From positions 1,984,001 to 2,048,000 of the forward strand of contig NZ_CP022282.1 of the NCBI RefSeq assembly GCF_002216065.1: DNA of 64,000 nt. Direction: 5' to 3'. Of the stretch, positions 1-64,000 are shown piece by piece. Every line of letters begins with the position of its first letter. Position 1 is the stretch's first letter. The DNA is from Chryseobacterium sp. T16E-39 (GTDB lineage: Bacteria > Bacteroidota > Bacteroidia > Flavobacteriales > Weeksellaceae). The notes beneath the pieces were generated by a model. That model was not told the DNA's origin. It ran no database searches and saw only the letters and a program-made list of their open reading frames with translations. The position numbers were made by a program, and so were the translations under genes.

Positions 1-1
1 T

Positions 2-418
2 GTTTTCAATAAATTTTCTGATTCAAAAAAAGATGTTCAGAATCCAAAAGTTGAATACAGCTGTACCTCAGCTAATACAACAGATCAGCAATCTATCGAA
101 CAACTGACTGCTGAAAAGACTGTAATCAGCTATGTAAAACAGAATCATCAGCTTCCCCACTATTATATTACAAAAAACGAAGCTAGAAAAATGGGCTGGA
201 ATCCTTCACAGGGAAATCTCTGTGATGTGTTGCCTGGACGCGCAATTGGTGGAGACCGTTTTGGGAATAGAGAAGGCAGTCTTCCAAAGGGAAATCAGTA
301 TTTTGAAGCTGATATTAATTACAACTGCGGAAACAGAAATGCTGACCGTATTATTTTTACAAAAAACGGAGATGTTTATCTTACCAAAAATCATTACAAA
401 AGTTTTGAAAAACAATAA
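2..418 (+). CDS. Barnase-family ribonuclease, 5' end cut by window
   Basis: The frame is open from base 2 to the stop at 416-418, giving 138 residues with the N-terminus missing. The C-terminal ~100 residues follow barnase closely: the YITK lysine region, a GWNPSQGNL segment, NREGSLP, EADINY with the catalytic-base Glu, NADRI with the catalytic Arg, and a final NHY with the catalytic His. By family knowledge it is a guanyl-preferring RNase that cleaves RNA through a 2',3'-cyclic intermediate. Any signal peptide lies outside the window. A barstar-like gene follows at 822, so the two form a toxin-inhibitor pair interrupted by an inserted GIY-YIG element. An internal ATG at 191 would remove the Lys region and is not the start. 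Confidence 0.9.
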   Translation, partial: VFNKFSDSKKDVQNPKVEYSCTSANTTDQQSIEQLTAEKTVISYVKQNHQLPHYYITKNEARKMGWNPSQGNLCDVLPGRAIGGDRFGNREGSLPKGNQYFEADINYNCGNRNADRIIFTKNGDVYLTKNHYKSFEKQ

Positions 419-426
419 ATAAACGA

Positions 427-459
427 GTCATTGCGAGGAGCATAGCGACGAAGCAATCT
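427..459 (+). repeat. Left inverted repeat of the GIY-YIG unit
   Basis: The 33-bp repeat starts GTCATTGCGAGGA and ends GACGAAGCAATCT. It is the reverse complement of 775-807 with three mismatches. It starts nine bases after the RNase stop codon and ends just before the GIY-YIG start. Confidence 0.85.
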
Positions 460-466
460 TTAGTAA

Positions 467-772
467 ATGAAAGCTGGCTTTATATACATAATGACAAATA
501 AAAACAATACTACCCTTTACACAGGAGTAACATCAAATTTGTATAGCAGGGTTGTAAAGCATAAAGAAAAGTTTTATCAACGTAGTTTTACAGCTAAATA
601 TAATCTTGATAAATTAGTATATTGGGAATCTTTCCAGGAAATTGGAGATGCCATCTATAGAGAAAAACAAATAAAAGCTGGCTCAAGACAGAAGAAAATA
701 AATTTAATCTTTTCAATGAATCCTGAATGGAGAGACTTAACTGATGAAATTAAAGATACCTTTACAGATTAA
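467..772 (+). CDS. GIY-YIG nuclease family protein (UPF0213/YhbQ-like)
   Basis: This 101-residue single-domain protein has the GIY-YIG signature in variant form: FIYIM near residue 6, YTG near residue 18, the catalytic-type Arg in LYSR, and the Glu in YREKQIK. Its length is typical of stand-alone GIY-YIG proteins. Related domains nick or cut DNA with a tyrosine and a bound metal. The gene fills the space between two inverted repeats and its stop codon abuts the right repeat, which suggests it acts in spread or maintenance of the unit. The substrate is unknown. Confidence 0.8.
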   Translation: MKAGFIYIMTNKNNTTLYTGVTSNLYSRVVKHKEKFYQRSFTAKYNLDKLVYWESFQEIGDAIYREKQIKAGSRQKKINLIFSMNPEWRDLTDEIKDTFTD

Positions 773-774
773 TG

Positions 775-807
775 AGATTGCTTCGTCACTTTGTTCCTCG
801 CAATGAC
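775..807 (-). repeat. Right inverted repeat of the GIY-YIG unit
   Basis: Reverse complement of 427-459 at 30 of 33 positions. It ends 14 bases before the barstar-like start codon, so the insertion has replaced the spacer upstream of that gene and may supply or alter its promoter. Confidence 0.85.
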
Positions 808-821
808 AAAAAGAAAAAAAT

Positions 822-1130
822 ATGAAAACAATATATATAGATTTTACAGATATAGGAGATTATGAGGATTTTTATGCTCAATTAAAAGAGAAGATCAATC
901 TTCCGGAGCATTTTGGGGATAATCTTGATGCTCTTTACGATACAATCACCGGTGGATTAGAGATGCCACTCCATCTTGAATTTGTTAATTTAACTGTGGA
1001 TCAGCTGGAACTTTTTGAAGATCTGCTGACCACTTTGGAAGATGCAGAAGAAGAACTGGAAGGTTTCACTTTCAGCTATTACCTTGAACAGTATGAAGAT
1101 GATGATGACGAAGATGAACTTGCAGATTAA
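822..1130 (+). CDS. Barstar-family ribonuclease inhibitor
   Basis: This 102-residue protein aligns with barstar through LPEHFGDNLDALYDTITGG. The two acidic residues that occupy the barnase active site (Asp35 and Asp39 of barstar) are both kept in NLDALYD. The C-terminus carries an acidic tail (EDDDDEDE) beyond the usual fold. It should act in the cytoplasm as the immunity partner of the RNase gene at the left edge. A strong terminator follows. The identification is secure; the pairing rests on proximity. Confidence 0.9.
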   Translation: MKTIYIDFTDIGDYEDFYAQLKEKINLPEHFGDNLDALYDTITGGLEMPLHLEFVNLTVDQLELFEDLLTTLEDAEEELEGFTFSYYLEQYEDDDDEDELAD

Positions 1131-1144
1131 TCAAAAATCAGGTT

Positions 1145-1180
1145 AAAAAAAGACGGACTCAATTGAGTCCGTCTTTTTTT
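1145..1180. terminator. Bidirectional rho-independent terminator
   Basis: The palindrome GACGGACTCAATTGAGTCCGTC is flanked by A and T runs on both sides. It lies between the barstar gene (+) and pafA (-), so it can serve both. Confidence 0.9.
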
Positions 1181-1195
1181 ATATTTTCCGTTGAA

Positions 1196-2842
1196 TTATT
1201 TTCCAATGACTTCTGTAATAGGATTTCCAACACTTCCACTTGGGAACTGAATTTTCAATAAAGAAGAAACCGTAGGTGCAATATCCGTCATAAAGTACGG
1301 TTTATTACTTTCTCCGTGTTGAACTCCCCATCCCATAAACAATAAAGGAATATGAGAATCATAAGAGTTCCATACACTATGTGTTGTTCCTGTTTTTGCA
1401 TAAGGAGGCAACATAGAGTCATGAGAGATCAATTGAATATCCCCACTTCTTTGTCTGTTGATCCCATTGATGATCCTTTGTTTGATCGGTTCAGGTATTG
1501 TAGATTCCTGCACTTTGGTTACGGAAACAGCATATAAAACAGTAGGATCATTTTCTAATTCTTTAACTGCGAAATCTACCACAGCATCCAACTCGATCTT
1601 GTTGTCTTTCAATAATTTTCTATCAAAATAAATCTGGTAATTGTCAACCGCATTGATCAGTTTATCTACACCAAATTTTTCTTTCAATTTCTGGTTAATG
1701 TCTTTCTGGCTGTTTTCACCAAAGAAACCTGTAGGAATTTTATGCTCCTGTAAGAAACCTACAGAATGTGCACCTCCGTGATCTGCAGATAAGAAAACAG
1801 TGTATTCTCCTTTTCCTACTTTAGAATCCAGATAGTTGAAGAATTCCGCAAGGTCTTTATCCAGTCTCAAATACACATCCTCTACTTCGATAGAGTTAGG
1901 TCCAAATTTATGACCCGCATAATCAGTAGATGCTAAATTGATCGCAAGGAAATCTGTCACATCATCACCCCCCAACTTTTCACCTTCTACAGAAGCTTCA
2001 GCCAGTTTTAGAGTCAATGTATTTCCAAAAGGTGTATAACGGATGTTATCCTTTTTATCTTTATAATCTTTTGCTAAATTACTATAAGGAAAAGTTGGTG
2101 TTTTTGAACTTCCTAAAAGACCTTCCCATGCAGAATTATCTGGGGAGCTTTCAGTGTATTGGTTGATAGGCAATAAAGTATTCCATCCATTAGAAACCAA
2201 TTTTTCAGGTAAATTCTGTGAGTTGAAAGATTTTACCCACTGTGGCAAATCATTCATATACCATGTACTGGTAATGAAGTTTCCTGTAGAATCATCAAAC
2301 CAGAACGCTCCGTTTGGGGTATGTCCTGCAGGAAGAATAGAAGCACGGTCTTTTAAAGACACTCCTACTACTTTTGCCTGGAAGTTGGTTGCTAATTTTA
2401 ATTCATCGGTAACTGTTGTAGACCAAAGGTTCTTTGGAGAGTGGCTCCCTATTTTAGCATTGGTTGTTCCAACAGGCTGCACACTTTCATCGGTCGTACA
2501 ATAGACATTCTTTCCTGTTTCTTTATCTGTCCAGTCATTTCCCGCAATTCCGTGGATTGCCGGAACAGATCCCGTATAAATACAAGTATGTCCTAAAGCA
2601 GTGATTGTAGGAACATACGGAATATGGACATTATTTAATGCATAACCAGTATTCAAGAGTCTTTTGAAACCATCATTTCCGTATTTACTGTAAAAACGGT
2701 AAAGATAATCCCAACGCATCTGGTCTACGACTAATCCTACAACTAATTTAGGTCTTTCTACCTGAGAATTTTTGTTCTTCTGAGCATCGATTGTAACTAC
2801 GGACAACATAGTAAGTGCCGCAATTGAAATTTTCCTAAGCAT
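1196..2842 (-). CDS. pafA: PafA-type alkaline phosphatase
   Basis: A 548-residue periplasmic phosphomonoesterase of the alkaline phosphatase superfamily. A signal peptide ends near Ala20-Gln21. The PTITALGH motif supplies nucleophile Thr81, and Asn102, Lys164 and Arg166 (in KDRAS) follow at the spacing known for Elizabethkingia PafA (Thr79/Asn100/Lys162/Arg164 there). Metal-ligand motifs include DQMRWD near residue 40 and SADHGG. PafA enzymes release phosphate from many monoesters and, in characterised cases, are not repressed by phosphate. The gene stands alone, in tail-to-tail orientation with barstar. Confidence 0.95.
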   Translation of the reverse strand: MLRKISIAALTMLSVVTIDAQKNKNSQVERPKLVVGLVVDQMRWDYLYRFYSKYGNDGFKRLLNTGYALNNVHIPYVPTITALGHTCIYTGSVPAIHGIAGNDWTDKETGKNVYCTTDESVQPVGTTNAKIGSHSPKNLWSTTVTDELKLATNFQAKVVGVSLKDRASILPAGHTPNGAFWFDDSTGNFITSTWYMNDLPQWVKSFNSQNLPEKLVSNGWNTLLPINQYTESSPDNSAWEGLLGSSKTPTFPYSNLAKDYKDKKDNIRYTPFGNTLTLKLAEASVEGEKLGGDDVTDFLAINLASTDYAGHKFGPNSIEVEDVYLRLDKDLAEFFNYLDSKVGKGEYTVFLSADHGGAHSVGFLQEHKIPTGFFGENSQKDINQKLKEKFGVDKLINAVDNYQIYFDRKLLKDNKIELDAVVDFAVKELENDPTVLYAVSVTKVQESTIPEPIKQRIINGINRQRSGDIQLISHDSMLPPYAKTGTTHSVWNSYDSHIPLLFMGWGVQHGESNKPYFMTDIAPTVSSLLKIQFPSGSVGNPITEVIGK

Positions 2843-2947
2843 CTAGTAAATTTTTATTGCTAGCAAATTTACGTGTTTTGAAAGTTTTGTAGTATGAAAT
2901 TTTGATTAAATTTGGATTTTGCACATTAATTAAAATAAATATACTTA

Positions 2948-3868
2948 ATGAACACAAAGACTATTTTCTTATTCCTTTTTCTTATTACGACTTTTAAGAT
3001 ATTTGCCTATCCCATTGAACCCAGGCCTCTTAGGAAATTAATCATCGAATCGGAAAATATCGTTTATGCAAAAGTAAAGGATATTAAAGAAAATAAGCTT
3101 GCAAAACCTAGTGATTGGAACAATAGCCACATCGCAATTCTTGTCATTCAGGAAGTTTTACAGGGAAAACTGAATACTCAAACAATTGAGGTCTATTTTT
3201 CACCTGAATTTTCATGTCCAATGCCTGCACATTATAAGAAAGGTACTACAGTTCTTGCATTTCTGGATAAAAATAAGGATGAAGAAGGGTATAAAACCCA
3301 TGCGCTCAGTTATGGGGCTAAAATATTAAAAAAAGAAAAATATTCTATTTATAAAAATAGAATCATAGAAATGCAGAAAATACTGGAAATAAAAGATGAG
3401 AATGAGAAAAAAATTAAAACAACTGACTGGCTCGTTGATTGTTCATTAGATCCTGTAACAAGAGAAGAGGGAATTTTTGATCTTACCTCCAATACTAATT
3501 TCATGTATTTTGCGGAAGACACAAATAAAAAACCAACCTACGAATTCGAATTAAATGAAATTCAAAAAAATAAACTTAGGGCCGCTTTTTTTGCTGCAAA
3601 AAAAATAGATACTTTAGATCTGGAGATGGTGGATTTAGTAAAGAAGGAAAATGATAAAGAATTGTTAGATTTTTTGATCCTGAATTTTAAAAAACAAAAT
3701 GAGAAGGAAAATGTAGGAGATCAATTTATGATGATGAAAATTGCAGATTTAACTAATCGGAATGATTTAAAACAAATCATAAAAAAGAGCTACGATACAG
3801 AAATTTTCGACAAAGATTATTTTAAAATACAAAAACAGATTGTAAAGGAATTTGTCAGTAAACTATAA
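2948..3868 (+). CDS. Secreted protein of unknown function
   Basis: 306 residues with an N-terminal hydrophobic signal (FLFLFLITTFKIFA). The first half contains segments such as ENIVYAKVKDI and GTTVLAFLDK that suggest a small beta-barrel, and a Cys in WLVDCSLDP. The second half is helical and charged. I do not recognise the family. It reads in the same direction as the next two genes but with ordinary spacing, so an operon is uncertain. Confidence 0.6.
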   Translation: MNTKTIFLFLFLITTFKIFAYPIEPRPLRKLIIESENIVYAKVKDIKENKLAKPSDWNNSHIAILVIQEVLQGKLNTQTIEVYFSPEFSCPMPAHYKKGTTVLAFLDKNKDEEGYKTHALSYGAKILKKEKYSIYKNRIIEMQKILEIKDENEKKIKTTDWLVDCSLDPVTREEGIFDLTSNTNFMYFAEDTNKKPTYEFELNEIQKNKLRAAFFAAKKIDTLDLEMVDLVKKENDKELLDFLILNFKKQNEKENVGDQFMMMKIADLTNRNDLKQIIKKSYDTEIFDKDYFKIQKQIVKEFVSKL

Positions 3869-3923
3869 TTCCTCTCAAATCCAAAGATAACCAACATAAC
3901 ACATTACCCAAACACCACAAAAA

Positions 3924-4574
3924 ATGCAATCACAAGAACTTAACAATGAGAATGAATCTTCTTTAAAGCCATCCAACTGGAATTCACATTATATCTACGG
4001 ATTTATTAATGGGAATCCAATGCAGAAAATTTCTGATAAAGAGGCAGTGTCGGAAATTATACGGAATACAGCCGGTCTTCAGGGTTTTATTGGTATAGAC
4101 TCTATTTTCCATCCTTATTATCTTGTCAATGAAAAAGGTGCAACAGCTTGGGATCTCGCATGGTTCTCTATTTACCTTAAAGATCAAAAAGCCATTACAG
4201 AGATCGCCAATAATGAAACGGCCATCGTTGTCGAATCCGAAAATTTAGGACTTGAAGAGTTCAGAATTTGGCCGAATGATAGTGTTGATCCTAACAAATA
4301 TGAGCAATACCAGAAGTTTGTCCCTTTCATACTGCCGTACCTTACGTATTCTGAGAATGAAGAAAGCACTCCACACTGGGCTAAAATGGTCAATGCTGAA
4401 ATAGAACTTCAGGGACATGCCGAAACCTATATTGAAAATTTCAACAATGTTTTTTCTCAATTTGTTACAGGGCATATCATGACTTTAGGATTTGGTACTT
4501 TCGACAGGGAAAATCCTGACAGCCTGATTGAAAAGTTCACCAGTTTTTATGAAGAAAACATAGCTAACCGATAA
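3924..4574 (+). CDS. Cytoplasmic protein of unknown function
   Basis: 216 residues without signal peptide or membrane segments. It is acidic and rich in aromatic residues (ATAWDLAWFSIYL, EFRIWPNDS). No family recognised. It lies 17 bases upstream of the acetyltransferase gene, so the two may be co-transcribed. Confidence 0.6.
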   Translation: MQSQELNNENESSLKPSNWNSHYIYGFINGNPMQKISDKEAVSEIIRNTAGLQGFIGIDSIFHPYYLVNEKGATAWDLAWFSIYLKDQKAITEIANNETAIVVESENLGLEEFRIWPNDSVDPNKYEQYQKFVPFILPYLTYSENEESTPHWAKMVNAEIELQGHAETYIENFNNVFSQFVTGHIMTLGFGTFDRENPDSLIEKFTSFYEENIANR

Positions 4575-4591
4575 ATCCATTTCTCTTTTTT

Positions 4592-5134
4592 ATGATAGAA
4601 ATTAAAAAACTTGAAAAACTTTCATCTGACCCAACATCTGACTGGGGACTTAATGGCTATGAAACCGACACAATATTTGTAGTATCAACTATTGGAATGG
4701 GCAATACTTTTGAATTTTCTTTACGGAAAAAAAAGCAATATTATAAAAAAGTATGGGAAACAGGTTCTGAAGATCTTGCCGAACTTAATGAAATCATAGC
4801 GCAAGGTCACTCTTTCGGAGCTTTTGAAGGGGATGAATTAGTAGGATGGCTTATCGCTGAATTCAGAACATGGAACAACAGCTATTATATTGAAAACATA
4901 TTAGTCAGTGAAAAATTAAGAGGACAGGATATAGGAAAACAACTGATTAAAATGGCTAGCAAAGAAGCCAGAATTTTAGGGTGCAGAATTGTGGAGCTGG
5001 AAACTCAAAATACCAATTACCCTGCTATAAAATTCTATCAGCGGGCAGGGTTTAACTTTACGGGAATCCATACCAAATTATATAAAGATTCTACTGAAAC
5101 AGCACTATATATGAGCTTTGATGTTTTATCTTAG
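4592..5134 (+). CDS. GNAT-family N-acetyltransferase
   Basis: 180 residues. The GNAT core is visible as the strand GWLIAEFRTW, then ILVSEKLRGQDIGKQLIKMA (acetyl-CoA pyrophosphate loop R-G-x-D-I-G-K) and YPAIKFYQRAGFNFTG in motif B. It transfers an acetyl group from acetyl-CoA to an unknown amine. The N-terminal ~60 residues are less typical. Likely in one transcript with the preceding gene. Confidence 0.85.
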   Translation: MIEIKKLEKLSSDPTSDWGLNGYETDTIFVVSTIGMGNTFEFSLRKKKQYYKKVWETGSEDLAELNEIIAQGHSFGAFEGDELVGWLIAEFRTWNNSYYIENILVSEKLRGQDIGKQLIKMASKEARILGCRIVELETQNTNYPAIKFYQRAGFNFTGIHTKLYKDSTETALYMSFDVLS

Positions 5135-5146
5135 TTTAAAATACAT

Positions 5147-5488
5147 TTACCAGTCACTCAGAATTCTTGACCTGTGAGATAATCCCCAAAAATGCAGTTC
5201 ATCCAGCACTTTTTCCAGGGACATCCCATGTTCAGTAATAGAATATTCTACTTTTGGTGGAACAGTATCAAAGGCTTCTCTTTCAATCAGCTTATTCATT
5301 TCCAAAAGCTTCAATTCTTTGGATAGCATTTTATCTGTAATTCCGGTTACTTCCTTTGAAAGTTCTTTAAATCTCTTGGGTCTTTCAGATAAAGAAAATA
5401 GAATCAGTAATTTCCACTTTCCTTCGACAGCTTCTAAAGCATCCTTGATGGAAAGCATTGTTTTAGGACATCCTCCTTTTGCCAGCAT
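5147..5488 (-). CDS. HxlR-family transcriptional regulator
   Basis: 113 residues with the HxlR winged helix: GCPKTMLSIKDALEAVEGKWKLLILF, then FKELSKEVTGITDKMLSKELKLLE as recognition helix region and YSITEHGMSLEKVL as the wing. Cys7 near the N-terminus is a position at which some HxlR regulators sense oxidants or electrophiles. It is divergent from a DoxX gene, and two dyads lie between them, so it probably controls both itself and doxX. Confidence 0.9.
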   Translation of the reverse strand: MLAKGGCPKTMLSIKDALEAVEGKWKLLILFSLSERPKRFKELSKEVTGITDKMLSKELKLLEMNKLIEREAFDTVPPKVEYSITEHGMSLEKVLDELHFWGLSHRSRILSDW

Positions 5489-5509
5489 AACTCATTGATT
5501 TCATTATTA

Positions 5510-5543
5510 CTTTCCGGTCAGAAAGCACTTTCCACCGGGAAAG
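5510..5543. promoter_or_regulatory. Tandem dyads, candidate HxlR operator
   Basis: Two copies of CTTTC-N6-GAAAG occupy 5510-5525 and 5528-5543, 18 bp apart centre to centre, in the divergent HxlR/DoxX spacer. A -7-like TAATTTTG lies at 5571-5578 ahead of the DoxX gene. Placement and symmetry suit binding of two winged-helix dimers. Confidence 0.55.
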
Positions 5544-5606
5544 CAATCCGACTCGGATAACAAAAGTAAGTAATTTTGGTCCATTAAAAATGAATAGACA
5601 TTACTT

Positions 5607-6017
5607 ATGAAAACTTCAAAAATCTTAAACATCACAATTGTGATCGCACAAATCCTTTTATCCGTTTCATTAATTTGGGCATCATCTATGAAACTCTTTC
5701 AACCTGCTGACAAATTAGCCCGGATGTGGCCATGGACTTCAGACAACAGAGAATTAGTTATCCTCACCGGAATTATTGATGCAGTAGCCGCGGTTGGGCT
5801 CATACTTCCGGACCTGATGAGATCAAAAACGAAACTTACAGTATATGCGGCTTATGGAATTATTGTACTAATGATCTCTGCAAGCTTTTTTCACATCTTC
5901 CGGGGAGAGGCCTCACAGATTGGGGTTAATATTGTATTTCTTCTTATTGCTTTATTTATCATTTGGGGCAAACACCAAAAACTGAAAATTTTCAATTCAA
6001 TTGACAAAATCGATTAA
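5607..6017 (+). CDS. DoxX-family membrane protein
   Basis: 136 residues with four predicted membrane helices. The first carries the DoxX-like SLIWASSMKLFQPADKLARMWPW, followed by ELVILTGIIDAVAAVGLILP. DoxX proteins are small quinone-linked or redox-stress membrane proteins; the exact role is unknown. Divergent from HxlR, which is the likely regulator. Confidence 0.8.
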   Translation: MKTSKILNITIVIAQILLSVSLIWASSMKLFQPADKLARMWPWTSDNRELVILTGIIDAVAAVGLILPDLMRSKTKLTVYAAYGIIVLMISASFFHIFRGEASQIGVNIVFLLIALFIIWGKHQKLKIFNSIDKID

Positions 6018-6036
6018 AGATATTGTCAATTTTATT

Positions 6037-6054
6037 TTGTACCAAATAGTACAA
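6037..6054. promoter_or_regulatory. TetR operator copy 1 overlapping the tetR promoter
   Basis: The perfect palindrome TTGTACCAAATAGTACAA (half site TTGTAC, 6-bp spacer) sits just upstream of a -7 element TATCTTTG at 6060-6067. Its left half also supplies a TTG at 6037-6039 at the right distance to be the -33 element. The second copy is at 6688. This points to autorepression. Confidence 0.75.
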
Positions 6055-6086
6055 TTATATATCTTTGCTTTATCAAAATCATCATC

Positions 6087-6671
6087 ATGGCAGGAAGACC
6101 TAAAATATTCGACGAACATCAGGCAATTGAAAAAGCCACTGAAGTTTTCAGAGCAAAAGGATATGATGCCTCTTCTGCAGATGAGCTACTCAATGCCATG
6201 GGAATTGGAAAAGGAAGTTTTTATCATGCTTTCAAAGGAGGAAAACAGGAGCTTTATATTCGTTCTATTGAACAATTTTCCGCAGGTTTTCTTAAAAGAT
6301 TTGAAGATCAGCTTCTCCAATCTGACAATGAGATTGAATTAATTAAAACATTCTTTTTACAACTTGCAAAAACACCGGACTGTGATAAGGAGACGGGATG
6401 TTATCTTGGAAATGCTTTAGTCCAGTTGTCTGAAAAGGATATTGAAGCCAAACATATATCCGCCCAGCTTCTAAAAAAACTGCAACATACTTTTGAGAAA
6501 GCAGTTAAAAAAGCCCAGAATAGCGGACAAATTAAAAATACAGAAGATGCTGAAATTATTGCATGGCACCTCACCAACCTATGGAACGGGCTTCATGTCA
6601 CAAGACGAATGGAAAATTCTTCCAAAATACTTAGGTCATTAATTGAAATCAATTTAAAAATACTTGACTAA
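6087..6671 (+). CDS. TetR-family repressor
   Basis: 194 residues. The N-terminal TetR helix-turn-helix reads GRPKIFDEHQAIEKATEVFRAKGYDASSADELLNAMGIGKGSFYHAFKGG; the C-terminal ligand domain has CDKETGCYLGNAL, typical of the YxaF/LmrA-like branch. It lies between two identical palindromes, one at its own promoter and one before the downstream oxidoreductase gene, so it should repress itself and the SDR-aldo/keto reductase operon until it binds a small, possibly electrophilic, ligand. Confidence 0.9.
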   Translation: MAGRPKIFDEHQAIEKATEVFRAKGYDASSADELLNAMGIGKGSFYHAFKGGKQELYIRSIEQFSAGFLKRFEDQLLQSDNEIELIKTFFLQLAKTPDCDKETGCYLGNALVQLSEKDIEAKHISAQLLKKLQHTFEKAVKKAQNSGQIKNTEDAEIIAWHLTNLWNGLHVTRRMENSSKILRSLIEINLKILD

Positions 6672-6687
6672 ATTTTTTTAAACAATT

Positions 6688-6705
6688 TTGTACCATTTAG
6701 TACAA
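6688..6705. promoter_or_regulatory. TetR operator copy 2 upstream of the SDR operon
   Basis: TTGTACCATTTAGTACAA has the same half sites and spacer length as 6037-6054. It lies 30 bp upstream of the SDR start codon. Confidence 0.75.
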
Positions 6706-6734
6706 TAATAAAATTAATATTTAAAACAACAGTT

Positions 6735-7472
6735 ATGAACATTACAAACAACACTATCCTTATTACAGGAGGAGGATCAGGAATCGGATTAGAAATCGCA
6801 AAATTATTGAACCCATCAAATAAAGTTATTATTGTGGGCAGAAATAAAGAAAAACTAGATAACGCAGCAAAAGGTCTAGAGAATGTTTTCACTATTCAGG
6901 CGGACATAACCAGCGAAAGTGACATTAACCGTTTGGTAGAAGAAATCAAAACCAGTTTTGGGGAATTAAACATCCTGATCAACAATGCAGGAAATGCATA
7001 TGCATACACTCTATCAGATTCTTCCGATACCTATACTAAAGCGGTAGCAGAATTTACGACCAACTACTTCGCCCCTATCCGTCTCACCGAAAAACTCCTT
7101 CCTTTACTGAAGCAACAAAATGATGCAGCCATCGTGAATGTTTCTTCTATCGTGGCTTTTATACCGGGTTCTCATGTACCTACATATTCGGATTCCAAAG
7201 CTGCTTTGCATTCGTATACAAGGCTATTAAGATATGAGTTAGCAAAAGATACCCATATTAAAGTCTTTGAATTGATGCCTCCATTGGTAGATACAGATTT
7301 CTCCGTGGAAATTGGTGGCCGGGAAAATGGTATTCCTGCTTCTGTAGTCGCTGAAGATTTGGTAAAAGGACTTCAGGAAGATACTTATGAAGTACGTGTT
7401 GGCGACACTGAAGTCGTTTACAGCAACTTTTTTGCCCATTCAGAAGGAGCCTTTGGTGTACTGAATAAATAA
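6735..7472 (+). CDS. Short-chain dehydrogenase/reductase (DltE-like)
   Basis: 245 residues. The NAD(P)-binding TGGGSGIG is at 11-18, NNAG in the fourth strand, and the catalytic Ser (NVSSIVA) and Y-S-D-S-K (YxxxK) follow. The ELMPPLVDTDF segment is characteristic of the DltE-type SDRs. Substrate unknown. It is the first gene after TetR operator copy 2 and lies seven bases before an aldo/keto reductase, so both reductases probably answer to the same inducer, such as a reactive carbonyl. Confidence 0.9.
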   Translation: MNITNNTILITGGGSGIGLEIAKLLNPSNKVIIVGRNKEKLDNAAKGLENVFTIQADITSESDINRLVEEIKTSFGELNILINNAGNAYAYTLSDSSDTYTKAVAEFTTNYFAPIRLTEKLLPLLKQQNDAAIVNVSSIVAFIPGSHVPTYSDSKAALHSYTRLLRYELAKDTHIKVFELMPPLVDTDFSVEIGGRENGIPASVVAEDLVKGLQEDTYEVRVGDTEVVYSNFFAHSEGAFGVLNK

Positions 7473-7479
7473 TCAGGTC

Positions 7480-8535
7480 ATGAAATATAAAATTTTCGGA
7501 AGCAAAACAGGCCTTAGAGTTTCAGAACTGGCTTTAGGAACCGGAACTTTTGGTACACGCAGAGGATATGGCTCACAGCCAGATGAAGCTAAAAGAGTTT
7601 TTGAACGATATATTGAAGCAGGGGGAAATTTTGTAGATACAGCAGATGGTTATCAGTTGGGTGAATCTGAAGAAATACTCGGTAATATGATGGGTGACCA
7701 CCGTCAAAATCTGGTTTTATCAACAAAATATTCAATGGGTGGCCGTGAGCTGCTAACTTCCGGAAACAGCCGCAAAAATCTCATCCATTCTGTAGAAGCA
7801 AGTCTGAAAAGACTTAAGACAGATTATATCGACCTTTATTGGGCACATCTTTCAGATGGACAGACTCCTATCGAAGAAATAGTTCGCGGTTTTGACGATC
7901 TGGTCAGAGATGGAAAAATTCTATATGCTGGTTTTTCTAATTTTCCAGCATGGCGAATTGCAAGTGCCTCTCTGCTGGCTGATTTACGTGGGTGGTCTCC
8001 AATTGCAGGTATTCAGATTGAATATAATTTAATTGAACGCACTCCCGATCGTGATCTATTACCAATGGCCGAAGCACTTGGTCTAGGAGTGGCATTCTGG
8101 TCTCCACTTGCGGGCGGTCTGCTGACAGGAAAATACAGAAATCCTGAATCTATTGAAAATTCCCGCAAAAAAGAATGGAATGGATATTTACTTAAGGATG
8201 AATCAGGGCCACGTGAAACAGCTATTATTGATGCTCTTGAAAAAATTGCCAAGGAGAAAGGGGTACAGGTTGGTCAGGTTGCCCTTGCATGGCTTCGTCA
8301 AAAGCATCAATACAGCTCGTTGTCAACCATTACTATTCTGGGAGCTAAAAACGTAAGTCAATTAAATGATAACTTAGAATCACTATCAACTGTACTCACT
8401 GATGAAGAGCTTGAAATATTAAATGAAATAAGTGCAGTTTCTTTAGGTTCGCCTCACGAAGTCATTACCAATATTCAACCTGTTTTATTTGGAACAAGTT
8501 CCAATCAAGTGATACAAAATGGTCCGGTAGCCTAA
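7480..8535 (+). CDS. Aldo/keto reductase
   Basis: 351 residues. The AKR catalytic set is visible: Asp in FVDTADGY, Tyr in DGYQLGESEE, Lys in LSTKYSMGG and His in LYWAHLSDG; ILGAKNVSQLNDNL near the C-terminus binds the NADPH phosphate. It reduces carbonyls with NADPH. Second gene of the operon controlled by TetR. A terminator hairpin follows. Confidence 0.92.
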   Translation: MKYKIFGSKTGLRVSELALGTGTFGTRRGYGSQPDEAKRVFERYIEAGGNFVDTADGYQLGESEEILGNMMGDHRQNLVLSTKYSMGGRELLTSGNSRKNLIHSVEASLKRLKTDYIDLYWAHLSDGQTPIEEIVRGFDDLVRDGKILYAGFSNFPAWRIASASLLADLRGWSPIAGIQIEYNLIERTPDRDLLPMAEALGLGVAFWSPLAGGLLTGKYRNPESIENSRKKEWNGYLLKDESGPRETAIIDALEKIAKEKGVQVGQVALAWLRQKHQYSSLSTITILGAKNVSQLNDNLESLSTVLTDEELEILNEISAVSLGSPHEVITNIQPVLFGTSSNQVIQNGPVA

Positions 8536-8573
8536 AGTACATCTTATCTTTCATTACCTAATACATACCAAAC

Positions 8574-8604
8574 AATACTGGTGCTTAGTTTTAACACCAG
8601 TATT
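8574..8604 (+). terminator. Stem-loop after the aldo/keto reductase
   Basis: Ten-bp perfect stem AATACTGGTG / CACCAGTATT with an 11-nt loop. No long T run follows, so efficiency is uncertain. Confidence 0.6.
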
Positions 8605-8704
8605 ATTTGTGTTTACAATCTTAATAAATTTCAACACCCCTACTCACCAAATGGTGTGTTAATATTTTTACTATATTAGTAATCAACAAACTAAATCCTT
8701 TACT

Positions 8705-8947
8705 ATGAAAAATTCAAAGAAATTAGCAAGAAAAGATCTGGTATTAGTCAGTGGTGGCGGTGATGTCGCATATGCTTTTTGCCTTGACGGAGTTTGCCCT
8801 CCTGCAGGCCCCGGATATAATACTTATTGCGATGGGGATAAGTGTTTCAAAACTCCTAAATCCGGGGGTGGCCCGGGAGGCGGATGTCTCGAGCCAAGAC
8901 GTTTATGCCAGGAGTGGGAAACTGGATGTGGATGTATCTATTTATGA
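8705..8947 (+). CDS. GG-leader, cysteine-rich peptide (bacteriocin-like)
   Basis: 80 residues. The first ~18 (MKNSKKLARKDLVLVSGG) look like the leader peptides found in many small Chryseobacterium proteins annotated as bacteriocin-like, with a double-glycine cleavage site. The remainder has eight cysteines and glycine/proline-rich stretches. Export and cleavage by a peptidase-containing ABC transporter is the family expectation, but no such transporter or modification enzyme lies nearby. Whether it is an antimicrobial, signal or structural peptide is open. Confidence 0.7.
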   Translation: MKNSKKLARKDLVLVSGGGDVAYAFCLDGVCPPAGPGYNTYCDGDKCFKTPKSGGGPGGGCLEPRRLCQEWETGCGCIYL

Positions 8948-8960
8948 TATAAGAATAAAA

Positions 8961-8985
8961 AAGAGCAGCTATCTGCTCTTTTTTA
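8961..8985 (+). terminator. Rho-independent terminator
   Basis: Eight-bp stem AAGAGCAG / CTGCTCTT with loop CTAT and a T run, immediately after the GG-leader peptide gene. Confidence 0.9.
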
Positions 8986-9012
8986 TTTCATGAATCATCC
9001 TAATAATTTCTC

Positions 9013-9020
9013 TAGCTTTG
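9013..9020 (+). promoter_or_regulatory. Bacteroidota -7 promoter element
   Basis: TAGCTTTG matches TAnnTTTG and lies 25 bases before the start of the TPR protein gene. A clear -33 TTG was not found. Confidence 0.5.
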
Positions 9021-9045
9021 TACTTTAAAACTAACACCAACCTTT

Positions 9046-10110
9046 ATGTATAAATATTTTTTAATTCTCCTGCTTACAACTCAATATATCCACGCACAAA
9101 AAAAAACATTTAAATGCGAAAAGATTTATGATGCTGTAAAGCTTGTTGATCAAAAAAAATATGATGAAGGGATTGCTCTTCTCAAGGAGTGTGAGAAAAT
9201 AGATCCTTTAGATGATTCTTATCCGTACGAGATAGCATTAGCTTATACATACAAAGAAGACTACAAAAATGCCATTGATCAATTAGAAAAAATAAAAAAT
9301 TATGATAATCTAACTGATGAATATTTTCAATTATTAGGCAATAACTATGATTATATTGGGAATCTCAATAAAGCTATACAAACATATGATGAAGGGTTAA
9401 GAAGATTTCCCAACTCAGGAAGGTTATATCTTGAGAAAGGAGTTATATATGAATTTGATAAAAAATATTCAGAGGCCATAAAAATTTTTGAAAAAGGAAT
9501 TGAAGTTAATCCTGAGTACCCATCAAATTATTACAGAGTATCAAAAATATACCTTAACTCATCTGATAAATTATCCGGTTTATTGTATGGTGAGATATTT
9601 TTAAATCTTGAAAGAACAAGCGAACGATCAAGAGAAATCAGTAAATTACTGTATGATGAGTACAACAATTCTATCAATCTAGGTACTGATGAAAAAAAAG
9701 GAATAAAATTTTGTGACATCATAATTGATGCGTCGAAATATGAAAAAAATAAAAAGTTCCCTTTCTGTATGATTTTTGGTAAAAGCTTTGTCCTTTCAAT
9801 AATTGACCAAAAGGAATTTAATTTAGATAATTTAGCTGTAATGAGAACATCCTTTATCAATGAGTATTTCAAAGAAGATTACAAAATGTATCCCAATATT
9901 TTATTTGAGTATCATAAGAAAATGAAGGATAATAATGTGTTCAATGCTTATAATCATTATCTATTTCAAATGGGAGATGAACAAGCCTTTAACAACTGGA
10001 AAAAAAATAACCTGTCTGAATATGATATGTTTGTCAAATGGTACACTTCTAAAGAAAACATTTTAAAAATTAACCAAAAGAATGTATTCATTAATGATGG
10101 AATGAGATAA
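9046..10110 (+). CDS. Secreted TPR-repeat protein
   Basis: 354 residues with a signal peptide ending near Ala17-Gln18. Residues ~25-190 form about four tetratricopeptide repeats (for example AIQTYDEGLRRFPNSGRLYLEKGVIYEFDKKYSEAIKIFEKGIEVNPEYPSN, of which the PNS and NPEY turns are typical). The C-terminal half has no recognised domain. TPRs mediate protein contacts; the partner is unknown. Confidence 0.75.
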   Translation: MYKYFLILLLTTQYIHAQKKTFKCEKIYDAVKLVDQKKYDEGIALLKECEKIDPLDDSYPYEIALAYTYKEDYKNAIDQLEKIKNYDNLTDEYFQLLGNNYDYIGNLNKAIQTYDEGLRRFPNSGRLYLEKGVIYEFDKKYSEAIKIFEKGIEVNPEYPSNYYRVSKIYLNSSDKLSGLLYGEIFLNLERTSERSREISKLLYDEYNNSINLGTDEKKGIKFCDIIIDASKYEKNKKFPFCMIFGKSFVLSIIDQKEFNLDNLAVMRTSFINEYFKEDYKMYPNILFEYHKKMKDNNVFNAYNHYLFQMGDEQAFNNWKKNNLSEYDMFVKWYTSKENILKINQKNVFINDGMR

Positions 10111-10193
10111 ATTCAAAATAAAAAAATACCTAAGAGTATGTTTTGTTTTTGAACTCATCTCTAACAATAAATAAATGTACTTGAATAATATAT

Positions 10194-11207
10194 TTATAAT
10201 GAACCAATATACTTTTCATACTCACTTTTTTCTAAAACCTGCTTGGGAGTAAGTTGATATACATCTTTCCATGAATCCGGGCCATGTTTTTCCACATATT
10301 TTTCGACAATTCTAAATCCAAGCCAATAATTTAAAGTCTTTGGAGCCTGTGGGAAAAGTTTTTTTCTGTCATTCCTTAATAACGGATTATCTCCGGAGGT
10401 ATCGGAGAAATAAGGTTTCATCTCTGTAAAGATCTTTTTTTCATTTTTAAGATACCATGCCCAATTTTCCTGTGTCATATTTTCAACAGCGTTATGCTTG
10501 TCCATTTTTCCCTCAAAAAATACCCAGGTAAAATAGCATGCAAAACCCTCATCAATAGTCTGACTCAAAGCAGAATTTTTATCAGCATCCTTATTTCGAA
10601 ACTTTTCATACACCAAATGATTGAGTTCATGAGGTAATCCTTTTTCCAGCGTAAGTTCAGGATCAGTATTCTCATTATTGAGTTCAAGTGCAAATTGTTG
10701 AGCATTACAACCTCCGAAACCAATTCCGGTTAATGGAGTAAAGAGTATACTGATCGTTGCCTTGGGTTGATATGGAACCAATCTACTGAATCTCTTTAGG
10801 TTTGTCATCAACACTCTATTGAGGTTCAGCGTTAAGAGCTTTTTGGTCTTATTATCAAATTCTATCTTGTGTTTTGGATACAATGTTTTATTCCACTGGA
10901 CCATACCTTCCGGATTATTGTATAAAGCAGCATTTTTTTCACCAAAGATCATCGCATAACAACTATCCCAAAGTTTCTGGTGAGGCTGATACACCTTTTC
11001 AACGATCATCTTTTCATTAAAAGAATTATTGCGATGTGCCAAGATCTGATATTTGAAAAGATTTTTAATCACAATATCATTCACTTTAATACTGTCTGCC
11101 ACCTTTTCAACATCTTTTTCAAAAGAATTTTCAGGGTTTAATTTTTGATTGGTTGAACAAAAATACACAGTAATAACACTGAATATTAATAAGGTAGTTC
11201 TTTTCAT
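10194..11207 (-). CDS. Predicted zinc metalloprotease-like exported protein (DUF2268-like)
   Basis: 337 residues. An N-terminal hydrophobic segment ends in a Cys at position 17, which may be a loose lipobox. The HExxH zinc motif is H193-E-L-N-H197, and Glu220 in TIDEGFACYF is well placed as third ligand, so a gluzincin fold is likely. It resembles the DUF2268 group of predicted Zn proteases. Activity and substrate are not known. Transcribed alone, convergent with the TPR gene. Confidence 0.65.
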   Translation of the reverse strand: MKRTTLLIFSVITVYFCSTNQKLNPENSFEKDVEKVADSIKVNDIVIKNLFKYQILAHRNNSFNEKMIVEKVYQPHQKLWDSCYAMIFGEKNAALYNNPEGMVQWNKTLYPKHKIEFDNKTKKLLTLNLNRVLMTNLKRFSRLVPYQPKATISILFTPLTGIGFGGCNAQQFALELNNENTDPELTLEKGLPHELNHLVYEKFRNKDADKNSALSQTIDEGFACYFTWVFFEGKMDKHNAVENMTQENWAWYLKNEKKIFTEMKPYFSDTSGDNPLLRNDRKKLFPQAPKTLNYWLGFRIVEKYVEKHGPDSWKDVYQLTPKQVLEKSEYEKYIGSL

Positions 11208-11472
11208 CTGTGGTTTATCATTTAGTATTCTTAGTGATCAAATATTATCTTGCGGCTGTCTATACAATAGACAATTCAAAAATAAATTTTATTACACATG
11301 AATTATACATTTAGAAGATTTTTTAATAATATTTTAAGTATAAGTTCAAAAATATAAAATATAGCTTTTCAAAAGTCAATATTTTTTGAAAAAGAATGTT
11401 TACTGAAAATTTAATAATCTGTTAAAAATAGACTTCCACTTTATTAATAATTTTGACCAGATCTATTTGTGT

Positions 11473-12531
11473 ATGTTATCTATTTTAATGGTTGTAATCC
11501 TACAGGCAATTATAACGCTTGCAGTCCTGCTTTTTCTGGCTCAAAACAGAAAGTCTTTTCATAATATGCTATTATTGTATATATTAACTGTTGTACTGGA
11601 TATGGGATACGAATATTTTATCATAAACAAATTCGGTTATGAATCTATTCTGTATGAAATACCTGGAAGTTTGAGAATTTTTAAAGGTCTCATATTCTTA
11701 TATATAACGTTACATTTTATAGAATTCAAGTGGCGGGATCAGTTAAAATATCTATTATTTCCTTTCTGCCTGATCGTTTTATTTCATAGTGTGGCTCTTT
11801 CTGCCAAGTTGTTTGAGTACCGGGAAGCAGACGCTCTTATTCATTTTTATAAAACCTACCTTGTCAATTATTACGTTTATTATTGGTCTACGAGTCTTAT
11901 GATCTGTATTTTCTTATTGTATAAATATCAAAATAAGATTAAAAATCCTTTTTTTAAACAATTCCGGTTGTTTCTCTCTTTTATTTTTTTAGGAGTTATT
12001 GCATTTCGGTTGAGCCCGAAATTTGGAATAGATATTCTTCTGTTTCAAAAAATATATCTTCTCCTATTCTTAATTCAGTTCGCCTGGATTTTGTACGTTT
12101 ATATTTTAACGTACCAGGAACAACTTAGAAAAGATGTGCCAATCCCTCCTGCAGTGGAAGTAACTGTTAAAGAAAAATATCGGTATAAAGATCTTTCTAA
12201 AATAGATTTCAAAAAAATACAGACTTCAATTGAAGTATTCTATGAGAGCAGCAGCATTTATTTAGATGAAAACTTTACGCTCGATGATCTATCTCATAAT
12301 TTATCTGTTTCTAAAACAGATCTTACCATCACTTTCAATCGATATCTGGATTCCAATTTCCATGAATACACGAATCGGAACCGGGTTTTACAATTTAAAC
12401 GCATGCAGGAAGAAGAGCCTGGCATGAATGTCACAGATCTCGCTTTTCAATGTGGATTTAAATCTAAATCAACCTTCTATAAGTATTTTAAAAAAGAATT
12501 CAACTGTCTTCCCAAAGAATATGCATTGTGA
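11473..12531 (+). CDS. AraC-family regulator with N-terminal membrane domain
   Basis: About 352 residues. Residues 1-220 hold six or seven membrane helices, followed by a linker and a C-terminal AraC DNA-binding domain (FTLDDLSHNLSVSKTDLTITFNRYL and VTDLAFQCGFKSKSTFYKYFKKEF as the two helix-turn-helices). I place the start at ATG 11473; a TTG two codons earlier is less likely. It precedes a TonB receptor and PI-PLC gene in the same direction and is the obvious candidate to regulate them from a membrane-sensed signal. Confidence 0.85.
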   Translation: MLSILMVVILQAIITLAVLLFLAQNRKSFHNMLLLYILTVVLDMGYEYFIINKFGYESILYEIPGSLRIFKGLIFLYITLHFIEFKWRDQLKYLLFPFCLIVLFHSVALSAKLFEYREADALIHFYKTYLVNYYVYYWSTSLMICIFLLYKYQNKIKNPFFKQFRLFLSFIFLGVIAFRLSPKFGIDILLFQKIYLLLFLIQFAWILYVYILTYQEQLRKDVPIPPAVEVTVKEKYRYKDLSKIDFKKIQTSIEVFYESSSIYLDENFTLDDLSHNLSVSKTDLTITFNRYLDSNFHEYTNRNRVLQFKRMQEEEPGMNVTDLAFQCGFKSKSTFYKYFKKEFNCLPKEYAL

Positions 12532-12677
12532 CAACAAATCTATATTACAATTAATTAATATTCACAAACATTTAATAATCAACATATTAAAACAAAGTCA
12601 AGTCTACTTGGGTTTGTTAAAACTTAAATGAACTCTGTTCTTTTCGAGAGAAAACATCTTTGCGGAAAATTTATAAG

Positions 12678-15530
12678 ATGTTACGTAGAAGATTTTTTTT
12701 AACAACTGCAGCATGTTTTCTATTGGGAGGTTTTGCCATTGCCCAAACTACAGTACATGGTGTCGTTATCGATCATCAAGGCAATCTCCCCAATGCCTTA
12801 GTGTATCTGGAAAACAGCAATGAAAAGATAACCTCTGATACAGATGGATCGTTTACTTTAAGTAATGTTCCTGACGGGAGTTATAGACTGATCGTGGAGT
12901 ATACAGGCTATGAAAATACCTATTTAGCCTTTCGTGTCATAGATAAAAGATCAGTTGACCTTGGAACCGTTACAATTACGGAAAAGAAGATCAAAGAAAA
13001 CAATATTCAGGAAGTAGTTGTTGCCAGTGTATACAAAGCTTCTCAGGCACGGGCTATTACCATGAAAAGAAACTCCAACACCATAACAGAGGTTTTGAGT
13101 GCGGATGCCATTGGTAAACTTCCGGACCGTAACGCGGCTGATGCTGTACAGCGTATGCAAGGAGTTTCCATTGAAAGAGATATGGGTGAAGGCCGTTTTG
13201 TGGCTGTTCGTGGAACTCCTGTGCAATGGACGGCTTCGACATTAAATGGTAACCGAATGCCCAGTGCCAGCGGTGACAATGCCAACAGAGGGGTTCAAAT
13301 GGACATTTTCCCTTCGGAATTGATCCAAAATGTACGTTTATCGAAAGCCCTCACTCCTGATCTTGATGGAGACGCAATAGGCGGAAATGTAGATTTTATG
13401 ACCAAAACGTCACCCAATAAAGAAACTCTGGCTATCAGCACTTCTACGGGATATGTGAATATGTCCAGGTCCCCTACCTTCAACTCTTCAATTGTGTATG
13501 GAAATAAAATTACAGATAAACTGAAATTTATTTCATCTGCTGTAATATGGGAAAGGTCAGGAGCCATAGACCAGATGCGGAATATTTTCAATTATGGACT
13601 TACAGATCCTGTGGCTTCTTATTCTATCAATCAATTGCAGTTGCGTGATTATGTGGCTAACAGAAGGACGTTAGGTTTTAATCATGCAATGGATTATGAG
13701 ATCAACAGCAAAAACAAACTGTATTTCAAAGGGCTATACAGTCAGTATAAGGACGGCCAATCCGTAAGAGAGACTTATTTTAATTTCGACAATAAAAATG
13801 TTACGCTACAAGCCAGGCATGCAGATTATCTTACAGATCTGTATTCTATGCAGTTTGGAGGTAACCATCAGGCAGGCCAGCGCCTGGAAATAGATTGGTC
13901 ATTATCAAAAGCCAGATCCACTTTCAAATTTAATTCTCCAAAACAACTGGAAGAACATGAGAGAGGTTATCCTATTGTCAATTTTGTACAGCCCATGACT
14001 TATGGAAACCTGGCTTCGGATGGTCGAAAATACTTTGCAATGGACGCTCCCGATGGCGTTGGTGATCCAAACGGCTACACTCTACCCTATACTCAAAATC
14101 CAATTTCAGGAAATCAATTGAAATTAAATCAGGTTATTCTTAATCAAAATAGAAATAGCGAAACTGACCTGCGCGGACAGGTTGATCTAAAATATAAGGT
14201 GGCTGAGAATTTCAAATTGCAATTCGGGACCAAATTTAATAACAAAGAAAAAATCGTTGATGCAGCTGTATTAGTTTGGATGCCAAAATCAGCATTAGGA
14301 ATTTCGGGAGCTTCGATCAGTTATATGAATCAGTTTGAACAGACAGCTTTTCCATTCAATGGAGGTTTTATGAATCCGATAGGCAATCCATATGATTCTG
14401 TGATCATTAATCAAATCAGCAATGGGCAGATCGATCAGTTTTATAGTACAGATACTCAGAACAATCTTGGCCTTTCTCAGGTAAGCGGTAAAAACAGCAA
14501 CTCGAATATCACCAGTTCTTACCATGGGCGGGAAAATGTATGGGGAACGTATCTGATGGGAACCTGGAAGCTTAATGAAAACCTACAATTCCTGGGGGGA
14601 GTACGAAATGAATACAACGACATTTCTTTTTATGGTAAAAAAGTAATTTCAGATAAAGCAGGATCGAAAGTGGAAGATATCCAAGACGGTAAAAAATATA
14701 ATGTCTTTCTCCCTATGATCAATATGAAATGGAACCTCACAAAAGACCAGATCATAAGAGCTGCCTACACAAAATCTTTTGCAAGGCCTGACTTTAATGA
14801 CCTTAATCCCGGAACTATTGTCAATGACCTTTCTAATACAATTACACAGGGAAACACCCAGCTGAATCCTACATTCTCTAATAATTTTGATCTTATGTTT
14901 GAAAATTATTTTGGAAAACTGGATATGATCACAGCGGGAGCTTTCTATAAGGACATTACTGATCTTATCTACAAAGATCAGTCTATTGTAAACGTTAACG
15001 GAATCCCCTATACATTTACAACTCCAAAGAATTTGGAAGGTGCTAAGCTGTATGGTTTTGAAGTTGGAATCTCCAAGCGTTTTGAAAATCTTCCCGGATT
15101 TCTGAAATATATTGGTTTTGAAGGAAATTACACCTACATCGCTTCTGAAATGAATATGCCTGTTTATACTAACGGACAACAAACCGGAACAATGAAAACC
15201 ACGATTCCTAATCAGGCGAAACATATCTTCAATACGATTGTATTCTATGAAACCAGTAAGTTCATGCTCCGACTCGCTGGCAATTACAAGAGAGATTATG
15301 TGAGTGAGATCAGAACTGCAGCTGGACCGGATCATTATCAACATTTTGACAAAAATTTTACCGTTGATGCTTCTACCTCTTACAGCATTAATAAAAACAT
15401 TAGATTATTTGTCGAGCTGAATAATATTTTCAATGAACCCAACCGATATTATATGGGAACAAAATCGAGAGTTGAAAATATCTCGTATTCAGGGATCAGA
15501 GGACAGCTCGGTGTAAACTTCAATTTTTAA
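12678..15530 (+). CDS. TonB-dependent receptor with carboxypeptidase-like N-terminal domain
   Basis: About 950 residues from ATG 12678. A TTG at 12660 overlaps a -7-like element (CATCTTTG, 12655-12662) and is rejected as start. Signal peptide to FAIAQ, then a CarboxypepD_reg-like domain (VHGVVIDHQGNLPNALVYL), a plug domain (ADAIGKLPDRNAADAVQRMQGVSIERD, FVAVRGTP) and a 22-strand barrel ending in an aromatic-terminated strand (VNFNF). The plug is of the type found in TonB receptors of Xanthomonas/Caulobacter. It imports an unknown substrate across the outer membrane. Twenty-two bases before the PI-PLC gene, which hints at a phospho-inositol or phospholipid-derived ligand. Confidence 0.9.
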   Translation: MLRRRFFLTTAACFLLGGFAIAQTTVHGVVIDHQGNLPNALVYLENSNEKITSDTDGSFTLSNVPDGSYRLIVEYTGYENTYLAFRVIDKRSVDLGTVTITEKKIKENNIQEVVVASVYKASQARAITMKRNSNTITEVLSADAIGKLPDRNAADAVQRMQGVSIERDMGEGRFVAVRGTPVQWTASTLNGNRMPSASGDNANRGVQMDIFPSELIQNVRLSKALTPDLDGDAIGGNVDFMTKTSPNKETLAISTSTGYVNMSRSPTFNSSIVYGNKITDKLKFISSAVIWERSGAIDQMRNIFNYGLTDPVASYSINQLQLRDYVANRRTLGFNHAMDYEINSKNKLYFKGLYSQYKDGQSVRETYFNFDNKNVTLQARHADYLTDLYSMQFGGNHQAGQRLEIDWSLSKARSTFKFNSPKQLEEHERGYPIVNFVQPMTYGNLASDGRKYFAMDAPDGVGDPNGYTLPYTQNPISGNQLKLNQVILNQNRNSETDLRGQVDLKYKVAENFKLQFGTKFNNKEKIVDAAVLVWMPKSALGISGASISYMNQFEQTAFPFNGGFMNPIGNPYDSVIINQISNGQIDQFYSTDTQNNLGLSQVSGKNSNSNITSSYHGRENVWGTYLMGTWKLNENLQFLGGVRNEYNDISFYGKKVISDKAGSKVEDIQDGKKYNVFLPMINMKWNLTKDQIIRAAYTKSFARPDFNDLNPGTIVNDLSNTITQGNTQLNPTFSNNFDLMFENYFGKLDMITAGAFYKDITDLIYKDQSIVNVNGIPYTFTTPKNLEGAKLYGFEVGISKRFENLPGFLKYIGFEGNYTYIASEMNMPVYTNGQQTGTMKTTIPNQAKHIFNTIVFYETSKFMLRLAGNYKRDYVSEIRTAAGPDHYQHFDKNFTVDASTSYSINKNIRLFVELNNIFNEPNRYYMGTKSRVENISYSGIRGQLGVNFNF

Positions 15531-15552
15531 TCAAACAATAAACCTCAACTTT

Positions 15553-16734
15553 ATGAAAAAGTATATATGCGCAGCAGCAATTACTGCTGCAGGAATCTTT
15601 CATGCACAGGAAAAATGCAAAAACATCAAAATTAATCAGCTACAGGTGCTAGGAACACATAATTCATATGCAGAACCTGTTGATCCTAAAGTACTGGAGC
15701 TTGCCGCACCAATCATCAAAAATCTGATGGCAAAATATGATTCCAGCATGTCTCCTGAACAAAAAGCAAAATTCCAGGAATACCATCCCAATGGAATGGA
15801 CTTCCACGAAGCGCTGAATTACAATCATCCGGATTTCAAGCAACAGCTGAATGCCAATCTTCGTGGATTGGAACTGGATGTTTATTATGACCCCGATGGT
15901 AATCGTTTTACCAATCCAGCCTCTTACCGTGTATTGAGAGAAAAAGGGGTAAAGGATCTTGCACCACATAATACCAAAGGATTAGATCAACCCGGTTTTA
16001 AAGTTCTTCATATGGCTGATATCGATTTCAGATCACATTATCCAACTTTAAAAGATGCCTTAACAGAGCTTAGGGAATGGTCTGATCAGCATCCTCAACA
16101 TACTACTATTTTTATCATGATAGAAGCTAAAGACTCAGGATTTCCAATTTTTCCAAACAGTAGCCAGGTTCTACCTTTTACTCAAAAGGCATATGATGAA
16201 TTGGATCAGGAAATTGTTCAATATCTGGGGAAAGATAAAATCATTACCCCGAAAGAAGTTCAGGGTCAATTTAAAACACTCAGAGAAGCAGTGCTTCATA
16301 ACAATTGGCCTAAAGCAGAAAACAGCAGGGGTAAATTTATATTTATGCTATTACCAGGAAGTGCAGGAACCAAATCGACTAAAGACAACCCTTATCTCAT
16401 TAACGGTTCCCTGGAAAAAAGGCTGATGTTCATGGAAAGTGAACCTGAAGATGATTTTGCAGCTTTTATTTTAAGGGATAATTCTATCGTACGCCAAGAA
16501 GAGATCAAAAAAATGGTACAACAAGGATTTATGGTTAGAACAAGAGCCGATATCGAGACCTATGAAGCTAAAGTAAATGATCTGACCCGAGCCAAATCAG
16601 CTTTTAGCAGCGGGGCTCAGGTAGTGTCAACTGATTTCTTCAGGTCCGGGAACACCTATGGAACTCCTTATTTTGTGCAGCCTCCCCGGGATAAAGATTA
16701 TTTTCTAAATCCCATTAACGGAAATTGTCAATAA
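15553..16734 (+). CDS. Secreted Ca2+-dependent PI-PLC-like phosphodiesterase
   Basis: 393 residues with a signal peptide (to HAQ). The PLC TIM-barrel motifs are visible: LGTHNSY at 33-39 with the catalytic His36, RGLELDVYYD with acidic Ca ligands, KVLHMADIDF containing the second His, and TTIFIMIEAKDSG. By family it hydrolyses phosphoinositides or related lipids. It forms an apparent operon with the upstream TonB receptor, so cleavage outside followed by uptake of a product is plausible. Confidence 0.85.
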   Translation: MKKYICAAAITAAGIFHAQEKCKNIKINQLQVLGTHNSYAEPVDPKVLELAAPIIKNLMAKYDSSMSPEQKAKFQEYHPNGMDFHEALNYNHPDFKQQLNANLRGLELDVYYDPDGNRFTNPASYRVLREKGVKDLAPHNTKGLDQPGFKVLHMADIDFRSHYPTLKDALTELREWSDQHPQHTTIFIMIEAKDSGFPIFPNSSQVLPFTQKAYDELDQEIVQYLGKDKIITPKEVQGQFKTLREAVLHNNWPKAENSRGKFIFMLLPGSAGTKSTKDNPYLINGSLEKRLMFMESEPEDDFAAFILRDNSIVRQEEIKKMVQQGFMVRTRADIETYEAKVNDLTRAKSAFSSGAQVVSTDFFRSGNTYGTPYFVQPPRDKDYFLNPINGNCQ

Positions 16735-16744
16735 GTAGCAGCCG

Positions 16745-16775
16745 GCAGCCTCCATTAATGAGGCTGTCCTTTTAT
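16745..16775 (+). terminator. Rho-independent terminator
   Basis: Stem GCAGCCTC / GAGGCTGT with loop CATTAAT followed by CCTTTT, just after the PLC gene. Confidence 0.8.
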
Positions 16776-16895
16776 AACCCTTTTTCCCTGTTACAAGAAA
16801 AGTAAATTCGAATATAGTATCTGACTTATACTTTATATGTAATTTTTTAAAAGCTTTTATTAAATTTGACCTATTAAAAAAACTACATTCCCTCG

Positions 16896-17441
16896 ATGAG
16901 CGTCAATAAAAATGTCCTTGAAAAAATGTCAAGCCAGGAGCTTGAAAAATATATCAAACCAGATACTAAATTTGTTCCACAAGCGATTCAATATGCATTT
17001 GAAATATTGGAATCCAGAGGAAAGGAATTTAGTCCCGAAGAAATTGAAAGAAGGAACTCTTTACTAATAGAAAAAGAAAAAACAGAACCTACAATTCACG
17101 CCAATCATATAAAAGCAGCCAATTTAATTTATCTTTCTGGTGCATTAGGAGTTGCTAATGTAATCTGGAACTATGAAACAATTAATTCAGGACTTGCAAT
17201 CTTTATAGCAATAATAACGATTTCATTCATTTTTGGAATAGGTTACTTAGCAGGAAAAGGTACTGAATGGATAAAATATCTTCTTATGATCCTTCTTATT
17301 TTGGGGGTTGTAGGATTTCCAAGTATATTAATTACTCTAAAAATAGATCCTGTACTTGGAATTATAAATATCATCCAAACCATCCTTCAAATATGGGCGG
17401 CCGTTTTGCTATTTAAGGTACCTAAAACGGTAAAATTATAA
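16896..17441 (+). CDS. Small membrane protein of unknown function
   Basis: 181 residues. The first ~65 are charged and helical (MSSQELEKYIKP, FSPEEIERRNSLLIEKEK); residues ~70-175 form four membrane helices. No family recognised. The next gene also encodes a membrane protein but 113 bases lie between them. Confidence 0.65.
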   Translation: MSVNKNVLEKMSSQELEKYIKPDTKFVPQAIQYAFEILESRGKEFSPEEIERRNSLLIEKEKTEPTIHANHIKAANLIYLSGALGVANVIWNYETINSGLAIFIAIITISFIFGIGYLAGKGTEWIKYLLMILLILGVVGFPSILITLKIDPVLGIINIIQTILQIWAAVLLFKVPKTVKL

Positions 17442-17554
17442 TCATAATTTATGGGTTAGCATCACTATATAATAAATATACCTTTAGGGATGCATTTTAC
17501 CCCTTTAAGACTAGATAAATTTTACTATTTTCGCACACAAAATTAGTAGCAAAA

Positions 17555-18499
17555 ATGGAAAACAATTTATTCTTATCTAAATTCTGGTCGAGAATCTGGG
17601 CCTTATTAATCGATTCACTTATTCTTGGAATCTTTGGGTTTATATTAGGTTTTATATTCAAAAATTTTTTTATCTCTCTGGGGGAAAGTGCAAAGTTAAT
17701 TGGCTGGGCCATTTCTCTAATTTATTTTTCTGTCTTAAATTCCAGCATTAATAAGGGACAAACCTTTGGTAAGAAAATGATGAGTATTCAGGTCGTGGAT
17801 ATTAAAGGAAATTTTATAAGCTTAAAAAGTTCATTCATCCGGGCTTTAGTTCTTACTGCACCTTTTTTTCTTAATGGATTTAAAATTCCAGGAGCTACTG
17901 CATTTTCGGTGGTCACAATTATTCAGGGGATTATAATTTTCAGCCTGGGTATTGGAATCACTATCTTTTATATTTTCAATAAAGAAACGAGACAGTCACT
18001 ACATGACCTTGCCGTTAAAACCTATGTTGTCCAAGAGTACAGAAACAATACTGTCACGATAATGCCTCATGTGAAAAAATTATCATTTTATTTGACAGGC
18101 GGTCTTTTTCTAATCGTAATACTTACTTCGATCTATTCAGCCAATAATAATTCAAATATTACAAAATTAACTCCTGTTTATGAAAAGCTATTAAAGCAAA
18201 ATAATATTTCAGATCCAGTTGTTTCCTGGAGTCAAACAACTTTACTAGGCAGTTCTAAACCTCAGTCTATCATTTATACGGTATCTTTTAGAGCAGATCA
18301 GAAATTGGAAGATAATAAAAACAACCCCCAAATTAAACAAGCCGCGAAAATATTTATTGACAGTAATGCTTATGAATCAGACAACAGCATTTTAAATGTG
18401 GTTATCAATTCAGGTTTTGATATTGGTATTGCCAGGCAAACCTATTCGTACAATGTTTACATGCCTATTTATAAGTGGAGGGAACAAATAAATAACTGA
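17555..18499 (+). CDS. RDD-family membrane protein
   Basis: 314 residues. The N-terminal RDD domain starts with FWSRIWALLIDSLILG (the Arg and Asp of the family name) and has GKKMMSIQVVDIKG, then further membrane helices to about residue 150. After one more helix (LTGGLFLIVILTSIYSA) a ~115-residue soluble C-terminal domain follows. RDD proteins are membrane proteins of mostly unknown function. A terminator lies 22 bases after the stop. Confidence 0.8.
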   Translation: MENNLFLSKFWSRIWALLIDSLILGIFGFILGFIFKNFFISLGESAKLIGWAISLIYFSVLNSSINKGQTFGKKMMSIQVVDIKGNFISLKSSFIRALVLTAPFFLNGFKIPGATAFSVVTIIQGIIIFSLGIGITIFYIFNKETRQSLHDLAVKTYVVQEYRNNTVTIMPHVKKLSFYLTGGLFLIVILTSIYSANNNSNITKLTPVYEKLLKQNNISDPVVSWSQTTLLGSSKPQSIIYTVSFRADQKLEDNKNNPQIKQAAKIFIDSNAYESDNSILNVVINSGFDIGIARQTYSYNVYMPIYKWREQINN

Positions 18500-18521
18500 T
18501 AAAAATAATTTCACACAACAT

Positions 18522-18547
18522 AAAACGCATCACCTGATGCGTTTTTT
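18522..18547 (+). terminator. Rho-independent terminator
   Basis: Eleven-bp stem AAAACGCATCA / TGATGCGTTTT with a two-base loop and T run after the RDD gene. Confidence 0.9.
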
Positions 18548-18625
18548 ATATTTATTTACTAAAATTTCAAATTATTACTTGTATATAATTAAATATCTTT
18601 ATGCAATAAAAAAATTAAACAGCAA

Positions 18626-18727
18626 ATGGTTCAATACAGAGATGAAGATATCATTAATAGCCAGAATCTCGAATTTGATAGGATTTTAAAAATCCTGATC
18701 GATAAGATCAAAAATGTAATAAATTAA
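18626..18727 (+). CDS. Possible 33-residue peptide
   Basis: ATG to TAA gives a charged, probably helical peptide (MVQYRDEDIINSQN...). It sits alone between a terminator and the hydrolase gene. No homologue recognised; it may be chance. Confidence 0.25.
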   Translation: MVQYRDEDIINSQNLEFDRILKILIDKIKNVIN

Positions 18728-18767
18728 TCACCCAAGCTGTTCTATAAATATAAAATGAATAAAGCAT

Positions 18768-19676
18768 ATGAAATTCCTTTTCTTTACTCTACTATTAATC
18801 ATCAATACCCTATCAGCCCAATCCGGATCTGAGGATTTTTTCCAGACCAGTGATCATGTAAAGATCCACTACAAAGTTTCCGGAAACGGAGAAGCATGCA
18901 TTTATGTTCCTGGTGGACCTGGGCAAGGATATCCATCATTTGAACTGATGGGTGGTAATCATCTTGAGAAAAATTTAAAAATGATCTATATGGATCAGAG
19001 AGGATCCGGAAAATCAGCGCAGTCAGATGATTATCATTTAGATAAAATGGTACAGGATATTGAGGAATTGAGGCAGCATCTAAAATTAAATAAGATTTTT
19101 CTTATGGCTCATTCCTTTGGTGGAATCATTGCAGTAAATTATGCCAAGAAATATCCTCAACATGTAAAGGGTATTATTTTAGCAAATGTGACCTTGCATT
19201 TTTTAAACAATGAATCAGTTCAGGAACAAATTGAATATGCTAATCAACTTCTGCATTTAAAAAACAAAAAAATAGAAAAAGACAGTTTGTCCTCTGAACT
19301 ATCGACATTAAGTAAGGCTTTAAGATCAAAAAAAATGGGATATCGATTCCTTACAGATGATATTGAAACGATCAAAGAAATGGACAAAATTGATTCGCTA
19401 CATCCACGAATCATTGATTTTGGAATGGCTGTCATCACCAAGCCTAAAGAGTTTCCGGAATATTATGCAGACTATGCTCCACTTACAAAAGACATAAATG
19501 TTCCAACTTTAATTATCACAGGAAAAAAAGATAAAGCAGTGGGTACAAAACATTACCAATCATTTCAATTTCCTAACAAAAAAATAGCGTCCATTGATGG
19601 CGGGCATCTCCTCTATTATGAGGAAAATAAAGAATTCATCAATGCTGTTTGGGATTTTGTACGTAGAGAAAAATAA
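18768..19676 (+). CDS. Exported alpha/beta hydrolase (proline iminopeptidase-like)
   Basis: 302 residues with a short signal peptide (to LSAQS). Oxyanion region [27 protein letters not shown], nucleophile elbow AHSFGG with Ser116, acid in TGKKDKAVG and catalytic His in DGGHLLYYE. The PGGPG and DQRGSGKS motifs are those of the prolyl aminopeptidase branch. Substrate undetermined. Terminator follows. Confidence 0.88.
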
Positions 19677-19700
19677 AAGATTATTATTTAAAGTAATACA

Positions 19701-19727
19701 AACGCACTGGATAGTGCGTTTTTTTTA
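19701..19727 (+). terminator. Rho-independent terminator
   Basis: Stem AACGCACT / AGTGCGTT, loop GGAT, and a T run after the hydrolase gene. Confidence 0.9.
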
Positions 19728-19834
19728 TGATTATTCGGTCGTCAAATAAAAAATAATATCATCGTACTTCCATTATTGTAACATTTACTCATTTTCAGTG
19801 ACTTAATACTATATAACCCGCAAATTATATTATT

Positions 19835-20563
19835 ATGAAATCAATACTTATATTCTGCTCTATTCTTATAACCACCTTATCAGCTTCTTTTCTACATGCT
19901 CAAAATAAGGTCCAGACTCCTGAAAAGAATGAAATAATTACAGATCTGATAAAGAATGAAAAAGAGAAAATGATCTGGTATGCCTTGATAAAGGATACAT
20001 CCAGAGTCGAAATCGCAAAAATATTTACAGATATTAATCGCTATGACAAAAGCTTCAGTGTGAAAACAACTGTAAAAATGACAGGTAAACCCGATTGGAT
20101 CGATGAAACAACTGCTGAGCTACCCCAATTAAAACCCATAAAACATAGCTCTTTCAATACAAACAGGGATATGGTATTAAATTTTGGAAAAACAGTTACC
20201 GGATATTATACAGACAAAGCAACCAATACTAAAACTGATATTAATGAAAAAGTAGAAGGAAGCTTTTTCGACAGCAACCTATATCCTCAAATCATCAGAT
20301 GGCTACCGCTAAAAGAAGGTTACAAAACCGACATTGCCATTTTTGATTATAATCCTAAAGCAAGTGGAGTGATGAAAGCTCACATTACCAATACCCAAAA
20401 AGGAACTTTCAAAAATAAAGAAGTCTGGATCGTCAGTGTTACCGATGACATTTCCAATAATGCAGTAAAGATGGCTTTTTACATCGATACGAAATCCAAC
20501 CAGGTATTGAAACAGGAAATGGATGCAGGAGGAAGAAAAATGATAATAGAGAGAATAGAGTGA
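19835..20563 (+). CDS. Secreted protein, DUF3108-like
   Basis: 242 residues with a signal peptide ending at SFLHAQ. The rest is beta-rich; the central part (WLPLKEGYKTDIAIFDY) and end (FYIDTKSNQVLKQEMD) resemble the DUF3108-type lipid-binding-like beta barrel, but the match is weak. Function unknown. A strong terminator follows. Confidence 0.6.
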   Translation: MKSILIFCSILITTLSASFLHAQNKVQTPEKNEIITDLIKNEKEKMIWYALIKDTSRVEIAKIFTDINRYDKSFSVKTTVKMTGKPDWIDETTAELPQLKPIKHSSFNTNRDMVLNFGKTVTGYYTDKATNTKTDINEKVEGSFFDSNLYPQIIRWLPLKEGYKTDIAIFDYNPKASGVMKAHITNTQKGTFKNKEVWIVSVTDDISNNAVKMAFYIDTKSNQVLKQEMDAGGRKMIIERIE

Positions 20564-20577
20564 GATTAGAATAAAGA

Positions 20578-20604
20578 GAAAACGCGCCCTTCGGGCGCGT
20601 TTTC
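20578..20604. terminator. Bidirectional terminator
   Basis: Twelve-bp stem GAAAACGCGCCC / GGGCGCGTTTTC with loop TTC, between converging genes (the secreted protein and mdh). Confidence 0.9.
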
Positions 20605-20625
20605 TTTATGTAAAGTTTAATTTAA

Positions 20626-21552
20626 TTAAAACTTCAAATCTCCGTTTACTTCTCTTACCGCTTTAGCAGCTTCAGCAAACTTCAATTGTTCTTCTACAGT
20701 AAGGGTAATGTTTACGATCTTTTCAACACCGTTTTTACCGATAATAGCAGGAACTCCCAAGCAGATATCAGTTTGGTTGTATTCTCCGTCAAGCATTAAA
20801 GAACAAGGAATCATTTTCTTTTGATCACAAGCAATTGCCTGAACCATTACAGAAACAGCTGCACCTGGTGCATACCAAGCAGAAGTTCCTAATAACTTAG
20901 TTAATGTAGCTCCACCAACTTTAGTTTCTTCAATTACATATTTTTGTTGCTCATCATCAAGGAATTCAGTTACAGGAACTCCATTTCTTGTTGCTTTGCT
21001 TAATAAAGGAAGCATTCCTGTATCACTATGAGCAGCGATTACCATTCCGTCAACATCAGAAATAGGACTTTCTAATGCTTCAGCCAATCTGTATTTAAAT
21101 CTGGCAGAATCTAATGCACCTCCCATTCCGATGATCTTGTGTTTTGGAAGACCAGAAGTTTTGTGTACTAAATAAGCCATTGTATCCATAGGATTAGAAA
21201 CTACAATGATAATAACCTCCGGAGAATGTTTTACCAGGTTAGCAGTAACATCTTTTACAATTCCTGCATTAATACCGATCAATTCCTCTCTTGTCATTCC
21301 AGGTTTTCTTGGAATCCCTGAAGTGATCACTGCTACATGAGAACCTGCAGTTTTGCTGTAGTCTCCTGTTGTTCCCGTAATTTTGGTATCAAAACCGTTA
21401 AGTGACGCTGTCTGCATCAAATCCATTGCCTTACCTTCAGCAAAACCCTCTTTAATGTCTACTAAAACTACCTCTGAACAGAAGTTTTTCATAGCGATGT
21501 ATTCTGCACAGCTTGCACCTACAGCGCCTGCACCTACTACAGTTACTTTCAT
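20626..21552 (-). CDS. mdh: Malate dehydrogenase
   Basis: 308 residues, the usual length for the LDH-like MDH type. Rossmann motif GAGAVG at 7-12, substrate Arg residues in GIPRKPGMTREEL, NPMDTMAYL, and the catalytic His in AAHSDTGMLPLL. It interconverts malate and oxaloacetate with NAD in the TCA cycle. Monocistronic. The substrate loop R-K-P-G-M-T-R indicates malate rather than lactate. Confidence 0.96.
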   Translation of the reverse strand: MKVTVVGAGAVGASCAEYIAMKNFCSEVVLVDIKEGFAEGKAMDLMQTASLNGFDTKITGTTGDYSKTAGSHVAVITSGIPRKPGMTREELIGINAGIVKDVTANLVKHSPEVIIIVVSNPMDTMAYLVHKTSGLPKHKIIGMGGALDSARFKYRLAEALESPISDVDGMVIAAHSDTGMLPLLSKATRNGVPVTEFLDDEQQKYVIEETKVGGATLTKLLGTSAWYAPGAAVSVMVQAIACDQKKMIPCSLMLDGEYNQTDICLGVPAIIGKNGVEKIVNITLTVEEQLKFAEAAKAVREVNGDLKF

Positions 21553-21691
21553 AATGTATACTTTTTAAAATTATTTATTTTTAGTTCAGTCTAAAAATTT
21601 GACTCCCAAATTTAACAATTCCTGAAAAATTGAGCAATCTTTCAGGAAGTTAATTATCTGCAAAAGATATATTTAGATTTTAGACCGGAAA

Positions 21692-22243
21692 TTAATTGAC
21701 GTTCAGTAAAAACGTATATAATTTTTTAGCTCCCGATAATACTTCGTTGAAGTTCTCTTCCGTCACTTCTGTATCCAGAACTTCCTTAAAGTTTTTCCAC
21801 ATTGGTCCCGTATTTTCCTGGTAACATCCGAAGAAATTGAAAGTTACCTCATCAAAACCCTCTGTTTTAGAAAGCTGCTTAGCAATCACATTCCCTCCTA
21901 ATGTAGAGCCCTCGATGACATACATCATTCCTAATGCCTCATGTTCATTATTAACTTCAAGAGTATGGGAAACGTTTTGATTTTCCAAATCAAGACTCTT
22001 AAGATCCTTTTCAATCAGGGGAAGTTTTACTCTTTGGTTGAGCTGAAGCTTTTCAGCGAATTTTCCATTAAGACTATTGAAAATTTTATCTTCAGAATGC
22101 AAAAGCATCAGATAATTGGTATTGATGATTTTTTTATAATCCTCCAAAGTAAAAGTCTTATTAAAAATCTTTTCAGAGTTAAAAAGTTTTTCAGCAGCAT
22201 CATGATATTCCGCTGTGTTTTGTTTAAGATATTCCGATACCAT
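21692..22243 (-). CDS. Biliverdin-producing heme oxygenase
   Basis: 183 residues, all helical. The proximal heme ligand is probably His14 (TAEYHDAAEKLF), and GMMYVIEGSTLGGNVIAKQL is the distal-helix signature of BphO-type heme oxygenases. It cleaves heme to biliverdin, CO and iron. It lies 26 bases downstream of a bacteriophytochrome gene on the same strand, so it supplies that protein's chromophore. Confidence 0.9.
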   Translation of the reverse strand: MVSEYLKQNTAEYHDAAEKLFNSEKIFNKTFTLEDYKKIINTNYLMLLHSEDKIFNSLNGKFAEKLQLNQRVKLPLIEKDLKSLDLENQNVSHTLEVNNEHEALGMMYVIEGSTLGGNVIAKQLSKTEGFDEVTFNFFGCYQENTGPMWKNFKEVLDTEVTEENFNEVLSGAKKLYTFLLNVN

Positions 22244-22269
22244 ATTAGCAGTTTAAAGGTTCCTCAAAT

Positions 22270-24459
22270 TTAAGGCTTTTTAAACTTTAAAATGAAAGAA
22301 GTTCCCTCTTTATTGCTTTCATAATCCACATTTCCCCCTATTCTTTTCATAATCCTATGGACAATAGACAACCCAATACCATTTCCCTTAAATTTCTTTG
22401 CGTTATCCATTCTGTTGAAAATCTTAAACATCTTGTGTTTTTCTTCTTCAGGAATTCCTATTCCGTTATCTGAAATTCTGTAAATAATCATTTCTTCATT
22501 TTCCTTCCCTTCAATTTCAATCACAGGTTGGTCCTGATGAGAGGAATATTTAACCGCATTATTGATGATATTTAAAAACACCTGATGCATCATGGTCTTA
22601 TCAGCCAGTACTTCCGGGCATTCTTTGATAATGATCTCACTCTTTGGACTGTCAAAAGTAATTTTAGCGTTTTCAGATATTTTTTCAATTGTCTGAATAG
22701 TCTGCAGGCTTTCCAGTTCTATTTCACTGTGCTTAGCCCTGCTTAATTGCAGAACATCATGCATCATCTCAGCCATATTATCAATTTCCTCGATAATGGA
22801 TTTCAGCTTATTTTTTTCTTTTTCAGAGGTATCCAGATTGGCAAGAAGCATTTGGGCATTGAGTTTCATTACAGTAAGAGGTGTTCCCAGGTCATGAGAA
22901 ATGGTGTAAGAAAAGCTATCCAATTCTTCATTTACTTTTTTAAGCTGATCATTGAGCTGTTTTATCGTATTATACTGCTTGTGTGATGTTTCTAAAATGA
23001 CATCTCTGATCGCCTGAACTCCACCAATATTTCTTGAACTCCACCGTCTGGAATTTCCTTTAATATTTTCTTTAAATACTTCAAAGGATTTTCTTGGGGA
23101 GACCATATGTTTTTCTTCACCATTCTGAACGAAAACATCGATTTTCTTTTCAGGATTTCCCGCCCAGTCAATATGTTCATCAAATTCCCTGCGGAACCAA
23201 ATCAACATTTCATTTTTAGTCCGATCAATAAAGTATATAATAATTCCAGCAGAATCTTTATCTACATCCAAATCATTTCCATATTCTTTCAGAAAACTAC
23301 GGTTGATGTAAATACTTTTATCTGTATTTTTATAGGCCCAACTGACTATCTTTTCAATAACAGCATGTGAAGGGGTTGTCCCTGTTTTTACAATATTTTC
23401 ATCAGAAATAATAGCAAGCCCATCCGCTTCTGCAAGCTCTTTAATTTCTTTCCTGCTCTGAACCAGGGAATCAAACAAAGAATTCTGCTTCAGAAATTCT
23501 GTTTTCAAATAGGCTGATTTCTCATTGAGATCAATACGATACTCCAGTTCTTTTTTTGTTTTAAAAGAAGAATAGGCATTAGATGCTAAAGCCGTAAAAA
23601 TACCGGCCTGAACACGGTCTTCAAGATCAATATGTTTCGGTGTCGAATTCTGGCATGTAACCAGCCCCCAAAGTTTATCATCGATGATGATGGAAACACT
23701 GAAGCTCGACGAAGCTCCTGAATTTTTAATATACTGACCATGGATCGGTGACATTCCCCGTGATGCAGCAAAGGTAAGGTCAATATTTTGTTTTGTTTTG
23801 CTTATAATGGGTATGTTTTCGGAATATACATTACTAAAGATCCTCTTTCTCTTTTTCATGTACAGCGCCCTCGCCTGTTTTGGAATATCGGTTTCAGGAT
23901 AATGCAATCCAAGATAGCTCTGTGTATTTTTGTCTCTTTTTTCAGCTATTACTTTGCCAGATCCATCGGTCATGAATTTATAAATCATCATCCGGTCATA
24001 ATTGACAATTTTGGAAAGTGTATTTAAAAGCTGATCCCATATTTCCTGGGCATTATCGATGATATAAAAATTATCATATTTATTCGATATCCGTTTATTA
24101 GGGTTTTCGACAACCTTTTCAAATTCTAAAAAAATATGGGCTCCATTGCGGAAAACAGAAAAGTGATATTCAATATCCCCGATAAAGATTTTATCAAAAT
24201 AGGTTTCATTTTCCCTCTTGGTATAGGTATTCAATGATCGATAAATATCTGATTCTATTATACTTTGAAAACTTTCAGGAAAGTCACTGATCATTTTATC
24301 GAAAAGTAAATCTTTATTCCCGATAGTAAATAGATCCCGGATGTTTTCACTGAAAAAAGTAATGAAATGAGATTTTGCATCAATGCCAATCAGGTATCCA
24401 AAACTTTGTATATACCCCGGAATATGAATGGGTTCTTCATGACACTCTACAAAATTCAT
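22270..24459 (-). CDS. Bacteriophytochrome sensor histidine kinase
   Basis: 729 residues. The N-terminal PAS contains the biliverdin-attachment Cys6 in ECHEEPIHIPG. The GAF domain has PETDIPKQARALY (a variant of the PASDIP motif, with Glu-Thr for Ala-Ser), followed by a PHY domain. A HisKA domain carries His522 in SYTISHDLGTPL, and HATPase has NIINNAVKYS, DNGIGIP and GNGIGLS. It is a red/far-red light sensor kinase. No response regulator is adjacent. Operon with the heme oxygenase. Confidence 0.94.
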   Translation of the reverse strand: MNFVECHEEPIHIPGYIQSFGYLIGIDAKSHFITFFSENIRDLFTIGNKDLLFDKMISDFPESFQSIIESDIYRSLNTYTKRENETYFDKIFIGDIEYHFSVFRNGAHIFLEFEKVVENPNKRISNKYDNFYIIDNAQEIWDQLLNTLSKIVNYDRMMIYKFMTDGSGKVIAEKRDKNTQSYLGLHYPETDIPKQARALYMKKRKRIFSNVYSENIPIISKTKQNIDLTFAASRGMSPIHGQYIKNSGASSSFSVSIIIDDKLWGLVTCQNSTPKHIDLEDRVQAGIFTALASNAYSSFKTKKELEYRIDLNEKSAYLKTEFLKQNSLFDSLVQSRKEIKELAEADGLAIISDENIVKTGTTPSHAVIEKIVSWAYKNTDKSIYINRSFLKEYGNDLDVDKDSAGIIIYFIDRTKNEMLIWFRREFDEHIDWAGNPEKKIDVFVQNGEEKHMVSPRKSFEVFKENIKGNSRRWSSRNIGGVQAIRDVILETSHKQYNTIKQLNDQLKKVNEELDSFSYTISHDLGTPLTVMKLNAQMLLANLDTSEKEKNKLKSIIEEIDNMAEMMHDVLQLSRAKHSEIELESLQTIQTIEKISENAKITFDSPKSEIIIKECPEVLADKTMMHQVFLNIINNAVKYSSHQDQPVIEIEGKENEEMIIYRISDNGIGIPEEEKHKMFKIFNRMDNAKKFKGNGIGLSIVHRIMKRIGGNVDYESNKEGTSFILKFKKP

Positions 24460-25055
24460 AATATTCTAAAATCAATCAAATATAACGAATATTTTGATGA
24501 AATATTACTTTGTGGTACCTAAAACTCAAAGAACAGCAAATAATTGATAAACAACACATTACCTAATAGATAATTCATTTTAATATAGCGAATTCTGTTA
24601 ACAAAATCATAATTTTTTTATAGAAATTAAATGAAAATGATTATTAACATCAAATCAATTTTAAATTAAAATAATTCTGTTAATTAAGTAAAATTTAGTA
24701 GATTTATATCACCAAAACATGAAAATCTAAATAAATAATCAAATATTTTTATTAAAAATATATTATTTATCCATCTAACAATCAAATACATCAGCATGAA
24801 AAAATCCCAATTACAAACTCATTGCTTTTTTATTTCTTTCGCAAGCTGTAAAGCACAAAATTTAATCCTCACTTCCCATTTTCATTATCTCACCATACCT
24901 GAGAAAATTCAACTTCAGGTTTAATTTAAAAACAAAAAAATGAGATTCTGATCATCCTGACGCTATACTAGAGATTGATACAGATCTATAAAAGCAATCT
25001 TTAAATTCCAAAAATTTAAAGTAGAATTCTAAATCATTAACTAATATAAAACACT
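24460..25055. other. 596-bp AT-rich non-coding region
   Basis: This separates divergent phytochrome and porin genes. It holds one possible 42-residue frame at 24796-24924 (+) whose start (MKKSQLQ...FASCKAQN) looks like a lipoprotein signal remnant that stops early. Otherwise I see no gene and no strong hairpin. Regulatory sites for the porin-dicarboxylate operon are expected here. Confidence 0.5.
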
Positions 25056-26213
25056 ATGACCTTTTTTTCAATCAAAAAAAGAAAGCAATTATTTTGTCTG
25101 TTATTATTCTCATTATCAATGAGTGGACAGGTAAAAGACACAGTACAAACCAAACCGGAAGAGGAGAATATAAAATATCCTCAACTTCAGATCAAAGGAC
25201 TTTTCCAGGCCCGATATCTTGTAGGCATGACCAAAGACGTTGATGTAAATGGACTTCATCACGAGGATGGATCGGGAACTGACAATAACTTTATGGTAAA
25301 ATATATGAGGGTACAGGTTCGCGCACAAATCAGTAAACGGACGGAAGTTGTCGTACTGGCGAACCTTGCAGATTTTAAAAATGATCCTAAAAGCAGGGTT
25401 CTTGAAAATGCTTATTTAAAATATACTTTCAACCCTAAACTCGCCATTACGGTGGGGCAGTTTCGCCCATGGTTCGGTATTGAAGAAACATATCCTATTG
25501 ATATTATTAAATCCCTGGACTGGTCCAATCAATATACAGAGTTTGGAAAACTGGGCTGGACAAGTTTCCAGATTGGGATGTCAGCTACCGGACAGCTTCA
25601 ATTGGGAGAAATACCATTTCAGTATGCCGTTTCGATTGTCAATGGAAATGGAAAGAACCAGGTTAATGACAATGACAACGGAAAACAATATTCCACAAGA
25701 CTTGTGTTTGGATTATCCAAAAAATATAATTTCAATGTAGGCTTAAACGGAGGTACCGGTGAAGTTTTTGGCAAAAAAGTGTACGCTCTGGGAATTGACC
25801 TCAGCTCACTCGTTAATTTTGATCCTAAATGGAGTCTCGATATGCAACTTGAAGCTAAGCAGGCAACCAATCATGTTTTATACAACTCAATAGATCCGGA
25901 GCAGAGACCGGACAATCCCGACAACTATTTAATCCGGGGTGTATACTTCCTTCCGAATCTGAGATATGAAATTAACCATAGAAACTTAAGTGCCTTCGAG
26001 CTATCCTGCCGCTATGAATACCTCGATACCAATTTCAGGATGAACTCCAATCCAAGACAGACCATCACTCCGATGTTTGGACTGGAATTCTTAAAAAATT
26101 ATGGTGCCAGAATTCAGCTGGGAGTTCAATTCGATCGATATAAAAAGCAAATTATAAATACATCTCAATACAACAGTAATCTGTTTATTGTTCAGGTACA
26201 AAGTAGATTTTAA
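25056..26213 (+). CDS. Outer-membrane porin (phosphate-selective porin O/P type)
   Basis: 385 residues with signal peptide (to SMSGQ). The body is a beta barrel with LQIKGLFQARYLVG near the start and alternating aromatic strands, AITVGQFRPWFGIEETYPIDIIKS in the middle and a C-terminal strand ending in Phe (VQSRF). This is the porin O/P pattern. It heads an operon with a dicarboxylate transporter and succinate dehydrogenase, so it probably admits C4-dicarboxylates rather than phosphate. Confidence 0.85.
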   Translation: MTFFSIKKRKQLFCLLLFSLSMSGQVKDTVQTKPEEENIKYPQLQIKGLFQARYLVGMTKDVDVNGLHHEDGSGTDNNFMVKYMRVQVRAQISKRTEVVVLANLADFKNDPKSRVLENAYLKYTFNPKLAITVGQFRPWFGIEETYPIDIIKSLDWSNQYTEFGKLGWTSFQIGMSATGQLQLGEIPFQYAVSIVNGNGKNQVNDNDNGKQYSTRLVFGLSKKYNFNVGLNGGTGEVFGKKVYALGIDLSSLVNFDPKWSLDMQLEAKQATNHVLYNSIDPEQRPDNPDNYLIRGVYFLPNLRYEINHRNLSAFELSCRYEYLDTNFRMNSNPRQTITPMFGLEFLKNYGARIQLGVQFDRYKKQIINTSQYNSNLFIVQVQSRF

Positions 26214-26234
26214 TCATAAATACATTTAAATAGT

Positions 26235-27665
26235 ATGAAAGAAATTAATATTAAAAATATAGCAATAACTTTTGCGGTTGCTCTTATTATCTGGTTTATT
26301 CCTGAACCCGTAGGTGTTACTGCTGATGCCTGGCATCTCTTTGCCATTTTTGCAGCAACAATTTTAGGAATTATCCTGAAAGCCGCCCCTATGGGAACGA
26401 TGTGTATGATGGCAATCGCATTTACGGCGCTAACTCAGGTGGTCGCACCTGGAGATGCGGGAAAAGCAATCACTAAAGCACTTTCCGGCTTTGGAGATAA
26501 AGTGATCTGGCTGATCGGAATTTCATTTTTTATTGCCCGTGGATTTATAAAAACCGGACTGGGAAATCGGATTGCTTTTTTATTCATAAGAATTTTTGGT
26601 AAAAGCTCCCTCGGTCTTGCATATGGTTTAGGACTGGCAGATGTCTGCCTTGCTCCTGCTATTCCAAGTAACACTGCACGTGGGGGTGGGATTATTTATC
26701 CTATCATGAAATCGATGGCGATCAGCTTCGACTCCGTTCCTGAAAAACCTGAAACCCATAGAAAATTAGGAGCATTTCTGACCCTCAACAGTTATTATAT
26801 GAATCTCATTGCCTCCTCCATGTTCTTAACTGGAACAGCAAGTAACCCTATGTGTCAGAAATTTGCAGCTAACCTTGGGATCAATATTACATGGATGTCC
26901 TGGGCTGCGGCGGGTTTTGTGCCTGGTCTTGTAGCATTCTTTGTCGTTCCTTTGGTTTTGTACAAACTATACCCACCTGAATTAAAGAAAACAGGAGATG
27001 CCCCTAAAATGGCGGCTCAAAAGCTAAAAGAAATGGGTCCTATCTCAAGAAATGAGTGGCTGATGTTACTCGCGTTCTTTATTTTATTGGGACTCTGGAT
27101 ATTTGGGGGAGCACTTTCAATTGATGCCACTACTACAGCCTTTATTGGTTTAACCTTATTGCTTTTAACTTCAGTACTTACCTGGGAGGATGTAAAATCC
27201 GAAAAAGGGGCATGGGATACCATCGTATGGTTTGCCGTACTGGTAATGATGGCTAGTTCACTCAATGAGCTTGGCTTCATCGGATGGTTCAGTGATCTTA
27301 TCAAGGTTAAAATCGGAGGGCTCAGCTGGCAGGTAGCTTTCCCTGTGATTATCGTCGTTTACTTTTTCAGTCATTATATTTTTGCCAGTGCTACGGCTCA
27401 CGTAGCTGCGATGTATGCTGCCCTATTAGGAGTGGGAGTTGCAGTGGGAATTCCGCCAATGTTACTGGCAATGATGCTTGGTTTCCTTGGCTCTATTTAT
27501 GGAGTACTTACTCATTATGGCCACGGCCCGGCTCCCGTATTTTTCGGAAGTGGATATGTGGAATTAAAGGCATGGTGGCTTCGTGGTCTGGAAATAGGAA
27601 TTGTACTTCTTATTATTTACATGGTAGTAGGGGGTCTTTGGATGAAAGTACTGGGATATTATTAA
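26235..27665 (+). CDS. DASS-family anion/dicarboxylate transporter
   Basis: 476 residues with about 12 membrane helices. The two family signatures are visible as SNTARGGGIIYPI and, in the second half, SATAHVAAMYAALLGVG; TGTASNPM is the substrate-binding SNT-type loop. The sequence resembles the 2-oxoglutarate/malate translocator (SODiT) branch. It moves di- or tricarboxylates across the inner membrane. Located 21 bases after the porin and 16 before the cytochrome subunit gene. Confidence 0.92.
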   Translation: MKEINIKNIAITFAVALIIWFIPEPVGVTADAWHLFAIFAATILGIILKAAPMGTMCMMAIAFTALTQVVAPGDAGKAITKALSGFGDKVIWLIGISFFIARGFIKTGLGNRIAFLFIRIFGKSSLGLAYGLGLADVCLAPAIPSNTARGGGIIYPIMKSMAISFDSVPEKPETHRKLGAFLTLNSYYMNLIASSMFLTGTASNPMCQKFAANLGINITWMSWAAAGFVPGLVAFFVVPLVLYKLYPPELKKTGDAPKMAAQKLKEMGPISRNEWLMLLAFFILLGLWIFGGALSIDATTTAFIGLTLLLLTSVLTWEDVKSEKGAWDTIVWFAVLVMMASSLNELGFIGWFSDLIKVKIGGLSWQVAFPVIIVVYFFSHYIFASATAHVAAMYAALLGVGVAVGIPPMLLAMMLGFLGSIYGVLTHYGHGPAPVFFGSGYVELKAWWLRGLEIGIVLLIIYMVVGGLWMKVLGYY

Positions 27666-27681
27666 ACAAAAAAACAAAATT

Positions 27682-28338
27682 ATGCTATCTACCTTATCAA
27701 GAAAAATGCTGATGTGCCTCACAGGACTTTTCCTGAGTTTCTTCCTGCTGATCCATTTTCTGGGAAATCTTCAGCTGTTTCTCGCTCAGGAGCAAGCTCA
27801 CTTACAGTTCAATGCTTATTCTCATTTTCTTTCGGGTAATATTGTTATTAAAATAGTTTCCTACGTCTTGTATGTAAGCATTATCCTTCATGCTGTAGAC
27901 GGTTTGATCATTACATTAAGAAACAAAAAATCCAGTGGACATTACCGGACCGACCGACGTGGAAGAGCCAGCAAATGGTATTCCCGTAATATGGGAATAT
28001 TAGGAACTTTGATTCTCATCTTTCTGGTGATTCACTTTCAGAATTTCTGGTATGTCTATAAGTTCGGAAGCCCTCCATTGGATAACAATGGTAACAAAGA
28101 TCTTTATATTCTGGTGGTAACGGTCTTTAAAGAATGGTGGTATGTGATCATTTATGTGATTTCTATGGTCGCTTTATGCTATCATCTTATTCACGGGATA
28201 TACAGTGCGGTGAGAACACTGGGACTTTATCACCCAAAGTTTGTCAAGTGGTTTAAAACCATAGGAATTGCTTATTCAGTTATTATCAGTATTGGATTTG
28301 CACTCATGCCCATTTATATATTCTTTACCGCTAATTAA
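27682..28338 (+). CDS. sdhC: Succinate dehydrogenase/fumarate reductase cytochrome b subunit
   Basis: 218 residues with five membrane helices, the single-subunit (type B) anchor. His residues placed to bind heme b occur in [30 protein letters not shown] and [10 protein letters not shown]. It anchors the flavoprotein and iron-sulfur subunits and exchanges electrons with menaquinone. Six bases before the flavoprotein gene. Confidence 0.93.
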
Positions 28339-28343
28339 AAAAA

Positions 28344-30263
28344 ATGAAGATGTTAGATTCTAAAATACCGCAGGGGCCATTGGAACAAAAATGGACTAAT
28401 TATAAAAAAACAGCAAAACTTGTAAATCCCGCCAACCGCAAAAAACTGGACGTTATCGTAGTGGGTACCGGACTAGCAGGGAGCTCTATCGCAGCGTCTT
28501 TAGGGGAAATGGGGTATCATGTGAAATCATTTTGCTTTCAGGACAGCCCGAGAAGAGCCCATTCTGTAGCAGCCCAGGGAGGTGTAAATGCAGCTAAGAA
28601 CTACAAAAATGACGGAGATAGTGTATACAGAATGTTCGTTGACACATTGAAGGGCGGAGATTTCAGAGCCCGGGAAGCGAACGTATACCGTATGGCAGAA
28701 TGTTCATTAAACCTCATCGATCAGGCAGTGGCACAGGGAGTCCCTTTTGGCAGAGAATATGGAGGTTATCTTAATAACCGCTCTTTTGGCGGTGTTCAGG
28801 TAAGCCGCACATTTTATGCACGGGGGCAAACCGGCCAGCAACTGTTACTTGGGGCTTACCAGGCTTTAATGAGACAGGTTGGTAAAAATACAGTACAGCT
28901 ATTTTCCAGACATGAAATGCTTGATCTCGTCATCATCGACGGAAAAGCAAGAGGAATTATTGTCAGAAATTTAGATACCGGAGAGATTGAAAGACATTCA
29001 GCTCATGCTGTTGTACTGGCAACCGGCGGATATGGTAAGATCTATTACCTTTCCACATTAGCCATGGGATGCAATGGATCTGCTATATGGAGAGCACATA
29101 AAAAAGGAGCGCTGATGGCTTCCCCAAGCTGGATTCAGGTACACCCTACTTCACTTCCCCAATCCGGAGATTATCAATCAAAACTTACCCTTATGTCTGA
29201 ATCTCTGCGTAATGATGGCAGAATATGGGTTCCTTTAAAGGAAAATGAGACGAGACCATCTAATGACATTCCTGAAAACGAAAGGGATTATTATCTTGAA
29301 AGAAGATATCCGGCTTTTGGAAATCTGGCTCCCAGAGATATATCATCCAGAGCTGCGAAAGAAAGAATTGATACTGGTTTTGGAATCGGTCCTCTGAAAA
29401 ATGCGGTATATCTCGATTTTTCCAAAGCGATCAGAGAGCAGGGAAAGGAGAAGATCCAGGAAAAATATGGAAACCTGTTTGACATGTATCTTAAAATTAC
29501 AGGCTATGATGCATACAAAGAGCCCATGATGATCTCCCCTTCCGCCCACTTTTCAATGGGAGGTTTATGGGTAGATTATGAACTGATGACCACTATTCCG
29601 GGATTGTTTGCTTTAGGTGAAGCCAATTTTGCAGATCATGGAGCCAACAGACTGGGCGCTAACTCTCTTCTTCAGGCTTCTGTAGATGGTTATTTTATAG
29701 CCCCTTACACCATTGCTAATTATCTCTCTAATGAAATTCATACCGGTAAAATATCAACGGAAGATCCGGCATTTGAAAAAGCTGAAAATGCAGTCAAGCA
29801 ACAAATTGAAGACTTAATTAATATCAAGGGCACAAAAACCGTTGATCATTATCATAAAACCTTAGGAAAGTTGCTTTATGATTACTGTGGATTAGCCAGA
29901 AATAAAGAAGGTCTGAAATATGCCATTGAAGAAATACAGAAACTTAAAGCAGAATTCTATAAAAATGTAAGGGTTTCCGGACATGGAAATAACATGAATA
30001 CCGAGTTGGAAAAAGCGGGCCGTGTTGCCGACTATTTTGAAATCGGCGAGCTGATGTGTTATGATGCCCTTACCAGAAATGAATCCTGTGGTGCCCATTT
30101 CCGTGAAGAATATCAAACTCCGGACGGAGAAGCCCTGAGAAATGATTCTGAATTCCAGTTTATTTCTGCATGGGCGTGGACTGGTGAAAATCAGGAACCT
30201 GAATTAATTAAAGAACCGCTTGTATTTGAAGAAATACAACCCACCGTAAGAAGCTATAAATAA
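28344..30263 (+). CDS. sdhA: Succinate dehydrogenase/fumarate reductase flavoprotein subunit
   Basis: 639 residues. FAD dinucleotide motif [10 protein letters not shown]; covalent FAD ligand His73 in [14 protein letters not shown]; substrate residues in [23 protein letters not shown] and APRDISSRA; capping-domain and C-terminal motifs [11 protein letters not shown] and [11 protein letters not shown]. Oxidises succinate to fumarate. Type B architecture of Bacteroidota. A second in-frame ATG lies at 28350. Confidence 0.95.
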
Positions 30264-30275
30264 AAAACAGAAATT

Positions 30276-31025
30276 ATGGATTTACATCTTAAAATATGGA
30301 GACAGAAAGACAAAAGCACTGAAGGAAAGCTGGTAAATTATGATTTAAAAGAATTGAATTCCCATATGTCTTTTCTTGAGATGCTTGATACCTTAAATGA
30401 AAAACTCATCACTGAAGGAGAAGAGCCGGTAGAATTTGATCACGACTGTCGTGAAGGCATCTGTGGACAATGTGGAATGATGATCAATGGTTTAGCCCAT
30501 GGTCCGTTGGAAAACACAACTACATGTCAGCTTCACCTCCGTTCCTTTAAAGACGGGGAAACCATTGTCATAGAACCGTTCCGTGCTGAAGCATTTCCAA
30601 TAAAGAGAGATTTGAAGGTAGACCGCTCTGCATTCGACAGAATTATTTCTTCAGGAGGTTTTGTATCCGTGAATACGGGACAAGCTCCGGATGCAACCGC
30701 AATAGCGGTCACTCACCAGGTCGCTGAAGAGGCTTTTGATTCTGCCGCCTGCATCGGATGTGGTGCCTGTGTGGCCACCTGTAAAAATGCAAGTGCAGCA
30801 TTGTTTACCTCTGCTAAAATCAGTCATATGGCGTTGCTTCCGCAAGGAAAAGAAGAAAGGAGCGAACGTGTTCTTAAAATGGTCCGGCAGATGGATAAGG
30901 AATTATTTGGCCACTGCTCTAATACGGAAGCCTGTGAAGTGGAATGTCCACAAGGAATCTCTGTCCTCAATATAGCCCGAATGAACTATGAATACAGCAG
31001 AGCTATGTTCTTTGGAAAAAAATAA
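30276..31025 (+). CDS. sdhB: Succinate dehydrogenase/fumarate reductase iron-sulfur subunit
   Basis: 249 residues. [2Fe-2S] ligands Cys58, Cys63, Cys66 and Cys84 ([12 protein letters not shown]...TTTC); [4Fe-4S] motif [11 protein letters not shown]; further cluster cysteines in [14 protein letters not shown]. It passes electrons from FAD to the quinone site. Last gene of the porin-transporter-SdhCAB operon; a long hairpin follows. Confidence 0.95.
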
Positions 31026-31037
31026 TCAAAACACATA

Positions 31038-31083
31038 AGCAAAGAATGAATAGTAATTATAAAAGTACCATTCATTCTTTGCT
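31038..31083. terminator. Long hairpin between converging genes
   Basis: Fourteen-bp perfect stem AGCAAAGAATGAAT / ATTCATTCTTTGCT with an 18-nt loop, between sdhB and the cyclase gene. It has no T run, so it may act as a processing or weak termination signal. Confidence 0.6.
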
Positions 31084-31090
31084 CCTGATG

Positions 31091-31864
31091 TTAAGAATTA
31101 AGTATCGCCACAACCCTTGCCGGCGCAGCAGAACCACCTACAATCTTCAATGGAAATACACATATTTTAAATCCGGAAGCCGGTAATGCACCAAGGTTAG
31201 TAAGTTGCTCTATATGTAAATATTCTTTTTCTATACCGACACGATGTGCCTCCCAGAAATACTCAGGGTCGTTCATCTCCTTTGCTTTTTTAGCCATAAA
31301 TTTTAATGGCAGATCCCAACCCCACTGATCGATGCCCATTACTTTTACCCCTTGATCAATCAGCCATTCGGTGGCTTCTTTACTCATTCCTGTTCCTTTT
31401 TCTACAAAATCCGGGGTTCCCATCATCTTGTCCCTTCCTGTTTTGATAAGGACAATATTACCTTCTTCAATCGTAATGCTGTTTTTATCAAGATCTTTTT
31501 TGAGATCCTCTATTGTAATGGCTACAAAATCTTCCTTATGAGTGCAATCAATTACAATTCCTTCTCCATAGCACCATTCCAAAGGAATCTGGTCAATTGT
31601 TTTAGCCGGCTTTCCCTCAACCACGGGACCATAATGCCATGGAGCATCAATATGAGTGGTCGAATGAAGTCCCATATTTTTGATGGTATCATCTGCCCAG
31701 CCTGTCCAGTTTTTAGGAAAAAGTTTTGATGGAAGTTGTAGAGCCAGCCGGATAAGCCAGTGTGCTCTTTTGTGGGGTTTATGTTTGATCTTTACTTTCA
31801 TAAACCAGGGGTCTCCGGCATTATATTGAATAGGCTTTGATAAATCGATTATTGTAGGTTTCAT
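31091..31864 (-). CDS. Cyclase-family metal-dependent hydrolase (kynurenine formamidase-like)
   Basis: 257 residues. The metal motif of this family appears as STTHIDAPWHYGP (HxxxHxDxxxH type), and WLIDQGVKVMGIDQWGWD follows as in related proteins. Members hydrolyse formamides or cyclic substrates using Mn or Zn. No tryptophan-degradation genes are adjacent, so the substrate stays open. Confidence 0.85.
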   Translation of the reverse strand: MKPTIIDLSKPIQYNAGDPWFMKVKIKHKPHKRAHWLIRLALQLPSKLFPKNWTGWADDTIKNMGLHSTTHIDAPWHYGPVVEGKPAKTIDQIPLEWCYGEGIVIDCTHKEDFVAITIEDLKKDLDKNSITIEEGNIVLIKTGRDKMMGTPDFVEKGTGMSKEATEWLIDQGVKVMGIDQWGWDLPLKFMAKKAKEMNDPEYFWEAHRVGIEKEYLHIEQLTNLGALPASGFKICVFPLKIVGGSAAPARVVAILNS

Positions 31865-31951
31865 AGGACAAAATAATGGAAAAAAAGGGAATTGACCATC
31901 GGCAAATTGTTAAATTATGAACTGTTGACCGGTAAATGGGCAAAAAAGCAA

Positions 31952-31975
31952 AAGGGCAAAATTGCTTTTGCCCTT
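31952..31975 (-). terminator. Rho-independent terminator for the minus strand
   Basis: Perfect ten-bp stem AAGGGCAAAA / TTTTGCCCTT with loop TTGC. On the minus strand it is followed by a T-rich stretch and lies downstream of the nucleoid-associated protein gene. Confidence 0.7.
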
Positions 31976-32009
31976 CTTACTTATTTATCTTATCCTGTAA
32001 TCCGCATTT

Positions 32010-32108
32010 GACAGTTTTACAATTTCGCAATTTTACAGTTTTACAATTTTACAATTTAACGATTCCGCAATTCAGCGATTTTGCCTTTTCGCCCTTTCGC
32101 CTCTCAAC
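32010..32108. repeat. Degenerate 9-10-bp tandem repeat tract
   Basis: The stretch repeats units like ACAGTTTTAC, AATTTCGCA, ATTTTACAG and AATTCAGCG with drift. It lies in the spacer between the nucleoid-associated protein and cyclase genes. Any reading frame across it is low complexity and not taken as a gene. Confidence 0.5.
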
Positions 32109-32112
32109 TCCC

Positions 32113-33126
32113 CTACACTTCCTTATCAAAATACAACATATAGAACTTCCCTTTCTCGTCCTGTCCCTGCTCCAGCATTTTTCGGTCTCCATGGATATAG
32201 ATATGGAAATTCTTGTCTAATTTAATGATACTTTTAAAATGTCGCTGGGTCTTTTTAACCGCGGCTTCGCTGATTGGAAACTCTTCTGCTATGTTGATCT
32301 GCATATCCTGTTCGTAATCTGTTTTAAAATTGACGAAGCTTTCAATCACATGTTGATCACCCAATACTTCGGTTGCAAAATCATCGAGCTTAAATTCTTC
32401 TTTTTCTTTAAAGAAATTAATCGATTTATTTAAAAAGTCGGCCTGGTCCGCTTTAGAAACTTCAAACTCCTGAGGAAGCTGTTTTGTAATATAATCTTTA
32501 TAGACCATTAAAGCCTCCTGAGTATGGAAATATTCGTCATCACGCTGTTTTACTTTTAAGAAATCTTCAAACCAGTAATACATATCCCCGTTTTTGTTAT
32601 TGTCTACTACAGACAATACATACCCGTTCTCTTTGTGGTTATTGTAAATCAGCGCAGCTTTATCAATTTTTGACAATCCGATCCCCTGATCTTTTTCCAA
32701 TGCAAAAGTTTCTTCCTGCGGAAATATTTTTAAGAAAGATTCTCTTTTTTCAGTTTTAAAAATTCCAATTTTATCCACTTTCTCATCACCTTCCCTCTCA
32801 TCTTCAAAGAAAACAATAAACAACTCTCCACCCTGAACTCTTGGGTTCTCTGCAGCTTCAAAAAGATGCTTAGCGATATTTTCAGCTTCCCAAAGGAACT
32901 TAGCTTTATCCTCAAAAATTTCCGTTACGGAACTGTAGACAGGATTATTCACTAAATAAGTATCACTATAAAACTGGTACGTTTCCTCTGTTTTAAAAGA
33001 ACCTAAAAAGTAATCTTCAAGCATCTCTGCCATCCCTTCTTCCAGCTGCAATTCCTCCTGAGAAAGTATTAAAGACTCTCCGTTGATCTTATTTCCTACT
33101 CTGTGTACTATAATTTTTGAAAACAT
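32113..33126 (-). CDS. Nucleoid-associated protein (YejK/NdpA family)
   Basis: 337 residues starting MFSKIIVHRVGNK, with EGMAEMLEDYFLGSF, GGELFIVFFEDE and KAALIYNNHKENGYVLS typical of the family, and DKNFHIYIHGDR near the C-terminus. Homologues coat the nucleoid and bind RNA polymerase; in Bacteroidota the role is not well defined. Monocistronic, terminator downstream. Confidence 0.9.
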   Translation of the reverse strand: MFSKIIVHRVGNKINGESLILSQEELQLEEGMAEMLEDYFLGSFKTEETYQFYSDTYLVNNPVYSSVTEIFEDKAKFLWEAENIAKHLFEAAENPRVQGGELFIVFFEDEREGDEKVDKIGIFKTEKRESFLKIFPQEETFALEKDQGIGLSKIDKAALIYNNHKENGYVLSVVDNNKNGDMYYWFEDFLKVKQRDDEYFHTQEALMVYKDYITKQLPQEFEVSKADQADFLNKSINFFKEKEEFKLDDFATEVLGDQHVIESFVNFKTDYEQDMQINIAEEFPISEAAVKKTQRHFKSIIKLDKNFHIYIHGDRKMLEQGQDEKGKFYMLYFDKEV

Positions 33127-33329
33127 TTTTGATTTTTATGGATTGCAAAGATATTAATAATATCAAATATCAAACAGCATTTCATTCTGATAATAACCTT
33201 ATCATTTTGAAATGATTTTAAACCTAAAAAACGAAACATCAAATCAGTAAAACACTGAATTATAGCAATTTAAACAAAACACATTTCTAAAGGAATACAA
33301 TTGGCATCATCATTCTCAAAACATAAAAA

Positions 33330-33494
33330 ATGGACTTAAAGACTTTAAACAGAATCGACAGATTAAGAAGATTAAAAAGCAGAGGACCAAAAACCCCAAA
33401 ATGGATGAAACCTTATCATATGCTTTTCATCGCGTTCTTAGTGATCTTTATTTTTGGAGGATTTATAAAATTTTTAGAACAAAACCATTATTAA
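33330..33494 (+). CDS. Single-helix basic membrane peptide, copy 1
   Basis: 54 residues: a basic N-terminus (RLRRLKSRGPKTPKW) then one membrane helix (LFIAFLVIFIFGGFIKFL). It ends one base before the start of the helical-protein gene at 33496, so the two are translationally linked. A second pair of the same design follows at 33985-34568. Function unknown. Confidence 0.6.
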   Translation: MDLKTLNRIDRLRRLKSRGPKTPKWMKPYHMLFIAFLVIFIFGGFIKFLEQNHY

Positions 33495-33495
33495 T

Positions 33496-33852
33496 ATGAA
33501 CTATTTACAAGCCGTTCAGGAGATTACAGAAGTAATTCCTGGTATTCAGTACGAATTAGATGAAAACAAGACACAGAGTTCTTATCATGCCATGAACACT
33601 TTTACAGATCATATCAAAAGAATGATCCGCCAAAATGAAAGAACACTCTTATTTAAAAGCTTAAAGAAGATGAGTAACATCTATAAAAATGGAGATGCTA
33701 TGCTTAAAAGTGCTATAGAGTGTACATTTATTTATTCACTGGATAATGTTACTCGTTTTTGTAGTGAAGAATACCGAAAAGCGATCTTTAATCACATGTC
33801 TCTGGATTTACAGAAAATATATGCCAAACAAATATATACCCATGGCATATAA
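33496..33852 (+). CDS. All-helical protein of unknown function, copy 1 (DUF7674-like)
   Basis: 118 residues, predicted all alpha. It is a paralogue of the product at 34170: HIKRMIRQN / YLKNLLRES, KMSNIYKNGDA / LMEGIYRNADS, and MSLDLQKIYAKQ / MPMNFQEIYLEQ align in order. The DUF7674 name is from memory and tentative. Coupled to the upstream membrane peptide. Confidence 0.65.
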   Translation: MNYLQAVQEITEVIPGIQYELDENKTQSSYHAMNTFTDHIKRMIRQNERTLLFKSLKKMSNIYKNGDAMLKSAIECTFIYSLDNVTRFCSEEYRKAIFNHMSLDLQKIYAKQIYTHGI

Positions 33853-33984
33853 TGGCAGTGATTCCAAAATAAATGAACATTTGTCATTTTTCAAATCTTT
33901 TTTGAAATAAAACATTTCTGAAAATCTGACACTTTATTTTTTTATTACATTTTTCAACTATTTCATTACACAATTCTCATCATT

Positions 33985-34116
33985 ATGAAAACAAAAATCA
34001 GAAAACAATTCGATTGGAAACAGTGGAAAGAGTCGAATTCCAGACACAATATTGAAATATTAGCCACTCACATAGCATTGCTTATTGGCGTATTTATTTT
34101 TGCAGCATGTTTATAA
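33985..34116 (+). CDS. Single-helix basic membrane peptide, copy 2
   Basis: 43 residues: basic N-terminus (KTKIRKQFDWKQWKE) then one membrane helix (LATHIALLIGVFIFAACL). It has the same layout and gene position as the peptide at 33330, 53 bases before the second helical-protein gene. Confidence 0.55.
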   Translation: MKTKIRKQFDWKQWKESNSRHNIEILATHIALLIGVFIFAACL

Positions 34117-34169
34117 GTTTGGTACAATTTTGGCGGCACTAAAAGTGTTTGAAAAATAAAATATTATTT

Positions 34170-34568
34170 ATGATGAACGAGCCAATGCAAACTATGAATG
34201 AAGAGACAGCTGTTGAGTATTTAAAATTTTTCTATCCCACTCTTAGAAGTGAAATTACTCAGTTATCGGTGCAAAAAAACTTTGCAGGTATTATCCAATC
34301 AACTGTAAACTACTTAAAGAACCTTTTGAGGGAATCTAAAATTAATATTATCGGCCATCACATCAAGCTGATGGAAGGGATTTATAGAAATGCCGATTCC
34401 TATGTAAAAGACATTATTGAAAATCTTTTTGTGCGGTCTTTTGAAAGTTTCAAAAAGCACACTAAAATACAGCACTGGAATGTTATTTTTCAGTCGATGC
34501 CTATGAATTTCCAGGAGATCTATCTGGAACAGCAAAAAAAAGATCAAATATTTTTTGGTAAAAAATAA
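34170..34568 (+). CDS. All-helical protein of unknown function, copy 2 (DUF7674-like)
   Basis: 132 residues from ATG 34170; a TTG seven codons upstream and an ATG at 34173 are alternatives. Paralogue of 33496-33852 by aligned segments (see that entry). Cytoplasmic, no signal. Terminator follows. Possible roles include regulation or partner of the membrane peptide; nothing in the sequence decides this. Confidence 0.65.
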   Translation: MMNEPMQTMNEETAVEYLKFFYPTLRSEITQLSVQKNFAGIIQSTVNYLKNLLRESKINIIGHHIKLMEGIYRNADSYVKDIIENLFVRSFESFKKHTKIQHWNVIFQSMPMNFQEIYLEQQKKDQIFFGKK

Positions 34569-34575
34569 TTAAAAC

Positions 34576-34613
34576 AAAACACCCCAGGATCAATTGATCC
34601 TGGGGTGTTTTTA
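34576..34613. terminator. Bidirectional rho-independent terminator
   Basis: Long palindrome centred on AATT with arms ACACCCCAGGATC / GATCCTGGGGTGT flanked by A and T runs, between converging genes. Confidence 0.92.
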
Positions 34614-34629
34614 TTATATAATAGTTTTC

Positions 34630-35151
34630 TTATTGCGTTTTTTTCTTTACAAAAACTTTCTGAATTACTGCAAGTTCCTGCTTATTCAATTTTGTAGTTT
34701 TTTCCAGTTTTGCTAAAAATACATCTACTTCTTCAGGAGTTGCCGGAGATCCCAGATTTTCTCCTTTGTCATTAAAAGAATCTGCCAGAACTTCACCTTT
34801 AGGGTTTAATACCAACCAAAAAGGAAGGCCGGCATTTTCACCTTTATACTTATTCATTATTTCCTGTCCGCCTGGATTCTCAAGAGCTTTTTTTTCTCCT
34901 CTTTCCTGAACATCTACATAAGCAGTCACATAGTTTTTATCAAAAAGAGGTTTTGTTTCAGGAAGATTCATATTTTTCTCCATCAATTTACACCACTGGC
35001 ACCATGAAGCATGAAAAACCAGGAGCACATTTTTATTCTCTTTTTTGGCTTCAGTTAACGCCTTATTTAAAACAACATCTGCTTTTTCCTGTGCAAAGCT
35101 GAACTGAAATAACAGTACAGTAAGAACCAGAATAATTTTAGAATATTTCAT
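34630..35151 (-). CDS. Exported thioredoxin-fold protein (DsbD C-terminal-like)
   Basis: 173 residues with signal peptide (to SFAQ). Thioredoxin fold with redox motif HASWCQWCKLME (WCxWC), cis-Pro region GLPFWLVLNPKGE, and a C-terminal helix. It should act as a periplasmic thiol-disulfide oxidoreductase. Stand-alone gene. Confidence 0.88.
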   Translation of the reverse strand: MKYSKIILVLTVLLFQFSFAQEKADVVLNKALTEAKKENKNVLLVFHASWCQWCKLMEKNMNLPETKPLFDKNYVTAYVDVQERGEKKALENPGGQEIMNKYKGENAGLPFWLVLNPKGEVLADSFNDKGENLGSPATPEEVDVFLAKLEKTTKLNKQELAVIQKVFVKKKTQ

Positions 35152-35278
35152 TTGAATTTTATTTAAAATTTAACTAAACGAATGTACTTATTTTTCTTTT
35201 TACTTTAGAGTAAATTCTATTGGTTAATATTTCAAAATAATAATTAAATACTAAATTTGATTCAATACAAATAATGCT

Positions 35279-35857
35279 ATGAAACTAAAAATAGTTTTTA
35301 TCTTTTTCTTTCCTTTTTTTAATGCTCAGATTTCAAATAATGTAAAACTGCTAGCAAAGAGTTTGGATACCATTTCCTACGCTGAATCACCTCATATTGA
35401 CATAGATGGCCGGGAGAGTAAGATTTATAATTATTTTAAAAAACTATCGAAAATAGCTAATAATGATGAGCTTTATTTTTTTGCAAAACACGGAAGCAAT
35501 TCATTAAGAATTTATTCAAGTCAGGAGTTATTCAAAAGAAATGATAAGAGATTTCTGACAATTTATCGTATTTATTCTAAAAATCCATTATTAATAACCT
35601 ATCAATCAGGTTGTGTAAAATCAAAAAAAAATATTACGCAATTATTGACTGATGAAGTGTCTGCTACCGAAGAAATTCTTACAATGAGAGATGAATTGGC
35701 GAGAAAGAATAAAGGCAATAAATTAGAAAATTTCATGAAAAAAACTTTAATAGATCTTGAAGAAAATTATAAGAATCTTACACGAAAGGATTTGAGGTTT
35801 TATAAAATAGAAATGGAAAAAATAGACCAACAAAATAGTATGGGAAAATTGCCCTAG
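35279..35857 (+). CDS. Secreted protein of unknown function
   Basis: 192 residues with signal peptide ending near FNAQ. The mature part is basic and helical with NDELYFFAKHGSNSLRIYSSQELFKR and a single Cys (YQSGCVKS). No family recognised. Convergent with the acyltransferase gene. Confidence 0.55.
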   Translation: MKLKIVFIFFFPFFNAQISNNVKLLAKSLDTISYAESPHIDIDGRESKIYNYFKKLSKIANNDELYFFAKHGSNSLRIYSSQELFKRNDKRFLTIYRIYSKNPLLITYQSGCVKSKKNITQLLTDEVSATEEILTMRDELARKNKGNKLENFMKKTLIDLEENYKNLTRKDLRFYKIEMEKIDQQNSMGKLP

Positions 35858-35898
35858 ACAAAAATTGCTCTAAATAGAAAACACTTAAATCAATCAAA

Positions 35899-35946
35899 AC
35901 TTCCAAAACAAAGTAACAATCAAATCCATTGTTTTGTTTTGGAAGT
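35899..35946. terminator. Hairpin between converging genes
   Basis: Thirteen-bp stem ACTTCCAAAACAA / TTGTTTTGGAAGT around a 22-nt spacer. It could end either neighbouring transcript. Confidence 0.6.
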
Positions 35947-35986
35947 CCTAATTGAAAAAATATTTTTATTTCTTAAAATCACCGTT

Positions 35987-37096
35987 TTATTTCAAAACAG
36001 CTTCATCAGTTGAGATTCGACGAAACATAATCAACGGTTTCTTCTTTCTTAGGAGGTCTAAGGAGATCTGAACTGAAAACGTTAGAATCATGTAAAGTAC
36101 GATCAATAAAAATACGAACCCTATTCCGTGTTGTCTATATCCAAAGATCCCCTTACCCCAAGATATTAATATCCATTGTATCATATACATTGACGTTAGA
36201 TTTCTACTGCAATACTTTAAAATTCTCATAAAAGCATTTTCTTTCATCTTTAAGGATATATTAAAAATTGCCCATAGAAAAATCAATGTCCATCCTGCAA
36301 AATAAATTACCCCACCAGGTCCCATGTGGTAAAAACCACCATAATTATAGTCTCCGTATAGAAAAACCAGAGGCGCTCCAACAGCAATGAACAAGAGCCC
36401 TACATATAACATATTCTTAAATAACTTTTTACTGTCATAATTGGTCTCCTGAAACCATTTACCAAAAAACATCCCAATAATGATAAAAGACATCCATGGA
36501 AAGACTGGAAAATAGACATTAGCAGGAAAATCGTTGCTAAAAAAAAGATCTGAGATATAATTAAGAACCGGATAATCCATATTAATTCCACTTATCTCTT
36601 TCGACACTAATGCTATTAATAATCCAATAGCCAGAATACCAAATTTATTTTTCACATACTTTCTGATAAATCCAACAAACAGTAAAGATATTCCGGCCAA
36701 TTGTAAAATATCACCTAATAATACCAAATACAAATATTGTTGTTCTATGGGACCATGCCATCCAAACTTTTGAATGAAGTCTTCGGAAGCAAAACCAAAA
36801 ATAACGGGAATAATGAATTTCATAAAATTCATGAAAAAAGCAGCCAGTAAAAGGAGCCCTCCCCGTTTTATTGAACTTTTAAGACTTTGATGACTGGAAG
36901 TCATAAAGGTGATCCCCATACAGATCAGAAAAATAGAAGTTCCTCTGCCCAAAAAGACAATAAAGCCCCCAATAGCGGTTTCAGATCGTGATTGTACATT
37001 TGCATTGATGAGCAAGGTATGTATAATAATCATCCCTATAACACTCATTCCTTTGATCAAATCCAGTGCTACAATTCTTTTACTTTGTTGTTCCAT
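35987..37096 (-). CDS. Multi-pass membrane acyltransferase-like protein (DUF1624/HGSNAT-like)
   Basis: 369 residues with about ten membrane helices. It starts RIVALDLIKGMSVIGMIIIHT, the hallmark of the DUF1624/heparan-alpha-glucosaminide acetyltransferase-type and acyltransferase-3 superfamily, with His21 of IIHT a possible catalytic residue. It may transfer an acyl group to an extracytoplasmic sugar or lipid. Monocistronic. Confidence 0.75.
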   Translation of the reverse strand: MEQQSKRIVALDLIKGMSVIGMIIIHTLLINANVQSRSETAIGGFIVFLGRGTSIFLICMGITFMTSSHQSLKSSIKRGGLLLLAAFFMNFMKFIIPVIFGFASEDFIQKFGWHGPIEQQYLYLVLLGDILQLAGISLLFVGFIRKYVKNKFGILAIGLLIALVSKEISGINMDYPVLNYISDLFFSNDFPANVYFPVFPWMSFIIIGMFFGKWFQETNYDSKKLFKNMLYVGLLFIAVGAPLVFLYGDYNYGGFYHMGPGGVIYFAGWTLIFLWAIFNISLKMKENAFMRILKYCSRNLTSMYMIQWILISWGKGIFGYRQHGIGFVFLLIVLYMILTFSVQISLDLLRKKKPLIMFRRISTDEAVLK

Positions 37097-37542
37097 AATT
37101 TTCTTAGTTTTTAATAAGGTCCACTATATTTATCACTGATAAAAAATGCTAAAAAATTGCTGACAGCCTATTTCTATCGCGACATATAGGCTTTATTATC
37201 TCATTGTTTTTATTTATTAAAGCAGAATAATTCGTCTTTTCACAAGTGAAATTGTTCTACCTGATTTTTCAATTTTTTGTTATCTTTTTAGATGTATTTT
37301 TATTTATTCTAAATAAAGGCAAATATACAGATAAAAAGAATATATTTTATTTTCTTGTTAAAATTTGATCATCCATTTATAATCCGACATTCTACATAAA
37401 AAATCACCAAGTTCGCATACTATCAAAATCACCAAAATAGAGTCTTGCACCATCATTTTACTTCAGCTTTTTTTGTAATTTAGATTAAAAGAAAACCATT
37501 AGTTCGTGAAACAAATGAACTCCATTTCTAATCCCCATAAAA
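37097..37542. other. 446-bp AT-rich spacer
   Basis: It separates the divergent acyltransferase and AraC-like genes. No gene, strong hairpin or clear TAnnTTTG promoter was seen. Confidence 0.5.
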
Positions 37543-38330
37543 ATGATTGATGTAAAAAAATATTCAAGACAAACAGGATCTTCAGCACCAAAACGGGTCA
37601 TCAAATACACTTTATTTTGGTGCAATAGCGGACGTGCCGAAATTCTGATTGATGAAAATGTATTTATTCTGGAAGCAGCCCAAACTGTAACCATTACATC
37701 CGGACAGTATCATCAGTTAAAATCGGTGGAAGGAGAACTAACTGCACTTGAATTCACGCTTGATTTTTTTTGTAAAAACGATAGTGATATTGAACTGATT
37801 TTTCATAATGGATTATTCTGTCATTTCGGAATGAATGAAATGATAAGTGTTCATCAACCTTCTTTTTTTCAGAAACACTTGACCTCATTGAAAAAGAGAT
37901 CCGCGAAAAACCATATCAGTATTTAATCTCTACACATTCTCTGGTTGAATTACTACTTATAGAAATCAACCGTAGTAAAATTGCCAATGGAGATGAGATC
38001 TGGAAGCCGGATGCCTTATTTCTAAAATTCCTCGAAAGTGTTCGGAATAATTTTCAAAACAATTATCAGGTTTCCCGTTTTGCCGATCTGTTGACAACCA
38101 CTGAATCTAAGCTCAATGAAGTTTCAAAACTTCACACCAATAAAACAGCACAAAATGTGATCTACAGCCTTATTATTTCCGAAGCCAAAAGGCTTCTTCT
38201 TTATGAAAAGCTATCTATAAAAGAAATCGCTTATCAACTGGGCTTTAATGATCCTTTTTATTTTTCAAATTTCTTCAAAAAACATACTCAACAATCACCA
38301 AAAGACTATCAGAAAACAGTGAAAAGTTAA
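37543..38330 (+). pseudogene. AraC-family regulator with a frameshift in a T7 tract
   Basis: Two frames join into one ~262-residue AraC regulator. Residues 1-109 form a cupin-like sensor domain (to VHQPSFF). After the T run at 37863-37869 the frame must shift by one base to continue SETLDLIEKEIREKPYQYL and reach the C-terminal domain (FADLLTTTESKLNEVSKL, IKEIAYQLGFNDPFYFSNFFKKH). One T fewer than needed for continuity. It is either a broken gene, a phase-variable tract or a base-calling error. It precedes DoxX and cupin genes, probably its targets. Confidence 0.85.
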
Positions 38331-38422
38331 ATATTATATGTTTTTTCCGGAATTGTCTATTCTTTGAGCCATAGCTTTCACTGAACTTTGTACCTATAAT
38401 TGATCACATAAAAATTATAAGT

Positions 38423-38842
38423 ATGAAAACCCAACAGAATCTCGCCATCTTCCTTTTAAGAATAGCACTTGCAACAGGCTTTTTATCTGCTACTGCCAGT
38501 AGGCTAGGTTTTTGGGGAGCACAGTCTTCCGGGTGGAAAAAATTTGTAAGCTATACTGCTGAAACCAATTCTTTTCTACCTCAGTCCTTCGCACCCGCTA
38601 TTGCAATACTATCAACTGCGGCAGAACTATCTATAGGAGTTTTACTTTTAGTAGGATATAAAGTAAGTACAACGGCTTTATGCGCCTCCGTTCTTACCCT
38701 ACTATTTGCAATTGCCATGAGTTTTTCCTTTGGATTAAAAGAGCCACTGGATTACTCTGTTTTTGCTTTCAGTGCCGGAGCCCATGTACTCAGTACTTTT
38801 CCTAATTACAAATGGACTCTAGAAGAATTTTTAAATCAATAA
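38423..38842 (+). CDS. DoxX-family membrane protein
   Basis: 139 residues with four membrane helices, starting LAIFLLRIALATGFLSATASRLGFWG. The GILLLVGYKV-type segment (ELSIGVLLLVGYKVSTTALCAS) is as in DoxX relatives. A -7-like GAACTTTG with TTG upstream lies at 38364-38390. Likely co-transcribed with the cupin gene 19 bases downstream, under the adjacent AraC regulator. Confidence 0.8.
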   Translation: MKTQQNLAIFLLRIALATGFLSATASRLGFWGAQSSGWKKFVSYTAETNSFLPQSFAPAIAILSTAAELSIGVLLLVGYKVSTTALCASVLTLLFAIAMSFSFGLKEPLDYSVFAFSAGAHVLSTFPNYKWTLEEFLNQ

Positions 38843-38861
38843 CACACTAAAATATATTACA

Positions 38862-39215
38862 ATGAACACAAACATCCACGATTACATCGTAAAAACAGAA
38901 CAAAAAGAATGGCAGCCTTTAATTGAAAAAGGAATTCACTACGAAGGAATATTTGTAAAATCTCTAAAGTTTGATCCAGAAAAAAACAGATCTACAACAA
39001 TACTTTTAAAATTCGAACCGGGAGCAAGCTACCCTTACCATAATCATCCTGCTGGAGAAGAGTTGTTTATCATGGAAGGGGATGCAATTATAGCAGGGGC
39101 TCGCTTAGAACAAGGAGACTATCTGTATACCCCTCCTAATTTCAAACATTCTGTGAAGTCCGAAAACGGATGTATGATCTTTTTTATGATACCCGAAGAA
39201 GTTGAAATTCTTTAA
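38862..39215 (+). CDS. Cupin-domain protein (ChrR-like)
   Basis: 117 residues. The cupin metal motif is YPYHNHPAGEELFIMEGD (two His and Glu) with GDYLYTPPNFKHSV supplying the last His. The fold resembles the anti-sigma ChrR cupin; here it stands alone. It may act as a metal-dependent oxygenase or sensor. Follows DoxX in the same direction; a 31-bp palindrome follows. Confidence 0.85.
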   Translation: MNTNIHDYIVKTEQKEWQPLIEKGIHYEGIFVKSLKFDPEKNRSTTILLKFEPGASYPYHNHPAGEELFIMEGDAIIAGARLEQGDYLYTPPNFKHSVKSENGCMIFFMIPEEVEIL

Positions 39216-39237
39216 AATTAGTATTCATCAATAAAAA

Positions 39238-39268
39238 AACCGCAGTAAAACAATGTTTTACTGCGGTT
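39238..39268. terminator. 31-bp perfect palindrome, bidirectional terminator
   Basis: AACCGCAGTAAAACA, one base, TGTTTTACTGCGGTT. On the minus strand the palindrome is followed by seven T, so it best terminates the reverse-transcriptase transcript, and also closes the cupin gene. This marks the left edge of the defence region. Confidence 0.85.
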
Positions 39269-39481
39269 GTATAATGTTGTATAATTAAGTGTAAGTGTAA
39301 GTTTTACTTACAACTATTTATTTTACTTCTTCAAAAATAACTAGTACTGAAAACCAATTAGTTGTATCTTTAAGGTACAAACAAGATACTGATTTTAAAT
39401 TTTTCAATGTAGAGAATTATTCGAAAATCGTCATTTCGTTTTATTCAATTTTAAATATTAGATAATTCTTAAAAACAAATC

Positions 39482-41086
39482 TTAGTATTTCAAATGTTTA
39501 TTAATTGCAGTATTTAGCAAATGTTCTTTTTTCCGTAGTTGTGTAGAAAAAATATTACTGTCGAAGATTTTTTCACACCTTTTTATGTAACTAAAATAAT
39601 TGGATTTATTTTTATTTACAGATGGTTTAACGATCATTGAGAACTCATCTCTCGCATTTTTTACAAGAAATGTTCTATTCCGAAACGTCTGTTTAATTTC
39701 TCCATTTTCCCCATCTAAATCTCGTAACGGTTTTTTGTATAATTTTTTAATTTGATTTTTAAACACTGCTTTTGGAATATTCGGATTTTTGTTTCTTATT
39801 GCTCGATTAGATCTTCGTCGAACAATAGAAATTAGTCTTCTATAAAATTTAGCAATATTTGTTGATTTTATACAAGTATTGTATCCTCGAAATTCAAATC
39901 CAAGGTATATTAAAGGCGCGTCTTTCCTTTCATTTCCTTCAACTTGCTTAAAGGAAGTTAGTCTACTATTTTGTTCTTGATTGTATATTGATTTTCTAAA
40001 AACGAAAGATTCGGTTTTTGAAGAACTTATTTTTAGATTGCTTTGTTTAATAAGATTTTCAACATAATTTTTTATATCTCCTAGATCATCCACATTTGCT
40101 ATTATGATAATATCATCAGAATATCTTCTATAAAATCCACCCTTACCCTTTACGACTATATCTAGAATGTTTTTATCAAAATCCAACAAATATAAATTTG
40201 CAAGAACTGCACTTATAGGTAATCCTTGAGGAATACCTACTTGAATTTTTTCTTTATTGTAAAATGAGTTTTTATAAATTCTTAATTTCCCTTGTTTTAT
40301 AGTATTTCGAAAATCTGCATTTGACTCAAAGAAACTTTTGAAGCCTTTTTCTCTTCTTATTTTTGCTAATTTTTTTTCATCGAACCCAGATCGTTTACCA
40401 CTTTTTTGCAATGTGACCCGCAAATCATCTCTTAAAACATAACTGAACTTTGTACATGAGTTGAATACATTTTTATGGTCTGGAGGTAATTGTTCCTCAT
40501 TCAACAGATCACTCCACTTTTTCTCTAATAAATGATGGTCTAAGCTAGAAAAAAAACTTTCAATATCGAAAGTTAGCACGCCAACTTCCTCTTGGTCGCC
40601 GCTACGATTTTTAATTTCATCAAAAACGTCTTTAGCAAAATGAATTGTACTCTTCCCCTTTCCTGTATTTTCTAAAATAATTTTCCTGTAAGCATTGACA
40701 CAACCATCAAGTTCCAGATCTTTTTTTAATGCCGTTTCATACAATTCATTTAGTATTGAGGCGTAATATCCATAAATTAAAGCGTCAAAATGTGTAGCAT
40801 AATGAAGAGGTCTTTTTTTTGCTGTTTTTTCAAATTTAAAATCATTGAGTTTGAAATTATGCGTCCTCTCTTTTTCATTTAAATGTTTTTCCGAATTTAC
40901 TTTTTTATATTTCCTTTCTTTAATGATCGAATGCATTAAAGGATAAAAAGCATATTTCTGTATGAAAGAAGGATCTTGGATTTTCTTTTGATAACTTTTC
41001 CAATTTTCATTGATGCGTAAACTCGGGGATAAATGTAAATATCCCTTGGTTTTCATCCAATTTGGTTTGACTGTATCATTTCTCAT
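39482..41086 (-). CDS. Defence-type reverse transcriptase (DRT/UG/Abi class, subtype unresolved)
   Basis: 534 residues from ATG 41086; a TTG at 41113 is rejected as start. RT palm motifs: LTFDIESFFSSLDH with the first catalytic Asp near residue 174, GIPQGLPISAVLANLYLLDFD (motif B), and YSDD at about 322-325 for the catalytic Asp pair, then KISSSKTE. No protease, integrase or maturase domain; the ~90-residue N-terminus and ~130-residue C-terminus are basic and unassigned. It lies in a defence island with a structured non-coding tract upstream, as in DRT systems and retrons. I do not see the retron VTG motif. It should copy an RNA into DNA as part of anti-phage defence. Confidence 0.8.
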   Translation of the reverse strand: MRNDTVKPNWMKTKGYLHLSPSLRINENWKSYQKKIQDPSFIQKYAFYPLMHSIIKERKYKKVNSEKHLNEKERTHNFKLNDFKFEKTAKKRPLHYATHFDALIYGYYASILNELYETALKKDLELDGCVNAYRKIILENTGKGKSTIHFAKDVFDEIKNRSGDQEEVGVLTFDIESFFSSLDHHLLEKKWSDLLNEEQLPPDHKNVFNSCTKFSYVLRDDLRVTLQKSGKRSGFDEKKLAKIRREKGFKSFFESNADFRNTIKQGKLRIYKNSFYNKEKIQVGIPQGLPISAVLANLYLLDFDKNILDIVVKGKGGFYRRYSDDIIIIANVDDLGDIKNYVENLIKQSNLKISSSKTESFVFRKSIYNQEQNSRLTSFKQVEGNERKDAPLIYLGFEFRGYNTCIKSTNIAKFYRRLISIVRRRSNRAIRNKNPNIPKAVFKNQIKKLYKKPLRDLDGENGEIKQTFRNRTFLVKNARDEFSMIVKPSVNKNKSNYFSYIKRCEKIFDSNIFSTQLRKKEHLLNTAINKHLKY

Positions 41087-41285
41087 AAAAAACCCCGTAG
41101 AAAGTTCTAGCAATAATGATTATTAAATTTACATACCTCCGAAGAGCGGACTAGTACCCATTAACTGAGTCATTGTAATGTTCGTAAAGATGTACTGCAA
41201 CTAATTAATGTTGCTCCAATTAAACCCTATTTAATAACAGAATTAATGAATTTGGAACTACTAATTAAATTACTTATCTTGTGGC

Positions 41286-41364
41286 TTGAATGCGTGATGC
41301 TCCTTGTAACGGGAATATCGCATTGCAAACTTTTATCCTGCAAAAGCAGTAAGACCGAAGTCCT
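41286..41364 (-). ncRNA. Candidate RT-associated structured RNA
   Basis: The ~330-bp spacer upstream of the RT has no gene but several hairpins read on the RT strand. They are a 5-bp stem with a UUCG tetraloop (41351-41364), a CTGC-TTTT-GCAG hairpin (41338-41349), and a longer stem closing with AATGCG/CGCATT (41289-41324), extended outward by TTG/CAA around a bulge. A further CCG-CGG hairpin is at 41139-41149. Position fits the template or guide RNA of DRT or retron systems. True ends are unknown. Confidence 0.5.
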
Positions 41365-41442
41365 GTAGTCCTGACTAGATGTAAAAAATCAACTTCCTAC
41401 GAGTACATCAAATATAGGAAAATAAAAAACTAAACAACTACT

Positions 41443-42633
41443 ATGAGTAACTTTCAAATTGGTGATCTTATTTCTTTAAAAAACCACCCTTATTCTTTAA
41501 ATCAAAAGACGAAAATTGGAGCAAATGCTTTAATGACCCCACCACTTATGGTAGTTACTGAAATATTAAAGCAAAATAAATTCAATCCAGATTCTGAGAA
41601 TGAAGAAAAACTTTTAGGACAAGTTTTGGGCACTTTCTATAACTCTAAAAATTGTAATTACGAAAAATTTTGGTTTAATATTGACGAAATAATTCCTATT
41701 ACTAGTGCAGAAAAAGAGAATATAGAAGAGAACATTGCGGGTAAAAAAACAGTTCCAACCGAATTAACTGCTGTAAAAAAAGAATATAAAGGAAAACAAG
41801 TGATTTTAAATACTGCTGATGCAGAATTGGGGAAAAAGAAAATCAGTTGGAGTGAAGAAGGTGATAAAGAAAAATTTCGTACTGAGTCCTATATGGATTT
41901 CTTACCGCCAGTAATGACCGTAATTGACGTTGTTGAAAATTCTAAATTTTTAAAAGATAGAAGAGATCCAAAAGATGGTACGTTGAAAAAAGATTCTTGC
42001 AAATTCTTATTAAAATGCAAATGGTTTAACCCTTCTAAACAATCATTTTCCGAGGATCTTATCCCTTTTAACATTGTAGAGGAAGTTATCTTTGATCAAG
42101 AAAAAATTGATATTATACAATTGGGTATGAGTGGAAGTAAATTATTTAAAATTCCAAAAATCACTCCATTTGAAGGACATCCTAAAAGTCAAATTAATAA
42201 TACGTTAGTTGAAATCATCAACATGATTCTTTTAAATCATAAAGTACGGATCGTATATTCTGACTACTTTTCAAAAAAAGTGAAATCATCTTATTTACAA
42301 GATTTCGATTTTGAATCAACGAAGTTTAAAATTACAGATTTAGCTAAAAATAAATTTCCAGATTATTCGTCGAGCGTCTTTAATAATATAAAAAACTTAT
42401 CTTGGGAGCAAGATAAGTTTTATGAAATCAACTATACCGACAGAAAAGGAAGATTTACACAAAGAATAATAACCAATTGCTCTACTAGCACATTTGAAAA
42501 CGAAGATGAAATTGAAGAAACTTTTATCATTGCAAATTGCTTATTAAGAAAAGGAGACATTCGTCATTTTCGTTTAAAAAACATTATTGAACGATCGACT
42601 TTAACTAAAGATTTCGAAAACTTAATAATGTAA
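41443..42633 (+). CDS. Defence-island protein of unknown function with a repeated beta domain
   Basis: 396 residues. Two similar segments can be aligned: residues ~31-86 (MTPPLMVVTEILKQNKF ... FWFNIDEIIPI) and ~150-215 (LPPVMTVIDVVENSKFL ... CKWFNPSKQSFSEDLIPF), each probably a small SH3/KOW-like barrel. The C-terminal third is mixed and includes VRIVYSDYFSKKVKSSYL and FYEINYTDRKGRF. No family recognised. It diverges from the RT across the candidate ncRNA and meets mcrC tail to tail with 16 bases between. It could be an RT accessory or an independent defence protein. Confidence 0.6.
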   Translation: MSNFQIGDLISLKNHPYSLNQKTKIGANALMTPPLMVVTEILKQNKFNPDSENEEKLLGQVLGTFYNSKNCNYEKFWFNIDEIIPITSAEKENIEENIAGKKTVPTELTAVKKEYKGKQVILNTADAELGKKKISWSEEGDKEKFRTESYMDFLPPVMTVIDVVENSKFLKDRRDPKDGTLKKDSCKFLLKCKWFNPSKQSFSEDLIPFNIVEEVIFDQEKIDIIQLGMSGSKLFKIPKITPFEGHPKSQINNTLVEIINMILLNHKVRIVYSDYFSKKVKSSYLQDFDFESTKFKITDLAKNKFPDYSSSVFNNIKNLSWEQDKFYEINYTDRKGRFTQRIITNCSTSTFENEDEIEETFIIANCLLRKGDIRHFRLKNIIERSTLTKDFENLIM

Positions 42634-42649
42634 CTTTAAACTGAACAGT

Positions 42650-44014
42650 TTAATTCACAAGTAAATTAATTTCTTGTAAATACATTTTTTTATATGAAGA
42701 AGAAACTCTGAATGAACTTTCGAAAAGGGGAATTTCTTCAGTTTCTTCTTTTACTTTGAAATCTTCTTGAGTGTGCTGACCTTTTTCTGTGAAATTTAAG
42801 TTTCCGGGATAAATGAAATATGTAGAAATAACGTCATCATTCTCGATTCCCAGTTCTCTGTAAACACTATTTAACCTGGTATAGCCAGCCAATTGTCGTG
42901 CATCTTCCATCGTGGGATTTCCGTTTAAATAACGTGGTTTGTACTTCGCATCTACAACAGCTTTTATTCCACAATTTGTATTTAGAATAAAATCTGGTTC
43001 TTGTTTATTGAATTTTTTATGATATTGCACTTCTCCTTCCAAAGAGTATCTGTCACGAAGTTTTCCAAATACAAACAATTCAAATAACTTACTCATATCT
43101 ATCCAAAATGGCGGATGCAATGTTTTTGCTTTGTTGGAGTTTTTAGAAATATTGTAGTCATTTAACGCCAAAATTTGATTTCCTAATTGAATTGCACGAT
43201 TATAGTTTTTAAAAAACGGATTACTCTCTTTAAAATCCAATTTACTGAAAGTATTGTCGCTTACCTGATGGAAACCACCATTGCAGTATCTTTGAATTTC
43301 TACTAAGTTTTTATATATGTCTGAATTTTTCGAATAATCTTCCAAATGAATTGAAACACAAGATAAAACAAATTTCAAAAATTGGTTTAATTCAATGTCA
43401 AAGCCAAATGCCTGAAATTTACAAATTGTTTTTGTGTAACGATTTTTAAGTATATTTTTTTTGATTTGTTGTCCTACCAATACTTTTCCTTTAACTTTAT
43501 TGTTTAAATTTTCAACCTTTTCGTAATATGATTTTTTCAAACCCTTCTTTACTAAATCTTTTACAACAGATAAAAACTGGGCAATTAAAAAAGGTGTTAA
43601 AAGTGGTTGTAATTGATTGTCAATTTCAATCCAATCTTCATCGAATTTTATAGAGATCAAGCCGTCTAAATGTTCAAAGTTTTCTGGTTCTTTCAATGAT
43701 TCCAAAAGCATTTGAACATAATTTACTTGTTTTTCTTCATTATTAATCTTTGGCTCAATGTAGATGTTAGCTCCTAAATTTGGAAAACAATCTAAACCAA
43801 TATAATAAGACGAAGAAATACTGCAGGAGTATTGATTTTCCTCAGAATTTCTATTTAATGAAATGGAAACACAGTTTTTTTCTTTATCATTTTCAAAATT
43901 TATTTTATCTTCTAAAGTTGATAAATCAAAATAGTGCTCCCAATTTTCAATTTTTTGAAAAATAGAAATATGGTCTTTATGATAATATTCAAAATGTTCT
44001 GAAATCCTTAGCAT
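42650..44014 (-). CDS. mcrC: McrC-like nuclease subunit
   Basis: 454 residues. The family signature PPFWIDMSKLFELFVFGKL is present, followed by a PD-(D/E)xK nuclease core: PDFIL, then VVDAKYK with the D and (D)xK residues. In McrBC restriction, McrC joins the McrB GTPase ring and cuts modified DNA. It starts 12 bases after mcrB. An 8-bp hairpin (42636-42653) overlaps its 3' end. Confidence 0.92.
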   Translation of the reverse strand: MLRISEHFEYYHKDHISIFQKIENWEHYFDLSTLEDKINFENDKEKNCVSISLNRNSEENQYSCSISSSYYIGLDCFPNLGANIYIEPKINNEEKQVNYVQMLLESLKEPENFEHLDGLISIKFDEDWIEIDNQLQPLLTPFLIAQFLSVVKDLVKKGLKKSYYEKVENLNNKVKGKVLVGQQIKKNILKNRYTKTICKFQAFGFDIELNQFLKFVLSCVSIHLEDYSKNSDIYKNLVEIQRYCNGGFHQVSDNTFSKLDFKESNPFFKNYNRAIQLGNQILALNDYNISKNSNKAKTLHPPFWIDMSKLFELFVFGKLRDRYSLEGEVQYHKKFNKQEPDFILNTNCGIKAVVDAKYKPRYLNGNPTMEDARQLAGYTRLNSVYRELGIENDDVISTYFIYPGNLNFTEKGQHTQEDFKVKEETEEIPLFESSFRVSSSYKKMYLQEINLLVN

Positions 44015-44026
44015 TCTAATCTTTGA

Positions 44027-46342
44027 TTAAAGAGAATTAATTACACTTCTTGCCGATTCTTTTAAAATACCATCTTTTATATATTCTTCTAGGATTGGTT
44101 TTATTTCATATTTAATTCTAAAGCTAAACTCAACAGGTTTTTCTTTAACATCTTCACCTTTTTCATTTTTTTCATAGTGTTGAATAAAATAAGAATGTCC
44201 GAGCCAAACATCCTTTGGATCAAAATCTGCTGTCATATATTCTGATTTTTTCATCACCACATTCTCATCCGAATAATCAATAGATGAATCATAATTTTCA
44301 ATAAATAAGGAAGTAGCTTTAGAAAAAATATCTGTTTTAAAATCATCTTTTAATTCTGATTCCAAGTTCACTGGCAACACATCTACAAATGCAAACCTTC
44401 TTCTAATCGCATAATCAATATGCCCAATACTTCTGTCGGCAGTATTCATCGTACCAATAATGTATAGATTTTCAGGCAAAAGGATTTTTTGTTCACCTTC
44501 TACTTCATAGATACTATCTAAACCTTTCCCTCTATATTCTAAAGCGTAAATTAACTCGCCTAAAACCGTAGATAGGTTGGCTCGGTTTATTTCATCAATG
44601 ACAAGAATATATTTTTTCTCCTTAATTTCTGTTTGATTTGTAGGAATAGCCTTACCTTCCAAAAAATCTCTAAACTTGTTCAAAACAACTATATAATAAG
44701 TCGCGTGCTGTCTTGCTGAACCAGATAAGTTGAGGTTTTTCACAATATCCTGTCTCGTAATATTATTGTCTAAATATGCCCTTTTAATATCTTTAAAACT
44801 CATTCTATGTTCATACCCTTTCCAGTTTTCGCCTATGTATAGAAAAGCATCATCCATCAAATCCACTAAATCTACATTATCTGATAATGATATTTTATCT
44901 TGCTCTAATGTTTCTGAAATTTTATCTATAAATAGATTAAATTCATCTTCTATCCATTTTTCCAAGGAAAGCTCGACAATGTCTTTTTTAGAATCTAAAA
45001 AATTATCTAGTGCAACTTTTGCAAATTTACTTATCGTTTTATTTACATTTTTATACTCGATTCTATCACCGTTTGCTTCAGCCACGATACCTCTTACAAA
45101 ATCTTCATAAGTGTAACTTGGATGAAACTGTACAATTTTATATTGCTCGTGATCTTGAAGTTGTGCGATATCAGAAACGTCTAGTATTTCTCTGGCAATT
45201 AATTCTGCTCTTCTCGTTTTACCTGTTCCAGGAGGACCTTGTAGGATAATTTGTTTTTTGTATTCTAAAAGTTGAATTGTGCTATTCATTTCTTTTATTT
45301 TTACTTGATATTGTGAAATTAGTGTATTTATATTTTCTAATATATATCTTACTTTATCTCCGATTAGTTCGTTGATTTTGACTAACGAACTTACTAACTT
45401 TTCTGAAATATTTTCATCATTTATATTGTAAATCTCATCATATGTAAGACTTTGCGAATTTTGCCATTTTTTCCACGTGACTTTATCTGGCAATTTTTTT
45501 ATTACTTGATGAAATATGTTTTTTTCTTCTTCTGTTCCTTCAAAATGAATATCTACCGAAAGATTGTTTCTATTTTTGTTTATTTCAAAATGAGCAGTTA
45601 TATTACCGATTATATCTTTTGAATCAGCAATCCATAAAAAATTTGAAACGTTTGGAGAAATGTCTTCGATTTTAAATTGCGGATATTTCGAATCAACAAT
45701 TTGTTTCACTTCATTCAAAATATCATAAAATTTATTATATCCTGTTGGCATCCATTCTTCTTTTAGTTGCCAAGGATAAGTCATAATATTATAACTATCC
45801 TCGTCATTGAGTTGTTTTTTGAAATATGTTAATATGTTATATGAGCTTTTGAACCAATTTCCGTTTTCATATTTAGGTACACTACCATCTGTAATACCTA
45901 ATTGGAGTTTTTTATACAGCACCTTCAGGTGGTCTTCGGCAATAATAGTACATAAAAACTGAGGTTGAAGAGAAGCAATTAATCTATTAGTTGCAGCTTG
46001 CATACTCTGCGATGTAAATTGCCGTATTATTTTATTTATTAATATATATAAATCCCAATTAGGTTCATTTTGTGTTAATGCAAGATCTCTCAATAAAGGA
46101 GATATTTGACTCCAGTTTTGTTTTAATTTGTTTTTATCTTCATTCGTGAAACATCCTTGTTGAAGTGAAGAAACACATTGTCCTGCATTTTTTTCAAAAA
46201 ACTCATTAAATACTTGTTGATCCCAATCCTGCCATTTATCAAATCTTGTTGCATTATTAATAAATAAAGGGATAAAATAGTGATATCGATTTTGCCATTC
46301 TTCTCTAAAAGGAATTTCTTTTAGAATTTCTTTTAAATCCAT
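44027..46342 (-). CDS. mcrB: McrB-like AAA+ GTPase subunit
   Basis: 771 residues. Walker A GPPGTGKT at 369-376, Walker B LVIDEINRANLSTVLGE, and the McrB-type GTPase signature MNTADRS with IRRRFAF. The N-terminal ~340 residues replace the methylcytosine-binding domain of E. coli McrB and are not recognised, so the recognised modification is unknown. Seventeen bases after the HNH gene, so McrBC may share a transcript with the ATPase-HNH pair. Confidence 0.92.
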   Translation of the reverse strand: MDLKEILKEIPFREEWQNRYHYFIPLFINNATRFDKWQDWDQQVFNEFFEKNAGQCVSSLQQGCFTNEDKNKLKQNWSQISPLLRDLALTQNEPNWDLYILINKIIRQFTSQSMQAATNRLIASLQPQFLCTIIAEDHLKVLYKKLQLGITDGSVPKYENGNWFKSSYNILTYFKKQLNDEDSYNIMTYPWQLKEEWMPTGYNKFYDILNEVKQIVDSKYPQFKIEDISPNVSNFLWIADSKDIIGNITAHFEINKNRNNLSVDIHFEGTEEEKNIFHQVIKKLPDKVTWKKWQNSQSLTYDEIYNINDENISEKLVSSLVKINELIGDKVRYILENINTLISQYQVKIKEMNSTIQLLEYKKQIILQGPPGTGKTRRAELIAREILDVSDIAQLQDHEQYKIVQFHPSYTYEDFVRGIVAEANGDRIEYKNVNKTISKFAKVALDNFLDSKKDIVELSLEKWIEDEFNLFIDKISETLEQDKISLSDNVDLVDLMDDAFLYIGENWKGYEHRMSFKDIKRAYLDNNITRQDIVKNLNLSGSARQHATYYIVVLNKFRDFLEGKAIPTNQTEIKEKKYILVIDEINRANLSTVLGELIYALEYRGKGLDSIYEVEGEQKILLPENLYIIGTMNTADRSIGHIDYAIRRRFAFVDVLPVNLESELKDDFKTDIFSKATSLFIENYDSSIDYSDENVVMKKSEYMTADFDPKDVWLGHSYFIQHYEKNEKGEDVKEKPVEFSFRIKYEIKPILEEYIKDGILKESARSVINSL

Positions 46343-46359
46343 TTTATTTTATATATTCT

Positions 46360-47346
46360 TTATTTGATTGAGATTAGCTCATTTATAATGTCATTTTTGA
46401 ATTTACTAAAGATTCTTTTATGGTAATTCTCTTTTTCTAACTCAATTCCAAAAATCAAGCGATATCTTTCTTCCTTTGAAATATCTATATCCGGAAACAT
46501 TTTTTCCAAAAGAATATTTAGATAATTAGTAGAATATTTATATCGTAAATCAATTAAATCCTGCAGTTCCTTATCTGAATGCCCACGATAAATTAATTCT
46601 AAATTTAGTGCTTTGACAGTATCAATACCTTTGCTATTTAAAAATGAGTTGTTTTTAAATATAATTTGATTTTTAGTAATATCTAGAGGTAAATAACTAA
46701 ATGAATAACTAGAAGCTATATTGTGATCAATATATGGATGTAAATGATTTGATAAGTTCAAGTTATCAGTACTTTTTATTGTATTACAAGTTGCGCAAGA
46801 TGGTACTAAATTGTAAAATGAAAGAGCTAACATAGGAAAATCTTGTTTAGGAAACCAATGGTCAAATTGAGGAACCATACCTTTTCCTTTTTTTTCATAG
46901 ACAAAAATATACTCTCTATTGCAATAATTACAAGTATGTTGATTTAATAGGTTAGCAAGTAAATAATTTTTTCTCTCATTTAAAAACCAATTTGTGTATC
47001 CTGAATCAACAAATAATTTTTCTGCTTGTTCTTTAAATTCCGTAAGTGACCTTCCAGGAATTGCAGCATAAGTGCGAGATTTTAAATCCATAATTTCAAT
47101 TAATCTCGCTGGTTTTCCAGTAATAATTTCTTTTATTTCGTCAATAGAAAATAAATCGCAAAACTCTGTTTCTAAACCACTCCGTTTTTTAGAAGAAGAG
47201 CAATATTTACAAGAAGTCTCACCACAAGTATGACCTTCTGGATTTCTAATTAAATTGTACCTTCCTTTTAGTTTGATAGCCAGCCAACATACTGCTTCAT
47301 TACTATAGGTCTCTAAAGCATTAACTTGTTCCCCTAGATAATTCAT
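46360..47346 (-). CDS. HNH endonuclease, Septu PtuB-like
   Basis: 328 residues. Zinc-HNH core: HTCNYCNREY, then QFDHWFPK with the metal-binding Asp-His, NLVPSCATCNTIKS. An extra cysteine cluster near the N-terminus (CGETSCKYCSSSKK) may bind another zinc. Its start overlaps the ATPase stop by one base (TAATG), showing translational coupling. ATPase plus HNH is the Septu (PtuAB) arrangement; this HNH is longer than a minimal PtuB. Confidence 0.8.
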   Translation of the reverse strand: MNYLGEQVNALETYSNEAVCWLAIKLKGRYNLIRNPEGHTCGETSCKYCSSSKKRSGLETEFCDLFSIDEIKEIITGKPARLIEIMDLKSRTYAAIPGRSLTEFKEQAEKLFVDSGYTNWFLNERKNYLLANLLNQHTCNYCNREYIFVYEKKGKGMVPQFDHWFPKQDFPMLALSFYNLVPSCATCNTIKSTDNLNLSNHLHPYIDHNIASSYSFSYLPLDITKNQIIFKNNSFLNSKGIDTVKALNLELIYRGHSDKELQDLIDLRYKYSTNYLNILLEKMFPDIDISKEERYRLIFGIELEKENYHKRIFSKFKNDIINELISIK

Positions 47347-49181
47347 TATTCTCTAATATTAATATTTAAACCTGAGCTTCTCGCAATTTCCATTATCTGT
47401 CTTCTTGCTTGTTCTTTATCTATTTCGTCAGAGAAAATTTGATAATACATTTCATTCATTTTATATTTGAGTAAAGGTTCATCTACCAGATCAATAATTT
47501 GTTTGTGATCTTCTTTTGGTGATTCAAGAATCCATCTATTTTCTTCAATAATCTTGTTTAACTCCTGTTTTTTTTGTTCTAAAATAAGATCTTCAACCTG
47601 ATCAAACAAATCAACTTCCTTCTGTAATAATTTATATCTCAACCATAATATAGCTAGATCAATCTTCTCTTTTGCAAAATCTCCCATTAAGCCGTCTGAT
47701 AAAAAAAAACTATCTGCTAATAAATCATGAATGTTTGCCCCAAAAGTCTCCTTGTTATCGTTACTGATGATTGTCTCACCTGCTCCATTCTCATCTAAAA
47801 AAACAACATTTTGCTTAGGAATATCAGACAAAGTTAAGGGATCATGAGTGGTAAAAATAATTTGAATATTAGATTGAGTAGTAGAAAAATTGAAAAACAA
47901 TGGAAGACTTTTAACTATAGAATTGACAAATTTTTTCTTCCATTCCGGATGATATCCTAAATCAGCTTCATCTAAAAGTAAAACGTATTCCTCTTGAATT
48001 TGTTCTTTCTCAATATTTTGAACACGCTCATATATTACTGAATAGAAATTTAATAATGCATTTTCTCCTGAACTAAGTTTTCGATCGGTAGATTTAATTC
48101 CTAAAAAATCGCTTACTCTAACCTTTTGATTATAATAATTACTAGTTAGATGATTTACAATTTCTTTTTGTAAAGCTTGTATTTTTTCCAGATTAATATA
48201 TTCTGTATTAAAAGCTTTATTATTGACCGAATTATAATCTTGAATTTCATCTACTATCTCGTAGATAAATTTAAAAAGTTCTAAAACTTGTGTATTAAAA
48301 ACATGCTTAGCTTTTTCTGGAGGTTGAGCATTAAAATGAACTTTTGCATTTGTAACGAAATGATTAAATAATTCTACCGCAGTGTAGTCAACTATTTCCA
48401 ACTCATTTATTACGCCCTCGCTCAAGAAAGTATTATTTCTTTCCATTAAGTTAACTGTAATTGTTAAAAAAGAAGAAATGAGGTTCCGCTTGAAAATATA
48501 TGCATTTATTTCATGTTGATTCAGTACATTCTCTCCTTCCATTCGACGGATTCCCACCCATTTGTCTATTTCTTCATCACATTTACTAAGAATATCTAAT
48601 ATTATTTGTCTAAATTGGTAGGGCGTATTATGAAACGAATCTCTAGAAATCTCCATCTTATTAGAACCTCGCAAAATTACAGTGCCTACTTCGAACTTTA
48701 ATCCCTCAAAAATATTCGAAAACACTGAATGCTTTTCTCGCAAACTTGACGATAAAAAACTCATCTGTCTTGCAGTACTTAAATGCTCTAAATCTTGCTT
48801 TGGATTTAAACTCCATCCGTTTTCATTAGGTTCTTTTTCATCATCTATTATATTTTCTAGATCCCTTCTAAGAATTGTGTCTAAAGAAATATCATTAGGA
48901 TCAACATCAAAATTATAATTGTCAATATAATCTAAGTGCGGACTGAAATAAATTATATTATCTTCATAGTTATATGGAAATGTGCTTATTCTACGATTCT
49001 TTATATATCGTAAAATACTAGATTTTCCTGTTCCATTTTTGCCAACAATAGCCGAAACCATAGAAATATTTTCACCCCAAAAATCTCCATTTATTTCACC
49101 TAAATTTATTTCAATTTCTCTCTCCTCATTACCAAAGACGTGAGGTATTTCGTAAGCATAAAATTTAATTTGTTGAATCAT
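47346..49181 (-). CDS. SMC/ABC-like ATPase, Septu PtuA-like
   Basis: 611 residues. Walker A GKNGTGKS at 47-54; ABC signature KLSSGENALLNFYSV; Walker B VLLLDEADLGYHPEW; H-loop IIFTTHDPLTLSDI. A ~250-residue insertion between Walker A and signature forms the helical arm. It would regulate or recruit the coupled HNH nuclease upon phage infection. First gene of a four-gene block (ATPase, HNH, McrB, McrC). Confidence 0.85.
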   Translation of the reverse strand: MIQQIKFYAYEIPHVFGNEEREIEINLGEINGDFWGENISMVSAIVGKNGTGKSSILRYIKNRRISTFPYNYEDNIIYFSPHLDYIDNYNFDVDPNDISLDTILRRDLENIIDDEKEPNENGWSLNPKQDLEHLSTARQMSFLSSSLREKHSVFSNIFEGLKFEVGTVILRGSNKMEISRDSFHNTPYQFRQIILDILSKCDEEIDKWVGIRRMEGENVLNQHEINAYIFKRNLISSFLTITVNLMERNNTFLSEGVINELEIVDYTAVELFNHFVTNAKVHFNAQPPEKAKHVFNTQVLELFKFIYEIVDEIQDYNSVNNKAFNTEYINLEKIQALQKEIVNHLTSNYYNQKVRVSDFLGIKSTDRKLSSGENALLNFYSVIYERVQNIEKEQIQEEYVLLLDEADLGYHPEWKKKFVNSIVKSLPLFFNFSTTQSNIQIIFTTHDPLTLSDIPKQNVVFLDENGAGETIISNDNKETFGANIHDLLADSFFLSDGLMGDFAKEKIDLAILWLRYKLLQKEVDLFDQVEDLILEQKKQELNKIIEENRWILESPKEDHKQIIDLVDEPLLKYKMNEMYYQIFSDEIDKEQARRQIMEIARSSGLNINIRE

Positions 49182-49414
49182 TTATTATTAGTTTGTTTTT
49201 TAATTTAATTATTGGTTATTAATTTTCAAAACACGTAGGATTTGAATATATTTTGGCTTCCTAGATATTAATCTTTTACATATTAGATTCAAACCATTTG
49301 AATGAAAAGATTTTAGTGTTTATATAAAGTTTGATTCTGCAAAGATTGAATATTTACAAAGCTATCAAATACAATAGAGAGCAACTTACGGAAAACCGTA
49401 AATAATATTAAAGA

Positions 49415-52272
49415 TTACGAAACCACCCCATCAATAAACACATCCACAAAATTTTGCACCTTCTGAATAATTCTCTTACCAATATTATTACGCTCAGTAA
49501 TTTTTGGTTTTATTTCAAGTAGCTTTAAAGTATCACTTATTTTAGGAGTTTTGGAAGTAAAAAGAAAATCATCGATAGCATCTCGGAATCTGTCTTTATT
49601 CAAAGATTCTTCTGTAGCAATTTTTTCAAAAGCAGAGTTTTTTTCTTTATTCCAGTATTTTTCAAATTCTTCATTAACGTTGTCCCCACCAGAAATATGG
49701 GGAAGGTTTTCTTCTATGAATTTCTCTATCAGTTCTTTTTTGCTTCGAAGCTTTGCATCGCCGGAAAGAATATCTCTGATTTCTTTTTTCTTTTGTTCTA
49801 GCTTATTGCCTTTCAGATTAGAATCAGTCAAATTGGCTAGTAATGAAAGAATATAACTTACATTGATTTCATCTCGATGAATCAATTCTAGCTCAAAGTC
49901 GACGTCATCCAGAATACTTACTCTTCCTTCGCCTCCCTGCGGTCTTGTTTCTTTCCAAATATCTAAATACTTGCTTTTATACCCATCAAATTCATATTCG
50001 GTCATCTCCAATTTATCAAACTCAAAATCGGCAAATGATTTTAAAACGTTTAAAACACGCATCACTTCACGGAAAGCAGTGATAAATTCAAATTTTTCCT
50101 GTTCGGTTTGATAACTGTTGACACTGTCAATTTCAGGGGCAACAATCTTTAATGTATTTAAAGCAGCGTTGAAAAGTTCAATATAGTCTTCAATCGGTAG
50201 AATGATAATTTCCTGAATCGCTTCTTTATTGGAAAATAAAGTTACAGCATCATCAGTTGCAGACTTTAGATTTCTAAAACAAACAATATTTCCTTGTGAT
50301 TTTTTTTCGCCTAACAATCTGTTGGTACGGGAGAATGCTTGGATTAGTCCGTGATATTTAAGATTTTTATCAACAAATAAAGTGTTCAATTGTGGACTGT
50401 CAAATCCAGTCAGAAACATATTCACAACAATAATTAAATCAACTTCTTTATTGCGGACTCTTTTAGCAATATCATTATAATAATTATAAAAACTTTGGCT
50501 GTCTTTAGTTGTAAAGTTGGTTCCAAACATTTCATTGTAATGACCAATATATCTTTCCAACACATTTCTGCTATGAGAATCTCCGTATTGTGCCTGCGGT
50601 TCTGCAACCATTCCAAACTCAGGTTCATCATAGATTCCATTGGCATCCTTAGACTCTTCATTTGTCCCATAGCTGAAAATAGTAGCAATCTTTAATTGAT
50701 GCTTGCCTTCCTCTTTTTTCTTTTGGAAAAGGTCATAATATTTCTGTAAAACATCAATACTGCTTACACAAAACATTGCATTGAAAGTACTGTTATGCGT
50801 TTTTCTCCCGTATTCCGCGATGAGATAATCCGCAATTTTTTCAAGACGTTTCGGGCTTTCCAGAAGTTCTTGTGTATCGATTGCTTCAACATCCGTATCA
50901 ATATAAGTATTGCTGCCTTCTTTTTCTTTGTATCTTCCGACATATTCCACAGAAAACTTCAAAACATTATCATCCCGAATGGCATCTGTAATCACATATT
51001 TATGCAGGCAATCTTCAAAAAGTCTATTCGTTGTTGCAGGAGCTCCGTCTATTTTCCCAATTGAATTAACTTCAGAAATCGGAGTTCCTGTAAAGCCAAT
51101 CATTTGGGCGTTCTTAAAGTATTTTTTAATATTCTGATGTGTATCTCCGAACTGGCTTCTGTGACATTCATCAAAAATAAAAACCACTTTCTTATCTTTC
51201 AGCTTGTCAATTTTATTGCCGTGCTTTTCCTTTGTAATGGCAGTATTTAACTTCTGTAAAGTGGTTACAATCAATTTTGTATTGTCTGAAAGTTGCTTAA
51301 CCAAATGAGCAGTATTTTCAGTGGCATCCACACTTCCTTTTTCAAAAGCATCAAATTCTTTTTGCGTTTGATAATCTAAGTCTTTTCGGTCAACCACAAA
51401 AACAACTTTTTCTACTTTAGGAATTTCTTTAAGGATTTGACTTGCTTTAAAAGACGTCAAAGTTTTCCCCGAACCTGTTGTATGCCAGATAAAACCGTTC
51501 TTATCGGTATTTCTTACTCTTTCAACAATTTTTTCAACCGCATAATATTGATAAGGTCGTAAAACCATCAGTATTTTATTCGATTCATTCAAAACGATAT
51601 ACTTGGTAATCATTTTAGCAATATGGCAAGGCTCTAAAAACGCAGGAGCAAAATGATCGAGTTGAGTTATGTTATTGTTGTGTTCATCAGACCAGAAGAA
51701 AGTTTGCTTAAAAGTTTGCTTTGCGTTGTTGGAATAATATTTTGTATTGACTCCGTTACTGATGATAAACAACTGAACGTAATTAAACAATCGACTTCCA
51801 GAATTGAAAGACTGATGATGATAGCGATTGATTTGATTGAAAGCCTCTTTCATTTCTAGACCGCGACGTTTCAGCTCAATCTGTACCAAAGGCAATCCGT
51901 TGATTAGGATCGTTACATCATATCTGTTTTTAAAGTTTCCTTCCTGAGCAATTTGATTTGTTACCTGAAACTGATTCTGACACCAATGGTCTTGGCTGAT
52001 GAATTCAATCCATTCGGAAGTACCATCATCTTTAAAAAAATGAAAACGGTCACGTAATGTTTTAGCTTTTTCAAAAACATTTCCTTTGGAAAGATGATTG
52101 AGGATTTTTTCAAACTCAGTATCTGAGAATGTTTTTTATTGTGAATTTCGAGCTGAGTCTTTAGATTTTTAATAAGGTCTGCTTCGTTACATATCGTAAC
52201 TTTTTTGTGACCTAACTGTTGTACTTGTTCTATTAATTTCTGCTCTAAAATATATTCCGGCTGACTTGACAT
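49415..52272 (-). pseudogene. hsdR: Type I restriction subunit HsdR, frameshifted
   Basis: A ~952-residue HsdR split by one missing base in a T6 tract (A6 on the coding strand) at 52132-52137. The first 46 codons from ATG 52272 (MSSQPEYILEQKLIEQVQQL) read in one frame; after the run, TFSDTEFEKILNHLSKGNV continues in the next. The PD-ExK nuclease motif (VQIELKRRG), Walker A (HTTGSGKT), DECH box (FDECHRSQFG) and helicase motifs (FTGTPIS, TGFDSPQL, QAFSRTNR) are intact. If the frameshift is real, the full-length restriction subunit is off while methylation may continue. Confidence 0.9.
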
Positions 52273-52372
52273 TCAGTTTTGAGTTTTGGTTAAAAACTTT
52301 GTCAGAAGTATGAGTTCTGACAAAGTTGTTTCAGTTTTCCCAAATGTAAGAAATAATCAATGATAACTACAA

Positions 52373-53299
52373 CTATTTTAGCGCTTTAAACATCTGGTCA
52401 ATTACTTTTTTCTTTTGTTCCAGATTGGGATGAACGTATAAGTTCAAAGTTGTACTAATATTGGAATGACCGAGCAAAACACTCACTGTTTTATAGTCGC
52501 ATTTGCTTTCGATACATCGGGTTGCAAAACTGTGTCTCAGACCGTGAAACTTGATATCAGGAATTTCTAAAAATTTCATCAGGTTTTTATAATAACTCCG
52601 GTAAGTTCTTGGTTCTGTAGGCTTAGAATCATTGGTTAAAACATAGAACGCAGGATTTACAATTTTCTTAAAAGGTTTCAGCATTCTCAACAAATCCCTG
52701 CTCATCGGAATTTCACGGATTGAGTTTTTGGTTTTGGGTGTATCAATCAACAATTCTGTTTTTCTTTCTCCATCTTCAATGACATAGATTCTTTGAATGG
52801 TTCTTCGGATATTAATAATACCGTTATCCGTATCAATATCTTCCCAAGTCAATGCACAAATCTCACCAATTCGCATTCCCGAACAAAGACAGATATAAAC
52901 ACCCAAATTTCTAAAAGTAAAATGCTCCTGAATATAGCTCATCACTTTTTTCTGATGTGTTCTGCTCAAGACTTCAATCGTATGGGTTTCCCTAACCGTA
53001 GGATATTGCACATTAAAATTGATAAACTCAATCCACTTATTTTTTGCACCAAACTTCAGCACCATTTTCAAAACAATGAGAATATCTTTGATGCTTTTCT
53101 GGCTCAATCCCTGCTCCAGTTTTTTAAATACAAACTTTTGTACCTCATCATCCTCAATCTCAGAATAATCTTTGAATACAGGTAATAAATGATTTTCCAG
53201 CAACAGCACATAAGCCGAAAAAGTTGACTTTTTCACATACAGCTTTTTATCATTCTTCCATAGTTCAGCGATTTCTGCTAAAGTCTTCTTTCTTGTCAT
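52373..53299 (-). CDS. Tyrosine recombinase, probable hsdS invertase
   Basis: 308 residues. N-terminal SAM-like core-binding domain and catalytic domain with Arg143 (CSGMRIGE), His252 and Arg255 (HGLRHSFATR), His278 (LLGHSN) and nucleophile Tyr288 (TLNLYVHP). It sits between hsdR and the silent hsdS and beside inverted repeats shared by both hsdS copies. By analogy to invertible type I systems in Bacteroidota and streptococci, it should invert the hsdS segment. No integrative-element role is suggested by position. Confidence 0.85.
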   Translation of the reverse strand: MTRKKTLAEIAELWKNDKKLYVKKSTFSAYVLLLENHLLPVFKDYSEIEDDEVQKFVFKKLEQGLSQKSIKDILIVLKMVLKFGAKNKWIEFINFNVQYPTVRETHTIEVLSRTHQKKVMSYIQEHFTFRNLGVYICLCSGMRIGEICALTWEDIDTDNGIINIRRTIQRIYVIEDGERKTELLIDTPKTKNSIREIPMSRDLLRMLKPFKKIVNPAFYVLTNDSKPTEPRTYRSYYKNLMKFLEIPDIKFHGLRHSFATRCIESKCDYKTVSVLLGHSNISTTLNLYVHPNLEQKKKVIDQMFKALK

Positions 53300-53388
53300 A
53301 ATTTTTTTGATTTTATAATTAATTATTTGAAATCTTAAAAGGTATGAAATAAAGATTGAGGATTATAAATCCTTAGAGTGTAACACAG

Positions 53389-53420
53389 TTTCCTAATTTA
53401 CGATTTCCGGGGTTTGAAGG
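53389..53420 (+). repeat. hsdS inverted repeat 1, silent copy
   Basis: 32 bp, TTTCCTAATTTACGATTTCC then GGGGTTTGAAGG, identical in reverse complement to 55723-55754. It encodes FPNLRFPGFEG near the HsdS start. Confidence 0.95.
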
Positions 53421-53430
53421 TACGTGGGAA

Positions 53431-54522
53431 GTGAAAAAATTGGGTGAAATTGCAGAAGTAAAAACTGGTAGTAAGGACACTCAAAATAAAGTTGATAATG
53501 GAATGTATCCATTTTTTGTTAGATCCAATACTATTGAGAAAATAAATACGTATTCATATGATGGTGAAGCAATTTTAACTTCTGGTGATGGTGTTGGAGT
53601 AGGAAAGAATTTTCATTATATAAATGGAAAATTTGATTTCCACCAAAGAGTTTATTCAATTAGAAATTTTAAGATAGGCTATGATGGAAAATACATATAT
53701 AATATTTTCTCTGAAAAATTTTATGATAGAGTAATCCGATTAAGTGCAAAAAATTCCGTTGACTCTGTTAGAATGAATATGATTTCAGAAATGAAAATCT
53801 CATTTCCGATGTTTAATGAACAGCTGAAAATTGCTTCATTTCTAACTAAGATAGGAGATAGAATTCAAACCCAAAAGAAAATAATTGAGGATTTACATAT
53901 AACAAAAAAAGAAATATCTTTTAAGCTTTTTAAAGAAGGATTTAACTCATCAGAAACAAAAAAAGAAAATTTCCAAAAATTAGGAGACCTAACCTATATT
54001 GTGAGTAAAAAAAATAAGGAAAACCTCAAACTACCAGTTTATTCAATCAACAATAAAAAAGGATTTTTAAGTCAGGCTGAACAGTTTGAAGGTATTGATA
54101 GTGACGAGAGAGGCTATGATATTTCGTTATACAAAATAATAGAGAAAGAAACCTTTGCTTATAATCCTGCAAGAATCAATGTTGGTTCAATCGGTTATAG
54201 TAGAAATTTGGAAAATATTATAATTAGTTCTTTGTATGTCTGTTTTAAAACAACAGATGCAGTTGATGATGAGTTTTTATTTCAATATCTACGAACTGAT
54301 ATTTTCAGAAAAGAAGTTTTAAGAAATGTAGAGGGAGGCGTTAGAGATTATTTATTCTATGAAAATTTTTCAAGAATAAAAATTAATCTGCCAGATTTGA
54401 AAGAACAAATTAAAATAGCTAAGCTTTTATCAAAATTTGATGAGAAAATAACCCTAGAAAACGAATTACTTATTCAATACGTAAATCAGAAAAAATATTT
54501 ATTACAAAATCTTTTTGTTTAA
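53431..54522 (+). CDS. hsdS: Silent HsdS cassette
   Basis: Continuous frame from just after a TAG at 53374-53376 to 54522, so the coding part includes repeat 1 but has no ATG in front; the first usable start is a GTG at 53431. It codes for two target recognition domains separated by a conserved helix (DRIQTQKKIIEDL), and ends LLQNLFV. Its domains differ from those of the expressed copy on the other strand. It is a store of alternative specificities put behind the true start by inversion. Confidence 0.85.
   Translation: MKKLGEIAEVKTGSKDTQNKVDNGMYPFFVRSNTIEKINTYSYDGEAILTSGDGVGVGKNFHYINGKFDFHQRVYSIRNFKIGYDGKYIYNIFSEKFYDRVIRLSAKNSVDSVRMNMISEMKISFPMFNEQLKIASFLTKIGDRIQTQKKIIEDLHITKKEISFKLFKEGFNSSETKKENFQKLGDLTYIVSKKNKENLKLPVYSINNKKGFLSQAEQFEGIDSDERGYDISLYKIIEKETFAYNPARINVGSIGYSRNLENIIISSLYVCFKTTDAVDDEFLFQYLRTDIFRKEVLRNVEGGVRDYLFYENFSRIKINLPDLKEQIKIAKLLSKFDEKITLENELLIQYVNQKKYLLQNLFV
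53860..53888 (+). repeat. hsdS inverted repeat 2, silent copy
   Basis: 29 bp starting AGAATTCAAACCCAAAAGAA, encoding RIQTQKKII in the central conserved helix; identical in reverse complement to 55216-55244. Confidence 0.92.
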
Positions 54523-54544
54523 TAGATCAAGATTTTTAAGATAA

Positions 54545-54580
54545 CCTTTTCAATGTTTTGAAAATTGAAAAGGCTTTTTT
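54545..54580. terminator. Terminator between converging hsdS copies
   Basis: Perfect ten-bp stem CCTTTTCAAT / ATTGAAAAGG with a 9-nt loop, followed by CTTTTTT on the plus strand. Being inside the invertible segment, it ends whichever copy is read. Confidence 0.8.
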
Positions 54581-55215
54581 CATTAAACAAACAAATTAGC
54601 TAAAAGAAACTTTTTCTGAAGTTCTAACTTTTTTAGAACTTGTTTTTCCGTTTCTATTTTCTCTTGATAAGAAGAAAGAAAATTAGCAATTTTAGTTTGC
54701 TCATTTAGGGAAGGTAAAGGTAAACTTATATCAGAAAAATATGCATAACTAATCATTTTACCATCTCTTATACCTTCTAATTTTTATTAAGTTGCTTTAT
54801 ATAAGATTCAGATTTAAAATAATATTTATAAAAATAACTATTTATTTCAGTGTTATTCCTTAAAATTATATATGCCGGACTACATATACCTTTATATTCA
54901 GAATATTCAATACCTCCTTGAAATGATCTTAAACTAATTATAAAGTCGCCTTTCTCGACAATTTTATAACTTTCCACGCTTTTATCAGTCACTGAAATTT
55001 GAAAATCAATCAAATCTCTAGGAATAGCTCCATATTCTTGAGTTACGGCTAAAATTGGTAATTCTGAATTATGATTTTTATTTGAAATATTTGAAAAAAC
55101 TTCATTTCCTTTTTTTCTTTCCCAACAAGGAAATTCTGATAAGTCAGTATTTTTAAATCTAATTCTTTTATTAAACAATTTACAGCCAACTCCTTTAATT
55201 AAGGTTTCTAATTGT

Positions 55216-55244
55216 TCAATTATTTTCTTTTGGGTTTGAATTCT
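55216..55244 (-). repeat. hsdS inverted repeat 2, expressed copy
   Basis: Reverse complement of 53860-53888, 29 of 29 bases, in the central conserved region of the expressed gene. Confidence 0.92.
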
Positions 55245-55722
55245 TTCATCTAAAAGCTTGAAAAGTGAAGAAATTTTTTCTTGCTCTTCTATATTTGGTA
55301 TAGCAACTATGACATTCGAAAAAGTTGTTTTATTTATTATTGGTACAGCTTGTTCTGCTGAGAGAGATTTTATTTTAAGTGAGGAATATTCTAACAATGA
55401 AAAAACAAAATCATCATCATTACCAACTGGAATAACAGAATTAATTTGCTGATTGGTAATTGAATCTTCAGTTGCTTGACCTACTTTACCAATTGTAGAA
55501 CCAATACATACAAAATAGGTACTTCCTCTTCTAATTTTTCTGCCTTTATTGAATCCTTTTTCTGTTAATGTCGTTTTCGTTTTAAAAACATACCTATTTG
55601 ATTGTAAATCAGTTGGAGAAACAAATAGGCGATTTCCATTATAAAAAGTAGTTTCATCTGTTGCAGGAGTTGAACCAGTTATTATATTTCCCAAACTTTC
55701 TAAAGTTGTTTTCCTCCATTCC

Positions 55723-55754
55723 CCTTCAAACCCCGGAAATCGTAAATTAGGAAA
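55723..55754 (-). repeat. hsdS inverted repeat 1, expressed copy
   Basis: Reverse complement of 53389-53420, 32 of 32 bases, 13 codons after the expressed start. Confidence 0.95.
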
Positions 55755-55839
55755 ATTCTTTACACTTTTATTTTCTTCTGTCATCTTGATCATTTTTTTG
55801 TTAAAATTCTAAGCCTTGAGGATTTTGCTAAGTCAAAAA

Positions 55840-57408
55840 TTAGCTGACTAATCCCAATTCTTTCAAATAAACTTCAATTTCAGAATCCAGTTGAGAACGT
55901 TTTGCTTCAAGCATCTTAATTTCTGCCATTACCGCCTGAATATCAATTTCATCTTCTTCCTCAAAAGTATCAACATAGCGAGGAATATTTAAGTTGTAAT
56001 CATTATCTGCAACTTCCTGTAAAGTCGCTTTATGACTGAATTTTTCAGTTACTGTACGATTTTGGTAGGTGTCTACTATTTTATTGATGTGCGAGTAAAG
56101 CAAGACATTTTGGTTTTTCTGCTTTTCAAACTCTTTGCTTGCATCTACAAACAAAATATCTTCTTCTGCTTCACGGCATTTTTTAAAGATTAAAATACAG
56201 GTCGGAATACTTGTTCCAAAGAAAATATTAGCAGGTAAACCAATCACAGCATCTAAATAGTTTTTCTCTTTAATCAGATATTTTCTAATAATCAATTCGG
56301 CAGCACCACGGAATAAAACACCGTGAGGCATTACTACTGCCATAATTCCGTTTTCATCCAAATGATGAATCATATGTTGGATAAAAGCAAAATCTGCTTT
56401 TGAAGAAGGTGCTAATTTTCCATATTGTGAAAACCTTTCATCCAAAAGGTGAAGCTCATTGGCGCTCCATTTTGCAGAGAAAGGAGGATTAGCTACAATG
56501 GCATCAAAAGTCTTGTCAAGATGTTGAGGCTTCTCCAATGTATCTTCCTGACGGATGTCGAAATTGCTGTAATTGACACCGTGAAGAATCATATTCATCC
56601 TTGCCAAGTTGTACGTGGTACGGTTCATTTCCTGACCATAGAAATCGCTAACTTTCGCTTCACGGGCAACTCTTAAAAGCAACGAACCACTTCCGCACGT
56701 CGGGTCATATACGGATTTTAACTGTGATTTTCGACTCGTAACAATTCTTGCTAAAATAGTAGAAACCTGTTGTGGAGTATAGAATTCTCCTGCTTTTTTA
56801 CCAGCTCCACTTGCAAATTGTGCAATCAGATATTCATAGGCATCACCTAAAACATCAGCATTAGTATCTGAAAGATTGAAATCAATATCATCCAAATGAT
56901 AAAGAACTTTGGAGATTAAAGTGTTTTTTTCGTCTTCTGTTTTTCCTAATTTCGAGGAAGTCAAATCAAGGTCTTCAAAAAGATGTTCAAAATCATCTTC
57001 ACTGTTCGTTCCAAGTGTTGATTGCTCAATATTATTAAGGATTTTAGAAAGTTCAGCCAAGATAAAATTAGATTTACCTTCCTGTTTCTGATGTCCTTTT
57101 TTAGCAATATTACTGAAAAGTTCTGATGGTTTCAGGAAATATCCTAAATCTTCAACGACTTCTTCATAAATAGCTTCAACAATTTCTTTTCCTGCTTCAC
57201 AATTTTCATCAACATCATTGTAATCAACATCTTCTCCCGAATCTAACAAAATTTTATTAGCCGTAAAATGTATTTTCTCTGAAAGATACTTATAGAAAAT
57301 AAATCCTAAAATATAATCACGGAATTCATCCGCATCCATTTTACCACGTAAAGTATTCGCTATATTCCAAAGTTGCTGTTGCAACTGACGTTTCTGTTCT
57401 TCTGACAT
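55840..57408 (-). CDS. hsdM: Type I DNA methyltransferase HsdM
   Basis: 522 residues. N-terminal HsdM domain (ADEFRDYILGFIFYKYLSEK), SAM-binding motif DPTCGSGSLLL, and catalytic NPPF in AIVANPPFSAKW (N6-adenine methylation). With HsdS it methylates, and with HsdR it restricts. First gene of the HsdM-HsdS block on the minus strand; no frameshift seen. Confidence 0.96.
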   Translation of the reverse strand: MSEEQKRQLQQQLWNIANTLRGKMDADEFRDYILGFIFYKYLSEKIHFTANKILLDSGEDVDYNDVDENCEAGKEIVEAIYEEVVEDLGYFLKPSELFSNIAKKGHQKQEGKSNFILAELSKILNNIEQSTLGTNSEDDFEHLFEDLDLTSSKLGKTEDEKNTLISKVLYHLDDIDFNLSDTNADVLGDAYEYLIAQFASGAGKKAGEFYTPQQVSTILARIVTSRKSQLKSVYDPTCGSGSLLLRVAREAKVSDFYGQEMNRTTYNLARMNMILHGVNYSNFDIRQEDTLEKPQHLDKTFDAIVANPPFSAKWSANELHLLDERFSQYGKLAPSSKADFAFIQHMIHHLDENGIMAVVMPHGVLFRGAAELIIRKYLIKEKNYLDAVIGLPANIFFGTSIPTCILIFKKCREAEEDILFVDASKEFEKQKNQNVLLYSHINKIVDTYQNRTVTEKFSHKATLQEVADNDYNLNIPRYVDTFEEEDEIDIQAVMAEIKMLEAKRSQLDSEIEVYLKELGLVS

Positions 57409-57592
57409 ATTTATAAATCCTTAATCTAAGACCTCAAAGATAAAAAAAATCACCACCAAAAGATTACGACATCCCATATTACAAATAAAATAAATAAAAA
57501 TAAGAAAGTACAATCAAAATTCTGCTACTGCAGATCTTAATTTCTTTAGTTAAAACTGTTAATTTTTATAAAAATTTATTCAATAATTTTTT

Positions 57593-57817
57593 TTACTTTA
57601 GTTTAAAATCAAAAAGTTCCTGTGGATGTACATCTAGCCCCTTCGCTAACTCTTGAATAGTAGACATTCTTAGGTCTACTTCTCCTTTTTCTATTTTACT
57701 GATATTACTATGATCTACATCACATTTTTGAGCCAACTCCCTATAACTTAAATTCAGCTTTTTCCTGAACACCTCAACTCTCTTACCAAATGCTATTCTA
57801 AATTCTGATCTATCCAT
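57593..57817 (-). CDS. XRE-family HTH regulator
   Basis: 74 residues, a single Cro/C1 helix-turn-helix (LSYRELAQKCDVDHSNISKIEKGEVDLRMSTIQELAKGL). It precedes hsdM on the same strand with ~180 bases between, and diverges from the sigma-Cas12f operon. It may control either; the size resembles restriction-modification controller proteins. Confidence 0.85.
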   Translation of the reverse strand: MDRSEFRIAFGKRVEVFRKKLNLSYRELAQKCDVDHSNISKIEKGEVDLRMSTIQELAKGLDVHPQELFDFKLK

Positions 57818-57905
57818 TTCGATTAACTTTGAATAAACAAAATGATGAGATTTTAATAAAAATTTGTAGTCGAATTAACCTACATTAAAAAAAAATGTTT
57901 TATAT

Positions 57906-57937
57906 TTGCTAAAGAAGTTACAATAAAGGTAACTTTG
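57906..57937 (+). promoter_or_regulatory. Promoter of the sigma-dCas12f leader
   Basis: TTG at 57906-57908, 21 bases, then TAACTTTG (57930-57937), a match to TAnnTTTG. An overlapping TATATTTG lies at 57901-57908. Transcription should start near 57944 and include the long hairpin and the sigma gene. Confidence 0.6.
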
Positions 57938-57979
57938 CAATAGTTCAAAATATTAATCGAAGCTATTGCTTAGATTCTC

Positions 57980-58085
57980 GACTAGAAAACTGGTAATTTT
58001 TATGTGTGCGGGAAGATAAGTAAATTAGCTCACGACCGCGGCGTGGGCTCACTTATCGTACACGGGTATACCAGTACCTCTAGTC
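57980..58085 (+). ncRNA. 106-nt nested hairpin upstream of the sigma-dCas12f operon
   Basis: Five stems nest in one arm pair: GACTAG/CTAGTC, ACTGGTA/TACCAGT, GTGTGC/GTACAC, GATAAGT/ACTTATC and AGCTCACG/CGTGGGCT around loop ACCGCGG, with short internal loops. It is more GC-rich than its surroundings. It lies in the predicted 5' leader, 115 bases before the sigma start. It could be a guide-RNA scaffold for the adjacent Cas12f homologue, a regulatory leader, or an element end. Structure is seen; function is inferred. Confidence 0.6.
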
Positions 58086-58200
58086 AATGAGCTGAGTTCC
58101 ACGCCTTTATTTTAGGCAAAATGCAGTGAATGAATATTTTGATGGTGTAGAGAATTCTTAAAAATCTAAGCAGTTCCTTCAGCAATAATTTTGCTAAAAT

Positions 58201-59025
58201 ATGCTGCTTATGAAAAGAACAAACTCTCCACCCCGAAAGCTGAGCAATCTTCAGCTGTACGAACTGCTGAAAAAAGGTAATCCGACCGCTCTCGAACACA
58301 TTCATTTGCGCCACAAGAGACTTCTTTTCTGGATTGGATTACAGGTGTTGAAAGATGATTTTGTAGTGGACACTATTGTTCAGGATACCTTCCTAAAATT
58401 GTGGCTACACCGCGGCACCATTGAATCGCCTGATCATATTACCGGCTTTTTACGCTTTGTGATGAAAAGGGATTGTATCGCATATGTGACTGCGCCCAGA
58501 AATAAATTTACCCGCCTGATGGCTTCTCTTGATAGTTTTGAGAATTATCAGGAGTATCTTGCAGGCTACGATCCTTTGAAAGATAAAGAGTATTTACATA
58601 GTCAGGAATCTGATCAAAACAAATTCGATGAAATCACAAAGGTGTTACCCGTTCTGAATCCTAAAAGAAAACACCTGATAGAACTTTGCCTCGAATACGG
58701 ATTCCAGTACAAGCCTATCGCAGAAGCAATGGGAAGCAGCGTGACAGGCATTAGTATGGAGGTGGGCAAAGCAATTGATGAACTTCGGAAAATCCTTAAA
58801 GTCACATCGTTTGAGCAGCCAGAGGAAAAAACTGCACTTAAAAAAGAGCAGTTAAAACAACTCACCAATCAGCAGCTCGAGATTGTCAAAAGACGGTTTG
58901 AACAGAAATCCTCTTTTGCGGTGATTGCAAAAGAACTCAAACTACCCGAAAAGGAAGTCCATCGGGATTTTCTGTATGCCTTTCAGCATCTTCAAAATCA
59001 TAACCAATCTGAAATATCGCTTTGA
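58201..59025 (+). CDS. ECF-type sigma factor associated with dCas12f
   Basis: 274 residues from ATG 58201 (ATG 58210 is an alternative). Sigma region 2 spans ~15-95 (FVVDTIVQDTFLKLWLHRG), region 4 ~140-200 (KRKHLIELCLEYGFQYKPIAEAMGSSVTGISMEVGKAID). A second region-4-like helix-turn-helix occupies ~215-265 (LTNQQLEIVKRRFEQKSSFAVIAKELKLPEKEVHRD). No anti-sigma gene is adjacent. The next gene, one base after the stop, encodes a nuclease-dead Cas12f. Recent reports describe dCas12f-sigma pairs in Flavobacteriia that place RNA polymerase by guide RNA; this matches that layout. Confidence 0.88.
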   Translation: MLLMKRTNSPPRKLSNLQLYELLKKGNPTALEHIHLRHKRLLFWIGLQVLKDDFVVDTIVQDTFLKLWLHRGTIESPDHITGFLRFVMKRDCIAYVTAPRNKFTRLMASLDSFENYQEYLAGYDPLKDKEYLHSQESDQNKFDEITKVLPVLNPKRKHLIELCLEYGFQYKPIAEAMGSSVTGISMEVGKAIDELRKILKVTSFEQPEEKTALKKEQLKQLTNQQLEIVKRRFEQKSSFAVIAKELKLPEKEVHRDFLYAFQHLQNHNQSEISL

Positions 59026-59026
59026 A

Positions 59027-60121
59027 ATGGAAAAGTCTACAATAACCCTGACGCGGAAAATTCAGCTGGTGATTGATGTTCCAGCCGATTGTAAAAGCGA
59101 AATGTGGGAAAAACTATACCGGTATCAGAACCGCTGTTTCCGTGCAGCGAATTTGATTGTTTCCCATCTGTATGTACAGGAAATGATTAAGGATTTCTTT
59201 TACCTCACCGAAGAGATTCAATACAAGCTAGCTGATGAAAAAAAAGATGAAATGGGAATCTTCGACCGTTCGAAAACAAACACGACGGCACGCTTAGTCT
59301 TTGACAGATTCAAGGGAGAAATTCCCACCGATATTCTGGGATGCCTGAACAATACAATCCAGTCCACCTTTTCCAAAAACAAAGCCGACTATTGGCAGGG
59401 ATCAAAATCCTTAATGAATTATAAAAAAGACATTCCCATTCCACTTCCGGTCAAATGCATCAGCAAAATGAAATATGATCCTGATAAGAAAGCGTTCAGC
59501 TTCAATATGTTTGCGATTCCTGTCAAGACTTACTTAGGGAGAGATTTCTCGGATAAACATTTGGTACTAGAACGGCTTTTAAGAGAAGAAATCAAGTTAT
59601 GCAACTCACAGGTTCAGCTGAAAGACGGTAAGATCTTTTGGCTCGCCGTCTTTGAATTTGAAAAGGAAAACCACGGTTTAAAACCCGAAATCATTGCTGA
59701 AGCATCTCTGTCATTAGAACATCCAATCGTGGTAAAAGCCAATAATGTGCGAATGAATATAGGCTCAAAAGAAGAATTTCTCTACAGAAGACTTGCAATT
59801 CAGGCAAGTAATAAAAGGATTCGAGCCGGAGTCGCTTATTCCCGTTCCGGAAATGGAACCAAACGGAAACAGAAGGCACTGAAAAAAACAGAAAATTTAG
59901 AAAAACGTTTTGTCAGTCATCATCTTCATCTGTACAGCCGTAAGCTGATTGATTTCTGCATCAGGCAACAGGCGGGCACCCTGATCCTTAAAAATCAGGA
60001 AGACAAAATAGGAATTGCAAAAGAACAGGAATTTGTGCTTCGCAACTGGAGCTATTATGAACTGCAGACCAAAATAAAATACAAAGCAGAAAAAGCCGGT
60101 ATCGAATTGATTATCGGATAG
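59027..60121 (+). CDS. Nuclease-dead Cas12f homologue (dCas12f)
   Basis: 364 residues from ATG 59027, shorter than active Cas12f. The N-terminus TLTRKIQLVID starts a TnpB/Cas12-type wedge. Compared from memory with Un1Cas12f1: RSGNGTKRK with RAGHGAKNK, AGTLILKNQ with VGTVQMENL, YYELQTKIKYKAEKAGIELI with AEMQNKIEFKLKQYGIEIR. The RuvC-I Asp is Lys237 (PIVVKANN) and the RuvC-II Glu is Lys322. The protein ends right after GIELIIG, so the zinc finger and RuvC-III Asp are absent. It should bind an RNA and target DNA without cutting. Coupled to the sigma gene, so it likely directs that factor. A TldR-like repressor is the alternative. Confidence 0.9.
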   Translation: MEKSTITLTRKIQLVIDVPADCKSEMWEKLYRYQNRCFRAANLIVSHLYVQEMIKDFFYLTEEIQYKLADEKKDEMGIFDRSKTNTTARLVFDRFKGEIPTDILGCLNNTIQSTFSKNKADYWQGSKSLMNYKKDIPIPLPVKCISKMKYDPDKKAFSFNMFAIPVKTYLGRDFSDKHLVLERLLREEIKLCNSQVQLKDGKIFWLAVFEFEKENHGLKPEIIAEASLSLEHPIVVKANNVRMNIGSKEEFLYRRLAIQASNKRIRAGVAYSRSGNGTKRKQKALKKTENLEKRFVSHHLHLYSRKLIDFCIRQQAGTLILKNQEDKIGIAKEQEFVLRNWSYYELQTKIKYKAEKAGIELIIG

Positions 60122-60314
60122 CTAAAAAAATGAGGGTGCTTGTATACCCGTAGGGTGAGGTTTTGAACACTCACTAAATACTAAAAGTATATACAATGGC
60201 GTGGGCTATTTTTAAGGAAAATAAGAACCTCTTTTAAATAGCATAAAAGAGGTCGGATATTTTTAATGATTTTTAAAAATAAGTCTTATGCAACGGCTAC
60301 CACTGTTAGTTGTA
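60122..60314 (+). ncRNA. Candidate guide RNA downstream of dCas12f
   Basis: Gene-free and structured. Stems: TGTATAC (60141-60147) with GTATATACA (60187-60195, two extra bases), GTGAG/CTCAC (60155-60159/60170-60174), ACCTCTTTT/AAAAGAGGT (60227-60235/60245-60253) and ATTTTTA/TAAAAAT (60259-60265/60274-60280). ATGCAAC at 60288-60294 resembles the 3' handle of some Cas12f repeats, so 60295-60314 would be a guide. It shares GGCGTGGGCT (60198-60207) with the upstream hairpin (58040-58049). Tentative. Confidence 0.45.
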
Positions 60315-60320
60315 GTTCTT

Positions 60321-60980
60321 TTATTCGAAAATATTGGGAATTATCTTATATTTAATTTGAACTTCAAAATGGCTGCAACTTCTTTGTGATATATTCTTAA
60401 ACATAAATGAAGTGCCAAATTTTTCTGTTAAGAATTCTTCAAAACATTTATAAATTGTTCCTTCTCCTGAATTATAAATATTGGAAGCCTTAATTCTATC
60501 ATTTTCCTCTCTTATTTTTCCAATCAGCACCACATCATGATAGACTTCAAAAATTGGATTTATAGCAGAAATGGAATCGCTTATATTGAAAGGTGTTCTT
60601 TCATAAAATTCGCATTCTTCAAAATCTTTTTGAACTTTTAGTTCTACATTAACTTTTTCCTCACTTAATTTTAAAGTCACTTCTCGAATGAGTTCTTGTG
60701 GAACTTTAACTGTTTCAAAAACTTCAAACACTCCATTAAATTCATCACTTTCGTCAATAAGTGAGGCTTTTAAAACGAAATATTTTCCAATTTCTTCAAA
60801 TAAATAATTAGATAAGACTCTTTTAATAATCTTATTTGAATTTTCAAATTTTCTAAATTCTTGCTCGTTTTTAACTTTAACATAGCAAATTAAATCCTTA
60901 AAATTTTTTAACTCATAAGAAATATGAAAATGAATATCTTTATTCTCAATATTTACAATTTTTATTTCGGTTTTAGTCAT
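60321..60980 (-). CDS. Protein of unknown function
   Basis: 219 residues from ATG 60980; a TTG at 61031 is less likely. No signal or membrane segments; alternating beta strands such as IHFHISYELKNFKDLICYVKV and HFEVQIKYKIIP near the end. Not recognised. It converges on the sigma-dCas12f operon and its 3' end borders the candidate guide RNA. Confidence 0.55.
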   Translation of the reverse strand: MTKTEIKIVNIENKDIHFHISYELKNFKDLICYVKVKNEQEFRKFENSNKIIKRVLSNYLFEEIGKYFVLKASLIDESDEFNGVFEVFETVKVPQELIREVTLKLSEEKVNVELKVQKDFEECEFYERTPFNISDSISAINPIFEVYHDVVLIGKIREENDRIKASNIYNSGEGTIYKCFEEFLTEKFGTSFMFKNISQRSCSHFEVQIKYKIIPNIFE

Positions 60981-61283
60981 TTTTTTAACAGTTTTATTAT
61001 AAAATTGCAGACAACTTTTAGCTTCACCCAATGCGTAAATTTGATTTATATAAATTGTTTAAAGCTATTTCTGATGCTAATATAAATTTTATTTTTTTAA
61101 TTTCATGAGCAATAACATACAAAAATATAAATCTTCACTTTAATTTGAATTACCGAATATTTTACTTACAAAATCAAACATTCTAGCCAGATTGATTGCT
61201 TCCCCACATCCTTACTTTCTAGAATTCTTGCTTCCTTAATAACTATCATTCAAAAGAGATTACTCTGCAATAGGTCGCGGTTG
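60981..61283. other. 303-bp gene-free spacer
   Basis: AT-rich spacer between the relaxase and the unknown gene. I see no gene, strong hairpin or repeat. Confidence 0.4.
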
Positions 61284-62444
61284 TTAGAGTCTTTTTCTCT
61301 TTCTTGTATTTTGAATTGGAATATCCTCAACCGCATAATTTGTACTGTTATTTCCGAATTGTAATAAAGAGAAAAGCTGATTAACTATCTCAAGGTCTTT
61401 AAAAATCTCATTGAAGGCAGCAAAAGGAATGCTGTTTTCCTGAGAAATTTTTTGTACTATTTTTTCCATTTCCGTTATGAGCTTTTGTTTATCTGTTCTG
61501 TCAAGATGTGGACTTCTAAATCTTGCAAATTTGATTTCCTTCTGTAGAGTATTAATTACAGAATCCAGATATTTTTTCTTTTCAGAAGCAAATACGGTTG
61601 GGCTGGATAATAGCACAGAATTTTTGGTTTTGAAAAGATGAACTTGCTTTTTTAAATCATCGACCTTTGTGTTGAGTTCAGTAATATTTTTTGATTTAGA
61701 TTCCAGTTCAGTTATATTCTTTAGGATTGTGCTTTTATACGTTCGAAAAGCTCTTTCATAATTCTCAATGGTTTTGTCAGTCTTAATTTTTTTAAAACCT
61801 AAAAAATCATTTTCCTTCACAACCAGCTGATCTGATTTTTTTGAATTCATCTCAGATTTCATCAAATCATACTTTTCTTCCAAAACTTTGAGATCTTCTT
61901 CTTTCTGCTGAATCTTAAACTCAATCGCTTCCAATCTTCCTTTGGAACCGGAAATTCCTCTTTCCATATTCAGGCATTCTGCTGTCAGATCCTGCATTTT
62001 TGAATAATGAAAGGATTGGTGTTTAAGTGTTTTTCCTGTTTTCAGATCCTGCCAGTCAGCTACCAAATGAGCGTGGTAATTGGGTTTCCATTCTTTCGTG
62101 TCTTTATCAGTGTGTCCTTCGTCTTTATGAATGGCGATCTGGAATACACGGATATCCAATTCTTCTTCCAGTCTCTTTGCTAAGTTTTGAAGTTCTAGCA
62201 TCGTTGTGTTCTCTTTGATGACAACGACCGCTTCCCGAACTGGCATTGCATTCTTCTGTAATTTTCTTCCGGACTTTTCTTTGCAATATGCTTCTATATT
62301 TTGGATTCTATCAGCTATTTTCTGTTCTATCCAGTATTCATTCTTTGGCGTCAGATCTTTACGGATGTAATCAAAAGTTTTCTTCCTGAAATTATGGGTT
62401 TCCGAATCGGACTTAACAACTTTGAAATTAATAGAGGTCTTCAT
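61284..62444 (-). CDS. MobV/Pre-type relaxase
   Basis: 386 residues. The N-terminal relaxase has the metal-binding motif IHKDEGHTDKDTKEWKPNYHAHLV (paired HxxE/HxH) and family segment NMERGISGSKGRLEAIEFKIQQ. Residues ~170-290 are coiled coil (LKVLEEKYDLMKSEM). It nicks oriT and pilots a strand during mobilization. It lies beside an oriT-like hairpin cluster and a primase gene, so the region is an integrative mobilizable element. Confidence 0.82.
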   Translation of the reverse strand: MKTSINFKVVKSDSETHNFRKKTFDYIRKDLTPKNEYWIEQKIADRIQNIEAYCKEKSGRKLQKNAMPVREAVVVIKENTTMLELQNLAKRLEEELDIRVFQIAIHKDEGHTDKDTKEWKPNYHAHLVADWQDLKTGKTLKHQSFHYSKMQDLTAECLNMERGISGSKGRLEAIEFKIQQKEEDLKVLEEKYDLMKSEMNSKKSDQLVVKENDFLGFKKIKTDKTIENYERAFRTYKSTILKNITELESKSKNITELNTKVDDLKKQVHLFKTKNSVLLSSPTVFASEKKKYLDSVINTLQKEIKFARFRSPHLDRTDKQKLITEMEKIVQKISQENSIPFAAFNEIFKDLEIVNQLFSLLQFGNNSTNYAVEDIPIQNTRKRKRL

Positions 62445-62542
62445 TGCTTTTACATCTTTAAAGTTTTACACTTTTATTGTTTTATGCTTTTAAATTTTTG
62501 TTGAAGGTGGCTATAGTTATATTACGCAGCATTACTTTTTAT

Positions 62543-62712
62543 GTGTGTTTATTTTACACACCTTCGATGAGAATAGACCAAGTGTTTTTTACACTAGTTC
62601 AACAAGCTAACCTGATATTATTATACCCAGGTTAAAAGCCTCGCAGAGCGTATTAGAAACTTTGTTGGGAGGCACGACCTTCAAAGTTGCGAATGCGCTC
62701 CTAACTTCTGCG
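62543..62712. other. Candidate oriT: four hairpins upstream of the relaxase
   Basis: Stems: GTGTGT/ACACAC (62543-62561), AGTGT/ACACT (62581-62595), TAACCTG/CAGGTTA (62608-62634), and a nested one at 62642-62712 with CGCAGA/TCTGCG, GCGTATT/AATGCGC (one G-T) and AACTTTG/CAAAGTT. The block lies between relaxase and primase genes with no frame across it. oriT of MobV systems is usually just upstream of mob. Confidence 0.55.
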
Positions 62713-62742
62713 TGTAGTTGGTAAAAAATACAGCACTCCTTA

Positions 62743-63726
62743 TCAGCGTTTCCTTTTAAAACCATTTGATTTTTTGATTTCCGGCTCCTGATCTCTCACT
62801 TGTTGTTTTTCCTGTTCTGGAAATTTTTCAGATAGTTTCCCTGCAATATTTGGCACATTATTTTTCATTCTCTGTATCAAAAATTCGTTGAGATCTTTAT
62901 GGTTGGAATAGATACCGGAATGATCTTTTGCTTCCGGAAAGAATTTTATGATCTCAGACCTGCATTTAATCCCGGCATTATCGTTGTCCAGAAAAAGATG
63001 GATATCAGGATAGTTTTTCAGATGTTCGATGGATTTGTTTAAAAGAGCAATGGAATTCATCACAAGAATATCTCCTGCAAAAGACTTTTGCAATTCGATA
63101 AAAGACAAGGCATCCAGAAAACCTTCAAAAACTGCTACACCTTTGACGTCTCTATCTTGAATATTTGATTTATTCTGACCATTGATGCTGAGATCTATTA
63201 GTGAAACATCCTTTTTCAACAATGAACCTTTGTAGAAAGCATTACGCAATTCAAAACCGCCAGATAAGTTCTCAAAACCAATGGCATAGAGTTTCTTATT
63301 GCCGATGGTAAATTGTACTTCTTTTATGTAATCATATACTTTAGGACTTAATCCACGTCCCTGCAGATATTGTTTCAGGTTTGGATTCTGGAGATCGAAT
63401 ATTTCATCTATTCTGTAATCTGGTTCTGACTTTTTAATCTGTTGTTGCTGATGAAAAGAAGAAAAATTTTGTTTTTGCGCCCAGTCCAGAACTTCATTGA
63501 CAGAAGTGTTCAAATATTTTTTCATAAAGTCGGTGTTATTCCCGCCGACACCTTCTGAATGAAGATACCATGAATTAATTCTCTTATTCAATTTGAAAGA
63601 GGCTTGAGATTCGATGGCAAAGGGGTTGAGATACCAAGCTTCTTTTTCATTTTGTTTCGTGGGAAGGTGTCCGAGAGAAAGGAGGACTTCTTCCAACGGG
63701 ATTGTATTAAATTGTTTGCAATTCAT
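62743..63726 (-). CDS. Toprim-domain primase
   Basis: 327 residues. The N-terminus is a reduced CHC2-like domain (WYLNPFAIESQASFKLNKRINSWYLHSEGVGGNN) without the zinc ligands; the toprim domain has VAVFEGFLDALSF (Glu) and IHLFLDNDNAGIK (the DxD pair). It would prime replication or single-strand conversion of the element. C-terminus is basic (GFKRKR). Confidence 0.85.
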   Translation of the reverse strand: MNCKQFNTIPLEEVLLSLGHLPTKQNEKEAWYLNPFAIESQASFKLNKRINSWYLHSEGVGGNNTDFMKKYLNTSVNEVLDWAQKQNFSSFHQQQQIKKSEPDYRIDEIFDLQNPNLKQYLQGRGLSPKVYDYIKEVQFTIGNKKLYAIGFENLSGGFELRNAFYKGSLLKKDVSLIDLSINGQNKSNIQDRDVKGVAVFEGFLDALSFIELQKSFAGDILVMNSIALLNKSIEHLKNYPDIHLFLDNDNAGIKCRSEIIKFFPEAKDHSGIYSNHKDLNEFLIQRMKNNVPNIAGKLSEKFPEQEKQQVRDQEPEIKKSNGFKRKR

Positions 63727-63762
63727 AGCTGTAAATTTTCCGTGTTTTGAGTGAGATATTTT

Positions 63763-63967
63763 TTGTTGAATTGTTGAGAAAACCTTTTAACTTATTGATT
63801 GAACAATATTTAATTACTCAACAAATGCTCAACAATTCAACAAACTAGAGTTTTTCTGCTCAACAAACATTCAACAAAAAATTGGGTTTAAAAGTTTGTT
63901 GAGGATTTTGTTGAGTTTAAAGTGTTTGATTTTCTATTCATTATCAATCAATTCAACATTTCAACAT
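63763..63967. repeat. Iteron-like TTGTTGA/TCAACAA repeat cluster
   Basis: Nine exact copies of TTGTTGA or its complement in ~150 bp (63763, 63771, 63818, 63829, 63837, 63860, 63871, 63896, 63908), plus two TCAACAT (63953, 63961). They lie upstream of the primase gene on its 5' side, in both orientations. Candidate replication iterons or operator cluster. Continues toward the window edge. Confidence 0.6.
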
Positions 63968-64000
63968 GTTTATTAAGAATAAAATCCTTTTTTATGGTGA

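Follow-up and report, generated by a model that had tools for sequence, protein, structure and literature searches.

A sigma factor and nuclease-dead Cas12f gene pair in Chryseobacterium sp. T16E-39 and the match of its short guide to structured leader elements

In the 64,000-nucleotide stretch of DNA analysed here (the window), an ECF-like sigma factor gene is followed by a gene for a nuclease-dead Cas12f (dCas12f) and by a guide-RNA-like gene, the short guide of which recurs in three structured leader elements of the same genome. We consider it probable, at roughly 0.7, that the locus is an RNA-guided transcription module, in which the guide would load dCas12f, the sigma factor would bring RNA polymerase and transcription would start downstream of the site in the element. 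The guide and its genomic targets are what this analysis contributes, the pair itself being of a known kind. In our reading of the sequences, dCas12f-sigma would be an activator that is carried by an island, targets its own locus and has been added to a SusCD leader regulon older than itself.

The sigma factor, dCas12f and guide RNA genes

The open reading frame of the sigma factor (58201-59025, forward strand) ends one base before that of the 364-amino-acid dCas12f (59027-60121, forward strand), just as the original prediction had described. The ATG at 58210 is the likelier start of the sigma gene, because the relatives mostly match from residue 2 or later and because the upstream ATG is missing in most of the relatives displayed. 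The sigma factor had been called ECF-like, and it matched the ECF superfamily profile TIGR02937 above cut-off (E 7e-19) as well as the protein named 'RpoE' in PDB 9n9q (E 9.4e-74). The downstream protein had been assigned to Cas12f/TnpB. It matched the guided_TnpB profile NF040570 with an E of 8e-16, under the curated cut-off, and PDB 9n9c, named 'Nuclease-deactivated Cas12f', over residues 1-364 (E 3.7e-159, 533 bits), in agreement with that assignment.

To 9nzo ('Cas12f Effector') the 364-amino-acid protein aligned over residues 83-361. At the positions that we take to be the RuvC motifs of 9nzo, S227 stands in the column of the RuvC-I Asp and K322 in that of the RuvC-II Glu. The Lys predicted for the RuvC-II Glu was thus recovered, whereas the Lys predicted for the RuvC-I Asp was not, S227 and not K237 occupying that column. 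The alignment ended at residue 414 of the 506 of 9nzo, and about 90 residues of 9nzo have no counterpart in dCas12f; this missing C-terminal portion presumably contains the zinc finger and RuvC-III, which the protein had been predicted to lack. With S227, K322 and the C-terminal end gone, the catalytic RuvC residues appear to be lost in dCas12f.

The best PDB match of the RNA polymerase beta subunit of this genome was 9n9p/9n9q. Since dCas12f, the sigma factor and the beta subunit all have their matches in 9n9q, this entry contains a dCas12f, such a sigma factor and RNA polymerase. We take 9n9q, together with 9n9c, 9n9m and 9n9o, to be dCas12f-sigmaE RNA-guided transcription systems, and the similarity argues for the kind of system that had been proposed from the window. 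These matches confirm the pair and assign it to a kind already known.

A dCas12f match was found in 45 of the 173 genomes of the genus, in some of them as broken copies only. The sigma gene lay directly upstream of dCas12f in all 55 genus loci fetched, sigma or dCas12f being interrupted in a few; the dCas12f fragments G058:C3, G078, G094:C1, G103 and G111:C7 were left out of this locus set. In the sample of the order the match in G279 (E 2.4e-4, 27% identity) was excluded, which lowered the number of dCas12f-positive genomes from 24 to 23. The collections of plasmid and phage records gave one distant match each, at 28% and 27% identity.

Directly 3' of dCas12f lies a conserved non-coding unit, the guide-RNA-like gene (60131-60214, forward strand). 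Its three-stem scaffold is made up of a GGGTG...CACCC hairpin, a GTGAG...CTCAC stem and a third short stem, and is followed by the tail ATATACAAY (ATATACAAT in the window), the guide GGCGTGGGCT at 60198-60207 and a T-rich end. The predicted guide RNA would be about 85 nt long and would end in GGCGUGGGCU. By this organisation a putative guide RNA is encoded at the locus, and the conserved guide in it fits the guide-directed switch of the original prediction.

The tail was located in 54 of the 55 genus loci, the exception being L028, near a contig end, which has the scaffold without the tail. Over the 54 loci guide letters 1-8 were 98-100% identical, letters 9, 11 and 12 alternated between C and T (letter 11 was A once) and letters 21-45 had an identity of 35-69%; the script behind this count searched partly for GGCG, and when the units were extracted again without any guide letter in the search, 52 were obtained from L001-L055, all of them starting with GGCGT. 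The scaffold is nearly invariant within the genus, and therefore no stem pair with changes on both sides occurs there. When genera are compared, both sides of the third stem vary, and the stem was still paired in 73 of 75 units (64 of 68 loci). The exact scaffold-tail-guide string TATACARYGGCGTGGG was present in 43 of the 45 dCas12f-positive genomes of the genus and in none of the 128 dCas12f-negative ones; when one mismatch was allowed it was present in 53 of the 173 genomes, eight of them without dCas12f.

The guide is about 8-11 nt long and fixed within the genus, with a scaffold border that is uncertain by one base because the genus guide has an extra G before GCGTGGG. Being short and fixed, it would hard-wire the module to one leader family. 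A nuclease-dead TnpB relative is described in passages of PMC13418256 as functioning with guides down to 6 nt. No repeat-spacer array was detected beside the effector in 57000-62500 by a repeat search at the settings used.

Guide matches and the structured leader element

The 10-letter guide GGCGTGGGCT had four matches on the forward strand of the 4.87-Mb genome and none on the reverse strand; its reversed control had one match. The four copies are the guide gene and one site in each of three leader elements. The self target (window 58040-58049, genome 2042040-2042049, forward strand) is inside the element before the sigma gene. A second site, at genome position 286321 (forward strand), is in an element before a thioredoxin-like gene, SusC and SusD, of which the SusC matched TIGR04056 with an E of 4e-161, and a third, at 1011037 (forward strand), is in an element before the gene of a 176-amino-acid protein. 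All three are oriented toward the genes downstream. They are thus three candidate genomic targets upstream of genes, each with the 5' G that is presumably the target rule of dCas12f-sigmaE systems. The self site and the third site go beyond the original prediction, as does the finding, described below, that the element is much commoner than dCas12f.

The 176-amino-acid protein had no match in Pfam or NCBIfam, and the structure model of its family was poor (mean pLDDT 44.9). This family of proteins of about 176 amino acids (L068 8322-8852, P0121-P0240) is encoded after roughly half of the genus elements sampled, and the organisms named among the 120 matches listed are all Chryseobacterium.

The leader element in the window (covariance model R1) spans 57950-58106 on the forward strand and contains the guide target region. 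Elements of this kind are about 157 nt long, and 39 copies were aligned with a mean identity of 80%; RNAalifold predicted 40 pairs in this alignment, 11 of which had changes on both sides and were still paired. The innermost hairpin has the guide site as its 3' arm, and the element terminates in CCACGCC and a T-rich run. At 57905-57937 (forward strand) lies the sequence TTTG-N21-TAACTTTG with the inverted repeat AAGTTAC/GTAACTT, which is promoter-like by what we take to be the Bacteroidota promoter consensus. No Rfam family matched the leader element at gathering level, and with E values of up to 5 allowed, the element of the window gave mir-217 matches only, all sub-threshold. A whalefall-1 RNA (Rfam) was seen near the element copy in L207, at 1923-1975.

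Both G's of GGCG were invariant across the 39 elements aligned, and the base preceding GGCG varied. A wider count gave G at the first place in all 52 self matches and all 64 others, two of these matches being poor and the script having searched for a leading G. Some self elements have drifted, with GGCGTGAGCTC in 10 and GGCAAGGGCTC in 3 of the 52 matches; GGCGTGAGCTC would retain a G-T wobble with the guide and GGCAAGGGCTC would not. No element was detected in 16 of the 68 self-set loci, among them L149, which is no dCas12f locus, and L007, which has a fragment.

The covariance model detected the element in 152 of the 173 genus genomes, with one to eight copies each, and in 90 of the 395 genomes sampled from the order. 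Within the genus it was present in 44 of 45 dCas12f-positive and 108 of 128 dCas12f-negative genomes (Fisher p 0.016), and in the order sample in 23 of 23 dCas12f-positive genomes versus 67 of 372 others (Fisher p 1.5e-16); both tests ignore kinship and include the element beside the pair itself. The only dCas12f-positive genus genome without the element was G148, in which dCas12f is broken. With 152 of the 173 genomes, against 45 for dCas12f, the element is by far the more frequent of the two and must also work without dCas12f. The target letters were exact in 16 of 21 matches in dCas12f-negative genomes and in 17 of 23 (one a fragment) in dCas12f-positive genomes. With a similar conservation in the absence of dCas12f, the site is kept for another reason and the leader has its own function; the RNA hairpin is probably what conserves the site there, and the guide may have been borrowed from the leader element.

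All 43 genus elements away from dCas12f preceded, on the same strand, SusC/SusD (21 copies), the small family of about 176 amino acids (21 copies) or both (one copy). The 43 are the full-length copies from 40 fetched stretches, hand-picked from listed matches in 20 dCas12f-negative and 20 dCas12f-positive genomes, plus the second and third sites of this genome; a 76-nt second element match in L126 was dropped, which reduced 44 matches to 43. In another family (f3) SusC and SusD followed all 20 element copies fetched. The dCas12f loci of f3 are 60-63% identical and have the element before the sigma gene in 4 of 5 cases (L144-L147), and in L144 the first 17 letters of the guide agree at 16 positions with the element before the sigma gene of that locus, a G standing on the 5' side. 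The original prediction had named outer-membrane transport operons as possible targets; one of the three sites here, 22 of the 43 genus elements and 20 of the 20 f3 elements precede SusC-SusD, which is consistent with that suggestion.

Tandem guide-RNA units with differing guides were seen 3' of dCas12f in loci L141, L143, L145, L146, L147, L148 and L151 of other genera. GRGCGGTTTTC matched 11, 14, 9, 4 and 0 times in G304, G515, G488, G344 and G246, guide units included, and its reversed control 5, 4, 6, 3 and 3 times in the same five genomes; among the 20 of 38 matches examined, SusC similarity was found near one only, that of L155, on the opposite strand. The guide of L148 had 45 matches in G465 with at most one mismatch, versus 65 for its control. 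Three of its matches were exact, two in its own units and one in a gene whose sequence suggests citrate synthase; the region before the L148 sigma gene holds a partial match. As candidates for leader targeting the alternate guides were rejected, since no convincing target was found, and the support for the leader-targeting rule covers only part of the guides.

The guide site follows the promoter-like boxes at a distance of about 100 nt, which would also suit repression, with dCas12f bound inside the element and blocking the polymerase that comes from the element's own promoter, in the manner of nuclease-dead TnpB repressors. Such repression is reported for a nuclease-dead TnpB relative in passages of PMC13418256. 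Against it stand the sigma gene, adjacent in 55 of 55 loci, and a relative deposited together with a sigma factor and RNA polymerase, and we regard repression as unlikely.

The carrying island and its left border

The original prediction had placed the pair beside mobilization genes, and the neighbourhood agrees with this. A relaxase-like gene (61284-62444, reverse strand; weak Relaxase match, below cut-off) lies 1.2 kb downstream, and a Toprim/CHC2 primase-like gene at 62743-63726 (reverse strand; Toprim_2, E 3.8e-13). The relaxase-like gene recurred in eight other dCas12f loci, with 86-90% identity in seven and 60% in one, when 54 loci were compared, most of which span only about 1.5 kb on that side. 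The primase-like gene and an integrase, named from its sequence and located beyond the window, sit between the relaxase-like gene and dnaK, and the whole stretch up to dnaK is common to 4 of the 6 relatives compared. An attachment-site repeat beside dnaK was rejected, the search having given a 13-nt match only. Between the guide RNA gene and the relaxase-like gene there is an open reading frame of 236 amino acids (60321-61031) without Pfam match, which among L001-L055 was found in this genome only.

The left edge of the module is formed by a small HTH gene of the XRE/Cro-C1 type (57593-57817, reverse strand; HTH_3, E 1.1e-13), divergent from the element. A divergent open reading frame of 60-140 amino acids begins before the element in 92 of the 94 copies examined; the set comprised the window (57817-57905) and loci L001-L055, L067, L068 and L099-L151, and the frames tested with Pfam were those of the window and L067. 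The small divergent frames fall into 15 clusters in the 92 copies while the element and the promoter-like stretch, which is kept across the clusters, stay alike. The left modules thus appear to be exchanged at one border. The inverted repeat was rejected as an operator specific to the HTH type, because a single small-frame cluster occurs with several versions of the repeat and a single version with many clusters, the clusters being chained at 45% identity.

Defence genes were observed left of the element, at 39482-57817: a Drt2-like reverse transcriptase (E 6e-125), a PDC-M62A/B ATPase-HNH pair, a type I restriction system and a McrBC-like pair, the last read from the sequence and not from the profile library. 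A tyrosine recombinase beside two specificity-subunit genes on opposite strands (52373-55793) resembles invertible hsdS shuffling. Left of the second element of this genome (L067, 1037-6130) there are a type I restriction enzyme and a CD-NTase, and left of the third (L068, 3042-5793) a PDC-M62A/B pair.

The island could instead carry the pair as a passenger and use the element as a landing site or recombination border, with a guide match that mainly serves the expression of the pair itself. In most copies the element adjoins the pair, homology to 4 of the 6 relatives compared begins at the left border of the element (57892-57900), and the left neighbours vary, as the 15 clusters of small divergent frames illustrate. 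We hold this to be quite unlikely, because the guide is unchanged in copies such as L023, L027, L030 and L040, beside which no element was detected, and because 63 of 63 sampled elements away from dCas12f precede SusC/SusD or the small family.

Proposed mechanism and comparison with known systems

In the RNA-guided transcription that we propose, the guide RNA from the downstream gene would load dCas12f, and the complex would bind the DNA of the leader element at G|GCGTGGGCT, as the match suggests. The sigma factor would then recruit RNA polymerase, and by analogy with the solved relative transcription would begin past the site, presumably at a start set by its distance from the R-loop, and proceed into the genes that follow. 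At the self site, the anatomy points to a feed-forward autoregulation by which the pair would amplify itself; the other two sites would lead to the thioredoxin-SusC-SusD operon and to the gene of the 176-amino-acid protein. As the leader has its own promoter-like sequence and a CCACGCC/T-run that possibly terminates it, we propose that RNA-guided initiation would take place past this block. Weighing against the proposal are the many dCas12f-negative genomes that have the element with about equally conserved target letters, the self elements reading GGCAAGGGCTC, the self-set loci without a detected element, the lack of convincing targets for the alternate guides and the single match of the reversed control. 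Pairing of the guide, itself one hairpin arm, with the opposite arm of the transcribed leader, which would alter termination, draws on the guide site being the 3' arm of a conserved hairpin and on the CCACGCC and T-rich end of the element, but is very unlikely, given that the L144 guide extends past the arm of the hairpin, reading in the same sense as the element DNA, and that a polymerase complex is among the deposited relatives.

A wider reading is put forward tentatively, as somewhat less than an even chance. In Flavobacteriales the structured leader would join an interchangeable divergent HTH-type gene to SusC/SusD, and dCas12f-sigma would address this regulon and amplify itself, using one short fixed guide and a transcription start past the leader's own block; the part of the HTH gene as the edge of defence genes comes from three cases inspected. 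Under RNA-guided activation, a natural RNA-guided sigma factor would gain a concrete target list in one complete genome. The leader is much commoner than the sigma system, which shifts the question to the role of the leader without the sigma system. An island-borne switch of nutrient-uptake operons would, if true, be a clear case of mobile regulation passing from strain to strain.

Among known systems, dCas12f resembles the Cas12f nucleases and relatives in the PDB (9nzo, 9nzr, 7l48, 8j12), its residues of about 83-361 aligning to 9nzo and 9nzr. The locus differs from Type V-F CRISPR-Cas12f in the replaced catalytic columns, the missing C-terminus and the lack of an array in 57000-62500. TldR proteins are defined as repressing without a linked sigma gene, unlike the kind of locus described here, with its sigma gene linked in all 55 loci fetched. 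With TldR, as presented in passages of PMC13418256, the locus shares a dead RNA-guided protein, a short guide, a chromosomal regulatory target and a mobile element. According to the same passages TldR represses flagellin, and they name no sigma partner for it, the word 'sigma' occurring three times elsewhere in the text of PMC13418256. Neither the leader element nor its tie to a fixed guide turned up in a literature search, which covered sources other than the primary dCas12f-sigma papers. Closest are the dCas12f-sigmaE systems, with which the locus shares a full-length dCas12f, a sigma factor of the same kind, the adjacency of the two genes, a downstream guide-RNA-like gene and a G 5' of GCGTGGG, in accordance with the presumed 5'-G rule. 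It differs from them in the guide of the genus, which is short, fixed and apparently aimed at a structured leader that includes the region upstream of the pair itself.
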